Part shown: piece by piece, positions 1 through 59,055 of the stretch | Numbering within the stretch: position 1 is the stretch's first letter | Layout of the letters: the number at the start of each line of letters is the position of its first letter | Origin: a virus | Length of the DNA: 59,055 bases | Direction: 5' to 3' (one strand) | IMG/VR virus record: IMGVR_UViG_3300021197_001961 | Span: 1-59,055 of that record | Notes under the pieces: generated by a model | The model's database searches: none | What the model was told of the DNA's origin: nothing | What the model saw: only the letters and a program-made list of their open reading frames with translations | Made by a program: the position numbers and the translations under genes

Positions 1-445
1 CATGTCTTGTATATTCTACCTCAAACGAGGGCTCATTGTCAAGCAAATATTTTAAAACTACTTCTTTTGCTTTGGTTCCCTTGGGTATAGTAATACCACA
101 AGATTTACGAGCAGAAGTAGCAGCCAGATAGTCTGGCTCACGATGGAACACTTGAAAACATATCCATGATATTATACCATTATAACGGGATAATGTTGAG
201 AGCGTTTTTGCTGATGAGAAGCCCGATCTGAAAGACTGGAGGGATTGCTCAATGTAAATCTCCTCTATCTTATATTTCTTGCCAATATCAATCAGACGAT
301 CCTCAACCCACGTTGCTTTTGAGATAAGTGTGGGGAAGTGGTTCTTGTTTCTTGTATCCCAAGCAACAGTATAGACGACCTTGCCGTCTTTGTCAACAAC
401 CGTCGCACCAGTGATGCTGGTGCTGACGTCTAATCCTAAAATCAT
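1..445 (-). CDS. RuvC-like Holliday junction resolvase / nuclease (3' end cut by window edge)
   Basis: The reading frame starts at an ATG whose first base is 445 and runs off the left edge after 148 codons, so the C-terminus is missing. The N-terminus MILGLDVSTSITG is the RuvC-type RNase H-fold strand with a catalytic Asp at residue 6. A second strand, IYIEQSLQSF, places Glu66 where RuvC has its second acidic residue. Proteins of this type resolve branched DNA during recombination, replication and packaging. The last acidic residues would lie beyond the window. The start overlaps the stop of the upstream structural gene as TAATG, so translation is probably coupled. Poxvirus-type or YqgF-type RNase H-fold nucleases are alternatives. 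Confidence 0.75.
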   Translation of the reverse strand, partial: MILGLDVSTSITGATVVDKDGKVVYTVAWDTRNKNHFPTLISKATWVEDRLIDIGKKYKIEEIYIEQSLQSFRSGFSSAKTLSTLSRYNGIISWICFQVFHREPDYLAATSARKSCGITIPKGTKAKEVVLKYLLDNEPSFEVEYTRH

Positions 446-1698
446 TAAAAATCCAGTTTCAACTTGAAAGTAAGATCCCTATCCTCTGTCTTCTTGACAG
501 GAGTTGCCACCTTGGCGACTGCAATAAGGTTTTTATCTTCGTCAAAGATTCCTACCTTTGAGATAAACGTTTGCGGTTTATAACTTCCAGTAGGATCTGT
601 ATAAGGTGATTTTATCGTATTTTTAATCTTTTGTTCACTACTTTCAACATACGCAACAGAACTAGAATAAAACGTCAGGGCGTTGCTTTGAGTTAAGTTG
701 ATATATGTTGGGTTGTTTGAATAATTCAACTCAGCTGCAGGAGCATGGGCGAGCATAGTCACCACTGGAACATAGTTAGTACCAGAGAAGTTTAAATCAA
801 AGCTGGCAGACAATCGCGACAAGTTGGTGTCCGCATCAACAGGGACCCCATCGTTTGCCCCCACTCCGAAATGTAACCACTTTGAGAAGCTAGCTGAGGA
901 TTCATTTGTATAATCAACACTAGCTGAGTTGTCTAAATTCCAACTTCCAGTCAACAATGCAAAGCCTTCATTGTAAAGAACAACACCGGCAACACTACCA
1001 GAGCCAGTGCTACCAGCTGGTCCAGTCTGTATTAATTCTCCATTTTTATTCTGGTCCTTTAACTCTCCGATCAAAGTTCCAGTTACATAAAATTTTAGGT
1101 TAACACTACCCCTCTTAATTGAAGATCCATAAAATATTGATGGGATGCTGATTAAGTTTGCTTCTTGTGTGCCCTTGTTCCATTCTCCGCCAACAGAAGA
1201 ACTATAATCGTATTGATAGTGAAAGCTTAAAGGAACATAGTAATTTAATGTATTTTTTAGAGAAAGTACATGGTTAGAAGAGTTGTCCCTAGTAGTGCTA
1301 GCGGCGAAATGCTCTCTAGTGACACTTGCAGTCAACGGATAACTACCAGTCATCACATCACCGTAATCAAAATCCTCACTAAAACTGGCTGTTCCAATTG
1401 TAGAAAATGTCTCTAGGGTGCCATTTTTTGTCAAAAAGGGATAAATTAGCCCATTATTGATAACACCGTTAGTTAAGGGTATGAACTGTCCAGTGCTTGA
1501 TGAAACCCTGTCGACATTTAATTCATATAGGCTAACAGAGCCTGTGTATCCGACGGGGACACTGCCCGTAAAAGCTCCGCTTATATTTGATTGTTGATTT
1601 ATAAAAACAGAAGAGTTGTAAATTAAAAACTCTTGCTGAGGATAAGTCTTTATCCGATTGTAAAATATGTCAGTTTCTTTAAACTTGTAATATGGCAT
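445..1698 (-). CDS. Virion structural protein, paralogue of the next gene upstream
   Basis: This 417-residue protein is rich in Ser, Thr, Gly and Tyr, like many tail and fibre proteins. It has no signal peptide or membrane segment. Its last 110 residues match the end of the protein at 1720-2787: both carry NYS-x-NPTY, then a short stretch ending in VG(I/L)(F/Y), then LxAxAK, P-x-KK and a final LD(F/Y). That shared end suggests a common attachment or assembly module with divergent N-terminal parts. The location downstream of the baseplate genes suggests a tail or neck component, but no specific function can be assigned. The start ATG has no Shine-Dalgarno sequence, and a promoter-like octamer lies only 9 bases upstream. 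Confidence 0.7.
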   Translation of the reverse strand: MPYYKFKETDIFYNRIKTYPQQEFLIYNSSVFINQQSNISGAFTGSVPVGYTGSVSLYELNVDRVSSSTGQFIPLTNGVINNGLIYPFLTKNGTLETFSTIGTASFSEDFDYGDVMTGSYPLTASVTREHFAASTTRDNSSNHVLSLKNTLNYYVPLSFHYQYDYSSSVGGEWNKGTQEANLISIPSIFYGSSIKRGSVNLKFYVTGTLIGELKDQNKNGELIQTGPAGSTGSGSVAGVVLYNEGFALLTGSWNLDNSASVDYTNESSASFSKWLHFGVGANDGVPVDADTNLSRLSASFDLNFSGTNYVPVVTMLAHAPAAELNYSNNPTYINLTQSNALTFYSSSVAYVESSEQKIKNTIKSPYTDPTGSYKPQTFISKVGIFDEDKNLIAVAKVATPVKKTEDRDLTFKLKLDF

Positions 1699-1706
1699 AA
1701 CATAAG

Positions 1707-1714
1707 TAAATAGT
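1707..1714 (-). promoter_or_regulatory. Candidate late promoter element ACTATTTA
   Basis: On the coding strand this reads ACTATTTA, 8 bases before the ATG of the gene ending at 445. The same octamer occurs in three other intergenic gaps here and its 7-base core in a fourth. If it works as a -10-like late element, transcription would begin almost at the start codon and give a leaderless or very short-leader mRNA. This fits the absence of a Shine-Dalgarno sequence. The function is inferred. Confidence 0.35.
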
Positions 1715-1719
1715 TTATG

Positions 1720-2787
1720 TTAGTAATCTAGACGCACTCTAAGAGTTAATTCGTTTGTTGGGTCCTTCTTAAGGGGCTCAGAGAGTTTAGCTGTCGCTAG
1801 CAACTCGTTATCTGGACTGTAGAGACCTACTGTCGTAATATAGGAAACTGGCGGGTCTGTTACGCCTTCCTTCACACGAATCTTACTAGCGGTAAGGTAT
1901 GTTGGGTTAGAGGAGTAATTAAAGTCTTTATTGTTTGCCCGACAGAAGTATATTGTTGAGTTTAGTTCTGTTGTGTTGTTATAAGACAAATCATACATTC
2001 TGTGTCGAATTGCATTTGCGGTGTTCTGAATCGAAGCGCCGGTCAAGAAAGAGTTAAAGTCGTTGCTCCCACTCATCTTCATACTACCACTAGCTCCAGA
2101 GGCAACTCCAAATGTCTGGAATATGGAGCCCGAAAGGACAGCAATGCCGGCTTGATAAAACAACAAGCCAACTTTTGTATTTGCCGGCATTGTTGAACCA
2201 GTGCCGTAAAGAATACCGTATTCTCCAGCGGGGGAGTTAACCTTAAACGATGTCGCTGCGTCTGTATCGGTAACAGTGACCAAGCTGTTGAATTCTGTCA
2301 GCGCAGAGGCGCTGGCGAAGGACGCGCTAGCGCCGAGCTTAAGAGTGAACGTGCCCTTCTTGATCTCGTCTTTTGTCAATAGTCTAGCAAAATTTAAGAA
2401 TACACATTCTTTAAGCTTGGTGCCGCCGGCTGATAGATCTCCGTCTTCATCAAACTGCTGTACAGATCCGGTGTAATCAAACCCCATAAGGACCTGGGAC
2501 ATCTCCGTGTAGAGATTGATCTTTTTGTCCTGTTGCGTCCTAGCTGCGGTACCAGATAGATTTGAATTGGAGGCGTAACCTACAGTAATGTCAAAAATGT
2601 GATTTGCTGAAGAGCTTAGGTATGGATAATCGTATACGCTCTGAAACATTCCATGGGAGTAGTTCTTGATGTTCTCATCGGAATATGTTCCGGAGACAAT
2701 TGAGCCAGTAAGCGGAATTGCTTCGTGCAAAAGAGATCTTGTTGATACAACATCATCAGTTCTTAAGGTCTTATAAGTAGTAGCCAT
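1720..2787 (-). CDS. Virion structural protein, paralogue of the gene at 445-1698
   Basis: A 355-residue protein with no recognised enzyme motif. The C-terminal part (about residues 280-355) contains NYSSNPTYL, YITTVGLYS, LLATAKLSEPLKK and a final RLDY, matching the end of the neighbouring 417-residue protein. I recall similar C-termini in structural proteins of marine T4-like phages, which would make this a virion component, though I cannot name it. The middle is rich in Ala, Ser, Gly and Thr. The start has a plausible AAAGGA ribosome site 6 bases upstream of ATG. The two paralogues are adjacent and on the same strand, so a tandem duplication followed by divergence is likely. Confidence 0.7.
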   Translation of the reverse strand: MATTYKTLRTDDVVSTRSLLHEAIPLTGSIVSGTYSDENIKNYSHGMFQSVYDYPYLSSSANHIFDITVGYASNSNLSGTAARTQQDKKINLYTEMSQVLMGFDYTGSVQQFDEDGDLSAGGTKLKECVFLNFARLLTKDEIKKGTFTLKLGASASFASASALTEFNSLVTVTDTDAATSFKVNSPAGEYGILYGTGSTMPANTKVGLLFYQAGIAVLSGSIFQTFGVASGASGSMKMSGSNDFNSFLTGASIQNTANAIRHRMYDLSYNNTTELNSTIYFCRANNKDFNYSSNPTYLTASKIRVKEGVTDPPVSYITTVGLYSPDNELLATAKLSEPLKKDPTNELTLRVRLDY

Positions 2788-2802
2788 TTTCTATCCTTTA
2801 AA

Positions 2803-3741
2803 TTATGGGGACTTAATAAATCTAATTGGAATATCTAGTCTATATCCCGTAGTGACGCCAGAAATTCTAACGTGAGTGTCAATGAATTTCACACTACTGA
2901 CTGTGCCGCCGGCTTGTGCCGGAAGACTTGTAGTGCTACCTAGTCTAGTGAATAAAAAGTCACTCGTTGCTAGCTCTACAGATGAGGCTATTTTGAAAAT
3001 AAGTCTTGTACCTCTTGGACCAGATATTGCGGAAAGCACTGTAGTATCTGACATGTCTTCAAAATAAGCAGCGTCAGTGCCCACAGAGAAAAAGTAAGTC
3101 GCGACATTATCGTCATCAACAAAAGATACTGGTGCGCTGTTGCCCCTTTGGTCGACTATTCCGCCAAACCTATTATCAATTTCGATCATATACTGGGTTT
3201 CAACCAAGTCAGCGTCGAGAGGGTTACGATTTGAAATCTCCGTAGTGTTCAATCCCTGATCTATAGTTATTGGGCTCGGGTCGTTATCATATCCACTGGC
3301 GCCGTGAAAGATTCCAGCAGTATTCATGGAGATTGCATTGGTGGTCGACGGACCTTGTGTGTTCTCGTCAACTGCGACAAGGTAAGACCCAGAATAAAAA
3401 TCCTCGCGACCTTGTGCAGCTTGAGCCACAGCCAATACAGGTAGATACAGAATGTTTGTTCTCCCAACCGACAACAGCTTTGACTTCAAGAAGGATGAAT
3501 TATTAGTGAATGCCTCTAGAACTGGGCTCTGTAGGATCTGAATATCATAGTAAGCGCTACCACTTGGGTGGGCGCCTTGTGAACTGTTCGCATTCCTATA
3601 GAGCGAATAGTCAATTTCATCATCTGCAAAGGCAAATTTAGTAATCCTGAAACTACCGTCGCCTCTTGATAATCTTTCTCTGCCTAAGTCTGTTAATACT
3701 GCGTCGAGGATTATATCCCCAGAGTTGTCCAAAAACGCCAT
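2803..3741 (-). CDS. Virion structural protein with the DN-x(3)-D(I/V)xLxxxLTxxG N-terminal module
   Basis: This 312-residue protein begins MAFLDNSGDIILDAVLTDLG, continues with a short L-S-x-G stretch, and then has a F-x-D-D-E-I-x-Y-S-L-Y segment. The 334-residue protein at 10613-11617 has the same arrangement at its N-terminus (DNKEDVLDIELTPHGETMLS, then FFDDDILYD). The two therefore share an N-terminal domain of about 50 residues and differ afterwards. The domain is familiar to me from tail-region proteins of marine phages, but its role is not established. A GAGG ribosome site precedes the ATG, and the 90-base gap upstream holds a promoter-like octamer. A tail or baseplate role is inferred from position. 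Confidence 0.7.
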   Translation of the reverse strand: MAFLDNSGDIILDAVLTDLGRERLSRGDGSFRITKFAFADDEIDYSLYRNANSSQGAHPSGSAYYDIQILQSPVLEAFTNNSSFLKSKLLSVGRTNILYLPVLAVAQAAQGREDFYSGSYLVAVDENTQGPSTTNAISMNTAGIFHGASGYDNDPSPITIDQGLNTTEISNRNPLDADLVETQYMIEIDNRFGGIVDQRGNSAPVSFVDDDNVATYFFSVGTDAAYFEDMSDTTVLSAISGPRGTRLIFKIASSVELATSDFLFTRLGSTTSLPAQAGGTVSSVKFIDTHVRISGVTTGYRLDIPIRFIKSP

Positions 3742-3799
3742 CTTATTACCTCTTCATAAGTATAATTAGTGATTTTTCAATCATTTTGCCTTTTTATTT

Positions 3800-3807
3800 T
3801 AAATAGT
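3800..3807 (-). promoter_or_regulatory. Candidate late promoter element ACTATTTA
   Basis: The coding-strand octamer ACTATTTA sits about 60 bases upstream of the ATG at 3741, in the largest gap of the structural region (3742-3831). The rest of that gap is AT-rich, with only a 4-bp GATT/AATC stem that is too weak to call a terminator. See the other copies at 1707, 24638, 25056 and the core at 45868. Confidence 0.4.
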
Positions 3808-3831
3808 ATCTGGAATAGAAAATATGATTAA

Positions 3832-6800
3832 CTAGTAGCCTGGAAGGGTAGGAGTGCCGGTGACCGCTGTTGCGGTCGTAGTCCCGGCTCCTCCTGCGGC
3901 GGCGCTATTACCACCCAGCTCTACCTCCATTGCAACAAAGGGATCATACTTCTTCTTAAATGTAATATTTAAGTCCAACTTCTTACCTGTCTTTCTCGAT
4001 GTTACTCTAATTTTAAATTTCTTTCCCCAAACCTTTTCATCTTCAAGCCCCAAAGGTAAATTAGTGTCCGAAGGCGCACGGTCTAAAGACCTGCCGTCGT
4101 TTGCCTCTATTAAAGCGGCTCCGTCCAGCTGACTTTGTGCTAAGGTTGGCGTGATTTGTAAAAATCTATTAACCTTCTTTAGTGGGACCTTCACGCTATC
4201 TATGCTCTCAAACTCAATAACCCTGACGGATGGGTAAACAGCCCCGTCATTGTTAATCAGCTCGACCTCATAAACTGGGCTAGGGTGAGAAGCATGTCCA
4301 TGCAAATCTAAAGCTCTAAACATATAATAATATTTTTTATTGGGCTGTATTAAATCTCTAAGCGCAGCTGAAGATGCTGGTCTAAACCCATTCTGTTCCG
4401 ATTCCGTCTTAACTGTTGCTCTAAAATTGTCTTTAAAGTCTTCGTAGCTATACGGCTTTGTTTCCATCCTATAGACTTCAAATTGTGTCGATGGGTCATC
4501 ATTCGTATATCGAATCTTTTTCTCACTTGGGTCGACTATCATCTCCTGAAGTCTCAAAACATATAGTTGTTCCTCTGGGTTAAAGATAATTGGCTCGAAC
4601 TCCTCTGAGCCGGCTCCTGTATTCATTAATAACAATATTTGGTAATCAACACCGCGGTAAGGCACAACATCTATTTCAGGAGGCATTGGCGGAGAATCAA
4701 GCATTGTGCCACGACCAAAGGACACGTCTCCGTCATATGGTCTCGCAAAAGGCAGCTCAATTATCTTTATCGACGGTCTTGTCTCTGTGGTGAACTGAGC
4801 AACATATGGACTCCATACAGATCCCGCGGAATTGTAACCAACCGTTGTACCGCCCATAACTTCCTCGATGTCGGGTGCTCCTGCCCCGTGGTCGAGATCG
4901 GGCAGGGTGGATGATCCCCCGTCAAGGTCGTCAGGGATGCCAGCGCCCATAGTACCAGCTATAGCGCCGGCGGCGGTGCCCGTCTCCCTTCTTGCTGCAG
5001 CGCGAGCGCGAGCTGCCTCCGCTGCCGCACTCCCAGGGGCGCTAGAAGTTCCAGTTCGCTCATCTCGCGGAGGAGAATCGTCTGAAGAGGATGCGGGAAT
5101 ATCGGTCCTTGTTGTGGAGGAAGCCGCGAAGAGATCAAAAGGTTTAAAATCGCCCGCTAGTGTTGTTGACTGAATTGGAGTACCGTCGGCTGCGAATTCG
5201 TTTGGCGGACCTAGGTTCCACTGGAGCGCTCGACCAGTAATGTAGCGCGTCTCTGACCCCACAACAAGCCTGCATGTGTAGATCTCATACTGATAGGTTC
5301 TATTATACCTCATCTGGGTATCAATGAGGTTTATTCTCGCTAGCGACTCTGGTGTATTTAGGACAAAATAGCTCTTTATTGGATAGAGCCCCCTGATTCC
5401 CCTCTCATTGACTGTATATTTATTAATTCTATAAAACAGATCTTCAGAATAAGCCCGATCGCCGCGAAGGACCTCTTGATAATTTCTTAAATATGTGCTC
5501 ACTAGATTGGTGGTAATGGTTTGAATCTCCTCCATATCACTAGCTAAGCCAGGATCAGCATCGCTCGGGAAAGGCGTATCTTCAATACCAAGACCATTGA
5601 AGTTTTTCAAAAACACGAAATTAGCATTTTCAGTTATTGTTGGATCAATTGACCCAAACAATTCCAGCCATTCTTGAAAATCATACACCCTTCGTTGTGT
5701 ACCGACAGGTTGATTTTCAATAAACGGGTATCTCCGCCCTGCTTGATTTACACGTTGGTGCTTCTCGACAAATGATAAGTTAGAAGAGAATTGGGCGCTG
5801 GAAAAAGGACCTGCTGCGCCGTCAAGCTGCTGAAAGTCTGAAACAGTGTCCCTCATAAGATTGTTTAATGCACGAACTTCACCCACTTCAGTTATAAAAT
5901 CTCCAGAATTAATCTGAGGATAGTCTATTTCTGTATACATTGGGAACAACACCTTGTAAGAATTATAGCTTTCTTGTGCTAACTTTTGCGTGGTTCTTGG
6001 CACGATTATGTTCTTGTATCGCAAGGTAAGCTCATCCAAGACTTCAGCAGAGTTTGGATTCAGAACTGGAACGCCGTTTGCAGCGACACCATAGAAAAAA
6101 GCCCATCTATCAAAATATTTAGCCGCGTCACTTTCCCCAACCTTCTCGCGAGCGGGTCCAGTTCCCCTCATACTATTAATGAATACGCCCGGTATAGTTC
6201 TGTCTAATGTGATAAAGTCACTATAGATAAAGTCCTCATTATAACCTGGCTGTAAAAGGTCTGGGGTGAACGGATTTATTTCGTAAGCCAGCGTTCCCAA
6301 ACTTGCTAAAAATGAGGTGCCTTCGCCGGCGGTCTGTTCTCGGTTTTTTTCAAGATAAAATACATATAGGTCAGGATATAAGGCTTCCTGAATCTGTGTT
6401 ATTGCATTTTCATATTGCCTCATATAATAGTTATACGTATAGGTGGTTCGAGCGACGGAGATATTGGATATATTCCCATCCATGTAGAGCTCTTCTTGCG
6501 GAGTAAATGGCTGATTGTACTCTAGCGCATGATCTAGATAGCTAGACCCAACGGCGGGTTGATAGTTTTCTAAGCAATAGTTAAACCAGGACTCTAGCCC
6601 ACTAAACTGACCCCTGTTACCAAAGATTCTTACCGTATTTATATGACCTCCGAATGGAAAATCTGCAGACGGTAGGCGGGGTGTGGACGTCATTATTTCG
6701 CCCCTCACAATTGTATTTGTGTCATCATACCCCGGTGCCGAGGCGGGCACACGACCCCACTCAAGCGTTGTTCCGATGTCAGGGGCTCGGTATACCCAGA

Positions 6801-7029
6801 GAGCCTGGAAGTCTCTTCTTATGGGATCAGTTGATGGTCCAATTCCGTCAACAGTGTTGTGCTTATCGACAACCACGCTATTTTTTGAATTCGATGAAAC
6901 CCCGAAAGCGCTTCCAGCGCCGAGTTCTAATGCCGTAAGTGGTATGGTAAGAATACTCTCTGTATCAGTGACGCCAGCGTCTTCGGTTATCGGAAAGTCT
7001 GGTGTGCCAGGTGGTGTTGTAGTGCCCAT
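3832..7029 (-). CDS. Large virion structural protein, 1065 residues, function unknown
   Basis: I do not recognise a named family. The first 610 residues are rich in aromatic and polar residues. They are followed at about residues 620-720 by a low-complexity linker of Ala, Ser, Arg, Gly and Asp (includes AAAEAARARAAARRETG), and then by a 340-residue C-terminal part that looks like beta-rich repeats. The C-terminal part has YYYMFRALDLHGHASHPS, reminiscent of a fibronectin type III strand pattern, and KFKIRVTSRKTGKKLDL. A GGAGG ribosome site precedes the ATG by 8 bases. The position within the baseplate and tail cluster makes a tail or fibre role likely. The linker suggests two folded bodies joined by a flexible arm. 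Confidence 0.65.
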   Translation of the reverse strand: MGTTTPPGTPDFPITEDAGVTDTESILTIPLTALELGAGSAFGVSSNSKNSVVVDKHNTVDGIGPSTDPIRRDFQALWVYRAPDIGTTLEWGRVPASAPGYDDTNTIVRGEIMTSTPRLPSADFPFGGHINTVRIFGNRGQFSGLESWFNYCLENYQPAVGSSYLDHALEYNQPFTPQEELYMDGNISNISVARTTYTYNYYMRQYENAITQIQEALYPDLYVFYLEKNREQTAGEGTSFLASLGTLAYEINPFTPDLLQPGYNEDFIYSDFITLDRTIPGVFINSMRGTGPAREKVGESDAAKYFDRWAFFYGVAANGVPVLNPNSAEVLDELTLRYKNIIVPRTTQKLAQESYNSYKVLFPMYTEIDYPQINSGDFITEVGEVRALNNLMRDTVSDFQQLDGAAGPFSSAQFSSNLSFVEKHQRVNQAGRRYPFIENQPVGTQRRVYDFQEWLELFGSIDPTITENANFVFLKNFNGLGIEDTPFPSDADPGLASDMEEIQTITTNLVSTYLRNYQEVLRGDRAYSEDLFYRINKYTVNERGIRGLYPIKSYFVLNTPESLARINLIDTQMRYNRTYQYEIYTCRLVVGSETRYITGRALQWNLGPPNEFAADGTPIQSTTLAGDFKPFDLFAASSTTRTDIPASSSDDSPPRDERTGTSSAPGSAAAEAARARAAARRETGTAAGAIAGTMGAGIPDDLDGGSSTLPDLDHGAGAPDIEEVMGGTTVGYNSAGSVWSPYVAQFTTETRPSIKIIELPFARPYDGDVSFGRGTMLDSPPMPPEIDVVPYRGVDYQILLLMNTGAGSEEFEPIIFNPEEQLYVLRLQEMIVDPSEKKIRYTNDDPSTQFEVYRMETKPYSYEDFKDNFRATVKTESEQNGFRPASSAALRDLIQPNKKYYYMFRALDLHGHASHPSPVYEVELINNDGAVYPSVRVIEFESIDSVKVPLKKVNRFLQITPTLAQSQLDGAALIEANDGRSLDRAPSDTNLPLGLEDEKVWGKKFKIRVTSRKTGKKLDLNITFKKKYDPFVAMEVELGGNSAAAGGAGTTTATAVTGTPTLPGY

Positions 7030-7031
7030 TT

Positions 7032-10000
7032 TTAGTATCCTCCTCTAGATCTGCCGGAACCTCTGCGTGCATCGGAAGGCTCGTCGGAAATAGTGGAACT
7101 TGAGCGGCGTGAGCTGACTGGTTGTTGCTGGCGGCGCGCGGTGCGCTGACGAGGCTGCTGCGCAGGTTGTTGCTGAGATTGCTGGCGCTGTTGACGCTGC
7201 TGTTGCTGTGCCCTAGGGCTATTTTCAAGTCCGGTCGTAACTCGCATAGAGTTAGTCGGTGCGCGATATGGAGCTGTTATTAGATATTCCATGTGACCAT
7301 CGATGGAGGCATCAGCTTGCGCGCGCCTAGTTAATTCTGCTGCGATCTGGGATTCCGTACCACCATATATTGACCTAGAGTCAATTGAAGGAATGCCGCC
7401 GTCACTGCGTGATCGGCTTCGATTTACTGGTATGACTCTAGTCCTAGGTTGTGCGCTGTTTTCTCTAGCTGTTAACAAGAAATATTCGTTATAAACGGGA
7501 AGCTGATCAAGCATATGAAAGGTGCCGATATCTGTATTTGGGTCCGTATATTTCTTAATCCTACAAAGTAATGCGCCGTTTAATCCGTCAATGGTTTGCT
7601 CTGTTAGAGTGATCCAGTTTGGAGATTTACCGTAGCCCGCTGTATAACCAGACAGATATTCTATCTTTCTTAGCATTCCAAAATTATACATAAATCCATC
7701 AGTTTCGGAGTCATTCTGAGTTGATACGGCTGCCGCACTATCATTATAGAACTGATTTCTATTAAGTGTTAAGGACTTTATTTGTTGAGGGAGATTTCTT
7801 ATCAAAATATTTGGGTCCACTGCATGTCCCGCTGACAGGATTCTTGTAGAAATAAAATTATTTTCCGACTCCAGATCAAAGGAGAAGGTCTGTCGACGGG
7901 GGACATCCAATCCTTCCGTGGCACTTGTTGCCCTAACTCTATTACGAGTTGTTCGTCGGGTTGTTGCTGCCCCAGCGGCGGGTCGAGTGGCAGAAGTGGC
8001 GGGCACAGAAGAGCGTCCAGGCGAGGATGCTTCGTTCAATACTTCTCGCGTTGGCTCTATTACTGCAGTCGTTTCGCTAGTGAATCTGCCGTCGCTTCCA
8101 AAATATTCTTCTGAGGAGCGTCGTTGTTGGGGGGCTCTCTCTTGGCGGCGACGTGAGGCACGAGATGGACGGGGTGATTCCGAGGACCGGCGGGTCTGCG
8201 GTGAGCGCCTAGAAGACAGCCCTTGGTGCCGAGAGGTTTCTGATTCCATTGTGCCTAGGGCATCTAATCTATCTTGACTTGGACCGGATCCCAGACGACT
8301 CGTTAGTGCAGTTGCAGTGGCGGCTCGACTTGTAAAAGATCGTGAAGATGGATTGTCCAGCACATTCTGTATAATTGATGTAGCAGAAATGTAGTCTAGA
8401 CTGTCGACATTTTGGGATAACAAGGGGAGGGTCGTTCCTTGGAGATCTACTGAATTTGGCGCGATATAAGAGTATAATGTCTCTTCGGAGGTTAGAGCGC
8501 TAATCGCATCTTCATTCAAAAATCTAATCCCCAGCAGATCTTGCTGTGAGAACCTATTACCGCGATATCTATTCGCCTCTACGGTGATTCTGTCCCTTAG
8601 TTGCTCCCTCCGAAGTGTTAATATGCCGCCCGGGGGGTCAATTTGACTAGGGGTCGGGCTGGGGACTTCAAAATAATCAAAGCCTGTACCGGATAAAACA
8701 TTGCAATCAAATACCTGCTGAAAATGTATCTCATCGGTTAAGAAACGAGGAGCGGAGCCCTGAGAGACGGAGCTTCGAGCGGGCTCTCCAGCTGTTTGGT
8801 GTGATTGACGACCGTCACTAGCAATTGAACTAATTTTGATGTCTAGTTCCCTCATCAACTGCAAGAGAAGCGAGAGCCCCTCACTAGTGCCGGTACTTGG
8901 AGATACAAGAGAATATAGGCAATCTGCTAATTCAGTCTTGTGAGCTTGAGTTATATTCGTCACCAAATTGAGAATCTCTATGTATTTGACGATTGCTGCT
9001 AACCATGGTAACGTTGATTCTTCTGTCCTGCGGCTACTCATTCTGTTGATAAAATCAACTGTATATCGCCTGGTCCTTCGGTTGTAATTGTTGGGTCGCT
9101 CAGCAATGGAAAGATAGTTTTCTAAAACGTTTATGGCTAAAGATAATTCTTCTGCCTTTCCAGCCATGTAGCTTGCCGCTCCGTCATTAACTCGAAGTCT
9201 TATATGGTATTTGTAAATCCCAGCATTTAAATTTGCGATCCTTGCATCGACAGCCGCGAAGGTTCTGAACCTTCCTGTATTCTCGACCGCAACTTCCTCA
9301 ATTTTTCCAAACATCTTATATTGATCCGAAACAGGGTCCCCTGAGTTTATCTCAATGCTTCGATTATTGGGCGCTCCAGGTATATAATATTTTGCTCGTG
9401 GTTGAATTGCTCCGTTTGTATCATAGGAGGTCACTACAGCTACAGGCGCCTCCCTCTCATTAACATACTGGATTTCATCACTTCCTAGCGAAGTCGTACC
9501 TCTTGCCGCCCTAACTTTTTGTCTAACAACTGACAACTCTAGAATACTAGACTGTTGCATTAGCTGTGTCCTTAGTGCCGGTGTGGCTGTAGAATACAGT
9601 CCTCCAAATTTAGAATTTTGCTCCATATATCTAATATGGTCTAAGCCAAGCAATAAGATAGAGTTTCCGTTTTGGTCTCGTGTTAGATACAGTTCTGTCG
9701 TGTAAGTCTCATTCTGCTCTGTCGTAGGTATTACCGGAGAGATATCTACTTCCAACTCTTGCACCCTGTTTATAATCCGAACATCAGATATCTTGCTATT
9801 GAAAAACTGTGTTCTTGTTAGATTATCATGCTGACGGCTTGTATGAAAAGCTCCTTCCATCCACCCCGTTCCGCGATGAAAGTGAATTGGACCTGGCCAA
9901 ACATTGCCGGCTGTATCTGTGTAGCCGTATGTGTCCTTAACTATTGAAGAGTTTGCTATAACCCTCTCTGTCACTATTGGGCTATGCGCGTTCAGTATAC

Positions 10001-10613
10001 CTCGTCGTCCCTCGCGATAAAACTCTGTAAATGCAAAATATGTTAGATGGGTCGGCTGCCTAACCATTTGAAAAGATATTTCTCTTTCTAGGCTAAGCAC
10101 TCGACTGCCGTTTGAGCCAATCTCCGTTGATACCACAGCGTCTTCCGGAGTTTGTAGTGCTAAAGAAAACGTTTTTATTTGATAGTCAATAGTCTCGTTA
10201 AAGTCTGCCGGAATTTGAAAATTGGGTTGATCTAATATGTTAGTATTGATAAGAAGATTCGTCAACCTCTCGTTCGTGCTCTGTATCACCTTATACACGA
10301 TGTTTCTTCTGGATGGTTCGTTATAAACCCAAGTTGATTGATTTGTGGTTGTGTTCTGCAAATCCTTCAATGATACCCTCAAGATTGAGATTAGAGATTG
10401 CTGAACTGGGGCTGCTCTGGTTGGACTAGTTGAGGCGGGGGCTTCAAACTTTAAATCTCCAAAGCGATCAGTTGTCCTAACAGGTGGTCTAGAGCGGTCA
10501 ACACTTGAATCTTGTCTAGAATCTACAGAGCCGCCGGGGGCGAGAGTAACCCTTTCGATGTAGATGTTTGGCGGTGCTGCGCTGCGCACCCCTCTTTCAT
10601 TAATTAATGCCAT
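7032..10613 (-). CDS. Large virion structural protein with Arg/Ser-rich and Gln-rich low-complexity segments
   Basis: The ATG at 10613 (MALINERGVRSAAPPN) is preferred over an in-frame GTG three codons earlier, because GAGGAG lies 8 bases upstream and the ATG overlaps the previous stop as TAATG. The protein is 1193 residues long. A segment around residues 770-900 is full of Arg and Ser (RRSPQTRRSSESPRPSRASR). The last 70 residues are Gln- and Arg-rich (QQQQRQQRQQSQQQPAQQ) and end in GSGRSRGGY. Between these parts are ordinary polar beta-rich sequences. No enzyme motif was found. It is probably a tail-associated protein. The basic low-complexity tail could bind DNA, another virion part or a surface, but this is not shown. 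Confidence 0.65.
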   Translation of the reverse strand: MALINERGVRSAAPPNIYIERVTLAPGGSVDSRQDSSVDRSRPPVRTTDRFGDLKFEAPASTSPTRAAPVQQSLISILRVSLKDLQNTTTNQSTWVYNEPSRRNIVYKVIQSTNERLTNLLINTNILDQPNFQIPADFNETIDYQIKTFSLALQTPEDAVVSTEIGSNGSRVLSLEREISFQMVRQPTHLTYFAFTEFYREGRRGILNAHSPIVTERVIANSSIVKDTYGYTDTAGNVWPGPIHFHRGTGWMEGAFHTSRQHDNLTRTQFFNSKISDVRIINRVQELEVDISPVIPTTEQNETYTTELYLTRDQNGNSILLLGLDHIRYMEQNSKFGGLYSTATPALRTQLMQQSSILELSVVRQKVRAARGTTSLGSDEIQYVNEREAPVAVVTSYDTNGAIQPRAKYYIPGAPNNRSIEINSGDPVSDQYKMFGKIEEVAVENTGRFRTFAAVDARIANLNAGIYKYHIRLRVNDGAASYMAGKAEELSLAINVLENYLSIAERPNNYNRRTRRYTVDFINRMSSRRTEESTLPWLAAIVKYIEILNLVTNITQAHKTELADCLYSLVSPSTGTSEGLSLLLQLMRELDIKISSIASDGRQSHQTAGEPARSSVSQGSAPRFLTDEIHFQQVFDCNVLSGTGFDYFEVPSPTPSQIDPPGGILTLRREQLRDRITVEANRYRGNRFSQQDLLGIRFLNEDAISALTSEETLYSYIAPNSVDLQGTTLPLLSQNVDSLDYISATSIIQNVLDNPSSRSFTSRAATATALTSRLGSGPSQDRLDALGTMESETSRHQGLSSRRSPQTRRSSESPRPSRASRRRQERAPQQRRSSEEYFGSDGRFTSETTAVIEPTREVLNEASSPGRSSVPATSATRPAAGAATTRRTTRNRVRATSATEGLDVPRRQTFSFDLESENNFISTRILSAGHAVDPNILIRNLPQQIKSLTLNRNQFYNDSAAAVSTQNDSETDGFMYNFGMLRKIEYLSGYTAGYGKSPNWITLTEQTIDGLNGALLCRIKKYTDPNTDIGTFHMLDQLPVYNEYFLLTARENSAQPRTRVIPVNRSRSRSDGGIPSIDSRSIYGGTESQIAAELTRRAQADASIDGHMEYLITAPYRAPTNSMRVTTGLENSPRAQQQQRQQRQQSQQQPAQQPRQRTARRQQQPVSSRRSSSTISDEPSDARRGSGRSRGGY

Positions 10614-11617
10614 TATTCGCACTCCTCGGGGGTTACATCTGTAGTATAAATATCAAACCTTCTCGATCCAACAACGTCCGGACAGTCATATGGTATATCA
10701 TCAACTTCTATTCCACGAGTTCTCAGCTCAGTTATTAGTGAACATATTTCCTCTTCGGGTATTTCTAGATCAGCGTTCACGTTAAAGAAATATTCTGCAT
10801 ACGTGGAGTCCATTCTAAAGCTGCGACGGTTTACCCGCCTGCCTGTAGGTTCATCAATTAAGATACCATTTATGACTCTTTCAGTTTTTCTTAAGAAAGA
10901 TAGCGGAGTTAACACTGACTCTGGACCTTCAGAGCCCGATTCCATCAAAAACACCTCCATATCATACTCTGTGTCATTGGAAGCATTCTCCTCATCAATA
11001 CTAAAAATAAGCTGAGGGCTTTTTTCAGTTAGATAGATATATGTGCCGTTGCTGTATACTCTACTGATGATCTTTTCTGCAAAATCTGGGTTATTTACAT
11101 CAAAGTCTCTAGTGTTGCCAACAAGAGCGCTGTATTCTATATCAAAATCTAGCTGAGGAATCCTAAAGGTGTTTTGCGACGCGGACGTTGTAGTAATATA
11201 GTTTAGTGCTCCCGATAGTTCTCCTTTTAAAATCTGAACATTCCAAGATGGCACCTCCTTAGACCCCAATTCCATTGTGCCTAAAGGTTCTGCGAGAGCA
11301 TAATTCCTATCCGCTGTGGGCTGAATAGGGATGGGCTCGGAATCGCTCGCACGATTTGCAATGATTTGTGGTGACAAATCAGACTCAATTCCACTAAATA
11401 GATATTGCGCCTTAAGGCGAGGGGTATCACTCTGAATTCTGGTTTCAATACTGTTTTGATGCTCTTTAATACCAGCTGAACCAGACGCATCATAAAGTAT
11501 ATCATCGTCGAAAAAGGCGTAATAGACTGGCTTAAACATTCCCTTGGACAGCATAGTCTCTCCATGTGGAGTTAGTTCAATATCTAAAACATCCTCTTTG
11601 TTGTCAAAAAACTTCAT
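10613..11617 (-). CDS. Virion structural protein sharing an N-terminal module with 2803-3741
   Basis: A 334-residue protein starting MKFFDNKEDVLDIELTPHG, followed by a FFDDDILYD stretch. These align with the N-terminus of the protein at 2803-3741. The remainder is acidic and unlike its relative; near the C-terminus it has EEEICSLITELRTRGIEVDD and a final TPEECE. It lies between the 3176-residue tail protein and the 1193-residue protein, within an unbroken run of virion genes, and its stop overlaps the next start. A tail or baseplate connector is a reasonable guess. Function is unassigned. Confidence 0.7.
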   Translation of the reverse strand: MKFFDNKEDVLDIELTPHGETMLSKGMFKPVYYAFFDDDILYDASGSAGIKEHQNSIETRIQSDTPRLKAQYLFSGIESDLSPQIIANRASDSEPIPIQPTADRNYALAEPLGTMELGSKEVPSWNVQILKGELSGALNYITTTSASQNTFRIPQLDFDIEYSALVGNTRDFDVNNPDFAEKIISRVYSNGTYIYLTEKSPQLIFSIDEENASNDTEYDMEVFLMESGSEGPESVLTPLSFLRKTERVINGILIDEPTGRRVNRRSFRMDSTYAEYFFNVNADLEIPEEEICSLITELRTRGIEVDDIPYDCPDVVGSRRFDIYTTDVTPEECE

Positions 11618-11627
11618 TCTTTATTCT

Positions 11628-14600
11628 CTAATCTTCGCGTGGCTCAATATCTACTTCGGCGTCTAGTTTAACTAGTTCTACGAGAGAAAAGAAATCATAT
11701 GGCCAGTTGTAGCTATACTTCGGATCAAAGACTCTACTTGAGTCCTCTCTACCAACTTGTACACCAAGCGTCCTATCAAAATTTCCAACTTGAGTTCTAG
11801 AATCCTTGATGACTTTATCAAAGTAGTTTTTCTTTGCCTTTTGTTTGACCTTAAATACCATCCACTGCAGGCGGTCCTCCAGGTTTCCAGATAGCAACTC
11901 GTCCGCCAAAAGTGGGTGCTCAATCTCGACTTCACTTATGACTTGTGAAGTTGGAGGATAATCATTACGGTCTATATCAAACGAATAGGCAATCTTGGGA
12001 GGCAAGTTCTGCCATATATCAACCAAATCATCTTGATCAAAAGTATGATGAAACTCAAAAATATACATACTGAAGGGTTCAACAGAGTCTGAGTTCTGCA
12101 GGAAGTCCATGCGTGGTGGAAGAATATATTTTTGCATTGATTTAACCATGTTTATAACGCTGTCACCGGGGTTGCCTTGCCCGTTAATATCAGGCTGTTC
12201 TTCAAAGTTAATAATTCTCAAGGACTTTTCTATCTTTTGCCGCTCGATTGAGAAAAATTCTCTCTGACCGTTTGTGACTACATATGGTACCGCGACAACA
12301 GCCTCGCTGACTGTCTTAGAAGCCGCAACTGCTCCCAACCTCTTTGCGTCAGTCCCAAATCCGACCAAGTCAACCAGAGAACCTGTGGTTGATGGGGTTC
12401 CGCCAAGAGCTTTTTGAATATAGTTTTCGGGTATATCTGCAATCTGCAGGAATACTCCACGATCGGGAGATTCTGGTAACGTTCCATATTGGTGCCACAT
12501 ACCCACGCCGACGCTCGCACTGCCAAAAACAGGGTATGTCACTTCTGATCCGCTAAAGTTGAACATGGGAGTTTCGAACTTGGGCTGAATTACCCAAACA
12601 TTTTCTGTGCTATCCTGAGCCTCTGTGGGCTGACCAGTGGCGGGGTTGTATTTTAGGTCCTTAACTTGCGCCTGACCAAAAAGGTTTAGACTTGCGTCTA
12701 ATTGTAAGGCGTTATATTCAACGTTCCCAGACGCATACATCACGTTTTCGACCATTGCTGGCCATTCGTTGCCGACTCGACGATAGCTAACCGATAGGTT
12801 GCCGGGAGAGAAGATCTCCTGCAACGTAATTGGATTATCGGATGTAGAATTTCTTGGTGATGTGAAGATAAGATCTGCCCAAGCCTCCCCGTTGTAATAG
12901 GGGGGAGTGAACGGCAAGTTTAAACCATCGGCGGCAGTTAGTTTTGGCTCATGAGTTCCGCCTCCACAAGGTGGACCAAAGGCGGTTGGGCGGCTATACA
13001 TCGTAAATGTCTCATAAACGTCGCCCTTTAAATCTCTGGGGATCATCGGGTTTCTATACCCCAAGGAGCCAGTGCGGAGAGTAGAAACATTGAGGCTCTT
13101 AAACATTTTAACTCTAGCTGCATACTGCTCACCAGACTTTACTTGCTCAAATTGGTTTTCAGGTCTGGAGACTATTGAAGTAAATTGACCTGCTGGTAAG
13201 AAGAAATCTGGGACTTCTGCGAAGAAGTTACTTGCCATCATCTTATAGCGAGAGTCGCCGAGACCATTCCAAGAAGCTGTCACCATTAGCGAACAACTTA
13301 AACTTGGCTCCATATCAGCCATGTCTTTATCGACAACATAATTTTCTGGCTCTATCATTGCCTCGAAGGGTATTCTATAGTGGAAGCGACCGATGCCGCC
13401 AGAACCGGAGATGAAGGGTGTAGCCCCGACTGTAGTTTTACTCGTATCAGAGTGCAGCTCCACACTGGCAGAGAACATGGGGTAATCAACCGCCACACCA
13501 GACTTAATCGTATTGAACAAGATGCCTGGTCCAAAGAATGGCGTTGTAAAGGCTCTAAGACCAGCGTTTGGTCCAACAGAACCGGAGCTAGATGTTGGAG
13601 AGTCGCTTCCGGTTAGTGCTACGTTTGTCGCATATGAGGATGAGAACTGAAGTGACATTTGAACTGTTCTCTCGGCAGGATAAAATCCATTATAAGGCAA
13701 GAACTTCTTTATCGCCTTGCAGCTTAGTGCAAGGTTTGTGGGAGTGCCTACCTCTGAATGTTCCGACCTCACAACTTGAAAGAATTTTAAGAAGTCACTG
13801 TTAGTGTAAGTTTTATAAAATTGTGCCTCATCGCTCTTATCGCGATCGCTGGTACCTCCCTCTAATTGAAGAAAGACTGAGTTTTCGGCTAAGAAGTTTC
13901 CACCTAAATCCTTAACATAGCGATCAATGTGCTCGCTGATTCTAAATTCTGGGATTATAGAGTAATCCTTACCCACGAGCCTCATTTCAGAAATGTAGTC
14001 ATCGTAGTTATCATACCAAGGCTTCTTGCCTGACTGGTCGCCAGCCTCCCAGAGGGACATGCCGCCGTACAGTTCGTCAGTGGCACCAGCAGAGATTGCC
14101 CTTGTAAAGGGAAGGTTGCCGGCAGTCTGGTATAGTTCCAAACCAACCGAAGCCGAATAGCCCCCTACGGGAGAAATTACTGATTGTGGTCGGTCAACCG
14201 TATGAATTCTAGCGTATTGAGCAGAAGCCGTGATATTAGCCCTTGTGCCACTGTGGAATTGATTGTATCGCTGTTGTAACAGTCCGGCATTACTACCGGT
14301 TCCAGTACGGGCAGTAAATCTGCCGGTCAAGAAATCTTCATCGGCATCAAGAGACCACATGCTTTGGCTTTTTATCAAGTTATTATTTGTAAGTGCGAAC
14401 CCCTTTACAATTGTTAAATCTTTTTGAGTTCTGCTTTGACGCAAGTCTCTCCAGAATTTATTCTGATAGTTTTGCCTGACACGTATGCTGCTTGAATACA
14501 TGTTCAAGGCAGATGGATAGACATTCTCTTTATACGTCAAAGAGATAAACTCCTCAACAGGGCTATTGGGGTCCTCGGTTGCTCCATTTAAATACAGCGC

Positions 14601-17600
14601 TTTTAGCTCGTCATAAGGCTGAATGGAGTTGGGGCTAACGTTATAAAGGTTATTCAATAGGTTACTAGTAAACCCGGTGCGATTATTTGCATAGGTGCTA
14701 TCATATATTGTATCCTGGGTTGTGATGGTCCCATCAGCATTTAAAGCCCTAACTGAAAGTTCTTGTTCGATCGGTGCGTATTTAGAGACCACAACTGATT
14801 CTGTAAAATGGCTAATAGCTCCAAGACGAGGCGCCACAGAACTGGAGCGAACATTCAGCGGATAGTTATAGCTCGCGCCTTCAACATAAGAGATTATGTT
14901 TCGCTTTCTTAGTGCTCGGGCAAGTGCGGACTCTCCAGCCCTTATTTGCTTCCAAGTGTTAACACCATAGGCTCCATTCCTGTGAAGTAGCAGACCGTGG
15001 AGGACCCCTGCCGGGGTCATAGTGCCAATGGCGGTATTTCGATATTCAGAATTAGAAGAGCTGACGATGTTATTGGCTATATCAATGGGATCGACTATCA
15101 ACGTATTTAGGTTTGCAAAGTCAACACTAATCCCCGCGGCGCCAGTGTGGCTAGACGTAACAAAACTAATCGCTTGTTGGAAGCCGCCGCCAGAACTAGA
15201 GACGATGCTATCGTTCCAGGCATGCCCAACAATTCTAGACGTCTGATAGGAGGCTGTGATCCAAGAGTATTGTAGATCGCTTCTTGGGATAGAGTATGAC
15301 ACATTATCATTATCATGCACCGATGCACTCACATAGGAGTGGTTATCAAACCCAGCAATTCCTGAAAACCCTATTCGTTTCAACGAGTTACGATTATTCT
15401 TATGATACGACGGCTGTGTAATATAGTTATCAGCTGTTACTGAGCCATATGTAGCATCGTGACCAAACTGACCCGCATGTAGTGCGCGAAGAGTTCTAAG
15501 ACCTCGTTGCTTATCTAAGTGGTCCATAACCCTAATCGTAGGATTGCTCTCACCGCTGCCGGAACCAAGCACCGATAAGTTTCTGAATGGCAATGCGTTG
15601 TAAACAGACTTCTCAGACGCCGCTAAGTCAAGGTAACCTGCAGAGTTAACCTCCGGACCACCAGGCGCAGAGAACCGATTAACTATAATGTCGGAGTTTC
15701 TACCTCGGTCTGGGACCGAGAAGTTTGTGGAACCACTAAATCGGTTACTAGTTTCGACAGGAGCGGTCTGATGATGTCCGAAGAAGTTTCCACCATTGGC
15801 GGATTGTGGTCTAATACCGATAAGGGAGTTTACATTAGTTGTTGCTGGCAGCGTCGGGTGTCGTAGAACTGTACTCGTAGTGCCGCCGCCGGCAATAAGA
15901 AGGTCTGCAGCTGTCAGGTCCCTAAGCTCCATTCCGTTATCTGCTTGTAGAGCAATGCCAGCCGCATCATTTGAATTGACTTGGTCATTGATTAGCATCT
16001 CAGTATCGCTTGTATCTTCGCCAAATCTCCACCAAGACACAAGGTTAGCCACAGCAGAATGTTCAGTTAGATCTTGAGGACCCTCATTATCACCGGCATT
16101 TCCACGCTCATATATTTCTCCGATTTCGACTGATGTAAGCTTTTTATTCCAATAGCTCGCCTCTGCAGCTGAACCTGAATAGAAAGATGTGTTGTTTGTG
16201 ATAACACCAGAAGAATTGTTCCTTCTGCATAATAAAGTGGAGTCTGAAGCGGGTGTCTCAAAAGTTCCCACCGGTGATGTCGTAAAGGAACCTCCTGCTT
16301 CAACTCCGTTAATATAGAAATTAGCGTCACCATCTCCGTTATTATAAGTCATGGCAAAGTGATTCCATCCGGTGGAACTCCATATAGTTGCATCCGATGT
16401 CCAAATACCATCGGTTGTCGTGTAGCCAAGCTTCAAGATCATCTTATTTGAAGTGTCGATATACATTGCCCTACCAAATGCTGACAAGTTATCGCTACCT
16501 ATTGATATCAAATATCTGTCGGTTGATTGAGCTGTTGCGTTAGAACAAGATAACCACATTGAAAAACTAAATGCTGTGGGGTTATTTAAACTAGTATCGG
16601 TTGAAATCCTATAGCCCGGAGCGCCGGCGGCGCCGAGTGTGCCTGACAAGGCGGTAATTTGCTTTGTGTTTAAATAGTTTATAGCGGTGTATGAGTCGCC
16701 AGAGTGATAGAGTGAAGGCAGTTGTACACCCTCGTTGTCAATGAAATATCTGTTGTTAAGGCTTCTGCCAGTGGTTTGAACAATTTGATAATCTTTGTCG
16801 TAGTTTCCTAGATCAAAAGACGCAGTAGTATGCTTAATATTTCTTATGTTTACTGGTCTCTTCGCAAATTCTTGGCGATAGTATACTGCTTTTTTTCGAC
16901 CGGGTTCGGGATACGGACCAACCGGGTAAGGATACTGTGCTTCTGTTATTCCAATGAATGTGTCGTCAGTTCCGTATTGCGTTCCCAGCAAAATTTGATA
17001 CGCCTCACCGCGAACGTTCTTGTTATCTATCTTGTTGATGGTGGTGCGACTTGACACGTACCTATTGATACTAGCATGTCTGGATTGGTGCCCACCGACG
17101 TGCCTCTCAGTAAACGGTCCCTGCATTGGGATGTCGTTTGAGGCAACTGTCGTATCGGCATGAAGGTTTGTCAACATAGTGCCAGATGAGAAGTTCTCAA
17201 CTACAAGCTTGTTGTATCCGGTGTTGACCGAACTGCTGATTAGATTGAATGGTGACGCTAAGGCACCCTTCATTATCCCAGCATAACCGTCTCTGCCTTG
17301 AGTCTTTGATCCCAACTCTTGGTCTCTTCGGAGAGAAACTTTATATGATAAAAACTTCTTCTCTTTCTCTTCTGGTCCGGAGCCTGTAATGTTTGTCGGC
17401 TGTATCACGTCCGTGTTGTCTATAAGCATCACGTTCAGGGGCGTACCGGAAGCTGCCTGTGGACCCTGTGGGCTTGTGGCGTTTAATACTATATTCCTGT
17501 TTTTAGATGGGGCATAATTAATGCCTCCGTGGATCATTCTTCGCGGAGACGCCTTTTGTTGCTCCGTAACCGCAGAAAAACTATACGCTGCGGATCTTCG

Positions 17601-20600
17601 GTAAGAGCCGGTCAGTGCCTGAAAGAGTGCCTGTCTAGACAAGTCGAAAGTATTGTCCCCTGTTGCCAACGGGGCTTCGGTCCTAGAAGCTCTTTGCTGC
17701 CAATATTGCTGGTTCGTTGTAGCTGAAGATTGATTACTAGGAGCGGTTGATGCAAACCCACTATCAGTTGGAATCGGAGCGGAACCAGTTAGAGTGGGGC
17801 TTCTTCTCTCAATTGTTGGATATTTTGTCCAATATTTGTTCCTCTCAAGAATATGGCTCTCAACTAAGTTCTGCACACCCTCCGAAGAGGCGGCAGAAGA
17901 AGGCATTATCTGCTGCAGGAATCCAGATAGGGATGAATCAATCCATTTATAAAAGTCAATAAACTTATCCAAATCTGGAATGTTTTCTACTTTTTCAAAA
18001 AATAGATTTCTAGCCTTCTCTAGCAGCTTGTAGTCTTGACGATATCTGTTAATCGGATCACCAATTAGATTATTGAACTCTAGAATTGTTGCAAACGTAT
18101 TTATCATTTCATCAGAGATAACCTGGTACATGCTCTTCTCGATTGATAAGAAGTAGTTAATCGGTCTCTGATCCCTATTGAAAAACTCATCATCAGAATC
18201 CAAAATTCTAATCATTTCAGATGAGTGGACAATTTCAGGGTGTGACTGGCGTGCCACATAAATATAGTCTCTGTCAATAGCGTTAGAATCGCTGGCACCG
18301 AAGAAGTCTCCTCGTCCGGTGTGCTGAGCCTTGACAATATTGCCATACCAACCATATCGTGCCTGCTCAGTTGTTGAGCCAGATGAATAGTCATCAACTA
18401 TAAATCTACCACTTGCATTGGAACCAGTTATATTATAGAAATTCCAGTCAAGAGCAAGGGTTTCAATTTCTGGTATATATGTTCCGGTTAGCGACGTTTG
18501 GGTTAAGAATGCATTCCTATGAGGGTTTAACGTGCCGTTGTTGTCTGTGTCGCGTGCATGGGCTGCGATCACAGCATTTGATACGTAATCAGCCCAGTAT
18601 CTGACATTAGATAGTTTTACATTAGACTGCTGTAAGACCGACCCTGTGAAGTTTGTTCGATGGGCGCCGGCAAATATTCTCTTATCACTGTGTAAGAAAT
18701 CAATCGCGGCGGAATTGGCTTTTACGGAGGATGATAAGAAGAATTCCTCACGGGCAATGTCTAGATCCATATTCACACCATAGAATTCAACTTGGTATGA
18801 ATCTCCAGCGACACCCGTTATAACATCTCCAAGCGGATACTTAGTGTTTATGAGTCGTGCTGCGAAATTCCACTTGGTGTTGTTGAACACATCTTTATAA
18901 GTGTCGGTTGTTATTGATTCTATCTGAGAGATTGACGATGTTAACTTGAAGTAGGCGTCTGCGGAATCTAAATTGGGACGTACAGCAATAATTCTTAGGT
19001 CAGCAGTATCAGCGGCTGGAACGGTTGTGTCGGTCGGTGTTGTGCCTTCTGCACGGTGCATGCCCATCAAGGACACTGTTAAGAAATCAGAAGAAAATGA
19101 ATTCTCAACACAAGGGTCAGTTGGAACTGGGAAGATCATTTCTCCCTCAAGGGTGAATCCTATATAGCTTTCTAGTAAATCAGCGCCTGTTCCGGAGATA
19201 AAAGACACGGTATTTGAGTCAGACGGATCGGCGTACTGATATATGGTAGCATCAAAGTTCTCTGTAGTATTGAAATTAACCAAGTTCTTTGCTACAGCGC
19301 GGGACTTGAAGTTGTTTTTCAGCTCATAGGTGACGTTGTTACCATAAGTGTTGAGTCGAATCAATTCTTCATCAATTCCGTAACAATGGATCAAGTTTCT
19401 AAAAGCTTTTTCAGTGCCCTTAGATTTATTAATATAGACAAGGTTATTGTAGATATTTTGATAAATTCTATTCTTTACTTCGTCAATGTCTAGATTATAG
19501 TCACGGTTCTCGTCGCGAGATAAGATCATCTCCATGATGTTTGCATCAACGAATATTTCTGGGCTTGTCATCCCAGTGCTGTTAACTAAGTTTGATGCGA
19601 AAGGCGCTGGAGCATTGCTAGAACTTTGATATTGTAAGTTCTTTATCTTGGGCACTTCTTTAATCTGGCTCTGCAATCTATCAAAATAGCTTGCCATTAC
19701 CTGAACAAGGTTTTTGAGATCGCCACTACTGTCCTCCTCTTGAATCCAAGCCGGAAGAGAATTATAAATATTTGAATTACTGTTTACGTCGTAAACGCTA
19801 CCAGAATCCTGCAGTTCTGATAATAGAGCCGTGACACTAGGGTGGTCTGAATATATGATTGGATCTTCAAATTCTGCCAAGGCAGCACTAGATGAGACCA
19901 TAGCCGAACCAGTGTTTCTGGCACTCGTGTTATAACCTGTCCAAGACCCGTTTGAAATTCTACCAGAGTAATCCAAAACAACAGAATCGTTGGAGGAGAT
20001 CCCAGTGATTCCCTCATTAAACTTATAGTATACGCCTAGATCGACATTTGCGTCATCTGTATTTGTGCCGCCTCGAACTTGAGTAAAGAAATTTCTGCCA
20101 ACGTCCTCTGCAGTCCTCTCAATTTTCCAGTATCTAAACTCGTCTAGGGAAGCGGAAAGCTTACCCCACCCTTGTGTAGCATAGGTGCTGCCAGTAGGAG
20201 ATGTCCTTAGTGCGCCAATGCTTGCAACAAGAGCACCAGTGACCTCATTAACTGTAGAACTTGTTGTTTCAGTGTCGTTTAAGTCTCCGTCAATATACAG
20301 TTTAGCGGTTAATGCAGTGCTAGAAGAAACAAAAGTTATTGCATAATGGTGCCAAATATCATCGGCGACGTCTGCCGCTGTTAATAGTCCAATTCTGTGA
20401 TTTTTAAATCCAGATGTTCCTGAAGCGTATGTGATCCTAAACGGAGAAACACTAGAAATTGCACCACTTAGTTCGACCATTAGTCGACCGTATGTTCCCA
20501 GCGTTGTAGCTTCATTATTCCAGACGTCGAAGACCACCTCCTTCTCGGTAAGGGAGGTGACAAATTCAGATTTCTTTAGCCAGAACTCTACGGTTGAGCC

Positions 20601-21158
20601 GCTAGCTGGGTTCAGTGATAAGTTTGAAGCTCTCTTGTCTGGGACGCTGTAGATGTTATTTTGGTTATTAGAGCCTGTAAACGCAGAAGCAACTCTTGAT
20701 TCTGCTGGTAAGTTCGTGTGTGGTCCGCCCTTAAGAGAAATATATTCGTATGAAGCTGATGCTGGTGCTCCATATGAGCCAGTCACCCCTACCTGGGCTC
20801 CCCACCCACCAGCACATAGGACAACATATCCATTTGTTCGAGGATATCTTTTTTCTAAAATATAGTGATCTAGATAAGAGGAGCTTACTAGATATTCATT
20901 TATCTCCGCTTCGGACCCATCGTATGGATATTGAAGATATACTCTCTTTACCGCATCTTCATAATATTTTTCTGCCAAGCCGTAGACAGCAAAATTTGAA
21001 GCAGAAGAAAAGTCAACAGGGGGAATGAAAATTTGTGATCTTTTATTCTTATTCTCAACATTGGCTATCGATTCGGCTTCCCTGCCCAGAGAGTCTGGTG
21101 TCTCAGCTGATATTGCCCGTGTTGATATTTTATTTTTAAATAAGTCCTTGACGCTCAT
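11628..21158 (-). CDS. Giant tail protein (3176 residues) with gpI-like segment and two LamG/concanavalin-like domains
   Basis: The N-terminal 600 residues contain a first LamG-like domain (about 178-365; includes STVEFWLKKS, IWHHYAITF, AKLYIDGDLND and SLDEFRYWK). A segment at about 480-600 then ends in YINKSKGTEKAFRNLIHCYG, which resembles the KGT-x(4)-L pattern of phage tail protein I (gpI). A second LamG-like domain lies at about 1520-1715 (FSFSMWLSC, WNHFAMTY, NFYINGVEAGG). LamG folds usually bind glycans or proteins, so this is a strong candidate for a baseplate-to-fibre or host-binding component. The other 2,000 residues are Ser, Thr, Asn and Tyr rich without recognised motifs. The size is exceptional for a single tail protein; I see no internal stop or frameshift. 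Confidence 0.75.
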   Translation of the reverse strand: MSVKDLFKNKISTRAISAETPDSLGREAESIANVENKNKRSQIFIPPVDFSSASNFAVYGLAEKYYEDAVKRVYLQYPYDGSEAEINEYLVSSSYLDHYILEKRYPRTNGYVVLCAGGWGAQVGVTGSYGAPASASYEYISLKGGPHTNLPAESRVASAFTGSNNQNNIYSVPDKRASNLSLNPASGSTVEFWLKKSEFVTSLTEKEVVFDVWNNEATTLGTYGRLMVELSGAISSVSPFRITYASGTSGFKNHRIGLLTAADVADDIWHHYAITFVSSSTALTAKLYIDGDLNDTETTSSTVNEVTGALVASIGALRTSPTGSTYATQGWGKLSASLDEFRYWKIERTAEDVGRNFFTQVRGGTNTDDANVDLGVYYKFNEGITGISSNDSVVLDYSGRISNGSWTGYNTSARNTGSAMVSSSAALAEFEDPIIYSDHPSVTALLSELQDSGSVYDVNSNSNIYNSLPAWIQEEDSSGDLKNLVQVMASYFDRLQSQIKEVPKIKNLQYQSSSNAPAPFASNLVNSTGMTSPEIFVDANIMEMILSRDENRDYNLDIDEVKNRIYQNIYNNLVYINKSKGTEKAFRNLIHCYGIDEELIRLNTYGNNVTYELKNNFKSRAVAKNLVNFNTTENFDATIYQYADPSDSNTVSFISGTGADLLESYIGFTLEGEMIFPVPTDPCVENSFSSDFLTVSLMGMHRAEGTTPTDTTVPAADTADLRIIAVRPNLDSADAYFKLTSSISQIESITTDTYKDVFNNTKWNFAARLINTKYPLGDVITGVAGDSYQVEFYGVNMDLDIAREEFFLSSSVKANSAAIDFLHSDKRIFAGAHRTNFTGSVLQQSNVKLSNVRYWADYVSNAVIAAHARDTDNNGTLNPHRNAFLTQTSLTGTYIPEIETLALDWNFYNITGSNASGRFIVDDYSSGSTTEQARYGWYGNIVKAQHTGRGDFFGASDSNAIDRDYIYVARQSHPEIVHSSEMIRILDSDDEFFNRDQRPINYFLSIEKSMYQVISDEMINTFATILEFNNLIGDPINRYRQDYKLLEKARNLFFEKVENIPDLDKFIDFYKWIDSSLSGFLQQIMPSSAASSEGVQNLVESHILERNKYWTKYPTIERRSPTLTGSAPIPTDSGFASTAPSNQSSATTNQQYWQQRASRTEAPLATGDNTFDLSRQALFQALTGSYRRSAAYSFSAVTEQQKASPRRMIHGGINYAPSKNRNIVLNATSPQGPQAASGTPLNVMLIDNTDVIQPTNITGSGPEEKEKKFLSYKVSLRRDQELGSKTQGRDGYAGIMKGALASPFNLISSSVNTGYNKLVVENFSSGTMLTNLHADTTVASNDIPMQGPFTERHVGGHQSRHASINRYVSSRTTINKIDNKNVRGEAYQILLGTQYGTDDTFIGITEAQYPYPVGPYPEPGRKKAVYYRQEFAKRPVNIRNIKHTTASFDLGNYDKDYQIVQTTGRSLNNRYFIDNEGVQLPSLYHSGDSYTAINYLNTKQITALSGTLGAAGAPGYRISTDTSLNNPTAFSFSMWLSCSNATAQSTDRYLISIGSDNLSAFGRAMYIDTSNKMILKLGYTTTDGIWTSDATIWSSTGWNHFAMTYNNGDGDANFYINGVEAGGSFTTSPVGTFETPASDSTLLCRRNNSSGVITNNTSFYSGSAAEASYWNKKLTSVEIGEIYERGNAGDNEGPQDLTEHSAVANLVSWWRFGEDTSDTEMLINDQVNSNDAAGIALQADNGMELRDLTAADLLIAGGGTTSTVLRHPTLPATTNVNSLIGIRPQSANGGNFFGHHQTAPVETSNRFSGSTNFSVPDRGRNSDIIVNRFSAPGGPEVNSAGYLDLAASEKSVYNALPFRNLSVLGSGSGESNPTIRVMDHLDKQRGLRTLRALHAGQFGHDATYGSVTADNYITQPSYHKNNRNSLKRIGFSGIAGFDNHSYVSASVHDNDNVSYSIPRSDLQYSWITASYQTSRIVGHAWNDSIVSSSGGGFQQAISFVTSSHTGAAGISVDFANLNTLIVDPIDIANNIVSSSNSEYRNTAIGTMTPAGVLHGLLLHRNGAYGVNTWKQIRAGESALARALRKRNIISYVEGASYNYPLNVRSSSVAPRLGAISHFTESVVVSKYAPIEQELSVRALNADGTITTQDTIYDSTYANNRTGFTSNLLNNLYNVSPNSIQPYDELKALYLNGATEDPNSPVEEFISLTYKENVYPSALNMYSSSIRVRQNYQNKFWRDLRQSRTQKDLTIVKGFALTNNNLIKSQSMWSLDADEDFLTGRFTARTGTGSNAGLLQQRYNQFHSGTRANITASAQYARIHTVDRPQSVISPVGGYSASVGLELYQTAGNLPFTRAISAGATDELYGGMSLWEAGDQSGKKPWYDNYDDYISEMRLVGKDYSIIPEFRISEHIDRYVKDLGGNFLAENSVFLQLEGGTSDRDKSDEAQFYKTYTNSDFLKFFQVVRSEHSEVGTPTNLALSCKAIKKFLPYNGFYPAERTVQMSLQFSSSYATNVALTGSDSPTSSSGSVGPNAGLRAFTTPFFGPGILFNTIKSGVAVDYPMFSASVELHSDTSKTTVGATPFISGSGGIGRFHYRIPFEAMIEPENYVVDKDMADMEPSLSCSLMVTASWNGLGDSRYKMMASNFFAEVPDFFLPAGQFTSIVSRPENQFEQVKSGEQYAARVKMFKSLNVSTLRTGSLGYRNPMIPRDLKGDVYETFTMYSRPTAFGPPCGGGTHEPKLTAADGLNLPFTPPYYNGEAWADLIFTSPRNSTSDNPITLQEIFSPGNLSVSYRRVGNEWPAMVENVMYASGNVEYNALQLDASLNLFGQAQVKDLKYNPATGQPTEAQDSTENVWVIQPKFETPMFNFSGSEVTYPVFGSASVGVGMWHQYGTLPESPDRGVFLQIADIPENYIQKALGGTPSTTGSLVDLVGFGTDAKRLGAVAASKTVSEAVVAVPYVVTNGQREFFSIERQKIEKSLRIINFEEQPDINGQGNPGDSVINMVKSMQKYILPPRMDFLQNSDSVEPFSMYIFEFHHTFDQDDLVDIWQNLPPKIAYSFDIDRNDYPPTSQVISEVEIEHPLLADELLSGNLEDRLQWMVFKVKQKAKKNYFDKVIKDSRTQVGNFDRTLGVQVGREDSSRVFDPKYSYNWPYDFFSLVELVKLDAEVDIEPRED

Positions 21159-21160
21159 TT

Positions 21161-22804
21161 TTAGTCTTCTACTCTAAATTTAAACTCTTGAGACTGCTCT
21201 TGCCAATCTCCCACTGAACCATTGTAATAAGCAAATTTAACCCTATATGCGTATCCCGGCTCTAACATGGACATGTCTAGATCAAAGTAACTCCCTGAGA
21301 CATCGAAAGACATCATTGTATGGAGGTCGCTCCCTGTTCCATAGGGTATGGCTTCAACGCCATCGATCACCCTCGCAACTGAGTAGGAGCCACTCTCCAC
21401 AATGAATGGGGGAGTTGTCGCGACCGCCTTAGTGTAAATAGTTGGATTCCAATCTTTTTGGCGCGTGAAAACCCTAAAGCGAGCTGTTTCGCTTCTGTTA
21501 TACATTGGCTTTAGATTGGTTATATTGGTAACAAACTCAGTAGAGGGGTTTTCGGTTGATAGGTCCAATTTGACCGGGCTGAAAGAGCCTGTCCAATATT
21601 GCTCACCACCAACGCCCGTATTCGGGTTGTAGCGACCGGTACCCCATACGTCGAACACTGTAGTTAATGGTGTAGCCGCTGCTGTTAGCGCCACTGAGCA
21701 AGTGTATATGCCAGTCTGCGTGCTTAACCCGCCGGTAACAAAAATCTTAGATGGATCGGAGACATGTGTTCCGTCCTTAACTAGTAAAAGCTCAGACCCA
21801 GAGGGTGCAGTGTTATCATCTGACCCTGAGTAGAATGCAACATAAATTATGTTATCTGTTAGATCTGGAATATTTCTTAGTATACCTCTATGATAGTTAT
21901 AGAGGAATAAAGTGTGTAGATTTTCTTCAGCAGTTGATAATGAACTACTATAAAAGAAATTTCCCCTGTCGTCCTTCTTTGTGTCCTCCCAACGAGCCTC
22001 TAAAACAGGTCGCTTAAAGAAAAACTCAGAACTTCTGGCAAAGAACTTCTTTGTGTAATAGGATCTTCTAGCTCCATCGGTATTGACTGGGACGCTGGTG
22101 GAAGAGTCCCCGGAGGCAACATAGACTTCCTGACTTCCCGTTAGCTTAACCCCGATTCCATAATCGGTCTTACTTCCAAGCACGTTGCCGGAACTATTGA
22201 CAAACTGTTCCACCAATGTTGTGATATCGATCTCTAAATCCTCAGAACCATCATCAAAAGTTTGCGTAAAAGACGAGTTTGTATCATTAAAATAGGCGCC
22301 TCCACCCACTACTGAGCCCTGGGAGCCCCACTTGACTACTCCATCGGTACTACTCGAACCCATGTTAATCCAGTTTGTTCCTATACCATCGCGTGTTACA
22401 TCGGTATAATTGTCCATATCTATACCGTTTCCCTCTTGCCAGTTAAAATCATACTGTTTAGGGATATCGGAACTATGGGCGCCAGAAACAGCCTGAACTT
22501 GTAGGGTAAAATTCCTAGGAAGTGTAAAAGGGGTGGTTGCGTTAAACATTCGCAAATAAAAACTAACACTACCGTAGGCTGGTATTGTGCCAGCTGCACG
22601 ATCTGCTGCTATAGTATCTGTTGGAAACTTTAGCAACGCTCTGGAGAGTTCTGATGAACCTGAACTCTCTTGTGCATAAATTGAAAATATTTCCAAGGAA
22701 TCAGCGCGACCCATGTTAGAACCCGTACCACGAGTGGTTAAATTAGATTTATAGGCATTTGTGATTGTTGTGTCGGCAGATGCCGTATATCTTTTTAGTC
22801 CCAT
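21161..22804 (-). CDS. Virion structural protein with DNRLRE-like N-terminal domain
   Basis: A 547-residue protein. Residues 1-170 have the pattern of DNRLRE-type beta-sandwich domains: TASADTTITNAY at the start, a Gly/Ser-rich stretch, SRALLKFPTDTI, then SVSFYLRMFN. That resemblance is weak and by eye. The C-terminus, around residues 510-540, has GYAYRVKFAYYNGS and looks like a fibronectin-type strand pair. The ATG overlaps the stop of the gp6-like gene as TAATG, so the two are probably co-translated. In T4, gp6 is followed by gp7 and gp8 of the wedge; this protein occupies that place but I cannot show homology. Confidence 0.65.
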   Translation of the reverse strand: MGLKRYTASADTTITNAYKSNLTTRGTGSNMGRADSLEIFSIYAQESSGSSELSRALLKFPTDTIAADRAAGTIPAYGSVSFYLRMFNATTPFTLPRNFTLQVQAVSGAHSSDIPKQYDFNWQEGNGIDMDNYTDVTRDGIGTNWINMGSSSTDGVVKWGSQGSVVGGGAYFNDTNSSFTQTFDDGSEDLEIDITTLVEQFVNSSGNVLGSKTDYGIGVKLTGSQEVYVASGDSSTSVPVNTDGARRSYYTKKFFARSSEFFFKRPVLEARWEDTKKDDRGNFFYSSSLSTAEENLHTLFLYNYHRGILRNIPDLTDNIIYVAFYSGSDDNTAPSGSELLLVKDGTHVSDPSKIFVTGGLSTQTGIYTCSVALTAAATPLTTVFDVWGTGRYNPNTGVGGEQYWTGSFSPVKLDLSTENPSTEFVTNITNLKPMYNRSETARFRVFTRQKDWNPTIYTKAVATTPPFIVESGSYSVARVIDGVEAIPYGTGSDLHTMMSFDVSGSYFDLDMSMLEPGYAYRVKFAYYNGSVGDWQEQSQEFKFRVED

Positions 22805-24612
22805 TATTTAACAGTTCCTATAATATCTCGTTCAGAGAATTTGACCTCAAGAATTACATTCTTTGGTATATTGACAAATCTTCCATCTGTTGACATGTTG
22901 TCCCTTATGTTATAGCCAATGTTAGAATAATCTCCTCCAAATTTATTAATGATTCGAACATTTCTAACGTCTGCGACACCGGGAATCTTATTCAAGATTT
23001 GGTAAACTTCAGCAATATCAAAAGACTCACCAATATCAAACTTTCTACTATTATATCTTTCAGCTAGCGCTTTATTCGCCGCCAAAACAAGACCAAGCTG
23101 TCTATCGGGTGTATGAGCCATCAAAGTATATTTAATTTGGATATTCACTACCTTTGCGTCTAAGATATCAATTGTGTCATTGATCATTTTATACTGACTT
23201 AACCAAGTTTTTAAGTTTGTTTTTACTTGACTGTTTGTTGTCGTTAGTCTGGCGTTCTTATCCTGCGACATTACGTAGAGATTTAAATTTCTCCTAAATG
23301 AGTCGGGATCGCGATAAATCGCACATCTTTTTATGGATCCGTATTGACCAGGCATAGCATAAACCAAAGCCTTGTAATCTTGTTCTGTGACCGCTCTGTT
23401 TTGCGAAGCAAAGTTGTCCATAATTTGCTGCTTTAGCTCAGAGATATCAGGGTTTGAAGTGTCGCCAGCGACAGGACTTAAATTTGTCACATCTAACGAC
23501 CCTAGGACGCTATTCCTTAAAGAGGTGCCTAAGACGGTAGGATCTTTAAAGACTAAGTCGGAATTTATAACCTTGTTGATTGCACCTACAGCTGCATTAG
23601 CATTCGTGGTATCATTTTTCCTGAATCTTATAGTTAAAGTAGTATTAGAGGGCGCAATGCCAAACTTATCCGTGTCCAAAAGTTTAGAAGGATCAAAAGA
23701 TTCGTCTGTAACGTAGTCGCGACCATTCCTCTGAAGGACTATATTGGTGGGGTCAGCCACCGATGGACTATTAGTCTCTGAATCTGATCCGTAGCCAAAC
23801 TGCAAAGCTGTCGTTCTGCGAGATCTCTTGATTGTGAATCTTCTTGGCACTACAAACGGCTTAACTATCGCAGGAGGTGCCTCAGAACTACTGGCACTGC
23901 CGCTTCGATTAGCAATGCTCCTATAGACTACATTTTGAGACAAATAGGGCACTTCATAATAAATATGCCCTTCTGAATCAGACACTGATAGCACTTCTAC
24001 TATATCCCTTGTAGACAGTGTAATCTTTCTAAATCTCTCAAAATCGGTTACCGTTATGGTCTCAGTGCCCAACTTGCCAGATACTACTGGACCAAAAGCT
24101 TGAATACCATAAGATGTGGGCAATCCGGTATCAACGTTTTGCTCCATCACCACCTGCTCGTTTTCCGGATTTTCAAAATTAATATCTTCTAATAAAATAA
24201 AAGAAGAGCCGCCAGTAGATGATAGTGTGGCACCTGCTTTAAGGATTGGCATATAATTCGTGTCAGGTCCAAGTCCAGTGCCGTTAGCTGGCACCTTAAT
24301 ATAGAAAGCACATACACCATAAGCAGAAGCACCACCGGCAAAACGATACCCCATCTGTTCGCCATGGTTTATAACATTATTATATTCAGTTGCTGAATCT
24401 ACAAAGCTCTCGTTAACTTCGTAATCTAAATAAAATGAAAGTATGTCGCCTACGTATGCGACTGTATCCAACATCAAAGAGCCGAAAGAAGCCTCACTAA
24501 AATCTCGGAAAGTGTCGGGATAGTACCTTTTTGCGTAGTCAACGAGGTCCTGCTTGATGCTATCAAAATCTCTGCTTGTATAGCGAATTGGCACTTTTTT
24601 GTTTCTAGACAT
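22804..24612 (-). CDS. Baseplate wedge protein, gp6 / J-like
   Basis: The 602-residue product starts with IRYTSRDFDSIKQDLVDYAK and continues SFGSLMLDTVAYVGDILSFY, then ESFVDSATEYNNVI. This is the N-terminal pattern of baseplate J-like and T4 gp6-like wedge proteins. The C-terminal half has NRAVTEQDYKALVYAMPGQY, YVMSQDKNARL and EVYQILNKIPGVADVRNV, also typical of the family. These proteins form the ring that holds the baseplate of contractile tails and undergoes the large conformational change on contraction. The gene lies directly after a gp25-like gene, as in T4. A promoter-like octamer lies 26 bases upstream of the ATG. Confidence 0.87.
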   Translation of the reverse strand: MSRNKKVPIRYTSRDFDSIKQDLVDYAKRYYPDTFRDFSEASFGSLMLDTVAYVGDILSFYLDYEVNESFVDSATEYNNVINHGEQMGYRFAGGASAYGVCAFYIKVPANGTGLGPDTNYMPILKAGATLSSTGGSSFILLEDINFENPENEQVVMEQNVDTGLPTSYGIQAFGPVVSGKLGTETITVTDFERFRKITLSTRDIVEVLSVSDSEGHIYYEVPYLSQNVVYRSIANRSGSASSSEAPPAIVKPFVVPRRFTIKRSRRTTALQFGYGSDSETNSPSVADPTNIVLQRNGRDYVTDESFDPSKLLDTDKFGIAPSNTTLTIRFRKNDTTNANAAVGAINKVINSDLVFKDPTVLGTSLRNSVLGSLDVTNLSPVAGDTSNPDISELKQQIMDNFASQNRAVTEQDYKALVYAMPGQYGSIKRCAIYRDPDSFRRNLNLYVMSQDKNARLTTTNSQVKTNLKTWLSQYKMINDTIDILDAKVVNIQIKYTLMAHTPDRQLGLVLAANKALAERYNSRKFDIGESFDIAEVYQILNKIPGVADVRNVRIINKFGGDYSNIGYNIRDNMSTDGRFVNIPKNVILEVKFSERDIIGTVK

Positions 24613-24637
24613 TATTTTTTTACCAAACTTATCAATA

Positions 24638-24645
24638 TAAATAGT
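24638..24645 (-). promoter_or_regulatory. Candidate late promoter element ACTATTTA
   Basis: The octamer ACTATTTA, extending to ACTATTTATA, sits 25 bases upstream of the gp6-like start codon in the 40-base gap after the gp25-like gene. The spacing to the ATG resembles that of the copy at 25056. Confidence 0.45.
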
Positions 24646-24652
24646 TATTTCA

Positions 24653-25036
24653 TTAACTTACGGGCAATAACAAAACATTAGTTGATTTTAACACCTTATT
24701 GAAGTAAGTAATCTTAATTCCTAAAAGATTCTCATTCATGTTCGGATTTGTCAACGATGAAGCAAACTCTACGTTCTGAATTGTTAGATACGGCAAATAT
24801 TTCAGCTGCTGTTCTAACAACTTGCTTCTAAAATCTTCAAAAGTCGCTTGCGTCATCTGCTCGAATAAGTAATTTCTCGCACCCACGCCAAACTCTGGGT
24901 CCATCATTCTTTCGCCCGGGACTGTCAAGATAAGCATTTTTAAATTCTGTGTGACCAGGTCATCATAGTTTTTAATTAATGTGATGCCATCCTCTGTGTT
25001 CACCGTTATTGGCAGTTTTGGAGCAATACCAGACAT
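24653..25036 (-). CDS. Baseplate wedge protein, gp25-like
   Basis: At 127 residues this matches the usual length of T4 gp25 and its relatives (about 130). It has NLKMLILTVPGERMMDPEFG followed by VGARNYLFE, which is the family hallmark (a turn with P-G-E-R, then D-P-x-F-G and a short helix). gp25 initiates the assembly of the wedge core and is shared with type VI secretion systems. A GAGGAG ribosome site lies 7 bases before the ATG and a promoter-like octamer lies 20 bases upstream. It forms the usual pair with the gp6-like gene that follows. Confidence 0.9.
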   Translation of the reverse strand: MSGIAPKLPITVNTEDGITLIKNYDDLVTQNLKMLILTVPGERMMDPEFGVGARNYLFEQMTQATFEDFRSKLLEQQLKYLPYLTIQNVEFASSLTNPNMNENLLGIKITYFNKVLKSTNVLLLPVS

Positions 25037-25055
25037 TAAGAGTTCTCCTCATTCC

Positions 25056-25063
25056 TAAATAGT
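25056..25063 (-). promoter_or_regulatory. Candidate late promoter element ACTATTTA
   Basis: The octamer ACTATTTA on the coding strand is 19 bases upstream of the gp25-like ATG, with GAGGAG between the two. It sits in a 62-base gap (25037-25098) and is the best-placed copy in this window. Confidence 0.45.
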
Positions 25064-25098
25064 CTACTTTAAAATTCAACCCTAATCAAACAATCGGC

Positions 25099-28000
25099 TT
25101 ACTTGCCGCTTCCGCCGCCGCCGATGCCTGGACCAGCACCAAAGCCAATCGCAGAGTCATCATCGTCGTCATCGTCGAAGGTTGTAAAAGAATCCCTAGG
25201 GGGAGGTTCGGGCGGGGGTGATGCCGACTCGGCAGCATTTGGAGTCCTCGCGCCATAACCTGATTCGCCTGCAATAATATCCTTGATTTCTGTCGCGCTG
25301 TAGCCTTCATCCGCTAGTTCGGCGGCTCGGTCTGCCACGGTGCCGTCATAGCCGGGTATTGTTCCACGAGGCGTTTCGGAAAGAGGGTTCTCTTCTCTCA
25401 AGCAAAGCGGATCTTCAAATATTATCCTATCTTGCATGCCAGGGGATAAGCCATCAAGGAACCCAGGTAGATCTAGCGCCTGTCGTGCATCACTAATTTC
25501 TCGACGTGATGGCGATGTGCCGGCGGGACTATAGTTAAAGTCGTTAGACCTATACAATAGGTTGAATAGCCTCTTCAACCTACGCTTCATATTAGGGAAA
25601 AGCTTTTTGCTCCACTGAAAATATCCTCCCGGCGGAGGAAGAGGTATGGGTATGGGAGGAGGAATCGGAGGCATGGGTTGTACTGTCCAGCCGTCAGAAA
25701 CGCCGATAGAATCCAAAAATCCTTCAATGTTGAATATTGAAGTTAAAGAGTTTATAGCCTTAACCGGGGCAGCATAGTCAAACATTAATCTGAACTGGTC
25801 GGTCTGCGTCATTAAGAGCGTTAGCATTCTCCAATTAAAGCCCTCAGACCTAACACTGCTTTGACTTTCTAGAGCAATTGTCCTAAACTCTCCAAATGTG
25901 CCGGTGAATTGCAGTTCCAGTGATTCAGAATATATAATTGGAATAGTGTATACTCCTATTCCGCCGCCACTAATACCAGAATGGGTATATAGGCGGTTAA
26001 CTATGTCGTCGCCGAAGGCACCCATTCTATTTTTAACTAAATCTCCACCAAAATCAGTTGGCTTGGGAACATAAACAAGCCTTAAGCCGTACCTGAAGGA
26101 GGTGAACAATTCTCTTACCTGCGTCGAGGATAACGAATCATAGTCGGCTGAAGCCTCCAATAGCTCCAACATCTCCTCTATGCCAATTGGGGTATTTGTC
26201 GACAGAGAGGAGATCTCTGCTCTGCCGGCTGTATTAAGTTCTGCCTTGATATAAGACTCTAACACGAACTGGCTATCGTTCTCAAAGTCATCTCTAAACG
26301 TCGCGACACCAATATTGGGAAGGATTCTTCCACCAACCTTTGGAACATCGAAGATGTTTCTGCCACCAATCTCGTAAGCTTGTTGGCGTAAGAAATTTAA
26401 TCCAGCATTCTCCACCCATCCGCCGGCGGGGGAAGGAAGGATTTCCTCTATATCATCAGATAATATTCGCAACTCTTCAGAAATCAATTGCTTTAAAATG
26501 ACCATAGCATATTGTTCTGTTTGCCTAATCGCTTCAATCTTACTCTCCCTGCGTAATCTCTTTAGCGTCATAAAAGGACGAGTCTGCCTAGCTGCACGAA
26601 GATCCTTTCTTTGGGGATACTGATATGCTTCCATTGTTGCGCTTATTGTTCGCAAGGCACTGTCAATTTCAGAAGTTATAATTGCTTGCTCAGCATTTGT
26701 TCTACGAATATAGACCTGTACACACTGCTCTAAAAATTCATACCAATATGCATATAGCTTATTCTCCCCGTCAGATGAAACTCCTGGGGCTAGCGCTGGA
26801 CCGCCAGGGTTTGGCGGTTGGCTCTTCAAGCCATTTCGAATCTTCTCAGCCATGTAATCAATCAAAATTTGATCATAAGTATAATTAAGATTTGTCTTAA
26901 ATTTGCCGAATGAAGCATACCCCTGGATGATGTTTTCTACAATATAAACACGAAGGGTGGTCAAGATCGCCCCCTCAATTGAAGCTAGCACAAGTCTAGA
27001 TAATGGTCTAGAATAGGGCGGCTGGCGAACAGTCCTGGGGTTAAGCTCTAGCCTCGGGTCATCTTCTGTTAGACTATACCCACGCAAAGTTCTCTCTTTT
27101 ATTGATTCCAGGTCTAATAATTCTTTTTTATCAGGACAACAGTATGATTCCACAGTCTCTGGTAGCAGAATATCCTTTAACTCTAACCAGCCTCCCTTTC
27201 GTGGCGGCTGTACAAAGATGTTTCCATCTTCTAGGTACACGATGCTATATCCCTTTTCTATCAGCTCTGTATCGATTGCTGGGTAAACTTGAGAATCTGA
27301 AATAGTGTCTAGGTTATATCTTCCATAACTGAATGCATTATTATTATCTGCGATTAACTTTCCAGCCCCCCTAAGTGCCTTCGCTCTTAAGTTCGCCATC
27401 AAAATATACATTTCTCTTGTATACTCTGAATATTCAAATGTCTCGGAGGAAGCAGGATTGGGAAACAGACCTGTTAGTATCATCTGCCTCATTAAGAAAG
27501 TTGTGCCAACATTCAGAGGGTCGTTCCTGCCGCCATACCCTGGCAAGATTGATGCAAGACTTTGCTCCATTTCCTCCTCGTCAAGGGCAGTTATACTACT
27601 GATAACGCCTCCCCCTGATGTGGTGACTGGATCGTCTAGAGAATAGGTTCTATCTTCAGCATCTGTAGAGGTGTATCTTATGGCGTCATATAGAGAATTT
27701 AAACCCAAACCATCACCAGAAGGACCAAGTAATGATTCCAGTTGAAAAAAGATATCCCTGGTGTGGGTGTTTCGAAACTCAATTGTCTTAGAGTCATCAA
27801 TTCCGCTCTGCCCCGCGCTACGAATATGCCTTGTTAGCCTAAACCTGCCCGTGTTGAATTCATAATTCATGCTAAATAAGGTGTCCCCATTAAGTTCAAA
27901 ATTAGCTATGACTGTTTCCGGCTGTTCCTCGGAGACAGTAAATAAATTATTTGAGGATAACTGGTCTTGTAAATATTTTGCCACAGTATCGGGTTTTTTT

Positions 28001-31000
28001 GAAAATATTGGAATTCTAGCTGCTGGCTCATCTCCCACTGGAGGGGATGCATCTGGATCTTCTGGACCGTCTATGATGTCATAGGCTCCCCCAAAGAAAC
28101 TTTTTCTTACATTCTCGACAAGCGTTGGGATTATCAACGGCGGGATAGGGGGAATAGGCAGGAAAGCAAAGGCAGGTCCTGTCAACATTCCCACAGCGGC
28201 ATTATAAGCAGCAAACTGACCCCTCAAGGGGAGTGCTTCTGTGTTTGATAATACAGCATTTAAAAAACCATTGTTTCTATTTGGTTTAAAGCCGCTGGAC
28301 ATGTCAAAAGAATAAGAGGCGTAGAAAGGATCGAACATCGTATCAATATTCTCAGACGCTAGAGAAAGATTGCCCGGAGAATCTTTAGGTATAGCTTGCT
28401 GTAAGGACGTCGCTATTGTGTCTGTCAAAGATGCGTCAAAGCCTCTTGTCATCGTGGCTGTAAAATCAGATACAATATCTTCTATTCTATTTTCAAAAGC
28501 TGCAACTTGTTGTTGTATCTGCTCTTCTGTGATTTGATCGCCACATTCCTCTCTTAAGAGGTCAGCAAGGGGGTTTGGAGCCTCGGGGTCGCAAGTTGTG
28601 GCGATAGTATCTCTATCCGCGCCGAAGGCGCCCAGACCGTCTCTAAACTGGCTTAAAAACTCTGTTGTAAAGTTGGTGCCCAGGGTTATGAAGAAATTTT
28701 TAACTGATTCGGAATCTGATAAAAAGGAAGATAACTCCACACACTCTGTCTGGGCGATCTCTAGAACACTGTCTATTACACCGGGACCGGCGGTTCCCTC
28801 CAGAAGATCTATTAATTGATCCATTCTCAATCGGTTGCTAAGAGCGTCGACCAAGGAGCAAGATGTATCCGAGGACGTCAAAGCTGTGTTGGCAGCGGTT
28901 GGATCTCCAGTTGCGGAAGAGAACATTCTAGCCAACCCATCATTGATCGTGCCCTGGGGAGCATCGGCTCCACAAAATGCCTCTCTGAAGAGATCACCCA
29001 GATTGCCGACAGGGGGACCAGAAATAGCAGCCGCGCGACCAACTATGGACCCCTCAACTGCAGCGGATAGATTACCCCTAGCACGGTCGCAAACAGCCCC
29101 CTTTAGGACCTCAGTAGCTTTGCTTATCAGCCTCAAAAGAACCTTAAGGAGAATCTGGATCAGCAGATCCCTCAAGACTGGTAGAAGTGTATTGACGAAC
29201 ATGGACCTTAGCGAGACAACATTAAGAGATATTGTTATCTGCTCAATGTTTGGCAATGTTATTGGTCTTTTAGCAGGGGGAAGTTCGCAAATATCAAAAT
29301 CAGCGATTGCTGACTGAATGTTTTGACTAAGTTCCGCAAAACTTAATTCGCCTTCACCTTTTTTGCTGCTATTGACATTGACTACGCACGAAGCCGAATC
29401 GGCGAATGCTGTGATTAGGGATCCTATTACTGGAATGTCCTTAACTGCTTCCAGCAGTTCACTAAAGTCTAAAATATCAGTGATGATATCTACCAAAATC
29501 TCTACAGTTATGCCATAAAGATCGGCTAATAGCCCACCAGATAGACCACTAAAAGAATTTGGATCCCTCCCTTGCTGCCTGTCGGCGGCAGAGGCAAACT
29601 TTTCTAGCGTTTCTTCTCTTGGCGGCAGTGTTGGGTCAGTATCGCGACCGGTGCCAGCATCGTCTCTAGCGCCCTGGGCGTATCCAACCCAGAAAGCGTA
29701 TGCCTGCTCTTCCGTATAAGACTCTTCCGGTTCATATGTGTCCCCACGATACCCTAAAGTGTAAGCACTTCTATATTCACTTTGGAGCTGATCTGCGTCA
29801 GAATTATTTTGAAAGATTGACCCTTGATACACAAAATTTCCAGTGTACCGACTATCCTCTAGATTGCTTATCTGTTGTTCAAAGTCCCAAGGAAATTGTG
29901 TGGCACCGTTATACCCAACATCTTCCATATATTGGGATAGTCTATCCGTATAAATTTGCAATATTTCTGATTGCTGTTCTGCGGATAAAGCCCCATATAT
30001 GCCCCTCAATACCTTCGGGTCTATCTCTTTGAGAGCAGACTTAATTGCTAACGCGAGAGCAGTCTCAGCACTTATCCCACATACATCAAATTGAGATATA
30101 AACTTTAGTGTTTGAGCCATCAGTTTAAACAGACCGCAAACACTCATCTTATTAAAAAGCTTCTCCCAGGCTGATTTTATGACGTCAGCATCTTGCGATA
30201 TTTGCTCAATAGCTTGTGGTAAATTTGCCATGGTCAGGTCACCGGGCAAAAGTTGACGCCCAGCTTCTGCAGTTAGGACCTCCCCCAACTGATCTAAGAC
30301 GTTTTGGCTACCTAGTCTCTTGTCTCGCTCTTTTAGCTGCTCAGGAGTCATACACAAATCCGATGCTAATCTTGAAGAGATTTCATCGGCTAGACTCATA
30401 ACTGAGTCAACTATAGACCTCTCAATGGCTGCTAATTCGCCGTCTTGGCAATTCGCCGGTAACAGGCTTGGTGTTTCTGTATTTGTTTGGTCTGCCACCC
30501 TAATAGGGGGATAGTGATATCTTGTCGCAAAATCTAACACGCCAATCGGAGGCGCGGTAGAGATACTAAGTGCAATTTCAGGTAGCCTAGATAGATACGA
30601 TATCATTGTCGGGAAAACCAAAGGAGATGTCTGATCTAGCGATCGTATACTTATTTCTTCTTGTTCCCCACCTCTCTCCTTTGCAAACATGGCAGTTAGA
30701 TTATAGTTTGAATCGTGGTATACGAATATGCTCTCTGCCACGAGTTTGCTATTTGGCACCCTTACTTCAGCAGCTCTTGTTGTGGGCTCAAACTCAGAGG
30801 GTAGCTTGAATCCGCTGTGTGCCAGTGTATCAACCAAAGAAGCCTTTAGAATTGAAACGTTTTTTGATTCCGCTGTAAAGTTTGCTTCTATGGTCGAGCC
30901 TTGCAAAACCATCTTAGTTCTTTGGCTTCTCCATAGGTCAGCTTGTTGCTTGGTGAGGGTTCCCAAGAATTTACTTAGCTTATCGGCATTAGAATTAAAT

Positions 31001-32382
31001 TCAGAGGCGTTGACCTCAAAGAAGCTACCCTCCAGTGTTAGATCTTCAGGTTGAGCTGGGATTCTGTCCTCTAGCCTCATAGCTCGTATTAGAGAAAATG
31101 GAAATCTATAAAGCAACTGTAAGTTTAAATTGGGAGCTTTGTCAAATTCGTAAAACCCTCCATTTACAATAAAGCTTGATAGAATATTAAAATCTTCTTG
31201 AAAATAGTCCTTATTCAAGAAATCCATTAATTTCTGGATCGCTTCAGGAAAAAACTCTTCAACCCGCGCAGGCAACTCCTCGGCGCCGGGGCAAGCGTAA
31301 TCTGTCTTGATGGGCACGTAATACTCACACACCCTAGAATTCAGGAACGGCGTTGCTTGCGTTGTCCAATCTGGAACTATTGCTCCCGGGTCAAATGCAC
31401 AATCCTCTACTACCTCTCCTTCAGGCTCTTCCTCTGGGCATGGCGGTGGTGGGGGCACAATCATTGGAGGCACCGATGACAAGGGTCCGCCTACATCTTC
31501 CGCGGCGGTCGTGCCACTTCCAGCAGGAACTGAGCCTTCCGTTTCGTCGAACACTAACCTACCACTTGGATCTTCTGTAACTGCTGCCCCTGCTGAAGCC
31601 AATAGGCACCACCCGCTGGGTATCATTGAGCCAGGCAAGATCTCGCATGCACTTTCAATTGTGTTTGCCCTCGGACGGGATGGATCCCCATCTGGATATA
31701 TTTCAGAATCACGGGCGGGGTCATACTTAAAATATTTCGCCCATAGTTTAGCATCAGAGATGGCAGCTTTTAGAGTATATGTATCTAAAGTTGTTGCGTT
31801 TCTGACTCTATTTGAAAAATCGCCGTATTCATCAGCAAAATAGGTTCGAATACCCCCTGCGTCTGAAAACCAGAGGTCTCGCGAGATATACCCCCTATCA
31901 ATCTGACCAAGCCAAAAATCAACAACATAATGCATTCTCTTTGTTACTTGCAAAATGACGGCGCGAGCCTGAGCTTTCGTCATTCCTATAAATTCTTCTT
32001 GGGTTATGTAGCCCTCAAGAATACCCGAAGCCAATGTTCCCTCGCCTGCATCGGTTCCTTCACCATAATATGACGGGTCACGGCTTAGAAAAGCGTCTAA
32101 ATAACTTGTCGAGTATACCCCACCATCTGGGTCAACAGGCAATCGTGGACGCGGGGCAGGAGCGAAGTCTTCGGTATTTCTCCTCCACATCTCGTCATAA
32201 TCATAGCCAGATTCTGCTCTAGAGATATCGCTAGCGCTAGGAGTAACGCCTGTAAAATCTTTATCACTGAAATAGATCATGGGGAAGACATACTGCTTCC
32301 ACCACATATACCGGATACTATCAACGCTTGATGGACCCTCAAGCGCTGTGTATCTATCTGGACTTCCTATTGCGATTGCCAT
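25099..32382 (-). CDS. Giant virion protein, 2427 residues, between the hub/spike genes and gp25
   Basis: No named family is recognised. Visible features are a proline-rich stretch around residue 310 (PPMIVPPPPPCPEEEPEGE), a helical and hydrophobic region at roughly 970-1090 (VEILVDIITDILDF, LLRDLLIQILLKVLLRLI), further proline stretches near 1415 and 2244 (PPIPPPIPIPLPPPGG), and a C-terminus with FDDDDDDDS followed by a glycine-rich end. It is placed after the hub and spike genes and before gp25, so it may be a tape-measure-like or hub-associated component. The hydrophobic helices might interact with a membrane, but this is not demonstrated. An AGGAT ribosome site precedes the ATG. An unusually large single gene without an internal stop. 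Confidence 0.65.
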   Translation of the reverse strand: MAIAIGSPDRYTALEGPSSVDSIRYMWWKQYVFPMIYFSDKDFTGVTPSASDISRAESGYDYDEMWRRNTEDFAPAPRPRLPVDPDGGVYSTSYLDAFLSRDPSYYGEGTDAGEGTLASGILEGYITQEEFIGMTKAQARAVILQVTKRMHYVVDFWLGQIDRGYISRDLWFSDAGGIRTYFADEYGDFSNRVRNATTLDTYTLKAAISDAKLWAKYFKYDPARDSEIYPDGDPSRPRANTIESACEILPGSMIPSGWCLLASAGAAVTEDPSGRLVFDETEGSVPAGSGTTAAEDVGGPLSSVPPMIVPPPPPCPEEEPEGEVVEDCAFDPGAIVPDWTTQATPFLNSRVCEYYVPIKTDYACPGAEELPARVEEFFPEAIQKLMDFLNKDYFQEDFNILSSFIVNGGFYEFDKAPNLNLQLLYRFPFSLIRAMRLEDRIPAQPEDLTLEGSFFEVNASEFNSNADKLSKFLGTLTKQQADLWRSQRTKMVLQGSTIEANFTAESKNVSILKASLVDTLAHSGFKLPSEFEPTTRAAEVRVPNSKLVAESIFVYHDSNYNLTAMFAKERGGEQEEISIRSLDQTSPLVFPTMISYLSRLPEIALSISTAPPIGVLDFATRYHYPPIRVADQTNTETPSLLPANCQDGELAAIERSIVDSVMSLADEISSRLASDLCMTPEQLKERDKRLGSQNVLDQLGEVLTAEAGRQLLPGDLTMANLPQAIEQISQDADVIKSAWEKLFNKMSVCGLFKLMAQTLKFISQFDVCGISAETALALAIKSALKEIDPKVLRGIYGALSAEQQSEILQIYTDRLSQYMEDVGYNGATQFPWDFEQQISNLEDSRYTGNFVYQGSIFQNNSDADQLQSEYRSAYTLGYRGDTYEPEESYTEEQAYAFWVGYAQGARDDAGTGRDTDPTLPPREETLEKFASAADRQQGRDPNSFSGLSGGLLADLYGITVEILVDIITDILDFSELLEAVKDIPVIGSLITAFADSASCVVNVNSSKKGEGELSFAELSQNIQSAIADFDICELPPAKRPITLPNIEQITISLNVVSLRSMFVNTLLPVLRDLLIQILLKVLLRLISKATEVLKGAVCDRARGNLSAAVEGSIVGRAAAISGPPVGNLGDLFREAFCGADAPQGTINDGLARMFSSATGDPTAANTALTSSDTSCSLVDALSNRLRMDQLIDLLEGTAGPGVIDSVLEIAQTECVELSSFLSDSESVKNFFITLGTNFTTEFLSQFRDGLGAFGADRDTIATTCDPEAPNPLADLLREECGDQITEEQIQQQVAAFENRIEDIVSDFTATMTRGFDASLTDTIATSLQQAIPKDSPGNLSLASENIDTMFDPFYASYSFDMSSGFKPNRNNGFLNAVLSNTEALPLRGQFAAYNAAVGMLTGPAFAFLPIPPIPPLIIPTLVENVRKSFFGGAYDIIDGPEDPDASPPVGDEPAARIPIFSKKPDTVAKYLQDQLSSNNLFTVSEEQPETVIANFELNGDTLFSMNYEFNTGRFRLTRHIRSAGQSGIDDSKTIEFRNTHTRDIFFQLESLLGPSGDGLGLNSLYDAIRYTSTDAEDRTYSLDDPVTTSGGGVISSITALDEEEMEQSLASILPGYGGRNDPLNVGTTFLMRQMILTGLFPNPASSETFEYSEYTREMYILMANLRAKALRGAGKLIADNNNAFSYGRYNLDTISDSQVYPAIDTELIEKGYSIVYLEDGNIFVQPPRKGGWLELKDILLPETVESYCCPDKKELLDLESIKERTLRGYSLTEDDPRLELNPRTVRQPPYSRPLSRLVLASIEGAILTTLRVYIVENIIQGYASFGKFKTNLNYTYDQILIDYMAEKIRNGLKSQPPNPGGPALAPGVSSDGENKLYAYWYEFLEQCVQVYIRRTNAEQAIITSEIDSALRTISATMEAYQYPQRKDLRAARQTRPFMTLKRLRRESKIEAIRQTEQYAMVILKQLISEELRILSDDIEEILPSPAGGWVENAGLNFLRQQAYEIGGRNIFDVPKVGGRILPNIGVATFRDDFENDSQFVLESYIKAELNTAGRAEISSLSTNTPIGIEEMLELLEASADYDSLSSTQVRELFTSFRYGLRLVYVPKPTDFGGDLVKNRMGAFGDDIVNRLYTHSGISGGGIGVYTIPIIYSESLELQFTGTFGEFRTIALESQSSVRSEGFNWRMLTLLMTQTDQFRLMFDYAAPVKAINSLTSIFNIEGFLDSIGVSDGWTVQPMPPIPPPIPIPLPPPGGYFQWSKKLFPNMKRRLKRLFNLLYRSNDFNYSPAGTSPSRREISDARQALDLPGFLDGLSPGMQDRIIFEDPLCLREENPLSETPRGTIPGYDGTVADRAAELADEGYSATEIKDIIAGESGYGARTPNAAESASPPPEPPPRDSFTTFDDDDDDDSAIGFGAGPGIGGGGSGK

Positions 32383-32391
32383 AATATTATC

Positions 32392-33339
32392 CTAATTCGT
32401 TTTGTTAAAACGGCTTCCAAACCATCTCGTGCCAGTGGGCTTAAACCTAGTTTCCGGCACTGATACTCCAGACTTAATTTTTAATTTATAAATATTTTGA
32501 TGTACAGCAGACATCTTATATGCCTCTTGACTTGGGATAAACGGTGTTAGTTGTTCTGAAACTAATACCTTGCCGGGACCGGCAAAAGTGTGAGTGTGTG
32601 CTGCAACTATATTATTAATTTTAGTCTGTGTTATTGCCATTTCGTTGACGATATCTGTTAAATCTGAAACTTGTTTCATTATTACCTCTAGCGCCTCGGC
32701 GAGGGCGTATGCTTTGACTATTGGCTCTAACTCTTCTGTTTCTATATCATTTCCAGCAATCAACTCAATGCCCGCAATTGTCTCAATCTCTCCACCTTGA
32801 GAATTTTTCTCTCCGCCGCGTCCTGTGCCAATGACGCCCCTTGCTTTACCAGTGACTAGTTTAATCCCCTCACGACCGATGAGGCGAACAGCATCTGCCT
32901 TCATTGCCACGGCGGATCTTTCATTGACTTCCGCGTCTCCTACTAAGCCAAAGTTTACATCAACATCCGTCTTTTGGCTGACATAAATTCTGGCTGCGTC
33001 TGTAAACATATTTGGCGCAACAACCCTATCGGTCTTTGGACCACCTTTTGAGGAAGCCATTCTGCCTACCACCATATCAATGGACCCAGCTTGAGTGTTT
33101 CCTTTGCCGCCATAGCCGGATGTGATATCAGCTGGTCTATCACGACCCAATATAATCCAAGAGTTGTTCTCATTGCTAATGACCACCTCACAGGGGGTTC
33201 TGTCAAAACTGGGAACTGCTTCGATGAGCTTCTTACCATTTATACCGGAATATGCTAGCTCGTCAGTTGCTTGTGCTGCTTGTATGGTTGATTCCTGTGC
33301 TCCAGATATCCCTTTAAAATCTCTTGCTTTTTCGCTCAT
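32392..33339 (-). CDS. Spike-like baseplate protein with HxH motif
   Basis: A 315-residue protein. The middle region (about 110-200) has repeating strand-like elements, for example ARIYVSQKTDVDVNFGL, KADAVRLIGREGIKLVTG and IAGIELIAGNDIE, suggesting a beta-helix. At residues 248-250 it has AHTHTFAGPG, similar to the HxH metal-binding motif near the tips of contractile-tail spikes (P2 gpV type). I also recall the segment IILGRDRP followed by SGYGGKGNTQAGSIDMVVGR from marine T4-like phages. Its place between the hub peptidase and the giant protein fits a central spike or hub role. The motif position, not at the very C-terminus, is unusual for gpV. Confidence 0.55.
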   Translation of the reverse strand: MSEKARDFKGISGAQESTIQAAQATDELAYSGINGKKLIEAVPSFDRTPCEVVISNENNSWIILGRDRPADITSGYGGKGNTQAGSIDMVVGRMASSKGGPKTDRVVAPNMFTDAARIYVSQKTDVDVNFGLVGDAEVNERSAVAMKADAVRLIGREGIKLVTGKARGVIGTGRGGEKNSQGGEIETIAGIELIAGNDIETEELEPIVKAYALAEALEVIMKQVSDLTDIVNEMAITQTKINNIVAAHTHTFAGPGKVLVSEQLTPFIPSQEAYKMSAVHQNIYKLKIKSGVSVPETRFKPTGTRWFGSRFNKTN

Positions 33340-33354
33340 GCATTATTCCTTCTA

Positions 33355-34575
33355 TTAGCTTGCTGGTGGCAAGGATCTATTTCCCCTATTAAACGTATCG
33401 TTTGTCAGATATCGTCTTGGGTTAACCTTGTTGTTTCCCTCTTTAACCTCAAAGTGTAAATGAAAACTGCCTGGAGAGCCAGAGTCACCAGTTTCTCCAA
33501 TCTTGGTGCCCGCCTCGACGGTGCCTCCGGTTTGGAGATTACTTTCGATCTCACTCATATGAAGATAGCGCGCGGTAACTCCGTCGCCCCTTTCTATTTC
33601 CACAAAGTTGCCGGCGCGAGCGTTTCTGTTCTCGTCGCTACCTCTTGGGGCTGCTAGCCCGTCAGAGATATACTGGTCCGTTCGCCTAACGGCTCGAATT
33701 GTGCCTGCGCAAACCGCTTTCAGCGGAGTCCCTAGTGGGGTAGCAAAATCTATTCCATTATGATTCCTAGTTCCCCTTTCTAGACCATACTCACTAGACA
33801 CTGGGTACGGGCTATCGAAGATAGTTGATGCAAAAGGTGTAAGCCCGTTATTTGGAGGCGGTCCCACCTGAGTTGCGGGGTCTGGTGGGTTGCCAACTGG
33901 TGGCGGCTCGCCTACACGCCTGGAGTTAAGCTCTGCCTGCTGCCTCTCGACGGGAGTCATAGTAGTTATACCGTCGCCAGAGCGCTCCCGAATATTAATC
34001 CTCTCGCCAGGCTCAACAGCAAACTGCAGCCTTGTCGAAGGGTCGACCGTATTTCCACTATCGTCAAAAGCAGCTGGTCCTTCGTAAAGCTCCAAATAGA
34101 CCCCGTCATATTGCCCAGAGACTGGTCCCTTTCCAAACGAAACTTTTATAATGGATCCCTCGGCAGGAATCGGGGTCTTCGGTCCTATTTTGGCTATAAA
34201 GAGAGGGTGCTGTTGAATGATACCCTTTGCACCAGGCTTACTCTTGTCCATAGGGATGGTTTCTGGACTTAAAACATGTGCGTGTAATTTTGGCACTCTA
34301 GCACGAACTGCCACATATTCTTTCTGAGAGGAGTCAGTTTGCCCCCTTGCCGTTCTTTGCCTCAAGAGTGGGGAATCGGATTCTACATCAATAACAATTG
34401 CTTGAAAAACTTTAGCATCTTTTAAGACATTTTTCTTAAAAAACGCAATTGCACCCTCGCGCTGCAGGGTGTACTCATAAGATTTTCTATTCTGACCTGC
34501 AGGATCAATTCTATCCGCAAAGGGGTCTTGAGGTAGGTAGTTTATCTCTTCTTTTACATCTCTCTGGTTCGCCAT
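33355..34575 (-). CDS. Baseplate hub-like protein with C-terminal M23 (LytM) peptidase domain
   Basis: The 406-residue protein has an N-terminal part (about 50-165) with strands such as VFQAIVIDVESDSPLL and FIAKIGPKTPIPAEGSIIKV, consistent with an OB-like hub domain. A Pro-rich linker (220-245) follows. The C-terminal domain (about 255-390) has the M23 metallopeptidase signature: H272 and D276 in HNGIDFATPLGTPLKAV, H339 in YLHMSE, and H372/H374 in FHLHFEV. M23 enzymes cut peptide cross-links in peptidoglycan, so this would open the cell wall during infection, the job of the T4 gp5 lysozyme. The gene is TAATG-coupled to its upstream neighbour. Confidence 0.85.
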   Translation of the reverse strand: MANQRDVKEEINYLPQDPFADRIDPAGQNRKSYEYTLQREGAIAFFKKNVLKDAKVFQAIVIDVESDSPLLRQRTARGQTDSSQKEYVAVRARVPKLHAHVLSPETIPMDKSKPGAKGIIQQHPLFIAKIGPKTPIPAEGSIIKVSFGKGPVSGQYDGVYLELYEGPAAFDDSGNTVDPSTRLQFAVEPGERINIRERSGDGITTMTPVERQQAELNSRRVGEPPPVGNPPDPATQVGPPPNNGLTPFASTIFDSPYPVSSEYGLERGTRNHNGIDFATPLGTPLKAVCAGTIRAVRRTDQYISDGLAAPRGSDENRNARAGNFVEIERGDGVTARYLHMSEIESNLQTGGTVEAGTKIGETGDSGSPGSFHLHFEVKEGNNKVNPRRYLTNDTFNRGNRSLPPAS

Positions 34576-34865
34576 TAGTCTTCACCCTTGATCATATCAA
34601 ACAAATCGTCTTTATCTTTGTCTGAAAGACCAAGGTTGCCGGATGAACTCTCTCGCTTATGTATGATTGTGCTGACTTTTACAAGTTGCTCATTAGATCT
34701 CTGCAAAGTCTCTACATACTTGGCTGCTGTCTGTCCCACCTCTTTATGGCTATGTTGGTCTTGCGACATGTATTGCATAACATCAGAGAGAAGCTCCTTA
34801 GTTACCTCTCGATCCTCTCTTATATTATCTATAGCCTCAGTTAGATAGGCGTTCAGGTCTTTCAT
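34575..34865 (-). CDS. Small helical protein, function unknown
   Basis: Translation from the ATG at 34865 (MKDLNAYLTEAIDNI) gives 96 residues. This start overlaps the sigma gene's stop as TAATG and has GGGGA 5 bases upstream. A longer in-frame start seven codons earlier lacks that support. The sequence is charged and predicted helical, with a Gln/His/Ser-rich middle. The last part, LSDKDKDDLFDMIKGED, is acidic. No domain is recognised. It sits between a sigma factor and the hub peptidase, so it could be either a small assembly factor or a regulator; nothing distinguishes the two. Confidence 0.6.
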   Translation of the reverse strand: MKDLNAYLTEAIDNIREDREVTKELLSDVMQYMSQDQHSHKEVGQTAAKYVETLQRSNEQLVKVSTIIHKRESSSGNLGLSDKDKDDLFDMIKGED

Positions 34866-35566
34866 TAGATGTCCCCGCGATTCCATTTACCCTTGAAAAC
34901 ACGATATTTAACACGCATCTTGTTTAAGTTATTAACAACCTGCTTGGTGTTAAGACCTGTGATCTCTCGAATATATAGGTAAATAGCCTTTTTATTGAAA
35001 ATTTCAATATCCTCGGGGCTAGATAATATTATCTTTATAGCTTCTAAGACCTTCTTTTCATTCTCTTTTAAGTTGCCAGTATCCCAGGTATCAATTTCAC
35101 CCCACAAATAATTCCAAAATTCAGCCTCTTCTCTCTTGTGGTGATATGGATTGTAAGAGGATAGATACTTCTGCTCTACCTCTCCACTAATATCCTCAAA
35201 GTCGGTCTCCCTTTTATTCCTAGTGTTGGTCTTCTTTACTTTGTGTATAAACCAGTTTTTAGTAATTACTGAGAAGTATGAAAACGCTTTTGACCCTTTA
35301 TTGGGGTCGTATTTATCTAAAATTGTGGTTAACCAAACTTTGCATTCTTCACGCAGTGAGTCTACGTTTGGAAGTGTGGTAAATTTATAGGTAAAAACCA
35401 CCTTATCTACCATCTCACTAAAGGCGGGCTCAATATATTCAATATAGAGCTGTGTTCTCACACGCACGTCTCTAGTATTTGCATACGCGACTATCGCATT
35501 CTCGTGGTCTTTTGTGAAATAATGATTTTTACTCTTTGATCTTTTTCTCCCTCTACGCGCCGCCAT
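34865..35566 (-). CDS. gp55-like late transcription sigma factor
   Basis: This 233-residue protein begins with a basic stretch (RRGRKRSKSKNHYF) and has LREECKVWLTTILDKYDPNKGSKAF, then YFSVITKNWFIHKVKKTN. That resembles region 2 of T4 gp55, including the aromatic-rich helix that contacts the -10 element. The C-terminal helices LYIREITGLNTKQVVNNLNKMR look like a helix-turn-helix. gp55 redirects host RNA polymerase to late promoters. The gene has a strong GAGGAGG ribosome site. It overlaps the preceding membrane protein gene by 14 bases and its stop overlaps the next start. The family call is by eye; a generic ECF-like sigma is the alternative. Confidence 0.65.
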   Translation of the reverse strand: MAARRGRKRSKSKNHYFTKDHENAIVAYANTRDVRVRTQLYIEYIEPAFSEMVDKVVFTYKFTTLPNVDSLREECKVWLTTILDKYDPNKGSKAFSYFSVITKNWFIHKVKKTNTRNKRETDFEDISGEVEQKYLSSYNPYHHKREEAEFWNYLWGEIDTWDTGNLKENEKKVLEAIKIILSSPEDIEIFNKKAIYLYIREITGLNTKQVVNNLNKMRVKYRVFKGKWNRGDI

Positions 35567-35867
35567 CGATTTCCTCCTCTTCCGGTTGCTCTAGCTCTTC
35601 AAGGGAAAAGCTATCATTGAATTGTGAGATGTTATTAGTTAATTCCCTGGAATGTTGCATCAATCTTCCCAAAGTATCATCACCATAAAATGTTTCTAGC
35701 TCGTGAACACTAGTGATATGTGTGCTAAATTCTTGCAGATCGTTTTCTAGCGACGTTAGTGTATCAGAAAAAAATATGAATTGACTGGTTAGCTTCTTGG
35801 AGTACCACGCCAACAATACGTTAACAAGAAAAGACAGCAGGAAAGAGATTGTTAATAAAATATTCAT
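35553..35867 (-). CDS. Small single-pass membrane protein
   Basis: A 104-residue protein with an N-terminal hydrophobic helix (about residues 2-24, ILLTISFLLSFLVNVLLAWY), then a helical, acidic region and a C-terminus with EELEQPEEEEIDGG. The layout suggests a membrane anchor with a coiled-coil or helical domain in the cytoplasm or periplasm. There is no clear Shine-Dalgarno sequence. It precedes and overlaps the sigma factor gene. It could be a small lysis- or membrane-related protein, such as a spanin or holin-like factor, but its features are not specific enough for that. Confidence 0.55.
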   Translation of the reverse strand: MNILLTISFLLSFLVNVLLAWYSKKLTSQFIFFSDTLTSLENDLQEFSTHITSVHELETFYGDDTLGRLMQHSRELTNNISQFNDSFSLEELEQPEEEEIDGGA

Positions 35868-36125
35868 TTATGTAATCTTCTCTCGTAATCTCTTCTTTTC
35901 TTCTTTTACTTCTTTTGTTACGTCTCGTATATATTCTTTAACAATTTTTCCCGGCTTTTGTTTTGAAAAATTATTATTTTTCTTGATATTGGATGTCTTG
36001 GAGGGCACCCTTTTTACTGGGGCTGGGGGATTGCAAGTAACACAATGCTCTAAGGTCTCACTCATGGCGTGAAAATGCTCAAACACTAAATCACATTTTT
36101 CACACTTGTAAGTATATGTTGGCAT
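35868..36125 (-). CDS. Zinc ribbon protein, FmdB-type
   Basis: An 85-residue protein beginning MPTYTYKCEKCDLVFE, with two CxxC pairs: C8/C11 and C28/C31 (the second in HCVTCNPP). Between them it has the short hydrophobic turn usual in FmdB-family putative regulatory zinc ribbons. The remainder is a Lys-rich basic tail (KKNNNFSKQKPGKIVKEYIR) that could bind nucleic acid. Such small ribbons are common in phage genomes, and their targets are mostly unknown. The start lies directly after the stop of the preceding gene. A transcription or packaging role is plausible because of the neighbouring sigma gene, but it is not shown. Confidence 0.75.
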   Translation of the reverse strand: MPTYTYKCEKCDLVFEHFHAMSETLEHCVTCNPPAPVKRVPSKTSNIKKNNNFSKQKPGKIVKEYIRDVTKEVKEEKKRLREKIT

Positions 36126-36127
36126 TA

Positions 36128-36337
36128 CTACTCGTTATTGTCATCTAGTATCATGCCATCGGTATCAAACTTAACAATAGGGGGGTTCTTTACAACTAGA
36201 CCCTTATCAGTAGGCACAAAATCCATCTTCTGGAGAACCGGGACAATATCCGATTGTTCCATAAGGGACTTCTGCAGTGCCATCATAACAGCGCCTAGAG
36301 CTTGATCAGATAGGTTAAAACTCTTTAATTCTGCCAT
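36128..36337 (-). CDS. Small conserved-type protein, function unknown
   Basis: Starting at ATG 36337 (MAELKSFNLSDQALGAVMMA) gives 69 residues. This start is preferred over an in-frame one seven codons upstream, because GGGAGG lies 7 bases before it. The N-terminal half is an amphipathic helix rich in Ala, Leu and Met. The C-terminal half ends in PPIVKFDTDGMILDDNN and may form a strand. No family is recognised. It forms a small gene pair with the coiled-coil ORF just upstream (stop at 36342). Confidence 0.6.
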   Translation of the reverse strand: MAELKSFNLSDQALGAVMMALQKSLMEQSDIVPVLQKMDFVPTDKGLVVKNPPIVKFDTDGMILDDNNE

Positions 36338-36341
36338 TTTC

Positions 36342-36509
36342 TTACCTCCCCTCAACAACGTTGAGAATTTTTCTCATGTCTTGCTGAACTAGCTTCCTTG
36401 TTGTCTTGAGTTCATTCTCTAGGATGACAATGCGATCAGTTAGCTCACTCACACGAGAGCGCAGGGTAGTGATCTGCCTCTCGTTATTTACTTCAGTCTT
36501 AGTTGGCAT
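36342..36509 (-). CDS. 55-residue coiled-coil protein
   Basis: A short reading frame, below common length cut-offs, from ATG 36509 to TAA at 36342. It starts MPTKTEVNNERQITTLRSRV and contains leucine-zipper-like heptads (L16, V20, L23, I27/I29/L30, L34, L40). An AGGAG ribosome site precedes the ATG. The stop is 4 bases before the next start, so it is co-translated with the 69-residue protein. It resembles small helical partner proteins found beside structural or sigma genes, but no function can be given. The coding strand, spacing and ribosome site all support it as real. Confidence 0.6.
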   Translation of the reverse strand: MPTKTEVNNERQITTLRSRVSELTDRIVILENELKTTRKLVQQDMRKILNVVEGR

Positions 36510-36532
36510 TTTTTTCTCCTTTTTAAAAATTT

Positions 36533-37504
36533 TTAAATTTCAGACTTTACTTTTTCTAAATCTTCTTCATACATCATTCTCGCTAAGCCTTCAAAGTTAA
36601 TTTTTGGAGACCAATCGAGTTTTTGTTTTGCTTTAGTTGAACTACCGAGCAGCAAAGGAACCTCGTGGGGTCTAAACAATCTGCTGTCGATTCTCACATA
36701 ATCCCTAACATCTAGGTCAGCGATTTTAAAAACTAAATTAAGAAACTCCCTGACTGTGTGGGTTTCTCCGGTCGCAATAACATAGTCATCTGGGTTATCC
36801 TGTTGCAACATAAGCCACATAGCCTCAACGTAGTCACCAGCAAAACCCCAGTCACGCTTAGCTTCAAGGTTTCCTAGGTAAAGCTTTTCTTGCAGCCCCA
36901 ATTTTATCCGGGCGGCTGCTAGGGTAATCTTTCTGGTAACAAAGGTCTCACCTCGGCGGGGAGACTCGTGATTAAACAAAATGCCAGAAGAGGCGTGTAG
37001 ATTATAAGATTCACGATAGTTTCTCACAAGGTTGTGCGCGAAAGTCTTTGCGCAGGCATACGGAGATGCTGGCATTAAACGAGTATTTTCATCTTGAGGG
37101 TAGTTTGGATTGTCTCCGAACATTTCTGATGATGATGCTTGGTAGAACCTTGCGTTTGGGGTGACATGGCGAGCAGCCTCTAAAAGCCTCAAAGTTCCCA
37201 TAGCAATTCCGTCAACTGTGGATTCGCCTACCTCAAAAGATACCCTAACGTGAGATTGAGCTGCAAGATTATAAATTTCGTCGGGCTTGTATTCCTGCAG
37301 AAGCCGCCACATACAGCCTGCATCATTTAGTTCAAAATATCTTAATTCAAAGTTCTCATGATCGTAGAATCCATTAATCCTATCTGTGCAGATTAAAGAA
37401 GTTCTCCTCTTTAGACCAATGACCTTGTAGCCCTTATTTAGCAAAAGCTCTGCTAAATACGATCCGTCTTGACCTGTAACTCCAGTTATAAACGCAGTTT
37501 TCAT
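36533..37504 (-). CDS. gmd: GDP-D-mannose 4,6-dehydratase
   Basis: The start is the ATG at 37504 ([20 protein letters not shown]), which overlaps the previous stop as ATGA, giving 323 residues. It has the NAD(P) Rossmann loop GVTGQDGSY (8-16), the SSSEMFG stretch (S126/E127), YACAK (Y149, K153), and [16 protein letters not shown], a hallmark of Gmd. It converts GDP-mannose to GDP-4-keto-6-deoxymannose, the entry to GDP-fucose, rhamnose, perosamine and colitose. GDP-mannose itself must come from the host, because no mannose enzymes are present here. The family call is strong. Confidence 0.93.
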
Positions 37505-38400
37505 TTGTTCTCCAAGTACCAATTATACGTCTTTTTGATGCCATCTTTAAATTTTGTAAAGTTATATTTTCCAGTCATTTCAATAAGAGCTTTATTGCTA
37601 CCATCTTTTCGATGCTGACCTTCGTAGGATCCGTTAAAAAAGAATTTAACGTCCTTGTTTAAAGATTCTCTAGCAGCATAAGCCATCTCTTTAATTGATA
37701 AATTCTCGTTATTTGCCACAATTAAAGGTATCTCTGTATTGTGCCTTTCCAACAATACCGGAATCAATTCACACAAGTCATCAATGTACAACTGTTGGCG
37801 TAAAGGTGCTCCAGAGCCCCACAGCTCAATTGTGTTTCCGTCATCTGCTTCCGAGATCTTTCGGATTAAAGACGCTACAAAATGAGATGATTCTGGGTCA
37901 TAGTTGTCAGATGGACCATATAAATTAGAAGGACAAAAACTAGAATAATTCAACCCATACTGTTCCCTATATGCAACTGTTTGAGCATGCAAGGCTCTCT
38001 TTGTTATACCATAAGAAAAATTTGTTCTAGCGGGGGGACCGTTGAACAATTCGCTTTCACTAAACGGATACTGACTAACCTGATCTGGGAATGCACAAGT
38101 GCTTAGAGAGCTAAGCACCCTTGGGACGCCTAAGATTGAACTTATATGAATTACATTTGTATTCATCATCGTATTTTGAAAAAAATACTCTGCTTGATTA
38201 TTGGCATTATCTTTAATACCCCCAACCCTAGCAGCCAAGTGAATGATCGCGGAAGGCTTGTGAGAAGAAAAGAACTCTAGAGACTCCTTGAAATCAAGCA
38301 AATTGCAGTCTCTTGAGGAAAGGTATAGCCAATTTGGCTTCACCTTCTTAAGCCTAGTTCCTAGAAAGCCTGTGCCTCCTGTGACTAATACCTCAGCCAT
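37501..38400 (-). CDS. fcl: GDP-L-fucose synthase-like epimerase/reductase
   Basis: Starting at ATG 38400 ([17 protein letters not shown]), the protein is 299 residues; earlier in-frame starts are less likely. It has the GGTGFLG nucleotide loop, then SSLSTCAFP, where C102 is the catalytic cysteine of the S-x-C motif of GDP-fucose synthases, and SYGITKR with Y130 and K134. It would epimerise and reduce the product of the neighbouring Gmd to GDP-L-fucose (or, with other inputs, a related 6-deoxysugar such as 6-deoxyheptose). Its stop overlaps the gmd start by 4 bases, supporting joint expression. Confidence 0.85.
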
Positions 38401-38983
38401 CTGCACCCTTTCGAAGGGGAGAACCACTCATTCTTCTCTTCTCTTGGTCGATTGAAGGGCAGTGATTTCCCGTGCGGTGAATTAGGTCATAAAACAACAT
38501 CATACAAGCTACCTCAACTGTGTGGAAATAATCGCAGTTAAGAGACACCTCATCAACCGAATCCCTTAGAACCCTAGAGTGTTGACCACTTATCATAAAG
38601 GTACTCCAGCCCCTATCTTGTGCCCAGTGAAGTGCGTCGATGACATTCCCAGAGTTTCCCGAGCAAGACATTCCAACAACCAAGCATTCATCTGGGTTTT
38701 CAAAATTTGCCATTGTTTCAAGCCAGCGAACAAAGATCATACCATAACCATGGTCGTTGGCATTGGAAGTTATAAATCCAACACTATCAAATGAATGCAC
38801 AGCCTTGTCGGGTATCAATCTAGATAAGTCTGTTGCCATATGGCTAGATACATAATGCAAACCACCATTTCCAATTAGAAAGATCCTCTTTGCATTTCTT
38901 ACCTTTTCGCAAAGTCGTTCATACTCCTCTGTCGCGACGGCTGTATTGCATTTTTCCTCTATATTTTCAAAATCAATTAACAT
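38393..38983 (-). CDS. SIS-domain phosphosugar isomerase, GmhA-like
   Basis: The 196-residue protein has the SIS signature near its N-terminus (IFLIGNGGLHYVSSHMATDL), followed by LVVGMSCSGNSGNVIDALHW, matching the second phosphosugar-binding loop of GmhA (sedoheptulose-7-phosphate isomerase). GmhA makes D-glycero-D-manno-heptose 7-phosphate for lipopolysaccharide core and for GDP-6-deoxyheptose. The usual GNGGSA turn reads GNGGLH here, so the substrate might differ. It overlaps the fucose synthase by 8 bases. No HldE-like heptose kinase or nucleotidyltransferase lies in the window. Confidence 0.8.
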   Translation of the reverse strand: MLIDFENIEEKCNTAVATEEYERLCEKVRNAKRIFLIGNGGLHYVSSHMATDLSRLIPDKAVHSFDSVGFITSNANDHGYGMIFVRWLETMANFENPDECLVVGMSCSGNSGNVIDALHWAQDRGWSTFMISGQHSRVLRDSVDEVSLNCDYFHTVEVACMMLFYDLIHRTGNHCPSIDQEKRRMSGSPLRKGADG

Positions 38984-38987
38984 CGGC

Positions 38988-40157
38988 TTACCTCTTTCTG
39001 ATTGATTGCTTTATTATTTCAACGGCATTGCACAATTCACTATGTGTTAGAGCTAGATTGGGTCTTAGCCTCACGGCTGTAGATCCAGCTACATTGCATA
39101 TAAGACCGTTCCTTTTCATCTCCTGCAGAGTGTTGTCTCTAGCTGATGCAGATGGCAAATCAAAGCCAACGATCAATCCCTTATTTCTTAAGTTGTGTAT
39201 GTTTTTAATTTTTGACAACTCACTAATAAGCTCATTTGCCATATTGTTTACATTTTCTAGTATATCATATTTTTTGTATGCTTTTATTATGTATTTACAC
39301 CTAATCATATCCAAGACATCAGCATCCCAAGTAACTTCAAGCTTGGTTCGCCTTTCTTTAGAGAAGATCTCTCCAAACTTCTCCTTGACCATAATTCCTG
39401 ATAGTTGGGTCTTCTTTCCGAATACAACTAAATCTGGCTGCAACCCTAGATGTTCAAAATGCCACAATTTTCCTGTTCCGCCAAAGCCAATTTGTATCTC
39501 GTCATGTATTACTGGAATGTTATGAAGATTTGCTGTCTCCTGAAGGTCTCGAAAGAATTCAACTTTATGGTGTATATCGCCAGAACTACATTGTATAGGT
39601 TCCACCAAAATACAGGTGATATTATTGTCGCGGACAGCCTCAAGAACCTGTTGTAAATTCATATCTATTTTAATAGAAAAAGGTTGTGGCAGGTTTTCTA
39701 GCTTCTTGCTTGCAGGATAAAATTTAGACGTAGTGAATCCACCATATCCGTTAACTCCGTGAAAGCTGTTGTTAAACGATAGAACCTTTATGTTTTGATG
39801 CCCTTTGTGCTCAGCGCAGGTCTTAATAGCCGCCTCAACTGCCAGAGCCCCCGTGCAAGAGTAGTGAAAAAACTTATAAATTCCCTTTCCGGCGTATTTT
39901 TTAAAAAGATCGTCAAACTCCAATGTTTCGTCTGAAACGAATTCACAATTATTTATTTTGAAACTACTCGCTCTTAAGATCTCATCACGAAATTCTTGTG
40001 TCTTAAAGATACCATGATTATACCCGAGGGGTAGAGAGGCGTACATACCAAAGAAATCCAAATACTCTCTATCTGTGTTTTTATCATAAAGGTATGAGTC
40101 GTGGCTCTTCTCAAAATCAACACATATGTTAAACCTGCTGTTGTTGGCGATTCCCAT
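38988..40157 (-). CDS. Class III PLP-dependent aminotransferase
   Basis: A 389-residue protein of usual length for class III enzymes. It has a CTGALAVEAAIK cofactor loop, IPVIHDEIQIGFGGTGKLW with the PLP-contacting D219, and FGKKTQLSG, where K248 or K249 forms the Schiff base, a pattern I associate with the L-lysine aminotransferase subgroup. It would use glutamate or a similar donor to aminate a ketone or aldehyde. In this cassette it is likely to act on a sugar or cyclitol keto intermediate. Class III enzymes are less usual in sugar nucleotide pathways than the DegT family, which makes the substrate uncertain. The start is TAATG-coupled to the cyclase. Confidence 0.8.
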   Translation of the reverse strand: MGIANNSRFNICVDFEKSHDSYLYDKNTDREYLDFFGMYASLPLGYNHGIFKTQEFRDEILRASSFKINNCEFVSDETLEFDDLFKKYAGKGIYKFFHYSCTGALAVEAAIKTCAEHKGHQNIKVLSFNNSFHGVNGYGGFTTSKFYPASKKLENLPQPFSIKIDMNLQQVLEAVRDNNITCILVEPIQCSSGDIHHKVEFFRDLQETANLHNIPVIHDEIQIGFGGTGKLWHFEHLGLQPDLVVFGKKTQLSGIMVKEKFGEIFSKERRTKLEVTWDADVLDMIRCKYIIKAYKKYDILENVNNMANELISELSKIKNIHNLRNKGLIVGFDLPSASARDNTLQEMKRNGLICNVAGSTAVRLRPNLALTHSELCNAVEIIKQSIRKR

Positions 40158-41200
40158 TATTTCTCCATATATTCTTTGATAAAGTTCTTTATCATGTCCA
40201 GATCATCAATTCTAGTAACTCTCATATCTCCCGCCCCATAAGGAAGAATACAAACCAGTGAATCATCAATGTTTTTCTTATCCCTAGCTAGCAGGGCAAA
40301 ATATCCCTGGAGCAAGTCTTGGGGCAGGCGGTATGTTGGCAGATTATGTTTCAAAGACTGGTGCAGTGTATCAAACACCTGTTTATCAATAAGCCCCATC
40401 CTTAATGAAATATAGTTTGCTAAGTCCATACCCAATGTTACTGCAATACCATGACTAATCTCATATTTGGTTATCGCTTCGATGGCGTGACCAAAGGTAT
40501 GCCCATAATTAAAAATTCGTCGCTCGTCTTTATCAAATTCATCTCTCTGTATCATATGCCTCTTTATTTCAAGGCTTTCAAGAATAAATTTTTCTAACCT
40601 AACATCTGGCTCCATTAAGATTTTTTTATATGAGTTGTTTAGTTCCTGCACTATATCACTGTCATCGATAAGAAAGTAATGCAACATCTCTCCAATGCCT
40701 GATTTGATATCGTCCTTACTTAAGGTGCTTAAAAAATCTGTGCAACAGTGAATCTCCCTGGGTGGGTGGAACGTTCCTAATAAATTCTTTGTTCCCTGAA
40801 AATTTATAGAGGTTTTGCTTCCTATACAACTATCCGCTTGGGCTAGAAGGGTTGTTGGCAAGAAAGTCCAATCTACACCCCGATAAAGCACAGAGGCGGT
40901 GAAAGCTGTAATATCTTGAACTATACCGCCGCCTACGGCGACTAGCCTATGGTTTCTTTTAAAACCCTTCTCTACTAGCAGGTTAACCAATCCGCTACAT
41001 GTCTTCAGCGTTTTAGCCTCTTCAGAAGCCATTACAACGAAAGTATTATCACTAGAAAACATCCTGCCAAAGATGGGATACAACCTATAGACATTCGAGT
41101 CAATCACCAAAAAAGATTTACTAGCCAAGCTTCCTACGAGCTTCTCGGTTAGATCAGAGAATTGAAATGTGTATTCCCCTCTATAAGAATGTATCTTCAT
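40157..41200 (-). CDS. 3-dehydroquinate synthase-like sugar phosphate cyclase
   Basis: The 347 residues match the dehydroquinate synthase fold: NAD-binding GGGIVQDITAF (90-100), DWTFLPTTLLAQADSCIGSK, the metal ligand E171, H234 in FNYGHTFGHAIE, and H250 in SHGIAVTLGMD (metal E/H/H). After E171 the DHQ-synthase lysine (E-x-x-K) is replaced by His174 (EMLHYFL), so this is probably not a shikimate enzyme. Relatives act on heptulose or hexose phosphates (2-epi-5-epi-valiolone, 2-deoxy-scyllo-inosose). With GmhA-like, transketolase and aminotransferase genes nearby, a C7 sugar or aminocyclitol product is suspected. The actual substrate is not known. Confidence 0.8.
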   Translation of the reverse strand: MKIHSYRGEYTFQFSDLTEKLVGSLASKSFLVIDSNVYRLYPIFGRMFSSDNTFVVMASEEAKTLKTCSGLVNLLVEKGFKRNHRLVAVGGGIVQDITAFTASVLYRGVDWTFLPTTLLAQADSCIGSKTSINFQGTKNLLGTFHPPREIHCCTDFLSTLSKDDIKSGIGEMLHYFLIDDSDIVQELNNSYKKILMEPDVRLEKFILESLEIKRHMIQRDEFDKDERRIFNYGHTFGHAIEAITKYEISHGIAVTLGMDLANYISLRMGLIDKQVFDTLHQSLKHNLPTYRLPQDLLQGYFALLARDKKNIDDSLVCILPYGAGDMRVTRIDDLDMIKNFIKEYMEK

Positions 41201-41201
41201 A

Positions 41202-41924
41202 TTATATGCTTACGAAACCTCCGTCGACTACTATATTTTGCCCTGATATATAGGAATTGTGCTCACTTGCTAGAAACAGAATGACTTTAGAAATTTCTTC
41301 TGGTTCTGCCATTCTTTTAGCTGGAATCTTGTGGGTCAGCTCTTGTATCTTTTCGGTTGTTAGAATCTTCTTTGTTAAATCTGTTAGAGTAAACCCCGGA
41401 GACACTGTGTTGATCAGTACGTTGTATTCTGCCAGCTCTGCTGCTGCTGCCAAGGACATTCCACGTAAACCAAACTTGCTAGATGAATAGCTGGCGCGCT
41501 GGGGTGTGCTTATGGTGCCCCAAATGGAAGAGACGTTGATTACCCTACCATACATCTTAGCTATCATAGATTTGCTTACCGCTTGCTGGATAAGGAACGG
41601 CACAGTTAGGTTTACTCTTATTATGTCTTCCCAGTCGCCTATGTCAATCTCGCAGAAGGGATCTATTTTATTGATCCCGGCGTTGTTTACACAAATATCA
41701 AATTGTTGTGTCTTCAGATATTTAATAAACTTATCAGTTGCATCCTGATTGAGAAAATTAACAGCTATAAATTCTATATTCTTGTGAAGATGGGCGGGCG
41801 ACGAGGACGTCCCCGTTATAACGACCTCTGCACCAAGATTAGCCATGTCGTTAGCTACCTGATAGCCAATGCCGCGGGTGCCACCTGTTACCAAAACCCG
41901 CTTGTTTTTAAAATCAACTTTCAC
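41202..41924 (-). CDS. Short-chain dehydrogenase/reductase (SDR)
   Basis: A classical 240-residue SDR with TGGTRGIGYQ (13-22), NNAG (80-83), catalytic S133, Y146 and K150 in YSSSK, and a C-terminal SGQNIVVDGG tail. It would reduce or oxidise a hydroxyl or keto group with NAD(P). The GTG at 41924 follows the CMP-transferase's stop by 3 bases with AAGG upstream. In this operon the likely substrate is the cyclised or aminated sugar of the neighbouring genes. FabG-like proteins are common, and no specific reaction can be assigned from sequence. Confidence 0.9.
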   Translation of the reverse strand: MKVDFKNKRVLVTGGTRGIGYQVANDMANLGAEVVITGTSSSPAHLHKNIEFIAVNFLNQDATDKFIKYLKTQQFDICVNNAGINKIDPFCEIDIGDWEDIIRVNLTVPFLIQQAVSKSMIAKMYGRVINVSSIWGTISTPQRASYSSSKFGLRGMSLAAAAELAEYNVLINTVSPGFTLTDLTKKILTTEKIQELTHKIPAKRMAEPEEISKVILFLASEHNSYISGQNIVVDGGFVSI

Positions 41925-41927
41925 ACC

Positions 41928-43064
41928 TTATTCCTTATAGATGTGTGGAACGTCTTCTCTGCTGACAGCCAATCTAATAGCTGGCTTGTCGCCAACAGCT
42001 GTAATATGATGCATCTTTCCTTTTGGTATAAAGACAATATCATCTTTGCCCACGATGACTTTCTTGCCTTCGATATCCCATTCCCACTGCCCATCAACGA
42101 TATACCACCACTCATTCCAGTTTGGGTGATAGTGGTTCCTATTGCCTTCGCCGGGTTGCTGGTGTATCAGCGTTGCGCTATTGTTTTCGGTATTAACAAC
42201 TCTCTTTGACCAAGAAGCTTTAGGGTCAAAGCTAGAGATAATATTGTTGACGTTCACGGGGGTTTCACTATTGGCGGAGGCGAGGTCATTGACCAACACA
42301 CCATCCATCTTCAGAATGCTGGGAACATCTACCTCGACGCGCTCGGCTGTATCTTCATAATACCTAATATCAAATTTTTCTTTTGTGCTCAAATGCCGCG
42401 CGACGACCTCTGCTAGTTGAAAATCTTCCTCATTATCAATATCTATATTAGAGTATCCAGATAAAGTATAGAATCCAATGTTTCCGTCTCCTCCATGATA
42501 GCCGCTGTTGTATTTAGCCATGTTGTCTTTATAGTTTTGGCTTGACCAAGCCATCAGACCGCAGGCATATGCGTTAACTGGCGTGAGTAGCTGAGATGGT
42601 GGTGATTGCCTCTTTTGATCGAAATTTATTGGCTCAGTGCCGTATATGCATTCTATCTTATTTTCGTTAACGGATATAAGCGTATCATATCCACCCTGCA
42701 TAAAATGATCGGTAAAGCCTCTTATTTCCTCCGGTGTGATAAACGGGGACGTTGCCAGCACTTGAACAAGGTTATCACACCCGGTGCTCTCAACAAAGTC
42801 CAGTGTAAAATCATCGTTTGTTGCGTCATCTGTGGTAAGGTGCTCAGATCTTTTGTAGAACTTCACACCCTCTTTGATAGCAAGTTCACCGATAATATCT
42901 GATTCTGAGTTAACATAGATCTCATCAAAACAGTCAGCGCTTTTGGCTGCTCTTATGATATAACTTATCAGCGGAACGTTGTTTAATAATCTTATGTTTT
43001 TTCTTGGTATGCGCTTGCTTCCCAGACGAGCTGGGATCATTGCGACTACTTTTTGCTTTTTCAC
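41928..43064 (-). CDS. CMP-sugar synthetase (NeuA/KdsB-like) fused to a cupin domain
   Basis: The N-terminal 225 residues have the nucleotide-binding loop AMIPARLGSKRIPRKN (8-23) and FVESTGCDNLVQVLATSPF, as in N-acylneuraminate cytidylyltransferases. Residues about 285-378 form a cupin: HYHPNWNEWWYIVDG (H311, H313, E318) and IPKGKMHHITAVGD (H352/H353). The first part would charge an acid sugar with CTP. The cupin could isomerise, bind or protect the sugar. The fusion is unusual. GTG at 43064 overlaps the previous stop (GTGA). No NeuB condensing enzyme is visible in the window, so the acid sugar source is unknown. Kdo is an alternative. Confidence 0.8.
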   Translation of the reverse strand: MKKQKVVAMIPARLGSKRIPRKNIRLLNNVPLISYIIRAAKSADCFDEIYVNSESDIIGELAIKEGVKFYKRSEHLTTDDATNDDFTLDFVESTGCDNLVQVLATSPFITPEEIRGFTDHFMQGGYDTLISVNENKIECIYGTEPINFDQKRQSPPSQLLTPVNAYACGLMAWSSQNYKDNMAKYNSGYHGGDGNIGFYTLSGYSNIDIDNEEDFQLAEVVARHLSTKEKFDIRYYEDTAERVEVDVPSILKMDGVLVNDLASANSETPVNVNNIISSFDPKASWSKRVVNTENNSATLIHQQPGEGNRNHYHPNWNEWWYIVDGQWEWDIEGKKVIVGKDDIVFIPKGKMHHITAVGDKPAIRLAVSREDVPHIYKE

Positions 43065-44113
43065 TTTTTAGTCTCTTCAACCCATTTTACAGAATCTTGA
43101 AAATTTTCAATCAGGTAATCGTCAAGCGTCAGCTTTCTTAAATAATGATACTTGATCATTCTATGAAAATAATCAATCTGAGGCTCTTGTTGGTGGATGT
43201 CCATTCTCAAAGAGTCGGGGGTTGGTTGCCTATCCTCTGTTGTTGAGAAACCATTCTGCTTCAGTGCCTCATCATGATATTTATTATAATATACTTTTCC
43301 GAAAGTGTTCATGTTAAAAAAGGACATTCCGGTTACGTAAACCTCTTCAATATCATAATTTAAGAGGGTCATTACTCCTGTTAGTCCCGTGTTAACAACA
43401 GTGCCCACCTCGTTAAACAGTTTTAACACCCACCCATCACAAGCATTGTGCCAAGGTCTTCCCGTGCTTTCTAAAAAATCATCAACGCGACCAATATCCC
43501 ACATGGAGACTTGAGGGCAAACAATATACTGAAGAGCTTCCAAGAAACTTATTTCGTATGGAGGTTCCCTCACATCTCTAGTTTCCTCAAGGGCTTTGAG
43601 TTTGTTTATATTTAAACAGCTCATCAAAATATCTGTTCTTCTACCATAATCCTCCCAATCCTCCTCGCTCATATGATAATTTTGGTTAACTCTGACCACT
43701 AGATCATATGAGTCTATTTTTTTACCCATTTTCTTGCCACGAAGGTGTGGTGATGGGCACACATAGGCTATCCTCTTTCCCTTTACCAATTCAGCGAGTT
43801 GCTCATCGTAATTGTAATCTGTGTAGTTACTAACAAGGGTTCTGTCCGCAGCCATCCTAGTGCCAGAAAATTGCCTTAGTTGCGCAAAAGATTGCTCTGG
43901 TGGAGGGGAGGATGACCTCCACCTTGGCGTGTTTGCTTGAATTGGGATTCCAAAAATGTCAGGCTTCGTATCCAAGTACCAATTTGCCATATACCTATAA
44001 TCTTTCTCTCGTTTATATTCTGTTTTATTATTTTTTAAAAAATTTGCAGCCAAATTGTTAAAGTTATCATATTCATAGTCCTGTTTGGACGTCATCATTC
44101 CCGGCTTTTTCAC
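43061..44113 (-). CDS. GT29 sialyltransferase-like glycosyltransferase
   Basis: The protein has an L-motif-like stretch (residues 114-145, RIAYVCPSPHLRGKK then IDSYDLVVRVNQ) and an S-motif-like stretch (239-266, VVNTGLTGVMTLLNY, YVTGMSFF) with H280 following. This is the pattern of GT29 sialyltransferases, which move sialic-type acid sugars from CMP donors. It follows the predicted pairing with the CMP-sugar synthetase next door. The start is uncertain: the first in-frame codon is GTG at 44113, with ATGs at 44098 and 44095. No signal peptide or membrane segment is seen, unlike eukaryotic relatives. Confidence 0.72.
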   Translation of the reverse strand: MKKPGMMTSKQDYEYDNFNNLAANFLKNNKTEYKREKDYRYMANWYLDTKPDIFGIPIQANTPRWRSSSPPPEQSFAQLRQFSGTRMAADRTLVSNYTDYNYDEQLAELVKGKRIAYVCPSPHLRGKKMGKKIDSYDLVVRVNQNYHMSEEDWEDYGRRTDILMSCLNINKLKALEETRDVREPPYEISFLEALQYIVCPQVSMWDIGRVDDFLESTGRPWHNACDGWVLKLFNEVGTVVNTGLTGVMTLLNYDIEEVYVTGMSFFNMNTFGKVYYNKYHDEALKQNGFSTTEDRQPTPDSLRMDIHQQEPQIDYFHRMIKYHYLRKLTLDDYLIENFQDSVKWVEETKK

Positions 44114-44127
44114 CTTTGAGTCCCAGT

Positions 44128-45846
44128 TTATTGAATCAGTGGCAACGTTACTTTACTTTCGTATTTTATGTCGCCCTCATCGGCGTCAGCATCATATGAT
44201 ATTGAATTAATTCTCTCTTCATATTGCTTAAGCTTGATGTTATCCGCCTTCACTTGATTATCATATGCTTCCATAAATCTCTTTTTTTCTTTGATATTAA
44301 AAAATTCGGCATATTGCTTAAACAACGCTTTAATAATAAATTTTTCAGTTGTCTTCGAGATCTGAGGGAGCATGTTTTTTGGCTCCTTTTGCAGAGCATT
44401 CTGCACAATCTTAGACACTAGTCCAGTGGAGTTTATAGCTTCTCCCATTATCTCAAGGAATCCGCTCAAGTGGTGAAGATCTGAATATCGTAAGATTTCT
44501 GGCATCAGCTTTCTCTGAGCAAGGAAACCGTCCGGAGTAAAGAACTTAGTCAGTGAAATACTTTGCCTAATTTCCTCTTTCCACTCAAATAATTGATCAT
44601 ACGAGTGGGCGCCTCCATTTTCAGTTGTATAATATGGCACTCCCTTGTCTGTAAGCCAGTAATCATCATCGATCTTACCAGTTGCCTTAGCCATCGTATA
44701 CATTTCAGTACCAGGATAAATCATTGCCAAGCCCATTTCATCATAAAAGATATAGTGAAGCTTCTGTAGTTCCTGAACAAAGTCTATTGTTTCTTTAATC
44801 GTCTCCTGCGTTTCGCCAGGAAGACCAGAGATTAGGAAGGCTGTTGCTTTGATTTTAGTTTTGGCGATCAACGAGAGGGCATAGCGAGCGTGCTCTTTTG
44901 TGATACCCTTCTTCATACCCTTCTGAACTGCATCAGCACCACTCTCCAAGCCAAACAAAACGTGAACAAACCCAGCTTGCTCCATTTTATTGACAACCTC
45001 TGGGGATATTGGTCTAAATCTAGCGCTAGCAACAAACTTTGTTTTAATCCCTCGCTCTATGATCGCATCACAAAATTCAATAGTTCTCTTCTTGTTGATC
45101 ATAAACGCATCATCGTGAATCCATATGGTATCTACAGTTGGACACTGCTCTAGCAATTGTTCAACCTCATCGGCAATATTCTCTCCTGATCGAAATCGCA
45201 CTTTGCGACGTGACATCGCATCGAGAACACAAAAATTACACTTATAGGGGCAGCCGCGACTTGTTAAAAGGTTCGCCATAGTTTTTCCCTCATACAGAAA
45301 TATATCGTGACGAGGAAATGGTAGCATATCCAAATCTTTAATCAAAGGGCGTCCTCCGGTAAATTTAACCTTGTTATCCTTCCAATAGGCAAGACCCAGA
45401 ACGTCTTCGTGAGATTCTCCAGATTCAAAGCAGCTAATCAATTCATTAAAGGTAACCTCCCCTTCGCCTTGAACCACAATGACGTAAGGGTATTTTTCCA
45501 CAAACTGCTTCCACATAACAGTAACGTGCATTCCGCCGGTTACAATCTTGATATTCGGATATGTTTCGTGAACATATTCAATAATTCTATATGCACTCAC
45601 ACGAGAGTGAGTCATTAAAGACACCCCAAGCACGTCAGGTTGAAATCTTTCGAGACTTTCTTTAATTTCTGAAAAGCATTGCTCGTAGGGCACGTTATTC
45701 AAATATAAGTTTTCGAATTCGTGCTGCGGGCTCTGTTGCTCAACATAGGATTGTAGATAAGCCAGTCCTAGTGGATAGTGACTATCGTGGTTGTCCTCGC
45801 TTCGGTGAGCATCTTCAATGGTTGTGCAGCAAAGTAAAATCTTCAT
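44128..45846 (-). CDS. Radical SAM enzyme with B12-binding domain
   Basis: Residues 1-160 form a cobalamin-binding domain typical of this class (SLMTHSRVSAYRIIEYVH, IVTGGMHVTVM). The radical SAM cluster follows, with C199, C203 and C206 in SRGCPYKCNFC and GLESGADAVQKGM later. The enzyme is 572 residues, in the usual range. Class B radical SAM enzymes often C-methylate or remodel sugars, natural products and tetrapyrroles. Here it lies between two sugar modules, so a sugar modification is likely. An AGGAG ribosome site precedes the ATG and a promoter-like core is 22 bases upstream. The substrate is unknown. Confidence 0.88.
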   Translation of the reverse strand: MKILLCCTTIEDAHRSEDNHDSHYPLGLAYLQSYVEQQSPQHEFENLYLNNVPYEQCFSEIKESLERFQPDVLGVSLMTHSRVSAYRIIEYVHETYPNIKIVTGGMHVTVMWKQFVEKYPYVIVVQGEGEVTFNELISCFESGESHEDVLGLAYWKDNKVKFTGGRPLIKDLDMLPFPRHDIFLYEGKTMANLLTSRGCPYKCNFCVLDAMSRRKVRFRSGENIADEVEQLLEQCPTVDTIWIHDDAFMINKKRTIEFCDAIIERGIKTKFVASARFRPISPEVVNKMEQAGFVHVLFGLESGADAVQKGMKKGITKEHARYALSLIAKTKIKATAFLISGLPGETQETIKETIDFVQELQKLHYIFYDEMGLAMIYPGTEMYTMAKATGKIDDDYWLTDKGVPYYTTENGGAHSYDQLFEWKEEIRQSISLTKFFTPDGFLAQRKLMPEILRYSDLHHLSGFLEIMGEAINSTGLVSKIVQNALQKEPKNMLPQISKTTEKFIIKALFKQYAEFFNIKEKKRFMEAYDNQVKADNIKLKQYEERINSISYDADADEGDIKYESKVTLPLIQ

Positions 45847-45867
45847 TTCTCTTGTTCTCCTAAAAGG

Positions 45868-45874
45868 TAAATAG
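45868..45874 (-). promoter_or_regulatory. Candidate promoter core CTATTTA
   Basis: The 7-base core CTATTTA (preceded by T rather than A) lies 21 bases upstream of the radical SAM ATG in a 31-base gap. It is the only such site in the carbohydrate cassette and may start a transcript reading into the GT29 and CMP-sugar genes. Confidence is lower because the octamer is imperfect. Confidence 0.35.
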
Positions 45875-45877
45875 AAT

Positions 45878-46828
45878 TTACCATATAAAATTTTCCTTAT
45901 AATATAAGACTATAGACTGTATCTCATTATCAAAAAGCTTTTTTGGCTCCCAGCCCAGACCACGTAGTTTTGTATCGTCAAGTGCATAACGAACATCTTG
46001 ACCAACACGAGAATATGAAAAATCTAAGTATCTCTCAACACGGTCAATATTACCATAGTAGTGCCTGATGATCTTCTTTACTGTGTCAATGTTTTGCTGC
46101 TCGAACCCGCCGGCGACGTTGTAGACCTCATTCGTAGCACCCGAATCAACAATCGCCATAACAGCTGCAGCAGTATCGTCGGCATGTAACCAATTTCTAT
46201 ATGGGGTACCATCATTGTGAAGTCTGATCTTCTTTCCTCTCATAAGGTTTTTAACAGAAAGGGGGATCAACTTCTCTGGATACTGACCAATTCCATAATT
46301 GTTGGTAGGTCGTAAAATATTATAATTCAACCCATAAGTTCTAGCCCAAGCAAAGATTAACATATCCCCGGCTGCCTTTGATGCTGAATATGGGTTGCTT
46401 GGCTTAAGAATATCTTCTTCTGTGTGGGTGCCTTGTGTAATATCTCCGTATACCTCATCTGTGCTAATATGCAGTAAAATGGGTCTACTGTTACAGTTTT
46501 CCTGTTTACCTCTGATTAATTCTAAGAGATTCTTTACTCCCAAGATGTTTGTATTTATGAATTCGTCACTGCTTACGATGCTGTTGCCGACGTGTGATTC
46601 TGCAGCGTAGTTAATAACATAGTCGCAGTCATAGAGGTGTTTTAAGTTTTTGATGTCGACTGCTTCAAACTTAAAGTTGTCATACCTTTTAAATTCCTCT
46701 AGCAATTTTGGATTGGCTGCATAAGTTAGCTTATCAACCCCGTATACCATCCAGCCTCGGTCTAGGCACCTTCTGGTTGCATAAGCACCCATAAAGCCTA
46801 AACATCCCGTGATATAAACTATTTTCAC
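45878..46828 (-). CDS. RmlB-like NDP-glucose 4,6-dehydratase
   Basis: The 316-residue protein has an NAD loop with GCLGFMGAY (8-16), ISTDEVYGD with T123, D124 and E125, YSASK (Y147, K151), and RPTNNYGIGQYPEKLIP, all standard for dTDP-glucose 4,6-dehydratase. It would make a 4-keto-6-deoxyglucose nucleotide. The start is GTG at 46828, overlapping the previous stop as GTGA, with GAGGGA 6 bases ahead. It sits directly after the 3-dehydrase, so its product probably feeds a 3,6-dideoxy pathway. In such pathways the nucleotide is usually CDP, so dTDP versus CDP cannot be decided. No RmlA/RfbF enzyme is seen. Confidence 0.88.
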   Translation of the reverse strand: MKIVYITGCLGFMGAYATRRCLDRGWMVYGVDKLTYAANPKLLEEFKRYDNFKFEAVDIKNLKHLYDCDYVINYAAESHVGNSIVSSDEFINTNILGVKNLLELIRGKQENCNSRPILLHISTDEVYGDITQGTHTEEDILKPSNPYSASKAAGDMLIFAWARTYGLNYNILRPTNNYGIGQYPEKLIPLSVKNLMRGKKIRLHNDGTPYRNWLHADDTAAAVMAIVDSGATNEVYNVAGGFEQQNIDTVKKIIRHYYGNIDRVERYLDFSYSRVGQDVRYALDDTKLRGLGWEPKKLFDNEIQSIVLYYKENFIW

Positions 46829-48156
46829 TTTAATCCCTCAAAGAATTCCTTAACAGTTTGCTCAATATAGTCGAGCTTGTCGTCAGTGAGACCAATGAAG
46901 GTTCCAAGGAAGAATGAATTTGTTGTGACCAGTTGAGCAATGGGGAAGGTTTCATTCATATCTCCATATTCTGATGCCATATGATAATAGCCCGGATGCG
47001 CAAGAATATTGCCAGAAAAGTAAGACCGCGTTTGAATTTTGTGCTTTTCTAGCCAGGAAACCATATCTTGTCGCCCAAATGGTGCGTCCTCCTTGACAGT
47101 CATCAAAAACGCAAACCAGCAGGGATCAGCCTTCTCAGTTGCCTTTGGAAGATGAAGATATTCGACATAAGGTTCAAAGATCTTCATTAGACGATCAAAA
47201 TTCTTTCGACGAGCAGCATCAAATTCAGGTAATTTCTCTAACTGCTGAAGACCCATTGCTGCCTGCATATCTAATGGCTTAAGATTGTACCCAATCTCCT
47301 CAAAAACATAGCGATGGTCATAGACGGCTTCTCGCAGCCCTGGGAGCCAATCGCGGAACCTGTTACCACAAGCAGTTCCTTCGAGCACAGAACCCGGCTT
47401 AGAGGTGTTACAATAGCATGCACGACCCCAATCTCGAATACTAGCCACTGCTGTTCGGATTTTATTATCGTTTGTTGCCACAAAGCCACCCTCACCCATT
47501 GTCATATGGTGAGCTGGGAAGAAAGAGCAAGTGGAGATGTGACCAAAAGACCCTAATTTCTTACCATCATAGGTGGAGCCAAGTGCGTCACAGGAGTCCT
47601 CAACAAAAATAAGATCATACTTTTCAACAAGACCCATCAGACGATCCATGTCGGGTGGGTTCCCTAGAACATGAGCAAACACGATACCCTTGATCTCAGG
47701 ATCGCTCTCTAAGGCTCTCTCAACTTGATCTAGGTCTAAGTTGAGGTCAGGTAGCGTTACATCCACGAAGACCGGCTGAAAGCCGTTCTGGATGATGGGG
47801 TTGATAGTTGTGGGGAAACAGACAACCGGGGTAATAAGCTTTGAACCCTCTTTGAGGTTATAAAGTCGTTTTGATTTAAGGGCAGAGATCGCCAATAGGT
47901 TAGCTGAGCTTCCTGAATTAGTTAAAGAGCCATACTTCATTCCCAAGTGTTCGGGGAATTGTTTTTCAAACTGGCGCGCATTCTTTCCGAAAATAAGCCA
48001 CCCAGAAAGCAGCTGCTTTACCGCGGCAACGTATTCTTCTCCATCGAACATTGGTCCCGAGTATGCTACCCAGTCCTTGCCGGGAGCCCAATCCTTCTTG
48101 GTCTCCTCTACGTGTTTTCTTACTAACTCTTCGATCTGCTCCAAAGTGTCAGACAT
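46825..48156 (-). CDS. rfbH: RfbH-type NDP-4-keto-6-deoxyhexose 3-dehydrase (PLP/[2Fe-2S])
   Basis: The 443-residue protein is a DegT-family enzyme in which the Schiff-base lysine is replaced by histidine: H216 in FFPAHHMTMGEGG. The [2Fe-2S] ligands of this enzyme class are also present: C189 (EDSCDALGS), C247 and C249 (GRACYCN), and C263 (TACGNRF). The C189-C247 spacing and the C-x-C match E1 of the CDP-ascarylose pathway. The last gap is longer than the usual X7. This enzyme removes the C3 hydroxyl of a 4-keto-6-deoxy sugar nucleotide to give 3,6-dideoxy sugars; it needs a flavin/Fe-S reductase partner that I do not see here. It has GGAGG 8 bases upstream of the ATG. Confidence 0.88.
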   Translation of the reverse strand: MSDTLEQIEELVRKHVEETKKDWAPGKDWVAYSGPMFDGEEYVAAVKQLLSGWLIFGKNARQFEKQFPEHLGMKYGSLTNSGSSANLLAISALKSKRLYNLKEGSKLITPVVCFPTTINPIIQNGFQPVFVDVTLPDLNLDLDQVERALESDPEIKGIVFAHVLGNPPDMDRLMGLVEKYDLIFVEDSCDALGSTYDGKKLGSFGHISTCSFFPAHHMTMGEGGFVATNDNKIRTAVASIRDWGRACYCNTSKPGSVLEGTACGNRFRDWLPGLREAVYDHRYVFEEIGYNLKPLDMQAAMGLQQLEKLPEFDAARRKNFDRLMKIFEPYVEYLHLPKATEKADPCWFAFLMTVKEDAPFGRQDMVSWLEKHKIQTRSYFSGNILAHPGYYHMASEYGDMNETFPIAQLVTTNSFFLGTFIGLTDDKLDYIEQTVKEFFEGLK

Positions 48157-48974
48157 TTTTGTATTCCTCCTTCAACACCTAAAAGGTCCAAGTTTAAACC
48201 TTGCAACCCCTGGCTATTACCCGTGTAGGGTTTACCATTATTTGGATTCTCTATGATAACATCATTTTTACTTTTTGTGAAATTTTTAACCATTATTGCA
48301 ATATCATGGAGAGTTATTTTTTGATCATAACACACGTTGATATCCTTGGGCAATTCCCTGTCAGAAGATAGATAAAATTTCAATATACGGCAAAGATCGC
48401 CCACAAAGATATAATCCATCTCTTTGTTCTGATGAATGAAAGCATCCTGTCCGGACATTAGCTTAGTATAACAACTCTTAATAAGTCTTTGAGGGTTTTC
48501 ACGAGGTCCAAAGCACCCAAATAGCCGAAAATTAACTATATTTTGATAATTATCAAAAATATTTCTAGCAATTAGATTCTTCACAAGACCATAATAATCT
48601 TGCGGAAGTCTTTCAAATAACTCTTCTTCTGACACTTTGTCTATCACACCTGAACGATCAAACTCCGCGCCGGATCCAAAATTAATCATGAGTTTGAACT
48701 TATCAGAGTGCGATGCGAGGTTCTGAAACATTGAGATATTTTCAAAGAATGCAGATATATCATCCTTATCTAACCGCTTTCCACCATTAATCGCAGTATG
48801 AACGACGTAGTCTATGCGGTTCTCCGAAAAAAAGTTATCCACCTGTTGGCGGTCGGACACATCTAATGTGCTTCTGTTTGTGGAGATAATCTCAAACTTA
48901 TTGCTTTTTTTAAATTCGGAGTAGATCTCTCTGGCGATAAAGCCGTTACCTCCGGTCAACAATATTCTTTCCAC
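48123..48974 (-). CDS. NAD-dependent epimerase/reductase (extended SDR)
   Basis: GTG at 48974 is taken as the start because it overlaps the previous stop (TAGTG) and gives the expected N-terminus (VERILLTGGNGFIAREIY), about 283 residues. A longer in-frame start exists. It has the GGNGFIA loop, INFGSGAEFDRS and a YYGLVKNL active site (Y-x-x-x-K). A C-terminal substrate domain has VNFRLFGCFGPRENPQ, as in sugar nucleotide reductases and epimerases. It lies between the split transketolase and the 3-dehydrase, so it may reduce the 4-keto group of the same deoxysugar. The substrate cannot be told from sequence. Confidence 0.82.
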   Translation of the reverse strand: MERILLTGGNGFIAREIYSEFKKSNKFEIISTNRSTLDVSDRQQVDNFFSENRIDYVVHTAINGGKRLDKDDISAFFENISMFQNLASHSDKFKLMINFGSGAEFDRSGVIDKVSEEELFERLPQDYYGLVKNLIARNIFDNYQNIVNFRLFGCFGPRENPQRLIKSCYTKLMSGQDAFIHQNKEMDYIFVGDLCRILKFYLSSDRELPKDINVCYDQKITLHDIAIMVKNFTKSKNDVIIENPNNGKPYTGNSQGLQGLNLDLLGVEGGIQKCLTLWSRSKS

Positions 48975-49450
48975 TATCGCACCAAGTTTAGGTAGGAGGG
49001 TTTGCCGTTTTCCACAAGAGTGTCCAAGATACATCTAAGCTCCTCTTCCTGCTCTGGATGGTACACGTCAATGTTATCGAAGCAGTCCATAATTCTTCGA
49101 TCGTCCTCAGCCCAGTGGGTGAACCCAAGTTTCCCGTAGTCTCTATCCCTACCACCGCCGATAAGCTTGACGGGAATTTGTTCGTGATCCAGATAATTTC
49201 TAATAAATTCAAAGGGTCGATATAGAAGGAACGGGGTTATAGAATACACAAATGGGATCTTGCCTTCCATAGCCATACCGCTGGCTGCGCCAAGCATAAG
49301 TTGCTCGGAGGAGCCTACGTTCCGAAAGCGTCTTGGAAAGTCTAATCGAATTTTGTCCCACAATCCATATCCCAGATCACCGGTTAAGACCACGATGCGA
49401 GGATCAACACTCATCTTCTCGTGTAATAACTGACTAAATGCTTTTCTCAC
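48974..49450 (-). CDS. Transketolase-like pyrimidine-binding half (split transketolase, subunit 2)
   Basis: GTG at 49450 is chosen over an earlier in-frame start because GGAGG lies 6 bases before it, within the end of the upstream gene. The 158 residues resemble the middle (Pyr) domain of transketolase and DXS: VVLTGDLGYGLWDKIR, NVGSSEQLMLGAASGMAM with the Glu that activates thiamine diphosphate, and KLIGGGRDRDYGKLGFTHWAEDD. The C-terminal domain of full transketolase is absent. With the neighbouring TPP domain protein it would form a heteromeric thiamine-dependent enzyme. Confidence 0.82.
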   Translation of the reverse strand: MRKAFSQLLHEKMSVDPRIVVLTGDLGYGLWDKIRLDFPRRFRNVGSSEQLMLGAASGMAMEGKIPFVYSITPFLLYRPFEFIRNYLDHEQIPVKLIGGGRDRDYGKLGFTHWAEDDRRIMDCFDNIDVYHPEQEEELRCILDTLVENGKPSYLNLVR

Positions 49451-50084
49451 TTGCGTCCTCCAACATTGATACCGCTTGTTTGTAGTCATGCTCTTTCATA
49501 ATATGATAATGTGCGTTTAAGCCTCGTAAGAATGGGAAATGATTAACATCGCTGTGTAAGATATTCACACCCGGTAGGAATGCGCGAAGACGTCTTTCTA
49601 GATACTGTTCGTCAACAGCGTCATATGCTGCATACCCGTTGAGGTTGGCGTATATTCGAATGTTCTCCACCCTATTCTCGTGAATGAACTTTAAGGACTC
49701 CCACACAACGCCCTCGGCGCTCTCGCCATCGCTAATCAGACAATGAACCGTTACATCAGGGCGCGCTAATGCTCTGCCAACGGCTACTGAGATACCCATT
49801 CCGAGACTACCAGTGGAGCAATAGATCTTATCGTTGTCGTCCCTGTGAGGGTGTCCGCCATGCTTATTAAACAAGTATTCAGCATCGATGCCGTGGTATT
49901 TTTCTAATACAGCATAGAGTGCTAGCGCGGCGTGTCCACAAGAGAGGATAAATATGTCATCGTCGCCCATAACTGAAAAAATGTTATCGACTATATCCAA
50001 ACAAGAGAAATAACTTCCCAAGTGAGACAAGTTGTTCTTATAAGCAATGTCGAGGACCCTTCGCTTGAGTATTAAGTCTTCCAT
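49434..50084 (-). CDS. Transketolase-like thiamine diphosphate-binding half (split transketolase, subunit 1)
   Basis: The 216-residue protein covers the transketolase PP domain: NNLSHLGSYFSCLDIVDNIF, FILSCGHAALALYAVL, STGSLGMGISVAVGRAL, and SDGESAEGVVWESLKFIHEN with the thiamine/Mg motif (GDG written as SDG, followed by N...NGYAAYD). It should act with the following 158-residue gene. A two-carbon transfer from a ketose is its expected chemistry. The location, directly before a reductase and an RfbH-type dehydrase, suggests that its acceptor may be a keto-deoxysugar, giving a branched sugar. A role in making sedoheptulose phosphate for the cyclase is the alternative. Confidence 0.85.
   Translation of the reverse strand: MEDLILKRRVLDIAYKNNLSHLGSYFSCLDIVDNIFSVMGDDDIFILSCGHAALALYAVLEKYHGIDAEYLFNKHGGHPHRDDNDKIYCSTGSLGMGISVAVGRALARPDVTVHCLISDGESAEGVVWESLKFIHENRVENIRIYANLNGYAAYDAVDEQYLERRLRAFLPGVNILHSDVNHFPFLRGLNAHYHIMKEHDYKQAVSMLEDASEKSI
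49457..49461 (-). promoter_or_regulatory. Ribosome binding site deciding the GTG start of the second transketolase half
   Basis: GGAGG on the coding strand, 6 bases before GTG 49450, inside the last codons of the first half (in the LEDAS segment). It supports the shorter start and suggests balanced production of both halves. Confidence 0.6.
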
Positions 50085-50806
50085 TTAGTTCCCCAGTGTT
50101 CTTGTATCATAGCATCGTAATTAATTTGCTCTTTTTGAACTTTCCAGGTTGCTTGGTCTTCGTGCCAGCGATAATAGAATCCTAGCCAGAAAGGCGCCGG
50201 ATATATAAACACCCCGCTGTCGGCTAGTTGGCAATACAGATCATAGTCGGCAGCGCCGCCATATTTCTCTGGGTTTGTCTTTAACAAACCATCCCTAAAA
50301 AGAGAAGTGTTGTACATGACTGTTGGAGTGTTTACCGGGCACCTCTCTAGGCACTCCTCCTTGAATTCTTGTATGCTCTTGTAAGAATGGGCTATTGTGC
50401 TCGTGACTCTACCAGTATTCGAATGTATGCCCGTTATTGGACTTTGCATGGCAAGAATATCACTTGGTCTTGCTTTGAAGAACTTCATATTATTTGCAAT
50501 AAAGTCTTTATGCAGAAAGTCGTCAGAACCCATCACCAGCACATAGTCCCCCGTCATTAGCTTGAAACCTTGAGACCGAGGCTCATCCCAACAATTGGGA
50601 TACACATTCTTCGCAGACGACAAGATAAGGTCTGGGTATTCTTCTTTTACTTTCTCTGCGATTGCCACACTATTGTCGGTGCTCTCATTATCAACAAAAA
50701 TAACCTCAGTGTTATCATATGTTTGTGATAAAGCTGTGACTAATGCTTGTTCAATCCACTTCTCACTATTGTAGCACGGAATGATTATTGAAGCTCTAGG
50801 ATTCAT
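50072..50806 (-). CDS. Glycosyltransferase family 2
   Basis: The 244-residue GT-A protein has ASIIIPCYNSEKWIEQALVT (5-24), VIFVDNESTDNS (35-46) and VMGSDDFLHKDFI, whose SDD at 94-96 serves as the metal-binding DxD. It would add a sugar from a nucleotide donor to a growing glycan. Its stop lies inside the next gene (13-base overlap). Family 2 covers many specificities, so donor and acceptor cannot be stated. No membrane segment is seen, so it is likely cytoplasmic. Confidence 0.9.
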   Translation of the reverse strand: MNPRASIIIPCYNSEKWIEQALVTALSQTYDNTEVIFVDNESTDNSVAIAEKVKEEYPDLILSSAKNVYPNCWDEPRSQGFKLMTGDYVLVMGSDDFLHKDFIANNMKFFKARPSDILAMQSPITGIHSNTGRVTSTIAHSYKSIQEFKEECLERCPVNTPTVMYNTSLFRDGLLKTNPEKYGGAADYDLYCQLADSGVFIYPAPFWLGFYYRWHEDQATWKVQKEQINYDAMIQEHWGTKWKT

Positions 50807-51710
50807 TATTTAAACTCAACATTGTCTTTACTCTTTCGATGTAGGTGTGTTTAGATAATATATTTTCACGATTCTTAGCCTTGGCTCCCAACAAAAGACT
50901 ATCTGGTTGGACACAAATCTCTTTGGTTATTTTCAACATTTCTTTTGGATTAGTTGCTAGGGGAACATTCGGAAATAAGCCCTTTAGGCATTCGACATTA
51001 TCTGAAACAAGTATACCACACAGACCTAGAGATTTAAATGTGCGTTCATTCGTATCTACACCTAGGTTATGTTGATATGCGTCATGGATGTTCAGTGCTA
51101 CCTTGCTCAAGGATAGTAGGCTGTTCTCTTTTTCGTGTGATATACCCTGATTGACGGCAAACCCACACCTTAGCCCCGAACCCTTGAATACAGATAGGTA
51201 ATCTATGATTATTTTCTTTTTTTCGTCAAATCCATTGTTTGCCCAGCCGCCCACGTAACACACATCAAAAGAATACTTATCTTTACTTAAGTCCTTATAA
51301 TTTTCTGAATCGTATGCCAGTGGGATATAGTGAACATCGTCCCATTCTTTGTAAAAATTGGTTTTTGCAGCGTCCACAAAAGACCATTTAAATATGTTAG
51401 TTAAGCTATTGATACGAAGAGTTAGATCTCTTGGCACCTGAGAGATAAAATTAGGATGACTACCCCAGGGCATTGGGAATGTGTGCGGCTGCACAAATAA
51501 GTATGCGCGCGAGGCGTTTTCTAAAATCTTGACATGCTCCTCAGACCTTATATCGTGGTCGATAGCCATTATTTGATAGTCTTCATCTTTGATATCAGAT
51601 AAGTTGTTGTATAGAACTGCCTCGTGCCCTAAAGATTCCCAGGCAGATTTATACCCTCTATAAATCCACTTGCCGGCGGCAAATGGGTGGTCCTTAATAT
51701 AAACCCTCAT
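50796..51710 (-). CDS. Glycosyltransferase, CgeB-like / GT4-type
   Basis: A 304-residue protein with a GT-B look. The C-terminal half has FDVCYVGGWANNGFDEKKKI, ALNIHDAYQHNLGVDTNERTF and SLGLCGILVSDNVECLKGLF, like CgeB and group 1 transferases that have E-rich donor loops. The N-terminal half begins MRVYIKDHPFAAGKWIYRGY. It is one of four adjacent GT-B genes that overlap by 1-11 bases, suggesting sequential steps. The donor is unknown. Confidence 0.72.
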   Translation of the reverse strand: MRVYIKDHPFAAGKWIYRGYKSAWESLGHEAVLYNNLSDIKDEDYQIMAIDHDIRSEEHVKILENASRAYLFVQPHTFPMPWGSHPNFISQVPRDLTLRINSLTNIFKWSFVDAAKTNFYKEWDDVHYIPLAYDSENYKDLSKDKYSFDVCYVGGWANNGFDEKKKIIIDYLSVFKGSGLRCGFAVNQGISHEKENSLLSLSKVALNIHDAYQHNLGVDTNERTFKSLGLCGILVSDNVECLKGLFPNVPLATNPKEMLKITKEICVQPDSLLLGAKAKNRENILSKHTYIERVKTMLSLNNES

Positions 51711-52630
51711 TTATAAATTTGCTCAATAGTTTTTGACAGCCGAACTCTGGATTGATGGTCCTTGCAAAACCTTCTGTGTCCATTGTCTGCTAGCTTTTGA
51801 GCTACATTGGTATTCTTGAGAAGATACTTTATTTTATTGATCATCTCTGTTTCATTCTTGAAGCACACTATTTCTTTATCAAGAGTGAAGTAGTCCTCTA
51901 TACCTGGGACATACTCTGTAACTAGGAGAGATTTAGATGCCACAATCTCAAACATTCTGCCCTTCATTTGCGGCTGCATGTTCGCAGCGTTTTTGCTAAA
52001 GTTCAACCCTATTAGCGAGGAGGCATAAGAATAAGCCAGATCTTCAAACCCAACATTCTTTGGGCGCAAAACAGGTATGCTTGCAGATTCCAATGCGTTT
52101 AAAAACATAAGACGATCGCCGGATGGGGCTCCGATAAAAGATGTACGTGGTTGCTTTAGGGTTGGTATTGAGCCATAAAAATCTAAATTGGCGTGCCACG
52201 TAGCATCGATGATATTGTCATAACCAATTTCTTGATATTTCTCTACAAATCTTTTTTCCGGAGTGGAACAGGCGTGAAATAAGTGGCAAACTTTCTTAGA
52301 AAATGATTCAAATCTCCAAGAATCATCACAAAACCAGTTGAAGGTTTTAAGGCGACCTTTCTGTGTTTCTAGGGCAATCGTCTCCCACGGCTCTCTTGGG
52401 GCATAGTTTGCGTCTCCCGTCATAATACAAAAAAGAAGATCGGGCTTCTTGCCTTCGATCTCCTCTTTTAATTCCTTGTCACCCAAAATAGATGTATCAA
52501 AGAACGTTACATTATGCCCTAAAGATACAAGAGGAAAATAAAAATTCCAGAATGCATAGTCAAATCTGAAACCGTTGTCAGACTGCTTGTGGTCTGAAAT
52601 ACTCTTCGGAGCAACAAGGAAGATGTTCAT
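51707..52630 (-). CDS. Glycosyltransferase, CgeB-like
   Basis: The 307-residue protein has LVAPKSISDHKQSDNGFRFD at its N-terminus, NWFCDDSWRFESFSKKVCH in the middle, and RMFEIVASKSLLVTEYVPGI near the C-terminus, followed by a VCFKNETEMINKIKYLL tail. That is the CgeB and group 1 pattern for spore and surface glycosylation, here as a GT-B transferase. It overlaps its upstream and downstream neighbours by 1-4 bases. Specificity is not predictable. It is related in layout, though not closely, to the 304-residue protein after it. Confidence 0.75.
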   Translation of the reverse strand: MNIFLVAPKSISDHKQSDNGFRFDYAFWNFYFPLVSLGHNVTFFDTSILGDKELKEEIEGKKPDLLFCIMTGDANYAPREPWETIALETQKGRLKTFNWFCDDSWRFESFSKKVCHLFHACSTPEKRFVEKYQEIGYDNIIDATWHANLDFYGSIPTLKQPRTSFIGAPSGDRLMFLNALESASIPVLRPKNVGFEDLAYSYASSLIGLNFSKNAANMQPQMKGRMFEIVASKSLLVTEYVPGIEDYFTLDKEIVCFKNETEMINKIKYLLKNTNVAQKLADNGHRRFCKDHQSRVRLSKTIEQIYK

Positions 52631-53472
52631 TACAGTTCAAGCGCCTTTTTTATCATATCAGGGATATCTTTTCTCTTCCGAACCATAACTTCTATTAGGT
52701 CCTCTCCTCGTAATTTAAACCATTCCTCTTTTGAGGCGCCCACAAGATTGTTTGTTATGACCGTCATATCCATCATTCTTGCTTCCACAACTATTCGAGA
52801 AAGTGTCTCTGGTGTTTTCGGAAAAAATACCAAAGATTCGTTATTCCCTAAACGTCTTAAGAAATCCCTATAAGGTAGACTAGGAATTAATTCATACTCT
52901 AGACTTTTTGCCTTACAATACATAATTGAGTCGGTTGTGTTCTTATGTGGTATGCTTGATTGCATTATAGAGCATCTACCTACCTTCTTTATATTTGACA
53001 TTTCCTTCAGCAAAGAAAGATCATCGGCTGACCACAGATTTCCTCCGAGACTTATAATGTTATCAATTTGAAGGTTCTTGTATACTATATTTTTGTGAAA
53101 CGTAGACTGACACAAAACAGCGGAAGCAGATTTATAAAACTGTCTGTTTATTATCTCATCTGGGGGAGCCTTAAACTGTGGGTAAGTTGCCGGGTTTCTG
53201 CTTTTTAAGTATTTGTGGTCATGTTCGTAAATGACATATTTTTCACTAGCTAATGCCGACTTAACTTGTTGGCTTAGATTGACAAAATTGGCAATAATAA
53301 ATACAGAGCCCTTAAAATTGTTAACTATTTGCTGACTTATTAAGTGACTTTGAAATCTATGTACCTTATATCCCTGAAGTGTTAATATGTTGATGAACTC
53401 TTCATTGTTGATTTCTCCGCCGCCCAAAATATGCTCGACGAAGAAATCAGCTACGAATACTACATTAGTCAT
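52630..53472 (-). CDS. Glycosyltransferase, GT4-like
   Basis: ATG at 53472 (MTNVVFVADFFVEHILGGGE) is the likely start, rather than a TTG three codons earlier. The product is 280 residues. It has GGGEINNEEFINILTLQGY like other GT-B N-terminal domains, and FPKTPETLSRIVVEARMMDM with the E-x7-E pattern (ETLSRIVVE) at the donor site. It is shorter than typical GT4 proteins (about 350-400), so the N-terminal domain is reduced. The stop is TAATG-coupled to the next gene. Confidence 0.7.
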   Translation of the reverse strand: MTNVVFVADFFVEHILGGGEINNEEFINILTLQGYKVHRFQSHLISQQIVNNFKGSVFIIANFVNLSQQVKSALASEKYVIYEHDHKYLKSRNPATYPQFKAPPDEIINRQFYKSASAVLCQSTFHKNIVYKNLQIDNIISLGGNLWSADDLSLLKEMSNIKKVGRCSIMQSSIPHKNTTDSIMYCKAKSLEYELIPSLPYRDFLRRLGNNESLVFFPKTPETLSRIVVEARMMDMTVITNNLVGASKEEWFKLRGEDLIEVMVRKRKDIPDMIKKALEL

Positions 53473-54736
53473 GGGTCTCAACGTCTAGGTTTGAGAGCCA
53501 ATCTTCGACGTCAAATTCTTCCCTTTTGTAGACTGCTTCGCAAAATTCAGAATACTTTACCTCAGCAGTAAAGTTTTTCTCCAAGTGTGACCTTAGAGTC
53601 TTAGCCATCCCCTTAAAGCGATTAACGTCTTTATACATTTCTCTCAGGCGATTCTTATAGCTTGCCTCTTTTGCATAACACCATTGAGAGTCGGCATCTA
53701 AGACGTTCTCCCAAACTGATTCTGGCATAATTGGCTTCATTTCATACTCTACAGTCGAAAAGAAAGGTGCGATCTTGGTTGTTGTCTTCTTATTCTTCTT
53801 CTTGACCTTCTTGGGAGCGTGAAGGAAATCTTTATGCCCACTCCAGTTTGGGGCGATTATCGGCATCTCATTATAGGCAGCTTCAAAAAGTGGCAATCCA
53901 AATCCCTCACCATGCGTGAGGGACACCATACATTTTATTTTCGGATTCGTGTAAAGAGAAGTCATCTCCTCATTGGTCATATATCCGTGAAGCAGGTAGA
54001 CCTTGCATGTTCTGTTATCATACTCTCGCAAAATATTTCGAAGCCTTGAGATTGTGATGTCACGGTCAATCGAAGAATTTTTAAACAAATTGGTTTTGAC
54101 AACCAACCCAACTGGATCATCTTTGAATTCCTCAATCCACCAACGAATTGTGTTTTCTAGATTCTTTCGAGGTCCCCACTGGGACACAGTGAGGAAATTG
54201 AAATCATAGTCGAGTGAAATATCTATAGGTGCAGCCTTATATTTTCTTACAGGATAATGCACCACATCTACCGGAGTTTCGCACTTGTAGAGAAAGGTAT
54301 CGCCACCGTTGTCCGGGGTTGCTTCATACACAGTATCCACGAATGTATCCCTAGAGTGATTAGAGATCGTAATAATCTTATCCATAAGCCGACTTTTCTC
54401 AATCCAAAGACCAGAGATCTTTGTGCTCTCTATGCCGGCAGTGTAACCAATATTAATCGGAGTCAACTTTTCCCACTCATTTGGAATTGTAACTTGAAGT
54501 GACATATCAAAACTACCACCGTTATGAAGATGAAGTCCTGTTTTTCGAATTAGATTGTCGATCCAATCTCTGTCTGGATCATTTGGTAGTAACCAACTGC
54601 TGTTGCCCCAGTTTGTTGGCTTCAAATAAACATCAAATCTATCTGACTCAGACATTAGCGACCTGAGTGCAAAGCGGCACTGCTCGCCATATCCAGTTTG
54701 TGATAGCGCTGGACCTACAACTATAATCTTTCTCAT
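53465..54736 (-). CDS. Glycosyltransferase family 4
   Basis: Start ATG at 54736 (MRKIIVVGPALSQTGYGEQC), ATGA-coupled to the previous gene; an in-frame earlier start exists. The 423-residue protein has the GT4 donor motif SLTHGEGFGLPLFEAAYNEM with E-x7-E (EGFGLPLFE), and a preceding VSQWGPRKNLENTIRWW loop. The donor and linkage are unknown. Lys-rich KKVKKKNKKTTTK around residue 320 is a basic loop that may contact phosphate or membrane lipid. Confidence 0.85.
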   Translation of the reverse strand: MRKIIVVGPALSQTGYGEQCRFALRSLMSESDRFDVYLKPTNWGNSSWLLPNDPDRDWIDNLIRKTGLHLHNGGSFDMSLQVTIPNEWEKLTPINIGYTAGIESTKISGLWIEKSRLMDKIITISNHSRDTFVDTVYEATPDNGGDTFLYKCETPVDVVHYPVRKYKAAPIDISLDYDFNFLTVSQWGPRKNLENTIRWWIEEFKDDPVGLVVKTNLFKNSSIDRDITISRLRNILREYDNRTCKVYLLHGYMTNEEMTSLYTNPKIKCMVSLTHGEGFGLPLFEAAYNEMPIIAPNWSGHKDFLHAPKKVKKKNKKTTTKIAPFFSTVEYEMKPIMPESVWENVLDADSQWCYAKEASYKNRLREMYKDVNRFKGMAKTLRSHLEKNFTAEVKYSEFCEAVYKREEFDVEDWLSNLDVETHD

Positions 54737-56016
54737 TGTGTTACCTCTTGAAAATTCCAACTTTGATACCCCTTACGAGTATCCCAGGACCCAAAGTTCT
54801 CAACTACGTGTGTTAGCAATTTGTCCCATCTTTCAGCGAATTGTTCTGAGCTGTAATTTGTCAAAATATGGTTTCTTCCCATTTCGCCCATCTTTGCCAG
54901 CTCATCCTGTGGCATTTCGTGAATCTTAACCAATGCATTTATGAAATCATCTCGATTGACACGGTCCTCGTAAATATAGGGTACCTCTTGAGAGCCAATG
55001 ATAGACTTTGAAGTAGGTTCAAGCCCGATACCAAACCAATTCTTGCCATCGGTTACCTGTTCTTGAAGACCGCCGGTCATATTGACAATTACGGGTGTTT
55101 CGCACGCTAGTGATTCAAAGGTGGCTAAACCAAAGCCTTCAGCATCTGCAATATTTATCGTACAATCACAACAAGCATATAACATTGCTAGTTGTTCAGG
55201 AGGTAGCTTTTGGTGTGAGAGCATCACCTGCCCATCTGTTAGGTTCAGGTGCTCCATCAAGTGTACCAAGTCTTGCCCATGGGGATCTTTAGGGTCTGTG
55301 TGCATAATAAGTTTTGCCTCGTCATGACCTACCTTATCTAAAAATTCTTTAAACCACCATAGCACAGTGCCGCTCATCTTTCGACGAGCATTCCTATTGT
55401 TCCAGAAAAATAAAGTTGTTTTTTCACTTTCCTCAGTAGACATCTTAAAAGAAGCTTCCCTAAAGTTCTGTGTGCTCTGACTCTTCATCGGCTGTTTACA
55501 GAAAACTTCAGTGTTTGTCATATGAGGAATGTACATTTCTCTAATTTCAGGGGAGACTGTTTGGACAATATCGCTAGTTACTTTCGAAATAGTGGCGACA
55601 AGATCGTTAGAGTCATACCATTTTTTATTAAAATGTGGGTATGGGTAGTTGTCCCAAACATGATAATAAACCATAGGTACCGCAGAACGAACTTCGTTCT
55701 CCATCTCCCATAACCATCCATAAAAACGTGGGTCAGTCATAAACCACAGCACATCCGGCTTTTGGTTAATCAACATTGACCTAACCACATCTGGCGTTCC
55801 GTATCCATCAATTGGGTATATAATCCAATCATCACCGTGGGGGTCAACCTTAATCGGCTGATAATTGTGGTGCTTCATAGCACCCCCTAAACAGACAAAA
55901 CGATACTTGCCAGTTGCAAGCATCGCTTCAATAAAATATCTTGTCTGAGTTCCTACCCCGGAGGGGGATAGGGGATGGTCTGATAAGACCATAATTAACT
56001 TTTTCTTTTCTGCCAT
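54733..56016 (-). CDS. Glycosyltransferase family 4
   Basis: A 427-residue GT4 protein with an N-terminal SDHPLSPSGVGTQTRYFIEA donor-side loop, FFWNNRNARRKMSGT in the linker, and DAEGFGLATFESLACETPVI carrying the E-x7-E motif (EGFGLATFE). It is the first gene of the cassette in the transcription order and may act early in glycan assembly. It follows the nuclease gene by 3 bases. Membrane or lipid attachment is not evident. Confidence 0.88.
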   Translation of the reverse strand: MAEKKKLIMVLSDHPLSPSGVGTQTRYFIEAMLATGKYRFVCLGGAMKHHNYQPIKVDPHGDDWIIYPIDGYGTPDVVRSMLINQKPDVLWFMTDPRFYGWLWEMENEVRSAVPMVYYHVWDNYPYPHFNKKWYDSNDLVATISKVTSDIVQTVSPEIREMYIPHMTNTEVFCKQPMKSQSTQNFREASFKMSTEESEKTTLFFWNNRNARRKMSGTVLWWFKEFLDKVGHDEAKLIMHTDPKDPHGQDLVHLMEHLNLTDGQVMLSHQKLPPEQLAMLYACCDCTINIADAEGFGLATFESLACETPVIVNMTGGLQEQVTDGKNWFGIGLEPTSKSIIGSQEVPYIYEDRVNRDDFINALVKIHEMPQDELAKMGEMGRNHILTNYSSEQFAERWDKLLTHVVENFGSWDTRKGYQSWNFQEVTQ

Positions 56017-56019
56017 TTG

Positions 56020-56790
56020 TTACCTACAATGTTCAGTTTTATGAAACTCACAGCCCCGACAAGACAGTCGGTTCTTGATGTGCTTCTTTTTCTGTATATT
56101 GTATACGGCTTTATTCAATAGTTTAAGGGCATTTTCAGTTTTTCTTGGTCCACTGGTAACTCGAAAGATCTCGACGTGATTCTTTTTTGCCGTGCGTTTG
56201 ATCAAAGCGAAGTGAGTCTCGATCATCTTAGGATCAACGTTGTGCTTACGTGCAAAGTGATGCTTATATAATGTCAACTGATAGGTGACCATGGGATCAG
56301 ATCGCCGGCGAGAATCCCAACCCCAAGACGTCGTCTTCCAGTCAAGGATGTGATATTTACCGTCCGTGGTCTTAACCACAAGGTCGATAAAGCCCTTAAA
56401 CAGGTATTCAACGCCCTCCATAGGCTCGTAGAGCTTCTCCTCTGCCGAAAACACCTCGTAGTCCCCGAAATACTCCGAGAGAGCAGGGACAGGCATCCCT
56501 GCCAGTTCTACACCCTGCTGTTCCATTTCTGTAACAAGTGACTGCTTTAGCTCCACGCCATCAACGAGGAGACCCTCAATTTCTTTTTCAAAAGCCTTGG
56601 TGAATAGTTCGCCCTCCTTGCCTTCAGGCAGCGTTCCCAAGACACGTTGCTCGCAAACCTCGTGGATGGCGCTCCCAAAGGCAGTATGCTCACTTCCGAC
56701 AAATCCCTTGAGCTTATCGATATTTACTAGTTTATGGTAATAGGCGCATTTCGCCCAGTTCTTGAGTTCGGAAAATGATATATGTGGCAT
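56020..56790 (-). CDS. PD-(D/E)XK nuclease, Cas4/RecB-like with Fe-S cysteines
   Basis: The 256-residue protein has all the motifs of this group: H43 in AIHEVCEQ, D136 in FKGFIDLVV, D150 and K152 in ILDWKTT, and Y170/Q171 in TYQLTLYKHHF. C15 plus C244, C247 and C255 (CRGCEFHKTEHC) match the four-cysteine iron-sulfur cluster of Cas4 and AddB nucleases. It would be a DNA exonuclease involved in recombination, repair or processing of phage ends. No cas1 or cas2 gene is nearby, so it is not a CRISPR component here. Start by position only; no strong ribosome site. Confidence 0.87.
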   Translation of the reverse strand: MPHISFSELKNWAKCAYYHKLVNIDKLKGFVGSEHTAFGSAIHEVCEQRVLGTLPEGKEGELFTKAFEKEIEGLLVDGVELKQSLVTEMEQQGVELAGMPVPALSEYFGDYEVFSAEEKLYEPMEGVEYLFKGFIDLVVKTTDGKYHILDWKTTSWGWDSRRRSDPMVTYQLTLYKHHFARKHNVDPKMIETHFALIKRTAKKNHVEIFRVTSGPRKTENALKLLNKAVYNIQKKKHIKNRLSCRGCEFHKTEHCR

Positions 56791-57078
56791 TTATTTCTTT
56801 GAGCTGTTCGACTTTGCGGTGCGTCTTCTCTTAATGGGAGGTTTTATTTTTTTAAATTCCCAAGTGCCCTCGCAGGGGGTTTCAGCACCTTTGTTGTTTA
56901 CGTGAGAACTCTTTAGCAGTTCTATCTTGTTATACCCTTTTTTCAATAAAAGTTCTTTTACATCACAATCGTTGAAAATTATTTTTTTAGGAAATTGATA
57001 GTCTTGCCTTGGAGCTTTTATAGTACAATATATTATACCACCTTTTTCCTGTATGTCAACACTTATTTCCTTAGTCAT
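56791..57078 (-). CDS. Small basic protein, unknown
   Basis: A 95-residue protein with an acidic-to-mixed N-terminal half (IIYCTIKAPRQDYQFPK) and a basic C-terminal end (KPPIKRRRTAKSNSSKK) that may bind nucleic acid. GGAGG lies 6 bases before the ATG. No family is recognised. Its place beside the nuclease gene may suggest a partner role. Confidence 0.6.
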   Translation of the reverse strand: MTKEISVDIQEKGGIIYCTIKAPRQDYQFPKKIIFNDCDVKELLLKKGYNKIELLKSSHVNNKGAETPCEGTWEFKKIKPPIKRRRTAKSNSSKK

Positions 57079-57778
57079 CTATTTCCTCCACCAAAAAATT
57101 AAGTTTACGATAACACTGGGGTGATAAAGTTCTAACTTCCGCTTTATCTTTCAAGAAGTAATACTCGAAGCTTTCTGCGAAGTATTCTGCCAAAGATGTA
57201 GCTCCGTATGGAGTTAAGAACAAACCTTGCGTTGCCTGTCTTAGCATTTCATATCCAACATCTTTAAACAAAAACATATCAAATTCTTCCGAATACTCAG
57301 TTTGCATAAAATCTTTAGGATGAACCTTGTATCCCTCTGAACTTAGAATATAATATAGCCTCTGTCTTTTTCCTAAAAACTCCCGGCTTACCCTCTGATC
57401 TTCATAAATTTGAGAACCATACTGCGCCTCTGTCAGGTGTGCCATCTCATGCACTAAGTCATCGATGAAATCTGAATCGTCATCTTGCTCATTGGTGATG
57501 TATATCGCACCTTCCCGATAAAAAGCGTTGATCTGCCTCTCCTCAAACTCTGGAAATTGTCCTATAAAGATACTATCCAAGCCGTAAGCCAGATGTTGAG
57601 GCACTGTTCTCTCAACACGATCTAAGCTTAACTGAAGGTCTATATGATCTGGCAGAGGGTCTTTAACCAAGACAAAGACATCTCCATAAAGGTACCACTC
57701 TTTTTTCTTGGCGGATGCCCTAGATGCGCTCTCAGTTATAAAGATTTCAAGACGTCGTCTGGTTATGTTTATTTTCAT
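57071..57778 (-). CDS. Zincin-like metallopeptidase-fold protein
   Basis: This 235-residue protein carries DLVHEMAHLTEAQYG, with H110, E111 and H114 forming the HExxH zinc site. AEYFAESFEYYF at 197-208 supplies a possible third ligand (E198 or E202), as in gluzincin-like proteins. There is no signal peptide, so it should work inside the cell. The role might be cleavage of a head or tail protein or of a host protein, but the substrate is unknown. The start at 57778 has no clear Shine-Dalgarno sequence and overlaps the upstream gene by 32 bases, so it might begin later. Confidence 0.75.
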   Translation of the reverse strand: MKINITRRRLEIFITESASRASAKKKEWYLYGDVFVLVKDPLPDHIDLQLSLDRVERTVPQHLAYGLDSIFIGQFPEFEERQINAFYREGAIYITNEQDDDSDFIDDLVHEMAHLTEAQYGSQIYEDQRVSREFLGKRQRLYYILSSEGYKVHPKDFMQTEYSEEFDMFLFKDVGYEMLRQATQGLFLTPYGATSLAEYFAESFEYYFLKDKAEVRTLSPQCYRKLNFLVEEIDD

Positions 57779-58037
57779 CGCGATTCATTTCTAGATCACA
57801 CAGTGCTTGGTGATATCCTCTTAGGAAATTTTCACCTGCTATAGCTAGTGTGAATTCCGGAAAGTCCTCCGCTAGAGTGTCTACTATCATTTGAACAGTC
57901 ACATTTCCATCTTCTGGACTATGCTTTGTGCCTACATAATTTACTAGCCAAGTTTTTAATTCATTTTCTTTTTCGACTGTCTCTCTTAACTCTGGGTTAT
58001 CCCATTCATCAAAACTACTAGGATCTGCTTCATTCAT
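57747..58037 (-). CDS. Small protein, unknown
   Basis: A 96-residue acidic protein with MNEADPSSFDEWDNPELRET at the start and helical segments VTVQMIVDTLAEDFPEF and ENFLRGYHQALCDLEM. It is TAATG-coupled to the PhoH gene. No known family was recognised. It might be a small regulatory partner of PhoH or of the protease, by position only. Confidence 0.6.
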   Translation of the reverse strand: MNEADPSSFDEWDNPELRETVEKENELKTWLVNYVGTKHSPEDGNVTVQMIVDTLAEDFPEFTLAIAGENFLRGYHQALCDLEMNRDENKHNQTTS

Positions 58038-59055
58038 TATAATATTTTGGCTGCCAATGTTGCAACCTTTGACCTTTCTCCTCGTCGTAGGGTGACATGT
58101 CCTGATAGATCGAATGATTTAAATTTTTCAACCGCATATGTCAATCCATTGGATGTCTGGTCAATGTATGCGTTATCAATTTGCTCAATATCGCCTGTTA
58201 GGACTATCTTTGTATCTTCCCCTACTCGGGTAATTATAGTCTTTAATTCGTGACTTGTTAAATTCTGCGCCTCGTCGATAATGATAAACGCATTTGAGAT
58301 TGAACGACCGCGAATATAAGTTAGAGCCTCAATCTCTATAATGCCTTTTTCAAAATACATCTCAAGCATATTTTTATCACCATTCATCAAAAACTCTAGG
58401 TTATCTTTAATGGGGGCTAACCATGGAGACATCTTTTCTTCTAAGGTTCCTGGTAGGAAGCCAATGTCCTTGCCCATGGGCTGCACCGGTCTTGAGACGA
58501 TTAGTCTGCTATATTCCTTAGACCCTAAGCATTGCTCCATTCCTGCGGCAATTGCGCATAGTGTTTTTCCACAACCAGCGCGACCGACGAGGGAGATAAT
58601 GGGAATCTCTGGGTTCATAAGAATATCTAGTGCAAAGGCTTGCTCCTTGTTACGTGCGCGCACACCCCAAATGCCGTCCTTGTATTCTTGAACTTTTTCT
58701 AGAGAAACATGGGGATTGATATATCTCGCCAGGGCGCTCTTCTTTTCGTTTGCGTTTGAAACGAGCATAATAAACTCGTTTGCGTAAGCTTTTACGCCGT
58801 CTTCTAGAAAAACGTCTTCTCCAGCGTAAAACTGGTCTATTATTTGATCATCTACCGGAACTGTTTTAAACCCAGCATAAAGTTCTGAATCTTTATCTAA
58901 AACCTTTTCAGCCTTATAGTCTTCAGCAACAATCCCTACAGAATCGCATATGACGCGCATATTGACGTCTTTGGACACTACGATGACCTTGCGGTCAGGA
59001 TGTTCCATACCTTCCGTTAGAGCGGCTCCTATGATGATATTATCAGGTATGTTGG
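58037..59055 (-). CDS. PIN-PhoH ATPase (5' end beyond the window)
   Basis: The PhoH domain is clear: Walker A in SLVGRAGCGKTLCAIA, SRPVQPMGKDIGFLPGTLEE, Walker B in AFIIIDEAQNLTSHELKT, and VLTGDIEQIDNAYID. Before the first in-frame ATG (59008) the frame stays open to the window edge and encodes NIPDNIIIGAALTEG, a PIN-domain-like stretch. That is followed by MEHPDRKVIVVSKDVNMRV, which also fits PIN. So the protein is longer than 323 residues and of PhoH2 type, an RNA helicase/nuclease-like protein common in marine phages, often linked to phosphate stress or RNA turnover. The function in phages is unresolved. Confidence 0.88.
   Translation of the reverse strand, partial: NIPDNIIIGAALTEGMEHPDRKVIVVSKDVNMRVICDSVGIVAEDYKAEKVLDKDSELYAGFKTVPVDDQIIDQFYAGEDVFLEDGVKAYANEFIMLVSNANEKKSALARYINPHVSLEKVQEYKDGIWGVRARNKEQAFALDILMNPEIPIISLVGRAGCGKTLCAIAAGMEQCLGSKEYSRLIVSRPVQPMGKDIGFLPGTLEEKMSPWLAPIKDNLEFLMNGDKNMLEMYFEKGIIEIEALTYIRGRSISNAFIIIDEAQNLTSHELKTIITRVGEDTKIVLTGDIEQIDNAYIDQTSNGLTYAVEKFKSFDLSGHVTLRRGERSKVATLAAKIL

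Follow-up and report, generated by a model that had tools for sequence, protein, structure and literature searches.

A split transketolase within a deoxysugar gene block

The window, by which we mean the whole stretch of DNA that was analysed, comprises 59,055 bases and comes from the record of an uncultured, marine tailed virus (phage) and not from the genome of a bacterium. Five of its genes (TKN, TKP, RED, RfbH and an RmlB-like gene) form one overlapping run, all on the minus strand, next to a glycosyltransferase gene, GT2 (Table 1). Reckoned with first-ATG starts, the overlaps amount to 13 bases for GT2/TKN, 56 for TKN/TKP, 61 for TKP/RED, 34 for RED/RfbH and 4 for RfbH/RmlB. Two of these starts can be improved: judged from the sequence, that of TKP is probably better placed at the GTG at 49450, which lies behind a GGAGG and agrees with the homologues (giving a protein of 158 residues), and that of RED is probably better placed at the GTG at 48974, where it would have a single base in common with the TKP stop. 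Since TKN adjoins TKP in nearly all related viral loci spanning the two genes, and the order TKN-TKP-RED-RfbH-RmlB is found repeatedly in these loci, the run is beyond what chance would produce. A preliminary description of this DNA had claimed a split minimal transketolase beside a reductase and RfbH, which is borne out by Pfam and curated-model matches and by the overlapping frames; the range it gave, 46825-50084, holds TKN, TKP, RED and RfbH, whereas the RmlB-like gene that it counted in lies just outside (45878-46828).

Table 1 Genes of the sugar block, in window positions
Gene	Position	Strand	Assignment	Match
GT2	50072..50806	-	family 2 glycosyltransferase	Glycos_transf_2, E 2.2e-25
TKN	49434..50084	-	ThDP (PP) domain half of split transketolase	Transketolase_N, E 1.1e-7
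TKP	48974..49489	-	Pyr domain half without third domain	Transket_pyr, E 2e-19
RED	48123..49034	-	extended SDR, NAD epimerase/RmlD type	Epimerase/RmlD_sub_bind
RfbH	46825..48156	-	PMP/[2Fe-2S] 4-keto-6-deoxyhexose 3-dehydrase	NF011936
RmlB-like	45878..46828	-	NDP-hexose 4,6-dehydratase	TIGR01181

TKN is 216 residues long, and a domain search showed that, as the preliminary description had it, the third (C-terminal) transketolase domain is absent from both TKN and TKP. Because ThDP binding uses only the PP and Pyr domains, so that the third is not needed for it (PMC7661550), we refer to the pair as a minimal, transketolase-type enzyme. AlphaFold2 models of TKN (pLDDT 92.8) and TKP (pLDDT 85.9) have as their best fold matches 6yak and 6yaj, respectively, chains of the split transketolase of Carboxydothermus hydrogenoformans, which is the best solved match of both halves in sequence as well as fold and has the catalytic residues in common with them. 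In contrast to the viral enzyme, the Carboxydothermus protein has the third domain (PMC7661550), and only the viral one stands among sugar-nucleotide genes.

In alignments, the equivalents of E. coli TktA His26, His66, His100, Asp155, Asn185 and His261 are retained in all 25 TKN sequences and those of Glu411 and His473 in all 22 TKP sequences; the Mg/ThDP motif and the catalytic glutamate (Asp155, Asn185, Glu411) are present in every aligned viral sequence. Position 100 separates transketolases from DXS, where a Phe stands (PMC7661550), and the retained His100 therefore suggests a hydroxylated donor. On the acceptor side, the viral enzyme is without equivalents of Ser385, His461 and Asp469, which serve phosphorylated acceptors, the first and last of them being replaced by non-polar residues, and E. 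coli transketolase mutants at 385 and 469 work with non-phosphorylated, non-polar acceptors. The change of Asp469 to Leu held as a marker of RfbH-linked transketolases in our first set; it was dropped when many unlinked split transketolases proved to have Leu.

With 476 bits, RfbH clears the 423-bit threshold of NF011936, a curated model for RfbH, and its closest solved relative is Yersinia pseudotuberculosis E1 (3bcx). RfbH His216 aligns with E1 His220, the histidine that replaces the PLP lysine (motif FPAHHMTMGEGG), while Cys189, Cys247, Cys249 and Cys263 correspond to the four [2Fe-2S] cysteines of E1 (Cys193, Cys251, Cys253 and Cys261), the last being matched by proximity across a gap. Among the scanned sugar-block proteins of this record, which is a fragment, no ferredoxin-reductase domain of a partner reductase E3 (DdhD/AscD) was found; as no dedicated E3 gene was seen, electrons for RfbH would come from a host reductase. 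Ser121, Tyr148 and Lys152 of RED are invariant in 41 homologues, which lie beside all three of the ThDP enzyme types described below, and RED is a probable branch-ketone reductase. The RmlB-like protein scores 302.7 bits with TIGR01181, below the cut-off of 365, and only 67.9 bits with the CDP-glucose dehydratase model TIGR02622. Since the 4,6-dehydratase is RmlB-like, these matches make a dTDP-linked acceptor more likely than a CDP-linked one.

Three ThDP enzyme types at one place

GT2 is the conserved left neighbour of a place whose content varies, and keeps its position in the relatives. Beside RED-RfbH-RmlB, related viruses carry at this place a transketolase, a YerE/JanthE-like protein (often accompanied by a PanB or HpcH-type gene) or a minimal E1-like pair. 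After dereplication, 56 viral RfbH loci had complete flanks. A ThDP enzyme of carboligase type (24 transketolase, 23 YerE-like and 5 E1, some of them several kb away from RfbH) occurs in 52 of these but in only 3 of the 43 loci used as controls (p = 1.6e-19), and is missing from the other four full-length RfbH loci. Mapped onto the RfbH tree, the enzyme types show the same degree of scatter as labels that were shuffled, and the viruses L035 and L037, which differ by a swapped block, share 95.5% identity on one side of it and 96.4% on the other.

Branching of keto-sugars has been established or proposed for each of the three superfamilies (PMC12247030). With two unrelated kinds of ThDP enzyme noted for putting carbon branches on sugars at this spot in related viruses, the place is probably an exchangeable step in branched-sugar building, and the replacement of the transketolase by YerE-like and E1-like enzymes lends genomic support to the thiamine-dependent branching step claimed earlier. 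The two analogies drawn in that description gain from the same comparison: the YerE-like enzyme at this place answers to yersiniose, and the E1-like pair, of the alpha-keto-acid dehydrogenase 2 type, to avilamycin. It is somewhat more probable than its opposite, in our judgement, that marine tailed viruses combine a constant reductase-RfbH-RmlB core with an exchange of carboligases from three superfamilies at one place, some with a PanB- or HpcH-like donor-making gene, and alter the sugar branch by exchange alone; the transketolase form would then be the first transketolase shown to work on a ketone sugar.

Isolated phages gave no close TKP (the best is about 35% identical) and RfbH matches of 42% at most; rfbH alone appears among viral metabolic genes (PMC10653327). 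Cellular genomes contain an operon of the order RfbF-RfbG-RfbH-TKN-TKP (L304) as well as other operons, whose transketolases form at least two groups separate from the viral clade. These bacterial operons follow the same logic as the viral loci, and homologous operons with RfbH, the complete absence of which had been named as counting against the proposal, are thus found in viruses and in cells alike. Several candidates were set aside. The Salmonella record AGRM01000002, taken up as a phage relative, proved to be a contig from a bacterium, whose chromosomal split transketolase is unrelated; three MAG contigs (L103, L105 and L106) hold the same viral cassette, probably virus sequence in bins, and were rejected as cellular homologues. 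An alphaproteobacterial His-type DegT protein without the iron-sulphur cysteines was likewise discarded as a general transketolase partner, none of 11 further loci having a transketolase or YerE-like enzyme.

A predicted route to a C4-branched 3,6-dideoxy sugar

Taken together, these observations make it quite probable that the window encodes a virus pathway to a C4-branched 3,6-dideoxy sugar. Its most likely core is that the split transketolase would put a two-carbon ketol unit on C4 of an NDP-4-keto-3,6-dideoxyhexose and that RED would reduce the branch ketone; the substrates, step order, product, nucleotide and recipient glycan are what we infer. The RmlB-like enzyme would yield NDP-4-keto-6-deoxyglucose, from which RfbH, with electrons from a host reductase, would take off the 3-hydroxyl to give NDP-4-keto-3,6-dideoxyglucose. 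TKN and TKP, paired as a two-chain minimal transketolase that holds ThDP at the interface, would draw the ketol from hydroxypyruvate or a ketose phosphate and add it to the C4 ketone, so that C4 becomes a tertiary alcohol bearing a glycoloyl group. Reduction of the branch ketone by RED would then leave a 1,2-dihydroxyethyl group, and nearby glycosyltransferases would install the sugar.

The closest parallel is the yersiniose A pathway, which employs RfbF, RfbG, RfbH and the ThDP enzyme YerE, a relative of ErwE and JanthE (PMC12247030). There, RfbH supplies a 4-keto-3,6-dideoxy sugar whose C4 ketone receives a carbon unit from a ThDP enzyme (PMC12247030), as is predicted for the window, where a ThDP enzyme is clustered with 4-keto-3,6-dideoxy sugar genes as in yersiniose-like systems; sister viruses even have a YerE/JanthE-like enzyme at this place. 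The two differ in that YerE is a single-chain decarboxylase using pyruvate or other keto acids, whereas the window enzyme is a transketolase of two chains and would deliver hydroxyacetyl, and in that the 4,6-dehydratase is RmlB-like rather than RfbG-like. The chemistry we propose is the same as that suggested for miharamycin and amipurimycin of Streptomyces, compared here by description only, in which split-gene transketolases have been proposed to add hydroxyacetyl to a keto-sugar (PMC12247030). All 13 reported sequences of this type belong to Streptomyces secondary metabolism, none being described with RfbH, polysaccharide-type clusters or viruses. Two-chain ThDP enzymes of the alpha-keto-acid dehydrogenase 2 type (the aldgamycin, kibdelomycin and avilamycin class) also place a C2 unit on keto-sugars (PMC12247030), and their kin, minimal E1-like pairs, occupy the same place in some relatives; the window pair is, in contrast, transketolase-type by family and fold.

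In the literature, branching of keto-sugars by transketolases is a proposal confined to these two Streptomyces antibiotics, with in vitro proof pending according to a 2025 review (PMC12247030), and among open-access papers we found none joining transketolase, CDP-glucose and O-antigen. The enzymes of the viral and bacterial operons are compact, at about 206 and 158 residues, their acceptor can be predicted and sister operons carry known enzyme types at the same place, which makes the question directly testable. If the proposal is true, functionalised tertiary alcohols would become accessible by a new biocatalytic route, and viruses would be seen to vary their sugar chemistry through exchange of just one catalytic module, a point relevant to phage self-decoration or changes to host surfaces.

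The same genes could be divided differently, with the split transketolase branching another 4-keto sugar (the 4-keto-6-deoxy product of RmlB) or another carbon and RfbH serving a second, parallel sugar. This arrangement would suit the bacterial RfbF-RfbG clusters that have a transketolase and no nearby RfbH (L305, L308, L311, L312 and L314), as well as some viral RmlB-TKN-TKP-RED loci with no dehydrase within reach (L009); same-clade pairs without a dehydrase in the fetched stretch, which speak against our own reading, also occur in L019, L020 and Patescibacteria. We nevertheless consider it unlikely, given that viral RfbH is nearly always found with a ThDP enzyme (52/56), that another His-type dehydrase is present in 19 of the 24 transketolase loci without RfbH, and that a 3,6-dideoxy-4-keto sugar is the reported substrate of YerE (PMC12247030).

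The remaining alternatives keep the transketolase to sugar phosphates. Its parent function is transketolase chemistry and its donor-site residues are intact, as would be expected of an ordinary auxiliary metabolic gene for host pentose phosphate metabolism that came to lie in the sugar block by chance; however, the loss of the Ser385, His461 and Asp469 equivalents, the overlap of its reading frames with those of the sugar genes and its exchange for a YerE-like or an E1-like enzyme next to RED-RfbH-RmlB make this very improbable. A ketose phosphate could also be supplied to the window's own AroB-like cyclase module (at 40157-41200 and in adjoining genes), which would consume a sugar phosphate (TIGR04425). 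We rejected this role, to which we give hardly any credence, because module and transketolase occur separately: the module is found without transketolase or RfbH in four loci (L345-L348), has a YerE-like enzyme instead of the transketolase in another (L343), and is missing from most transketolase loci.

The sugar block and its split transketolase

The record, of 59,055 bases, carries baseplate and PhoH genes of the tailed-virus type. Gene calls and domain matches bore out the preliminary description of two transketolase (TK) halves beside RfbH, a reductase (RED) and RmlB in a single overlapping run. One half, TKN, matches the transketolase ThDP domain and the other, TKP, the Pyr domain, and a domain search found the third transketolase domain in neither protein. 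The split transketolase of Carboxydothermus was the top solved-structure match for the profiles of both halves and also the best match of their AlphaFold2 models, and the catalytic residues are conserved across the aligned sequences (25 TKN and 22 TKP). The adjoining 3-dehydrase passed the curated RfbH model; aligned to E1, it keeps the dehydrase histidine (His220 of E1) and all four cluster cysteines (Cys193, 251, 253 and 261 of E1).

Pyruvate-using DXS enzymes have a phenylalanine where transketolase has His100 (PMC7661550). The viral enzymes retain this histidine in the alignment, an indication that the donor is hydroxylated and the branch glycoloyl. Aliphatic residues stand in for Ser385 and Asp469, and the alignment shows no Arg91, the partner of Asp469; E. 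coli mutants at positions 385 and 469 take non-polar, non-phosphorylated acceptors (PMC5073344). The Asp469 change also occurs in TKs not linked to RfbH and so is not specific to the RfbH-linked enzymes. As for the branched sugar, we infer its product, nucleotide and stereochemistry: after reduction by RED it would be an NDP-3,6-dideoxy-4-C-(1,2-dihydroxyethyl)hexose.

Features of the window and of comparison loci
Feature	Locus	Position	Strand	Content
Sugar block	window		minus	GT2-TKN-TKP-RED-RfbH-RmlB, reading frames mutually overlapping
Radical SAM protein	window	44128-45846		B12-binding, after RmlB
Separate module	window	38393-44113		GT29-like protein, cytidylyltransferase-cupin fusion, SDR, AroB-like cyclase, class III aminotransferase, SIS protein
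Genes with YerE-like enzymes	L030	6224-7156		PanB-like or HpcH/HpaI-like
Genes with YerE-like enzymes	L048	6228-7163		PanB-like or HpcH/HpaI-like
Genes with YerE-like enzymes	L023	3946-4773		PanB-like or HpcH/HpaI-like
Genes with YerE-like enzymes	L035	4113-4922		PanB-like or HpcH/HpaI-like
E1-like pairs	L352-L428 (viral)	near 8001-9100		
Second minimal TK pair	L118 (Pelagibacteraceae)	1042-2261		His at Asp469 position
Transaldolase-like gene	L029	12304-12996		
Transaldolase-like gene	L206 (S-H68)	16447-17097		

The radical SAM protein, common to only some relatives (L002, L016, L028, L033, L035, L038 and L086), may act as a C-methyltransferase on the same sugar. The separate module, whose AroB-like cyclase matches TIGR04425 above the cut-off, is also found in viruses without RfbH or TK (L345-L348), and its content hints that the product is a CMP-linked sugar or cyclitol of an unusual kind.

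Exchange of ThDP enzymes beside a constant core

Relatives of TKP (50-69% identity) were found in 20 IMG/VR loci; TKN adjoins TKP in nearly all loci spanning both, and RED, RfbH and RmlB follow in unchanged order in most. Where TKN-TKP is lacking, another ThDP enzyme usually lies between GT2 and RED-RfbH-RmlB. One kind is a protein of ~590 residues that has the full set of three TPP-enzyme domains and whose closest solved relative is JanthE (YerE-like, coupling keto acids to ketones); often either a PanB-like gene comes after it or an HpcH-like aldolase gene lies with it. The other kind is a pair of ~202 and ~179 residues related to pyruvate dehydrogenase E1 alpha and beta. ErwE reportedly favours 4-hydroxy-2-oxo acids (PMC12247030); by analogy, the PanB-like and HpcH/HpaI-like products could make a hydroxylated keto-acid donor for the YerE-like enzyme. 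Homologues of RED, with the SDR Ser, Tyr and Lys conserved, adjoin all three types.

RfbH is common in viruses, and the analysis covered 80 viral loci with it. Once RfbH sequences were dereplicated at 95% identity, 56 viral loci had flanks of 6 kb or more upstream and 3 kb or more downstream. A ThDP enzyme is present in 52 (24 TK, 23 YerE-like and 5 E1), a count that includes loci with the enzyme several kb from RfbH, as against 3 of 43 viral Gmd loci of full length that lack RfbH (Fisher p = 1.6e-19, which overstates independence because the loci are related). The remaining four RfbH loci (L029, L031, L091 and L094) contain no ThDP enzyme. Transaldolase-like genes, perhaps serving another carbon-chain step, occur in L029 and L206, viral sugar clusters with RfbH and no detected ThDP enzyme.

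The exchange is clear between viral loci L035 and L037, which share 95.5% DNA identity in the glycosyltransferase that precedes the block and 96.4% in RfbH-RmlB behind it; in between, L035 carries HpcH-like and YerE-like genes and L037 carries TKN-TKP. Mapped onto a tree of 75 RfbH proteins, the labels for the three types require at least 26 changes, a scatter equal to that of shuffled labels. An exchange of this kind next to an unchanging core would be expected if the three enzyme types carry out equivalent steps on a common acceptor. A 2025 review names YerE-like decarboxylases, alpha-keto-acid dehydrogenases 2 and transketolases as the three ThDP superfamilies with a known or proposed role in forming tertiary alcohols on sugars (PMC12247030), and all three are represented at the viral place. 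Their exchange at one position in virus genomes is a broader and more novel point than TK branching itself.

Related dehydrases and cellular counterparts

TK loci without RfbH mostly encode another kind of DegT protein, in which a histidine takes the place of the PLP lysine and which is therefore a dehydrase rather than an aminotransferase; it lacks the cluster cysteines in L010-L012 and L015 and is ColD-like in L007. His-type DegT proteins occur in 19 of 24 TK loci and Lys-type in none, compared with 52 and 4 of 80 E1-pair loci and 5 and 6 of 72 control loci. In viral sugar clusters, minimal pairs resembling E1 alpha and E1 beta are widespread (163 matches). Many adjoin ColD-like His-type dehydrases instead of RfbH, and they probably represent additional systems for branched sugars, GDP-linked or otherwise.

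Among 385 alphaproteobacterial genomes, 20 carry RfbH at the threshold used; of the 20 RfbH loci examined, three have a split TK and nine a YerE-like enzyme within ~8 kb. In Pseudomonadota, RfbF-RfbG-RfbH-TKN-TKP are consecutive in L304 (RfbF and RfbG of cellular loci being putative, assigned from sequence rather than curated models), and L307 and L337 have RfbH and TK. Five further loci (L305, L308, L311, L312 and L314) combine RfbF-RfbG and a split TK with no RfbH nearby; there the TK may branch a 4-keto-6-deoxy sugar whose 3-hydroxyl is retained. In L118, from a single cell of the Pelagibacteraceae, the order is RfbF-RfbG-His-type dehydrase-TKN-TKP-reductase. Because the cellular RfbH-linked TKs form at least two groups separate from the viral clade, the pairing probably has more than one origin. 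The predicted TK-type branching step of the preliminary description is supported by the exchange, by the association and by this independent recurrence, and the window's TK system would be a variant of ThDP-dependent sugar branching.

The L118 contig holds a second minimal TK pair, and similar pairs occur in L120-L125. Patescibacteria carry close minimal TK pairs with no dehydrase (L107-L111, L115 and L116) in envelope-type clusters; their TKP is 50-56% identical to that of the window, and some pairs adjoin a class of methyltransferase gene.
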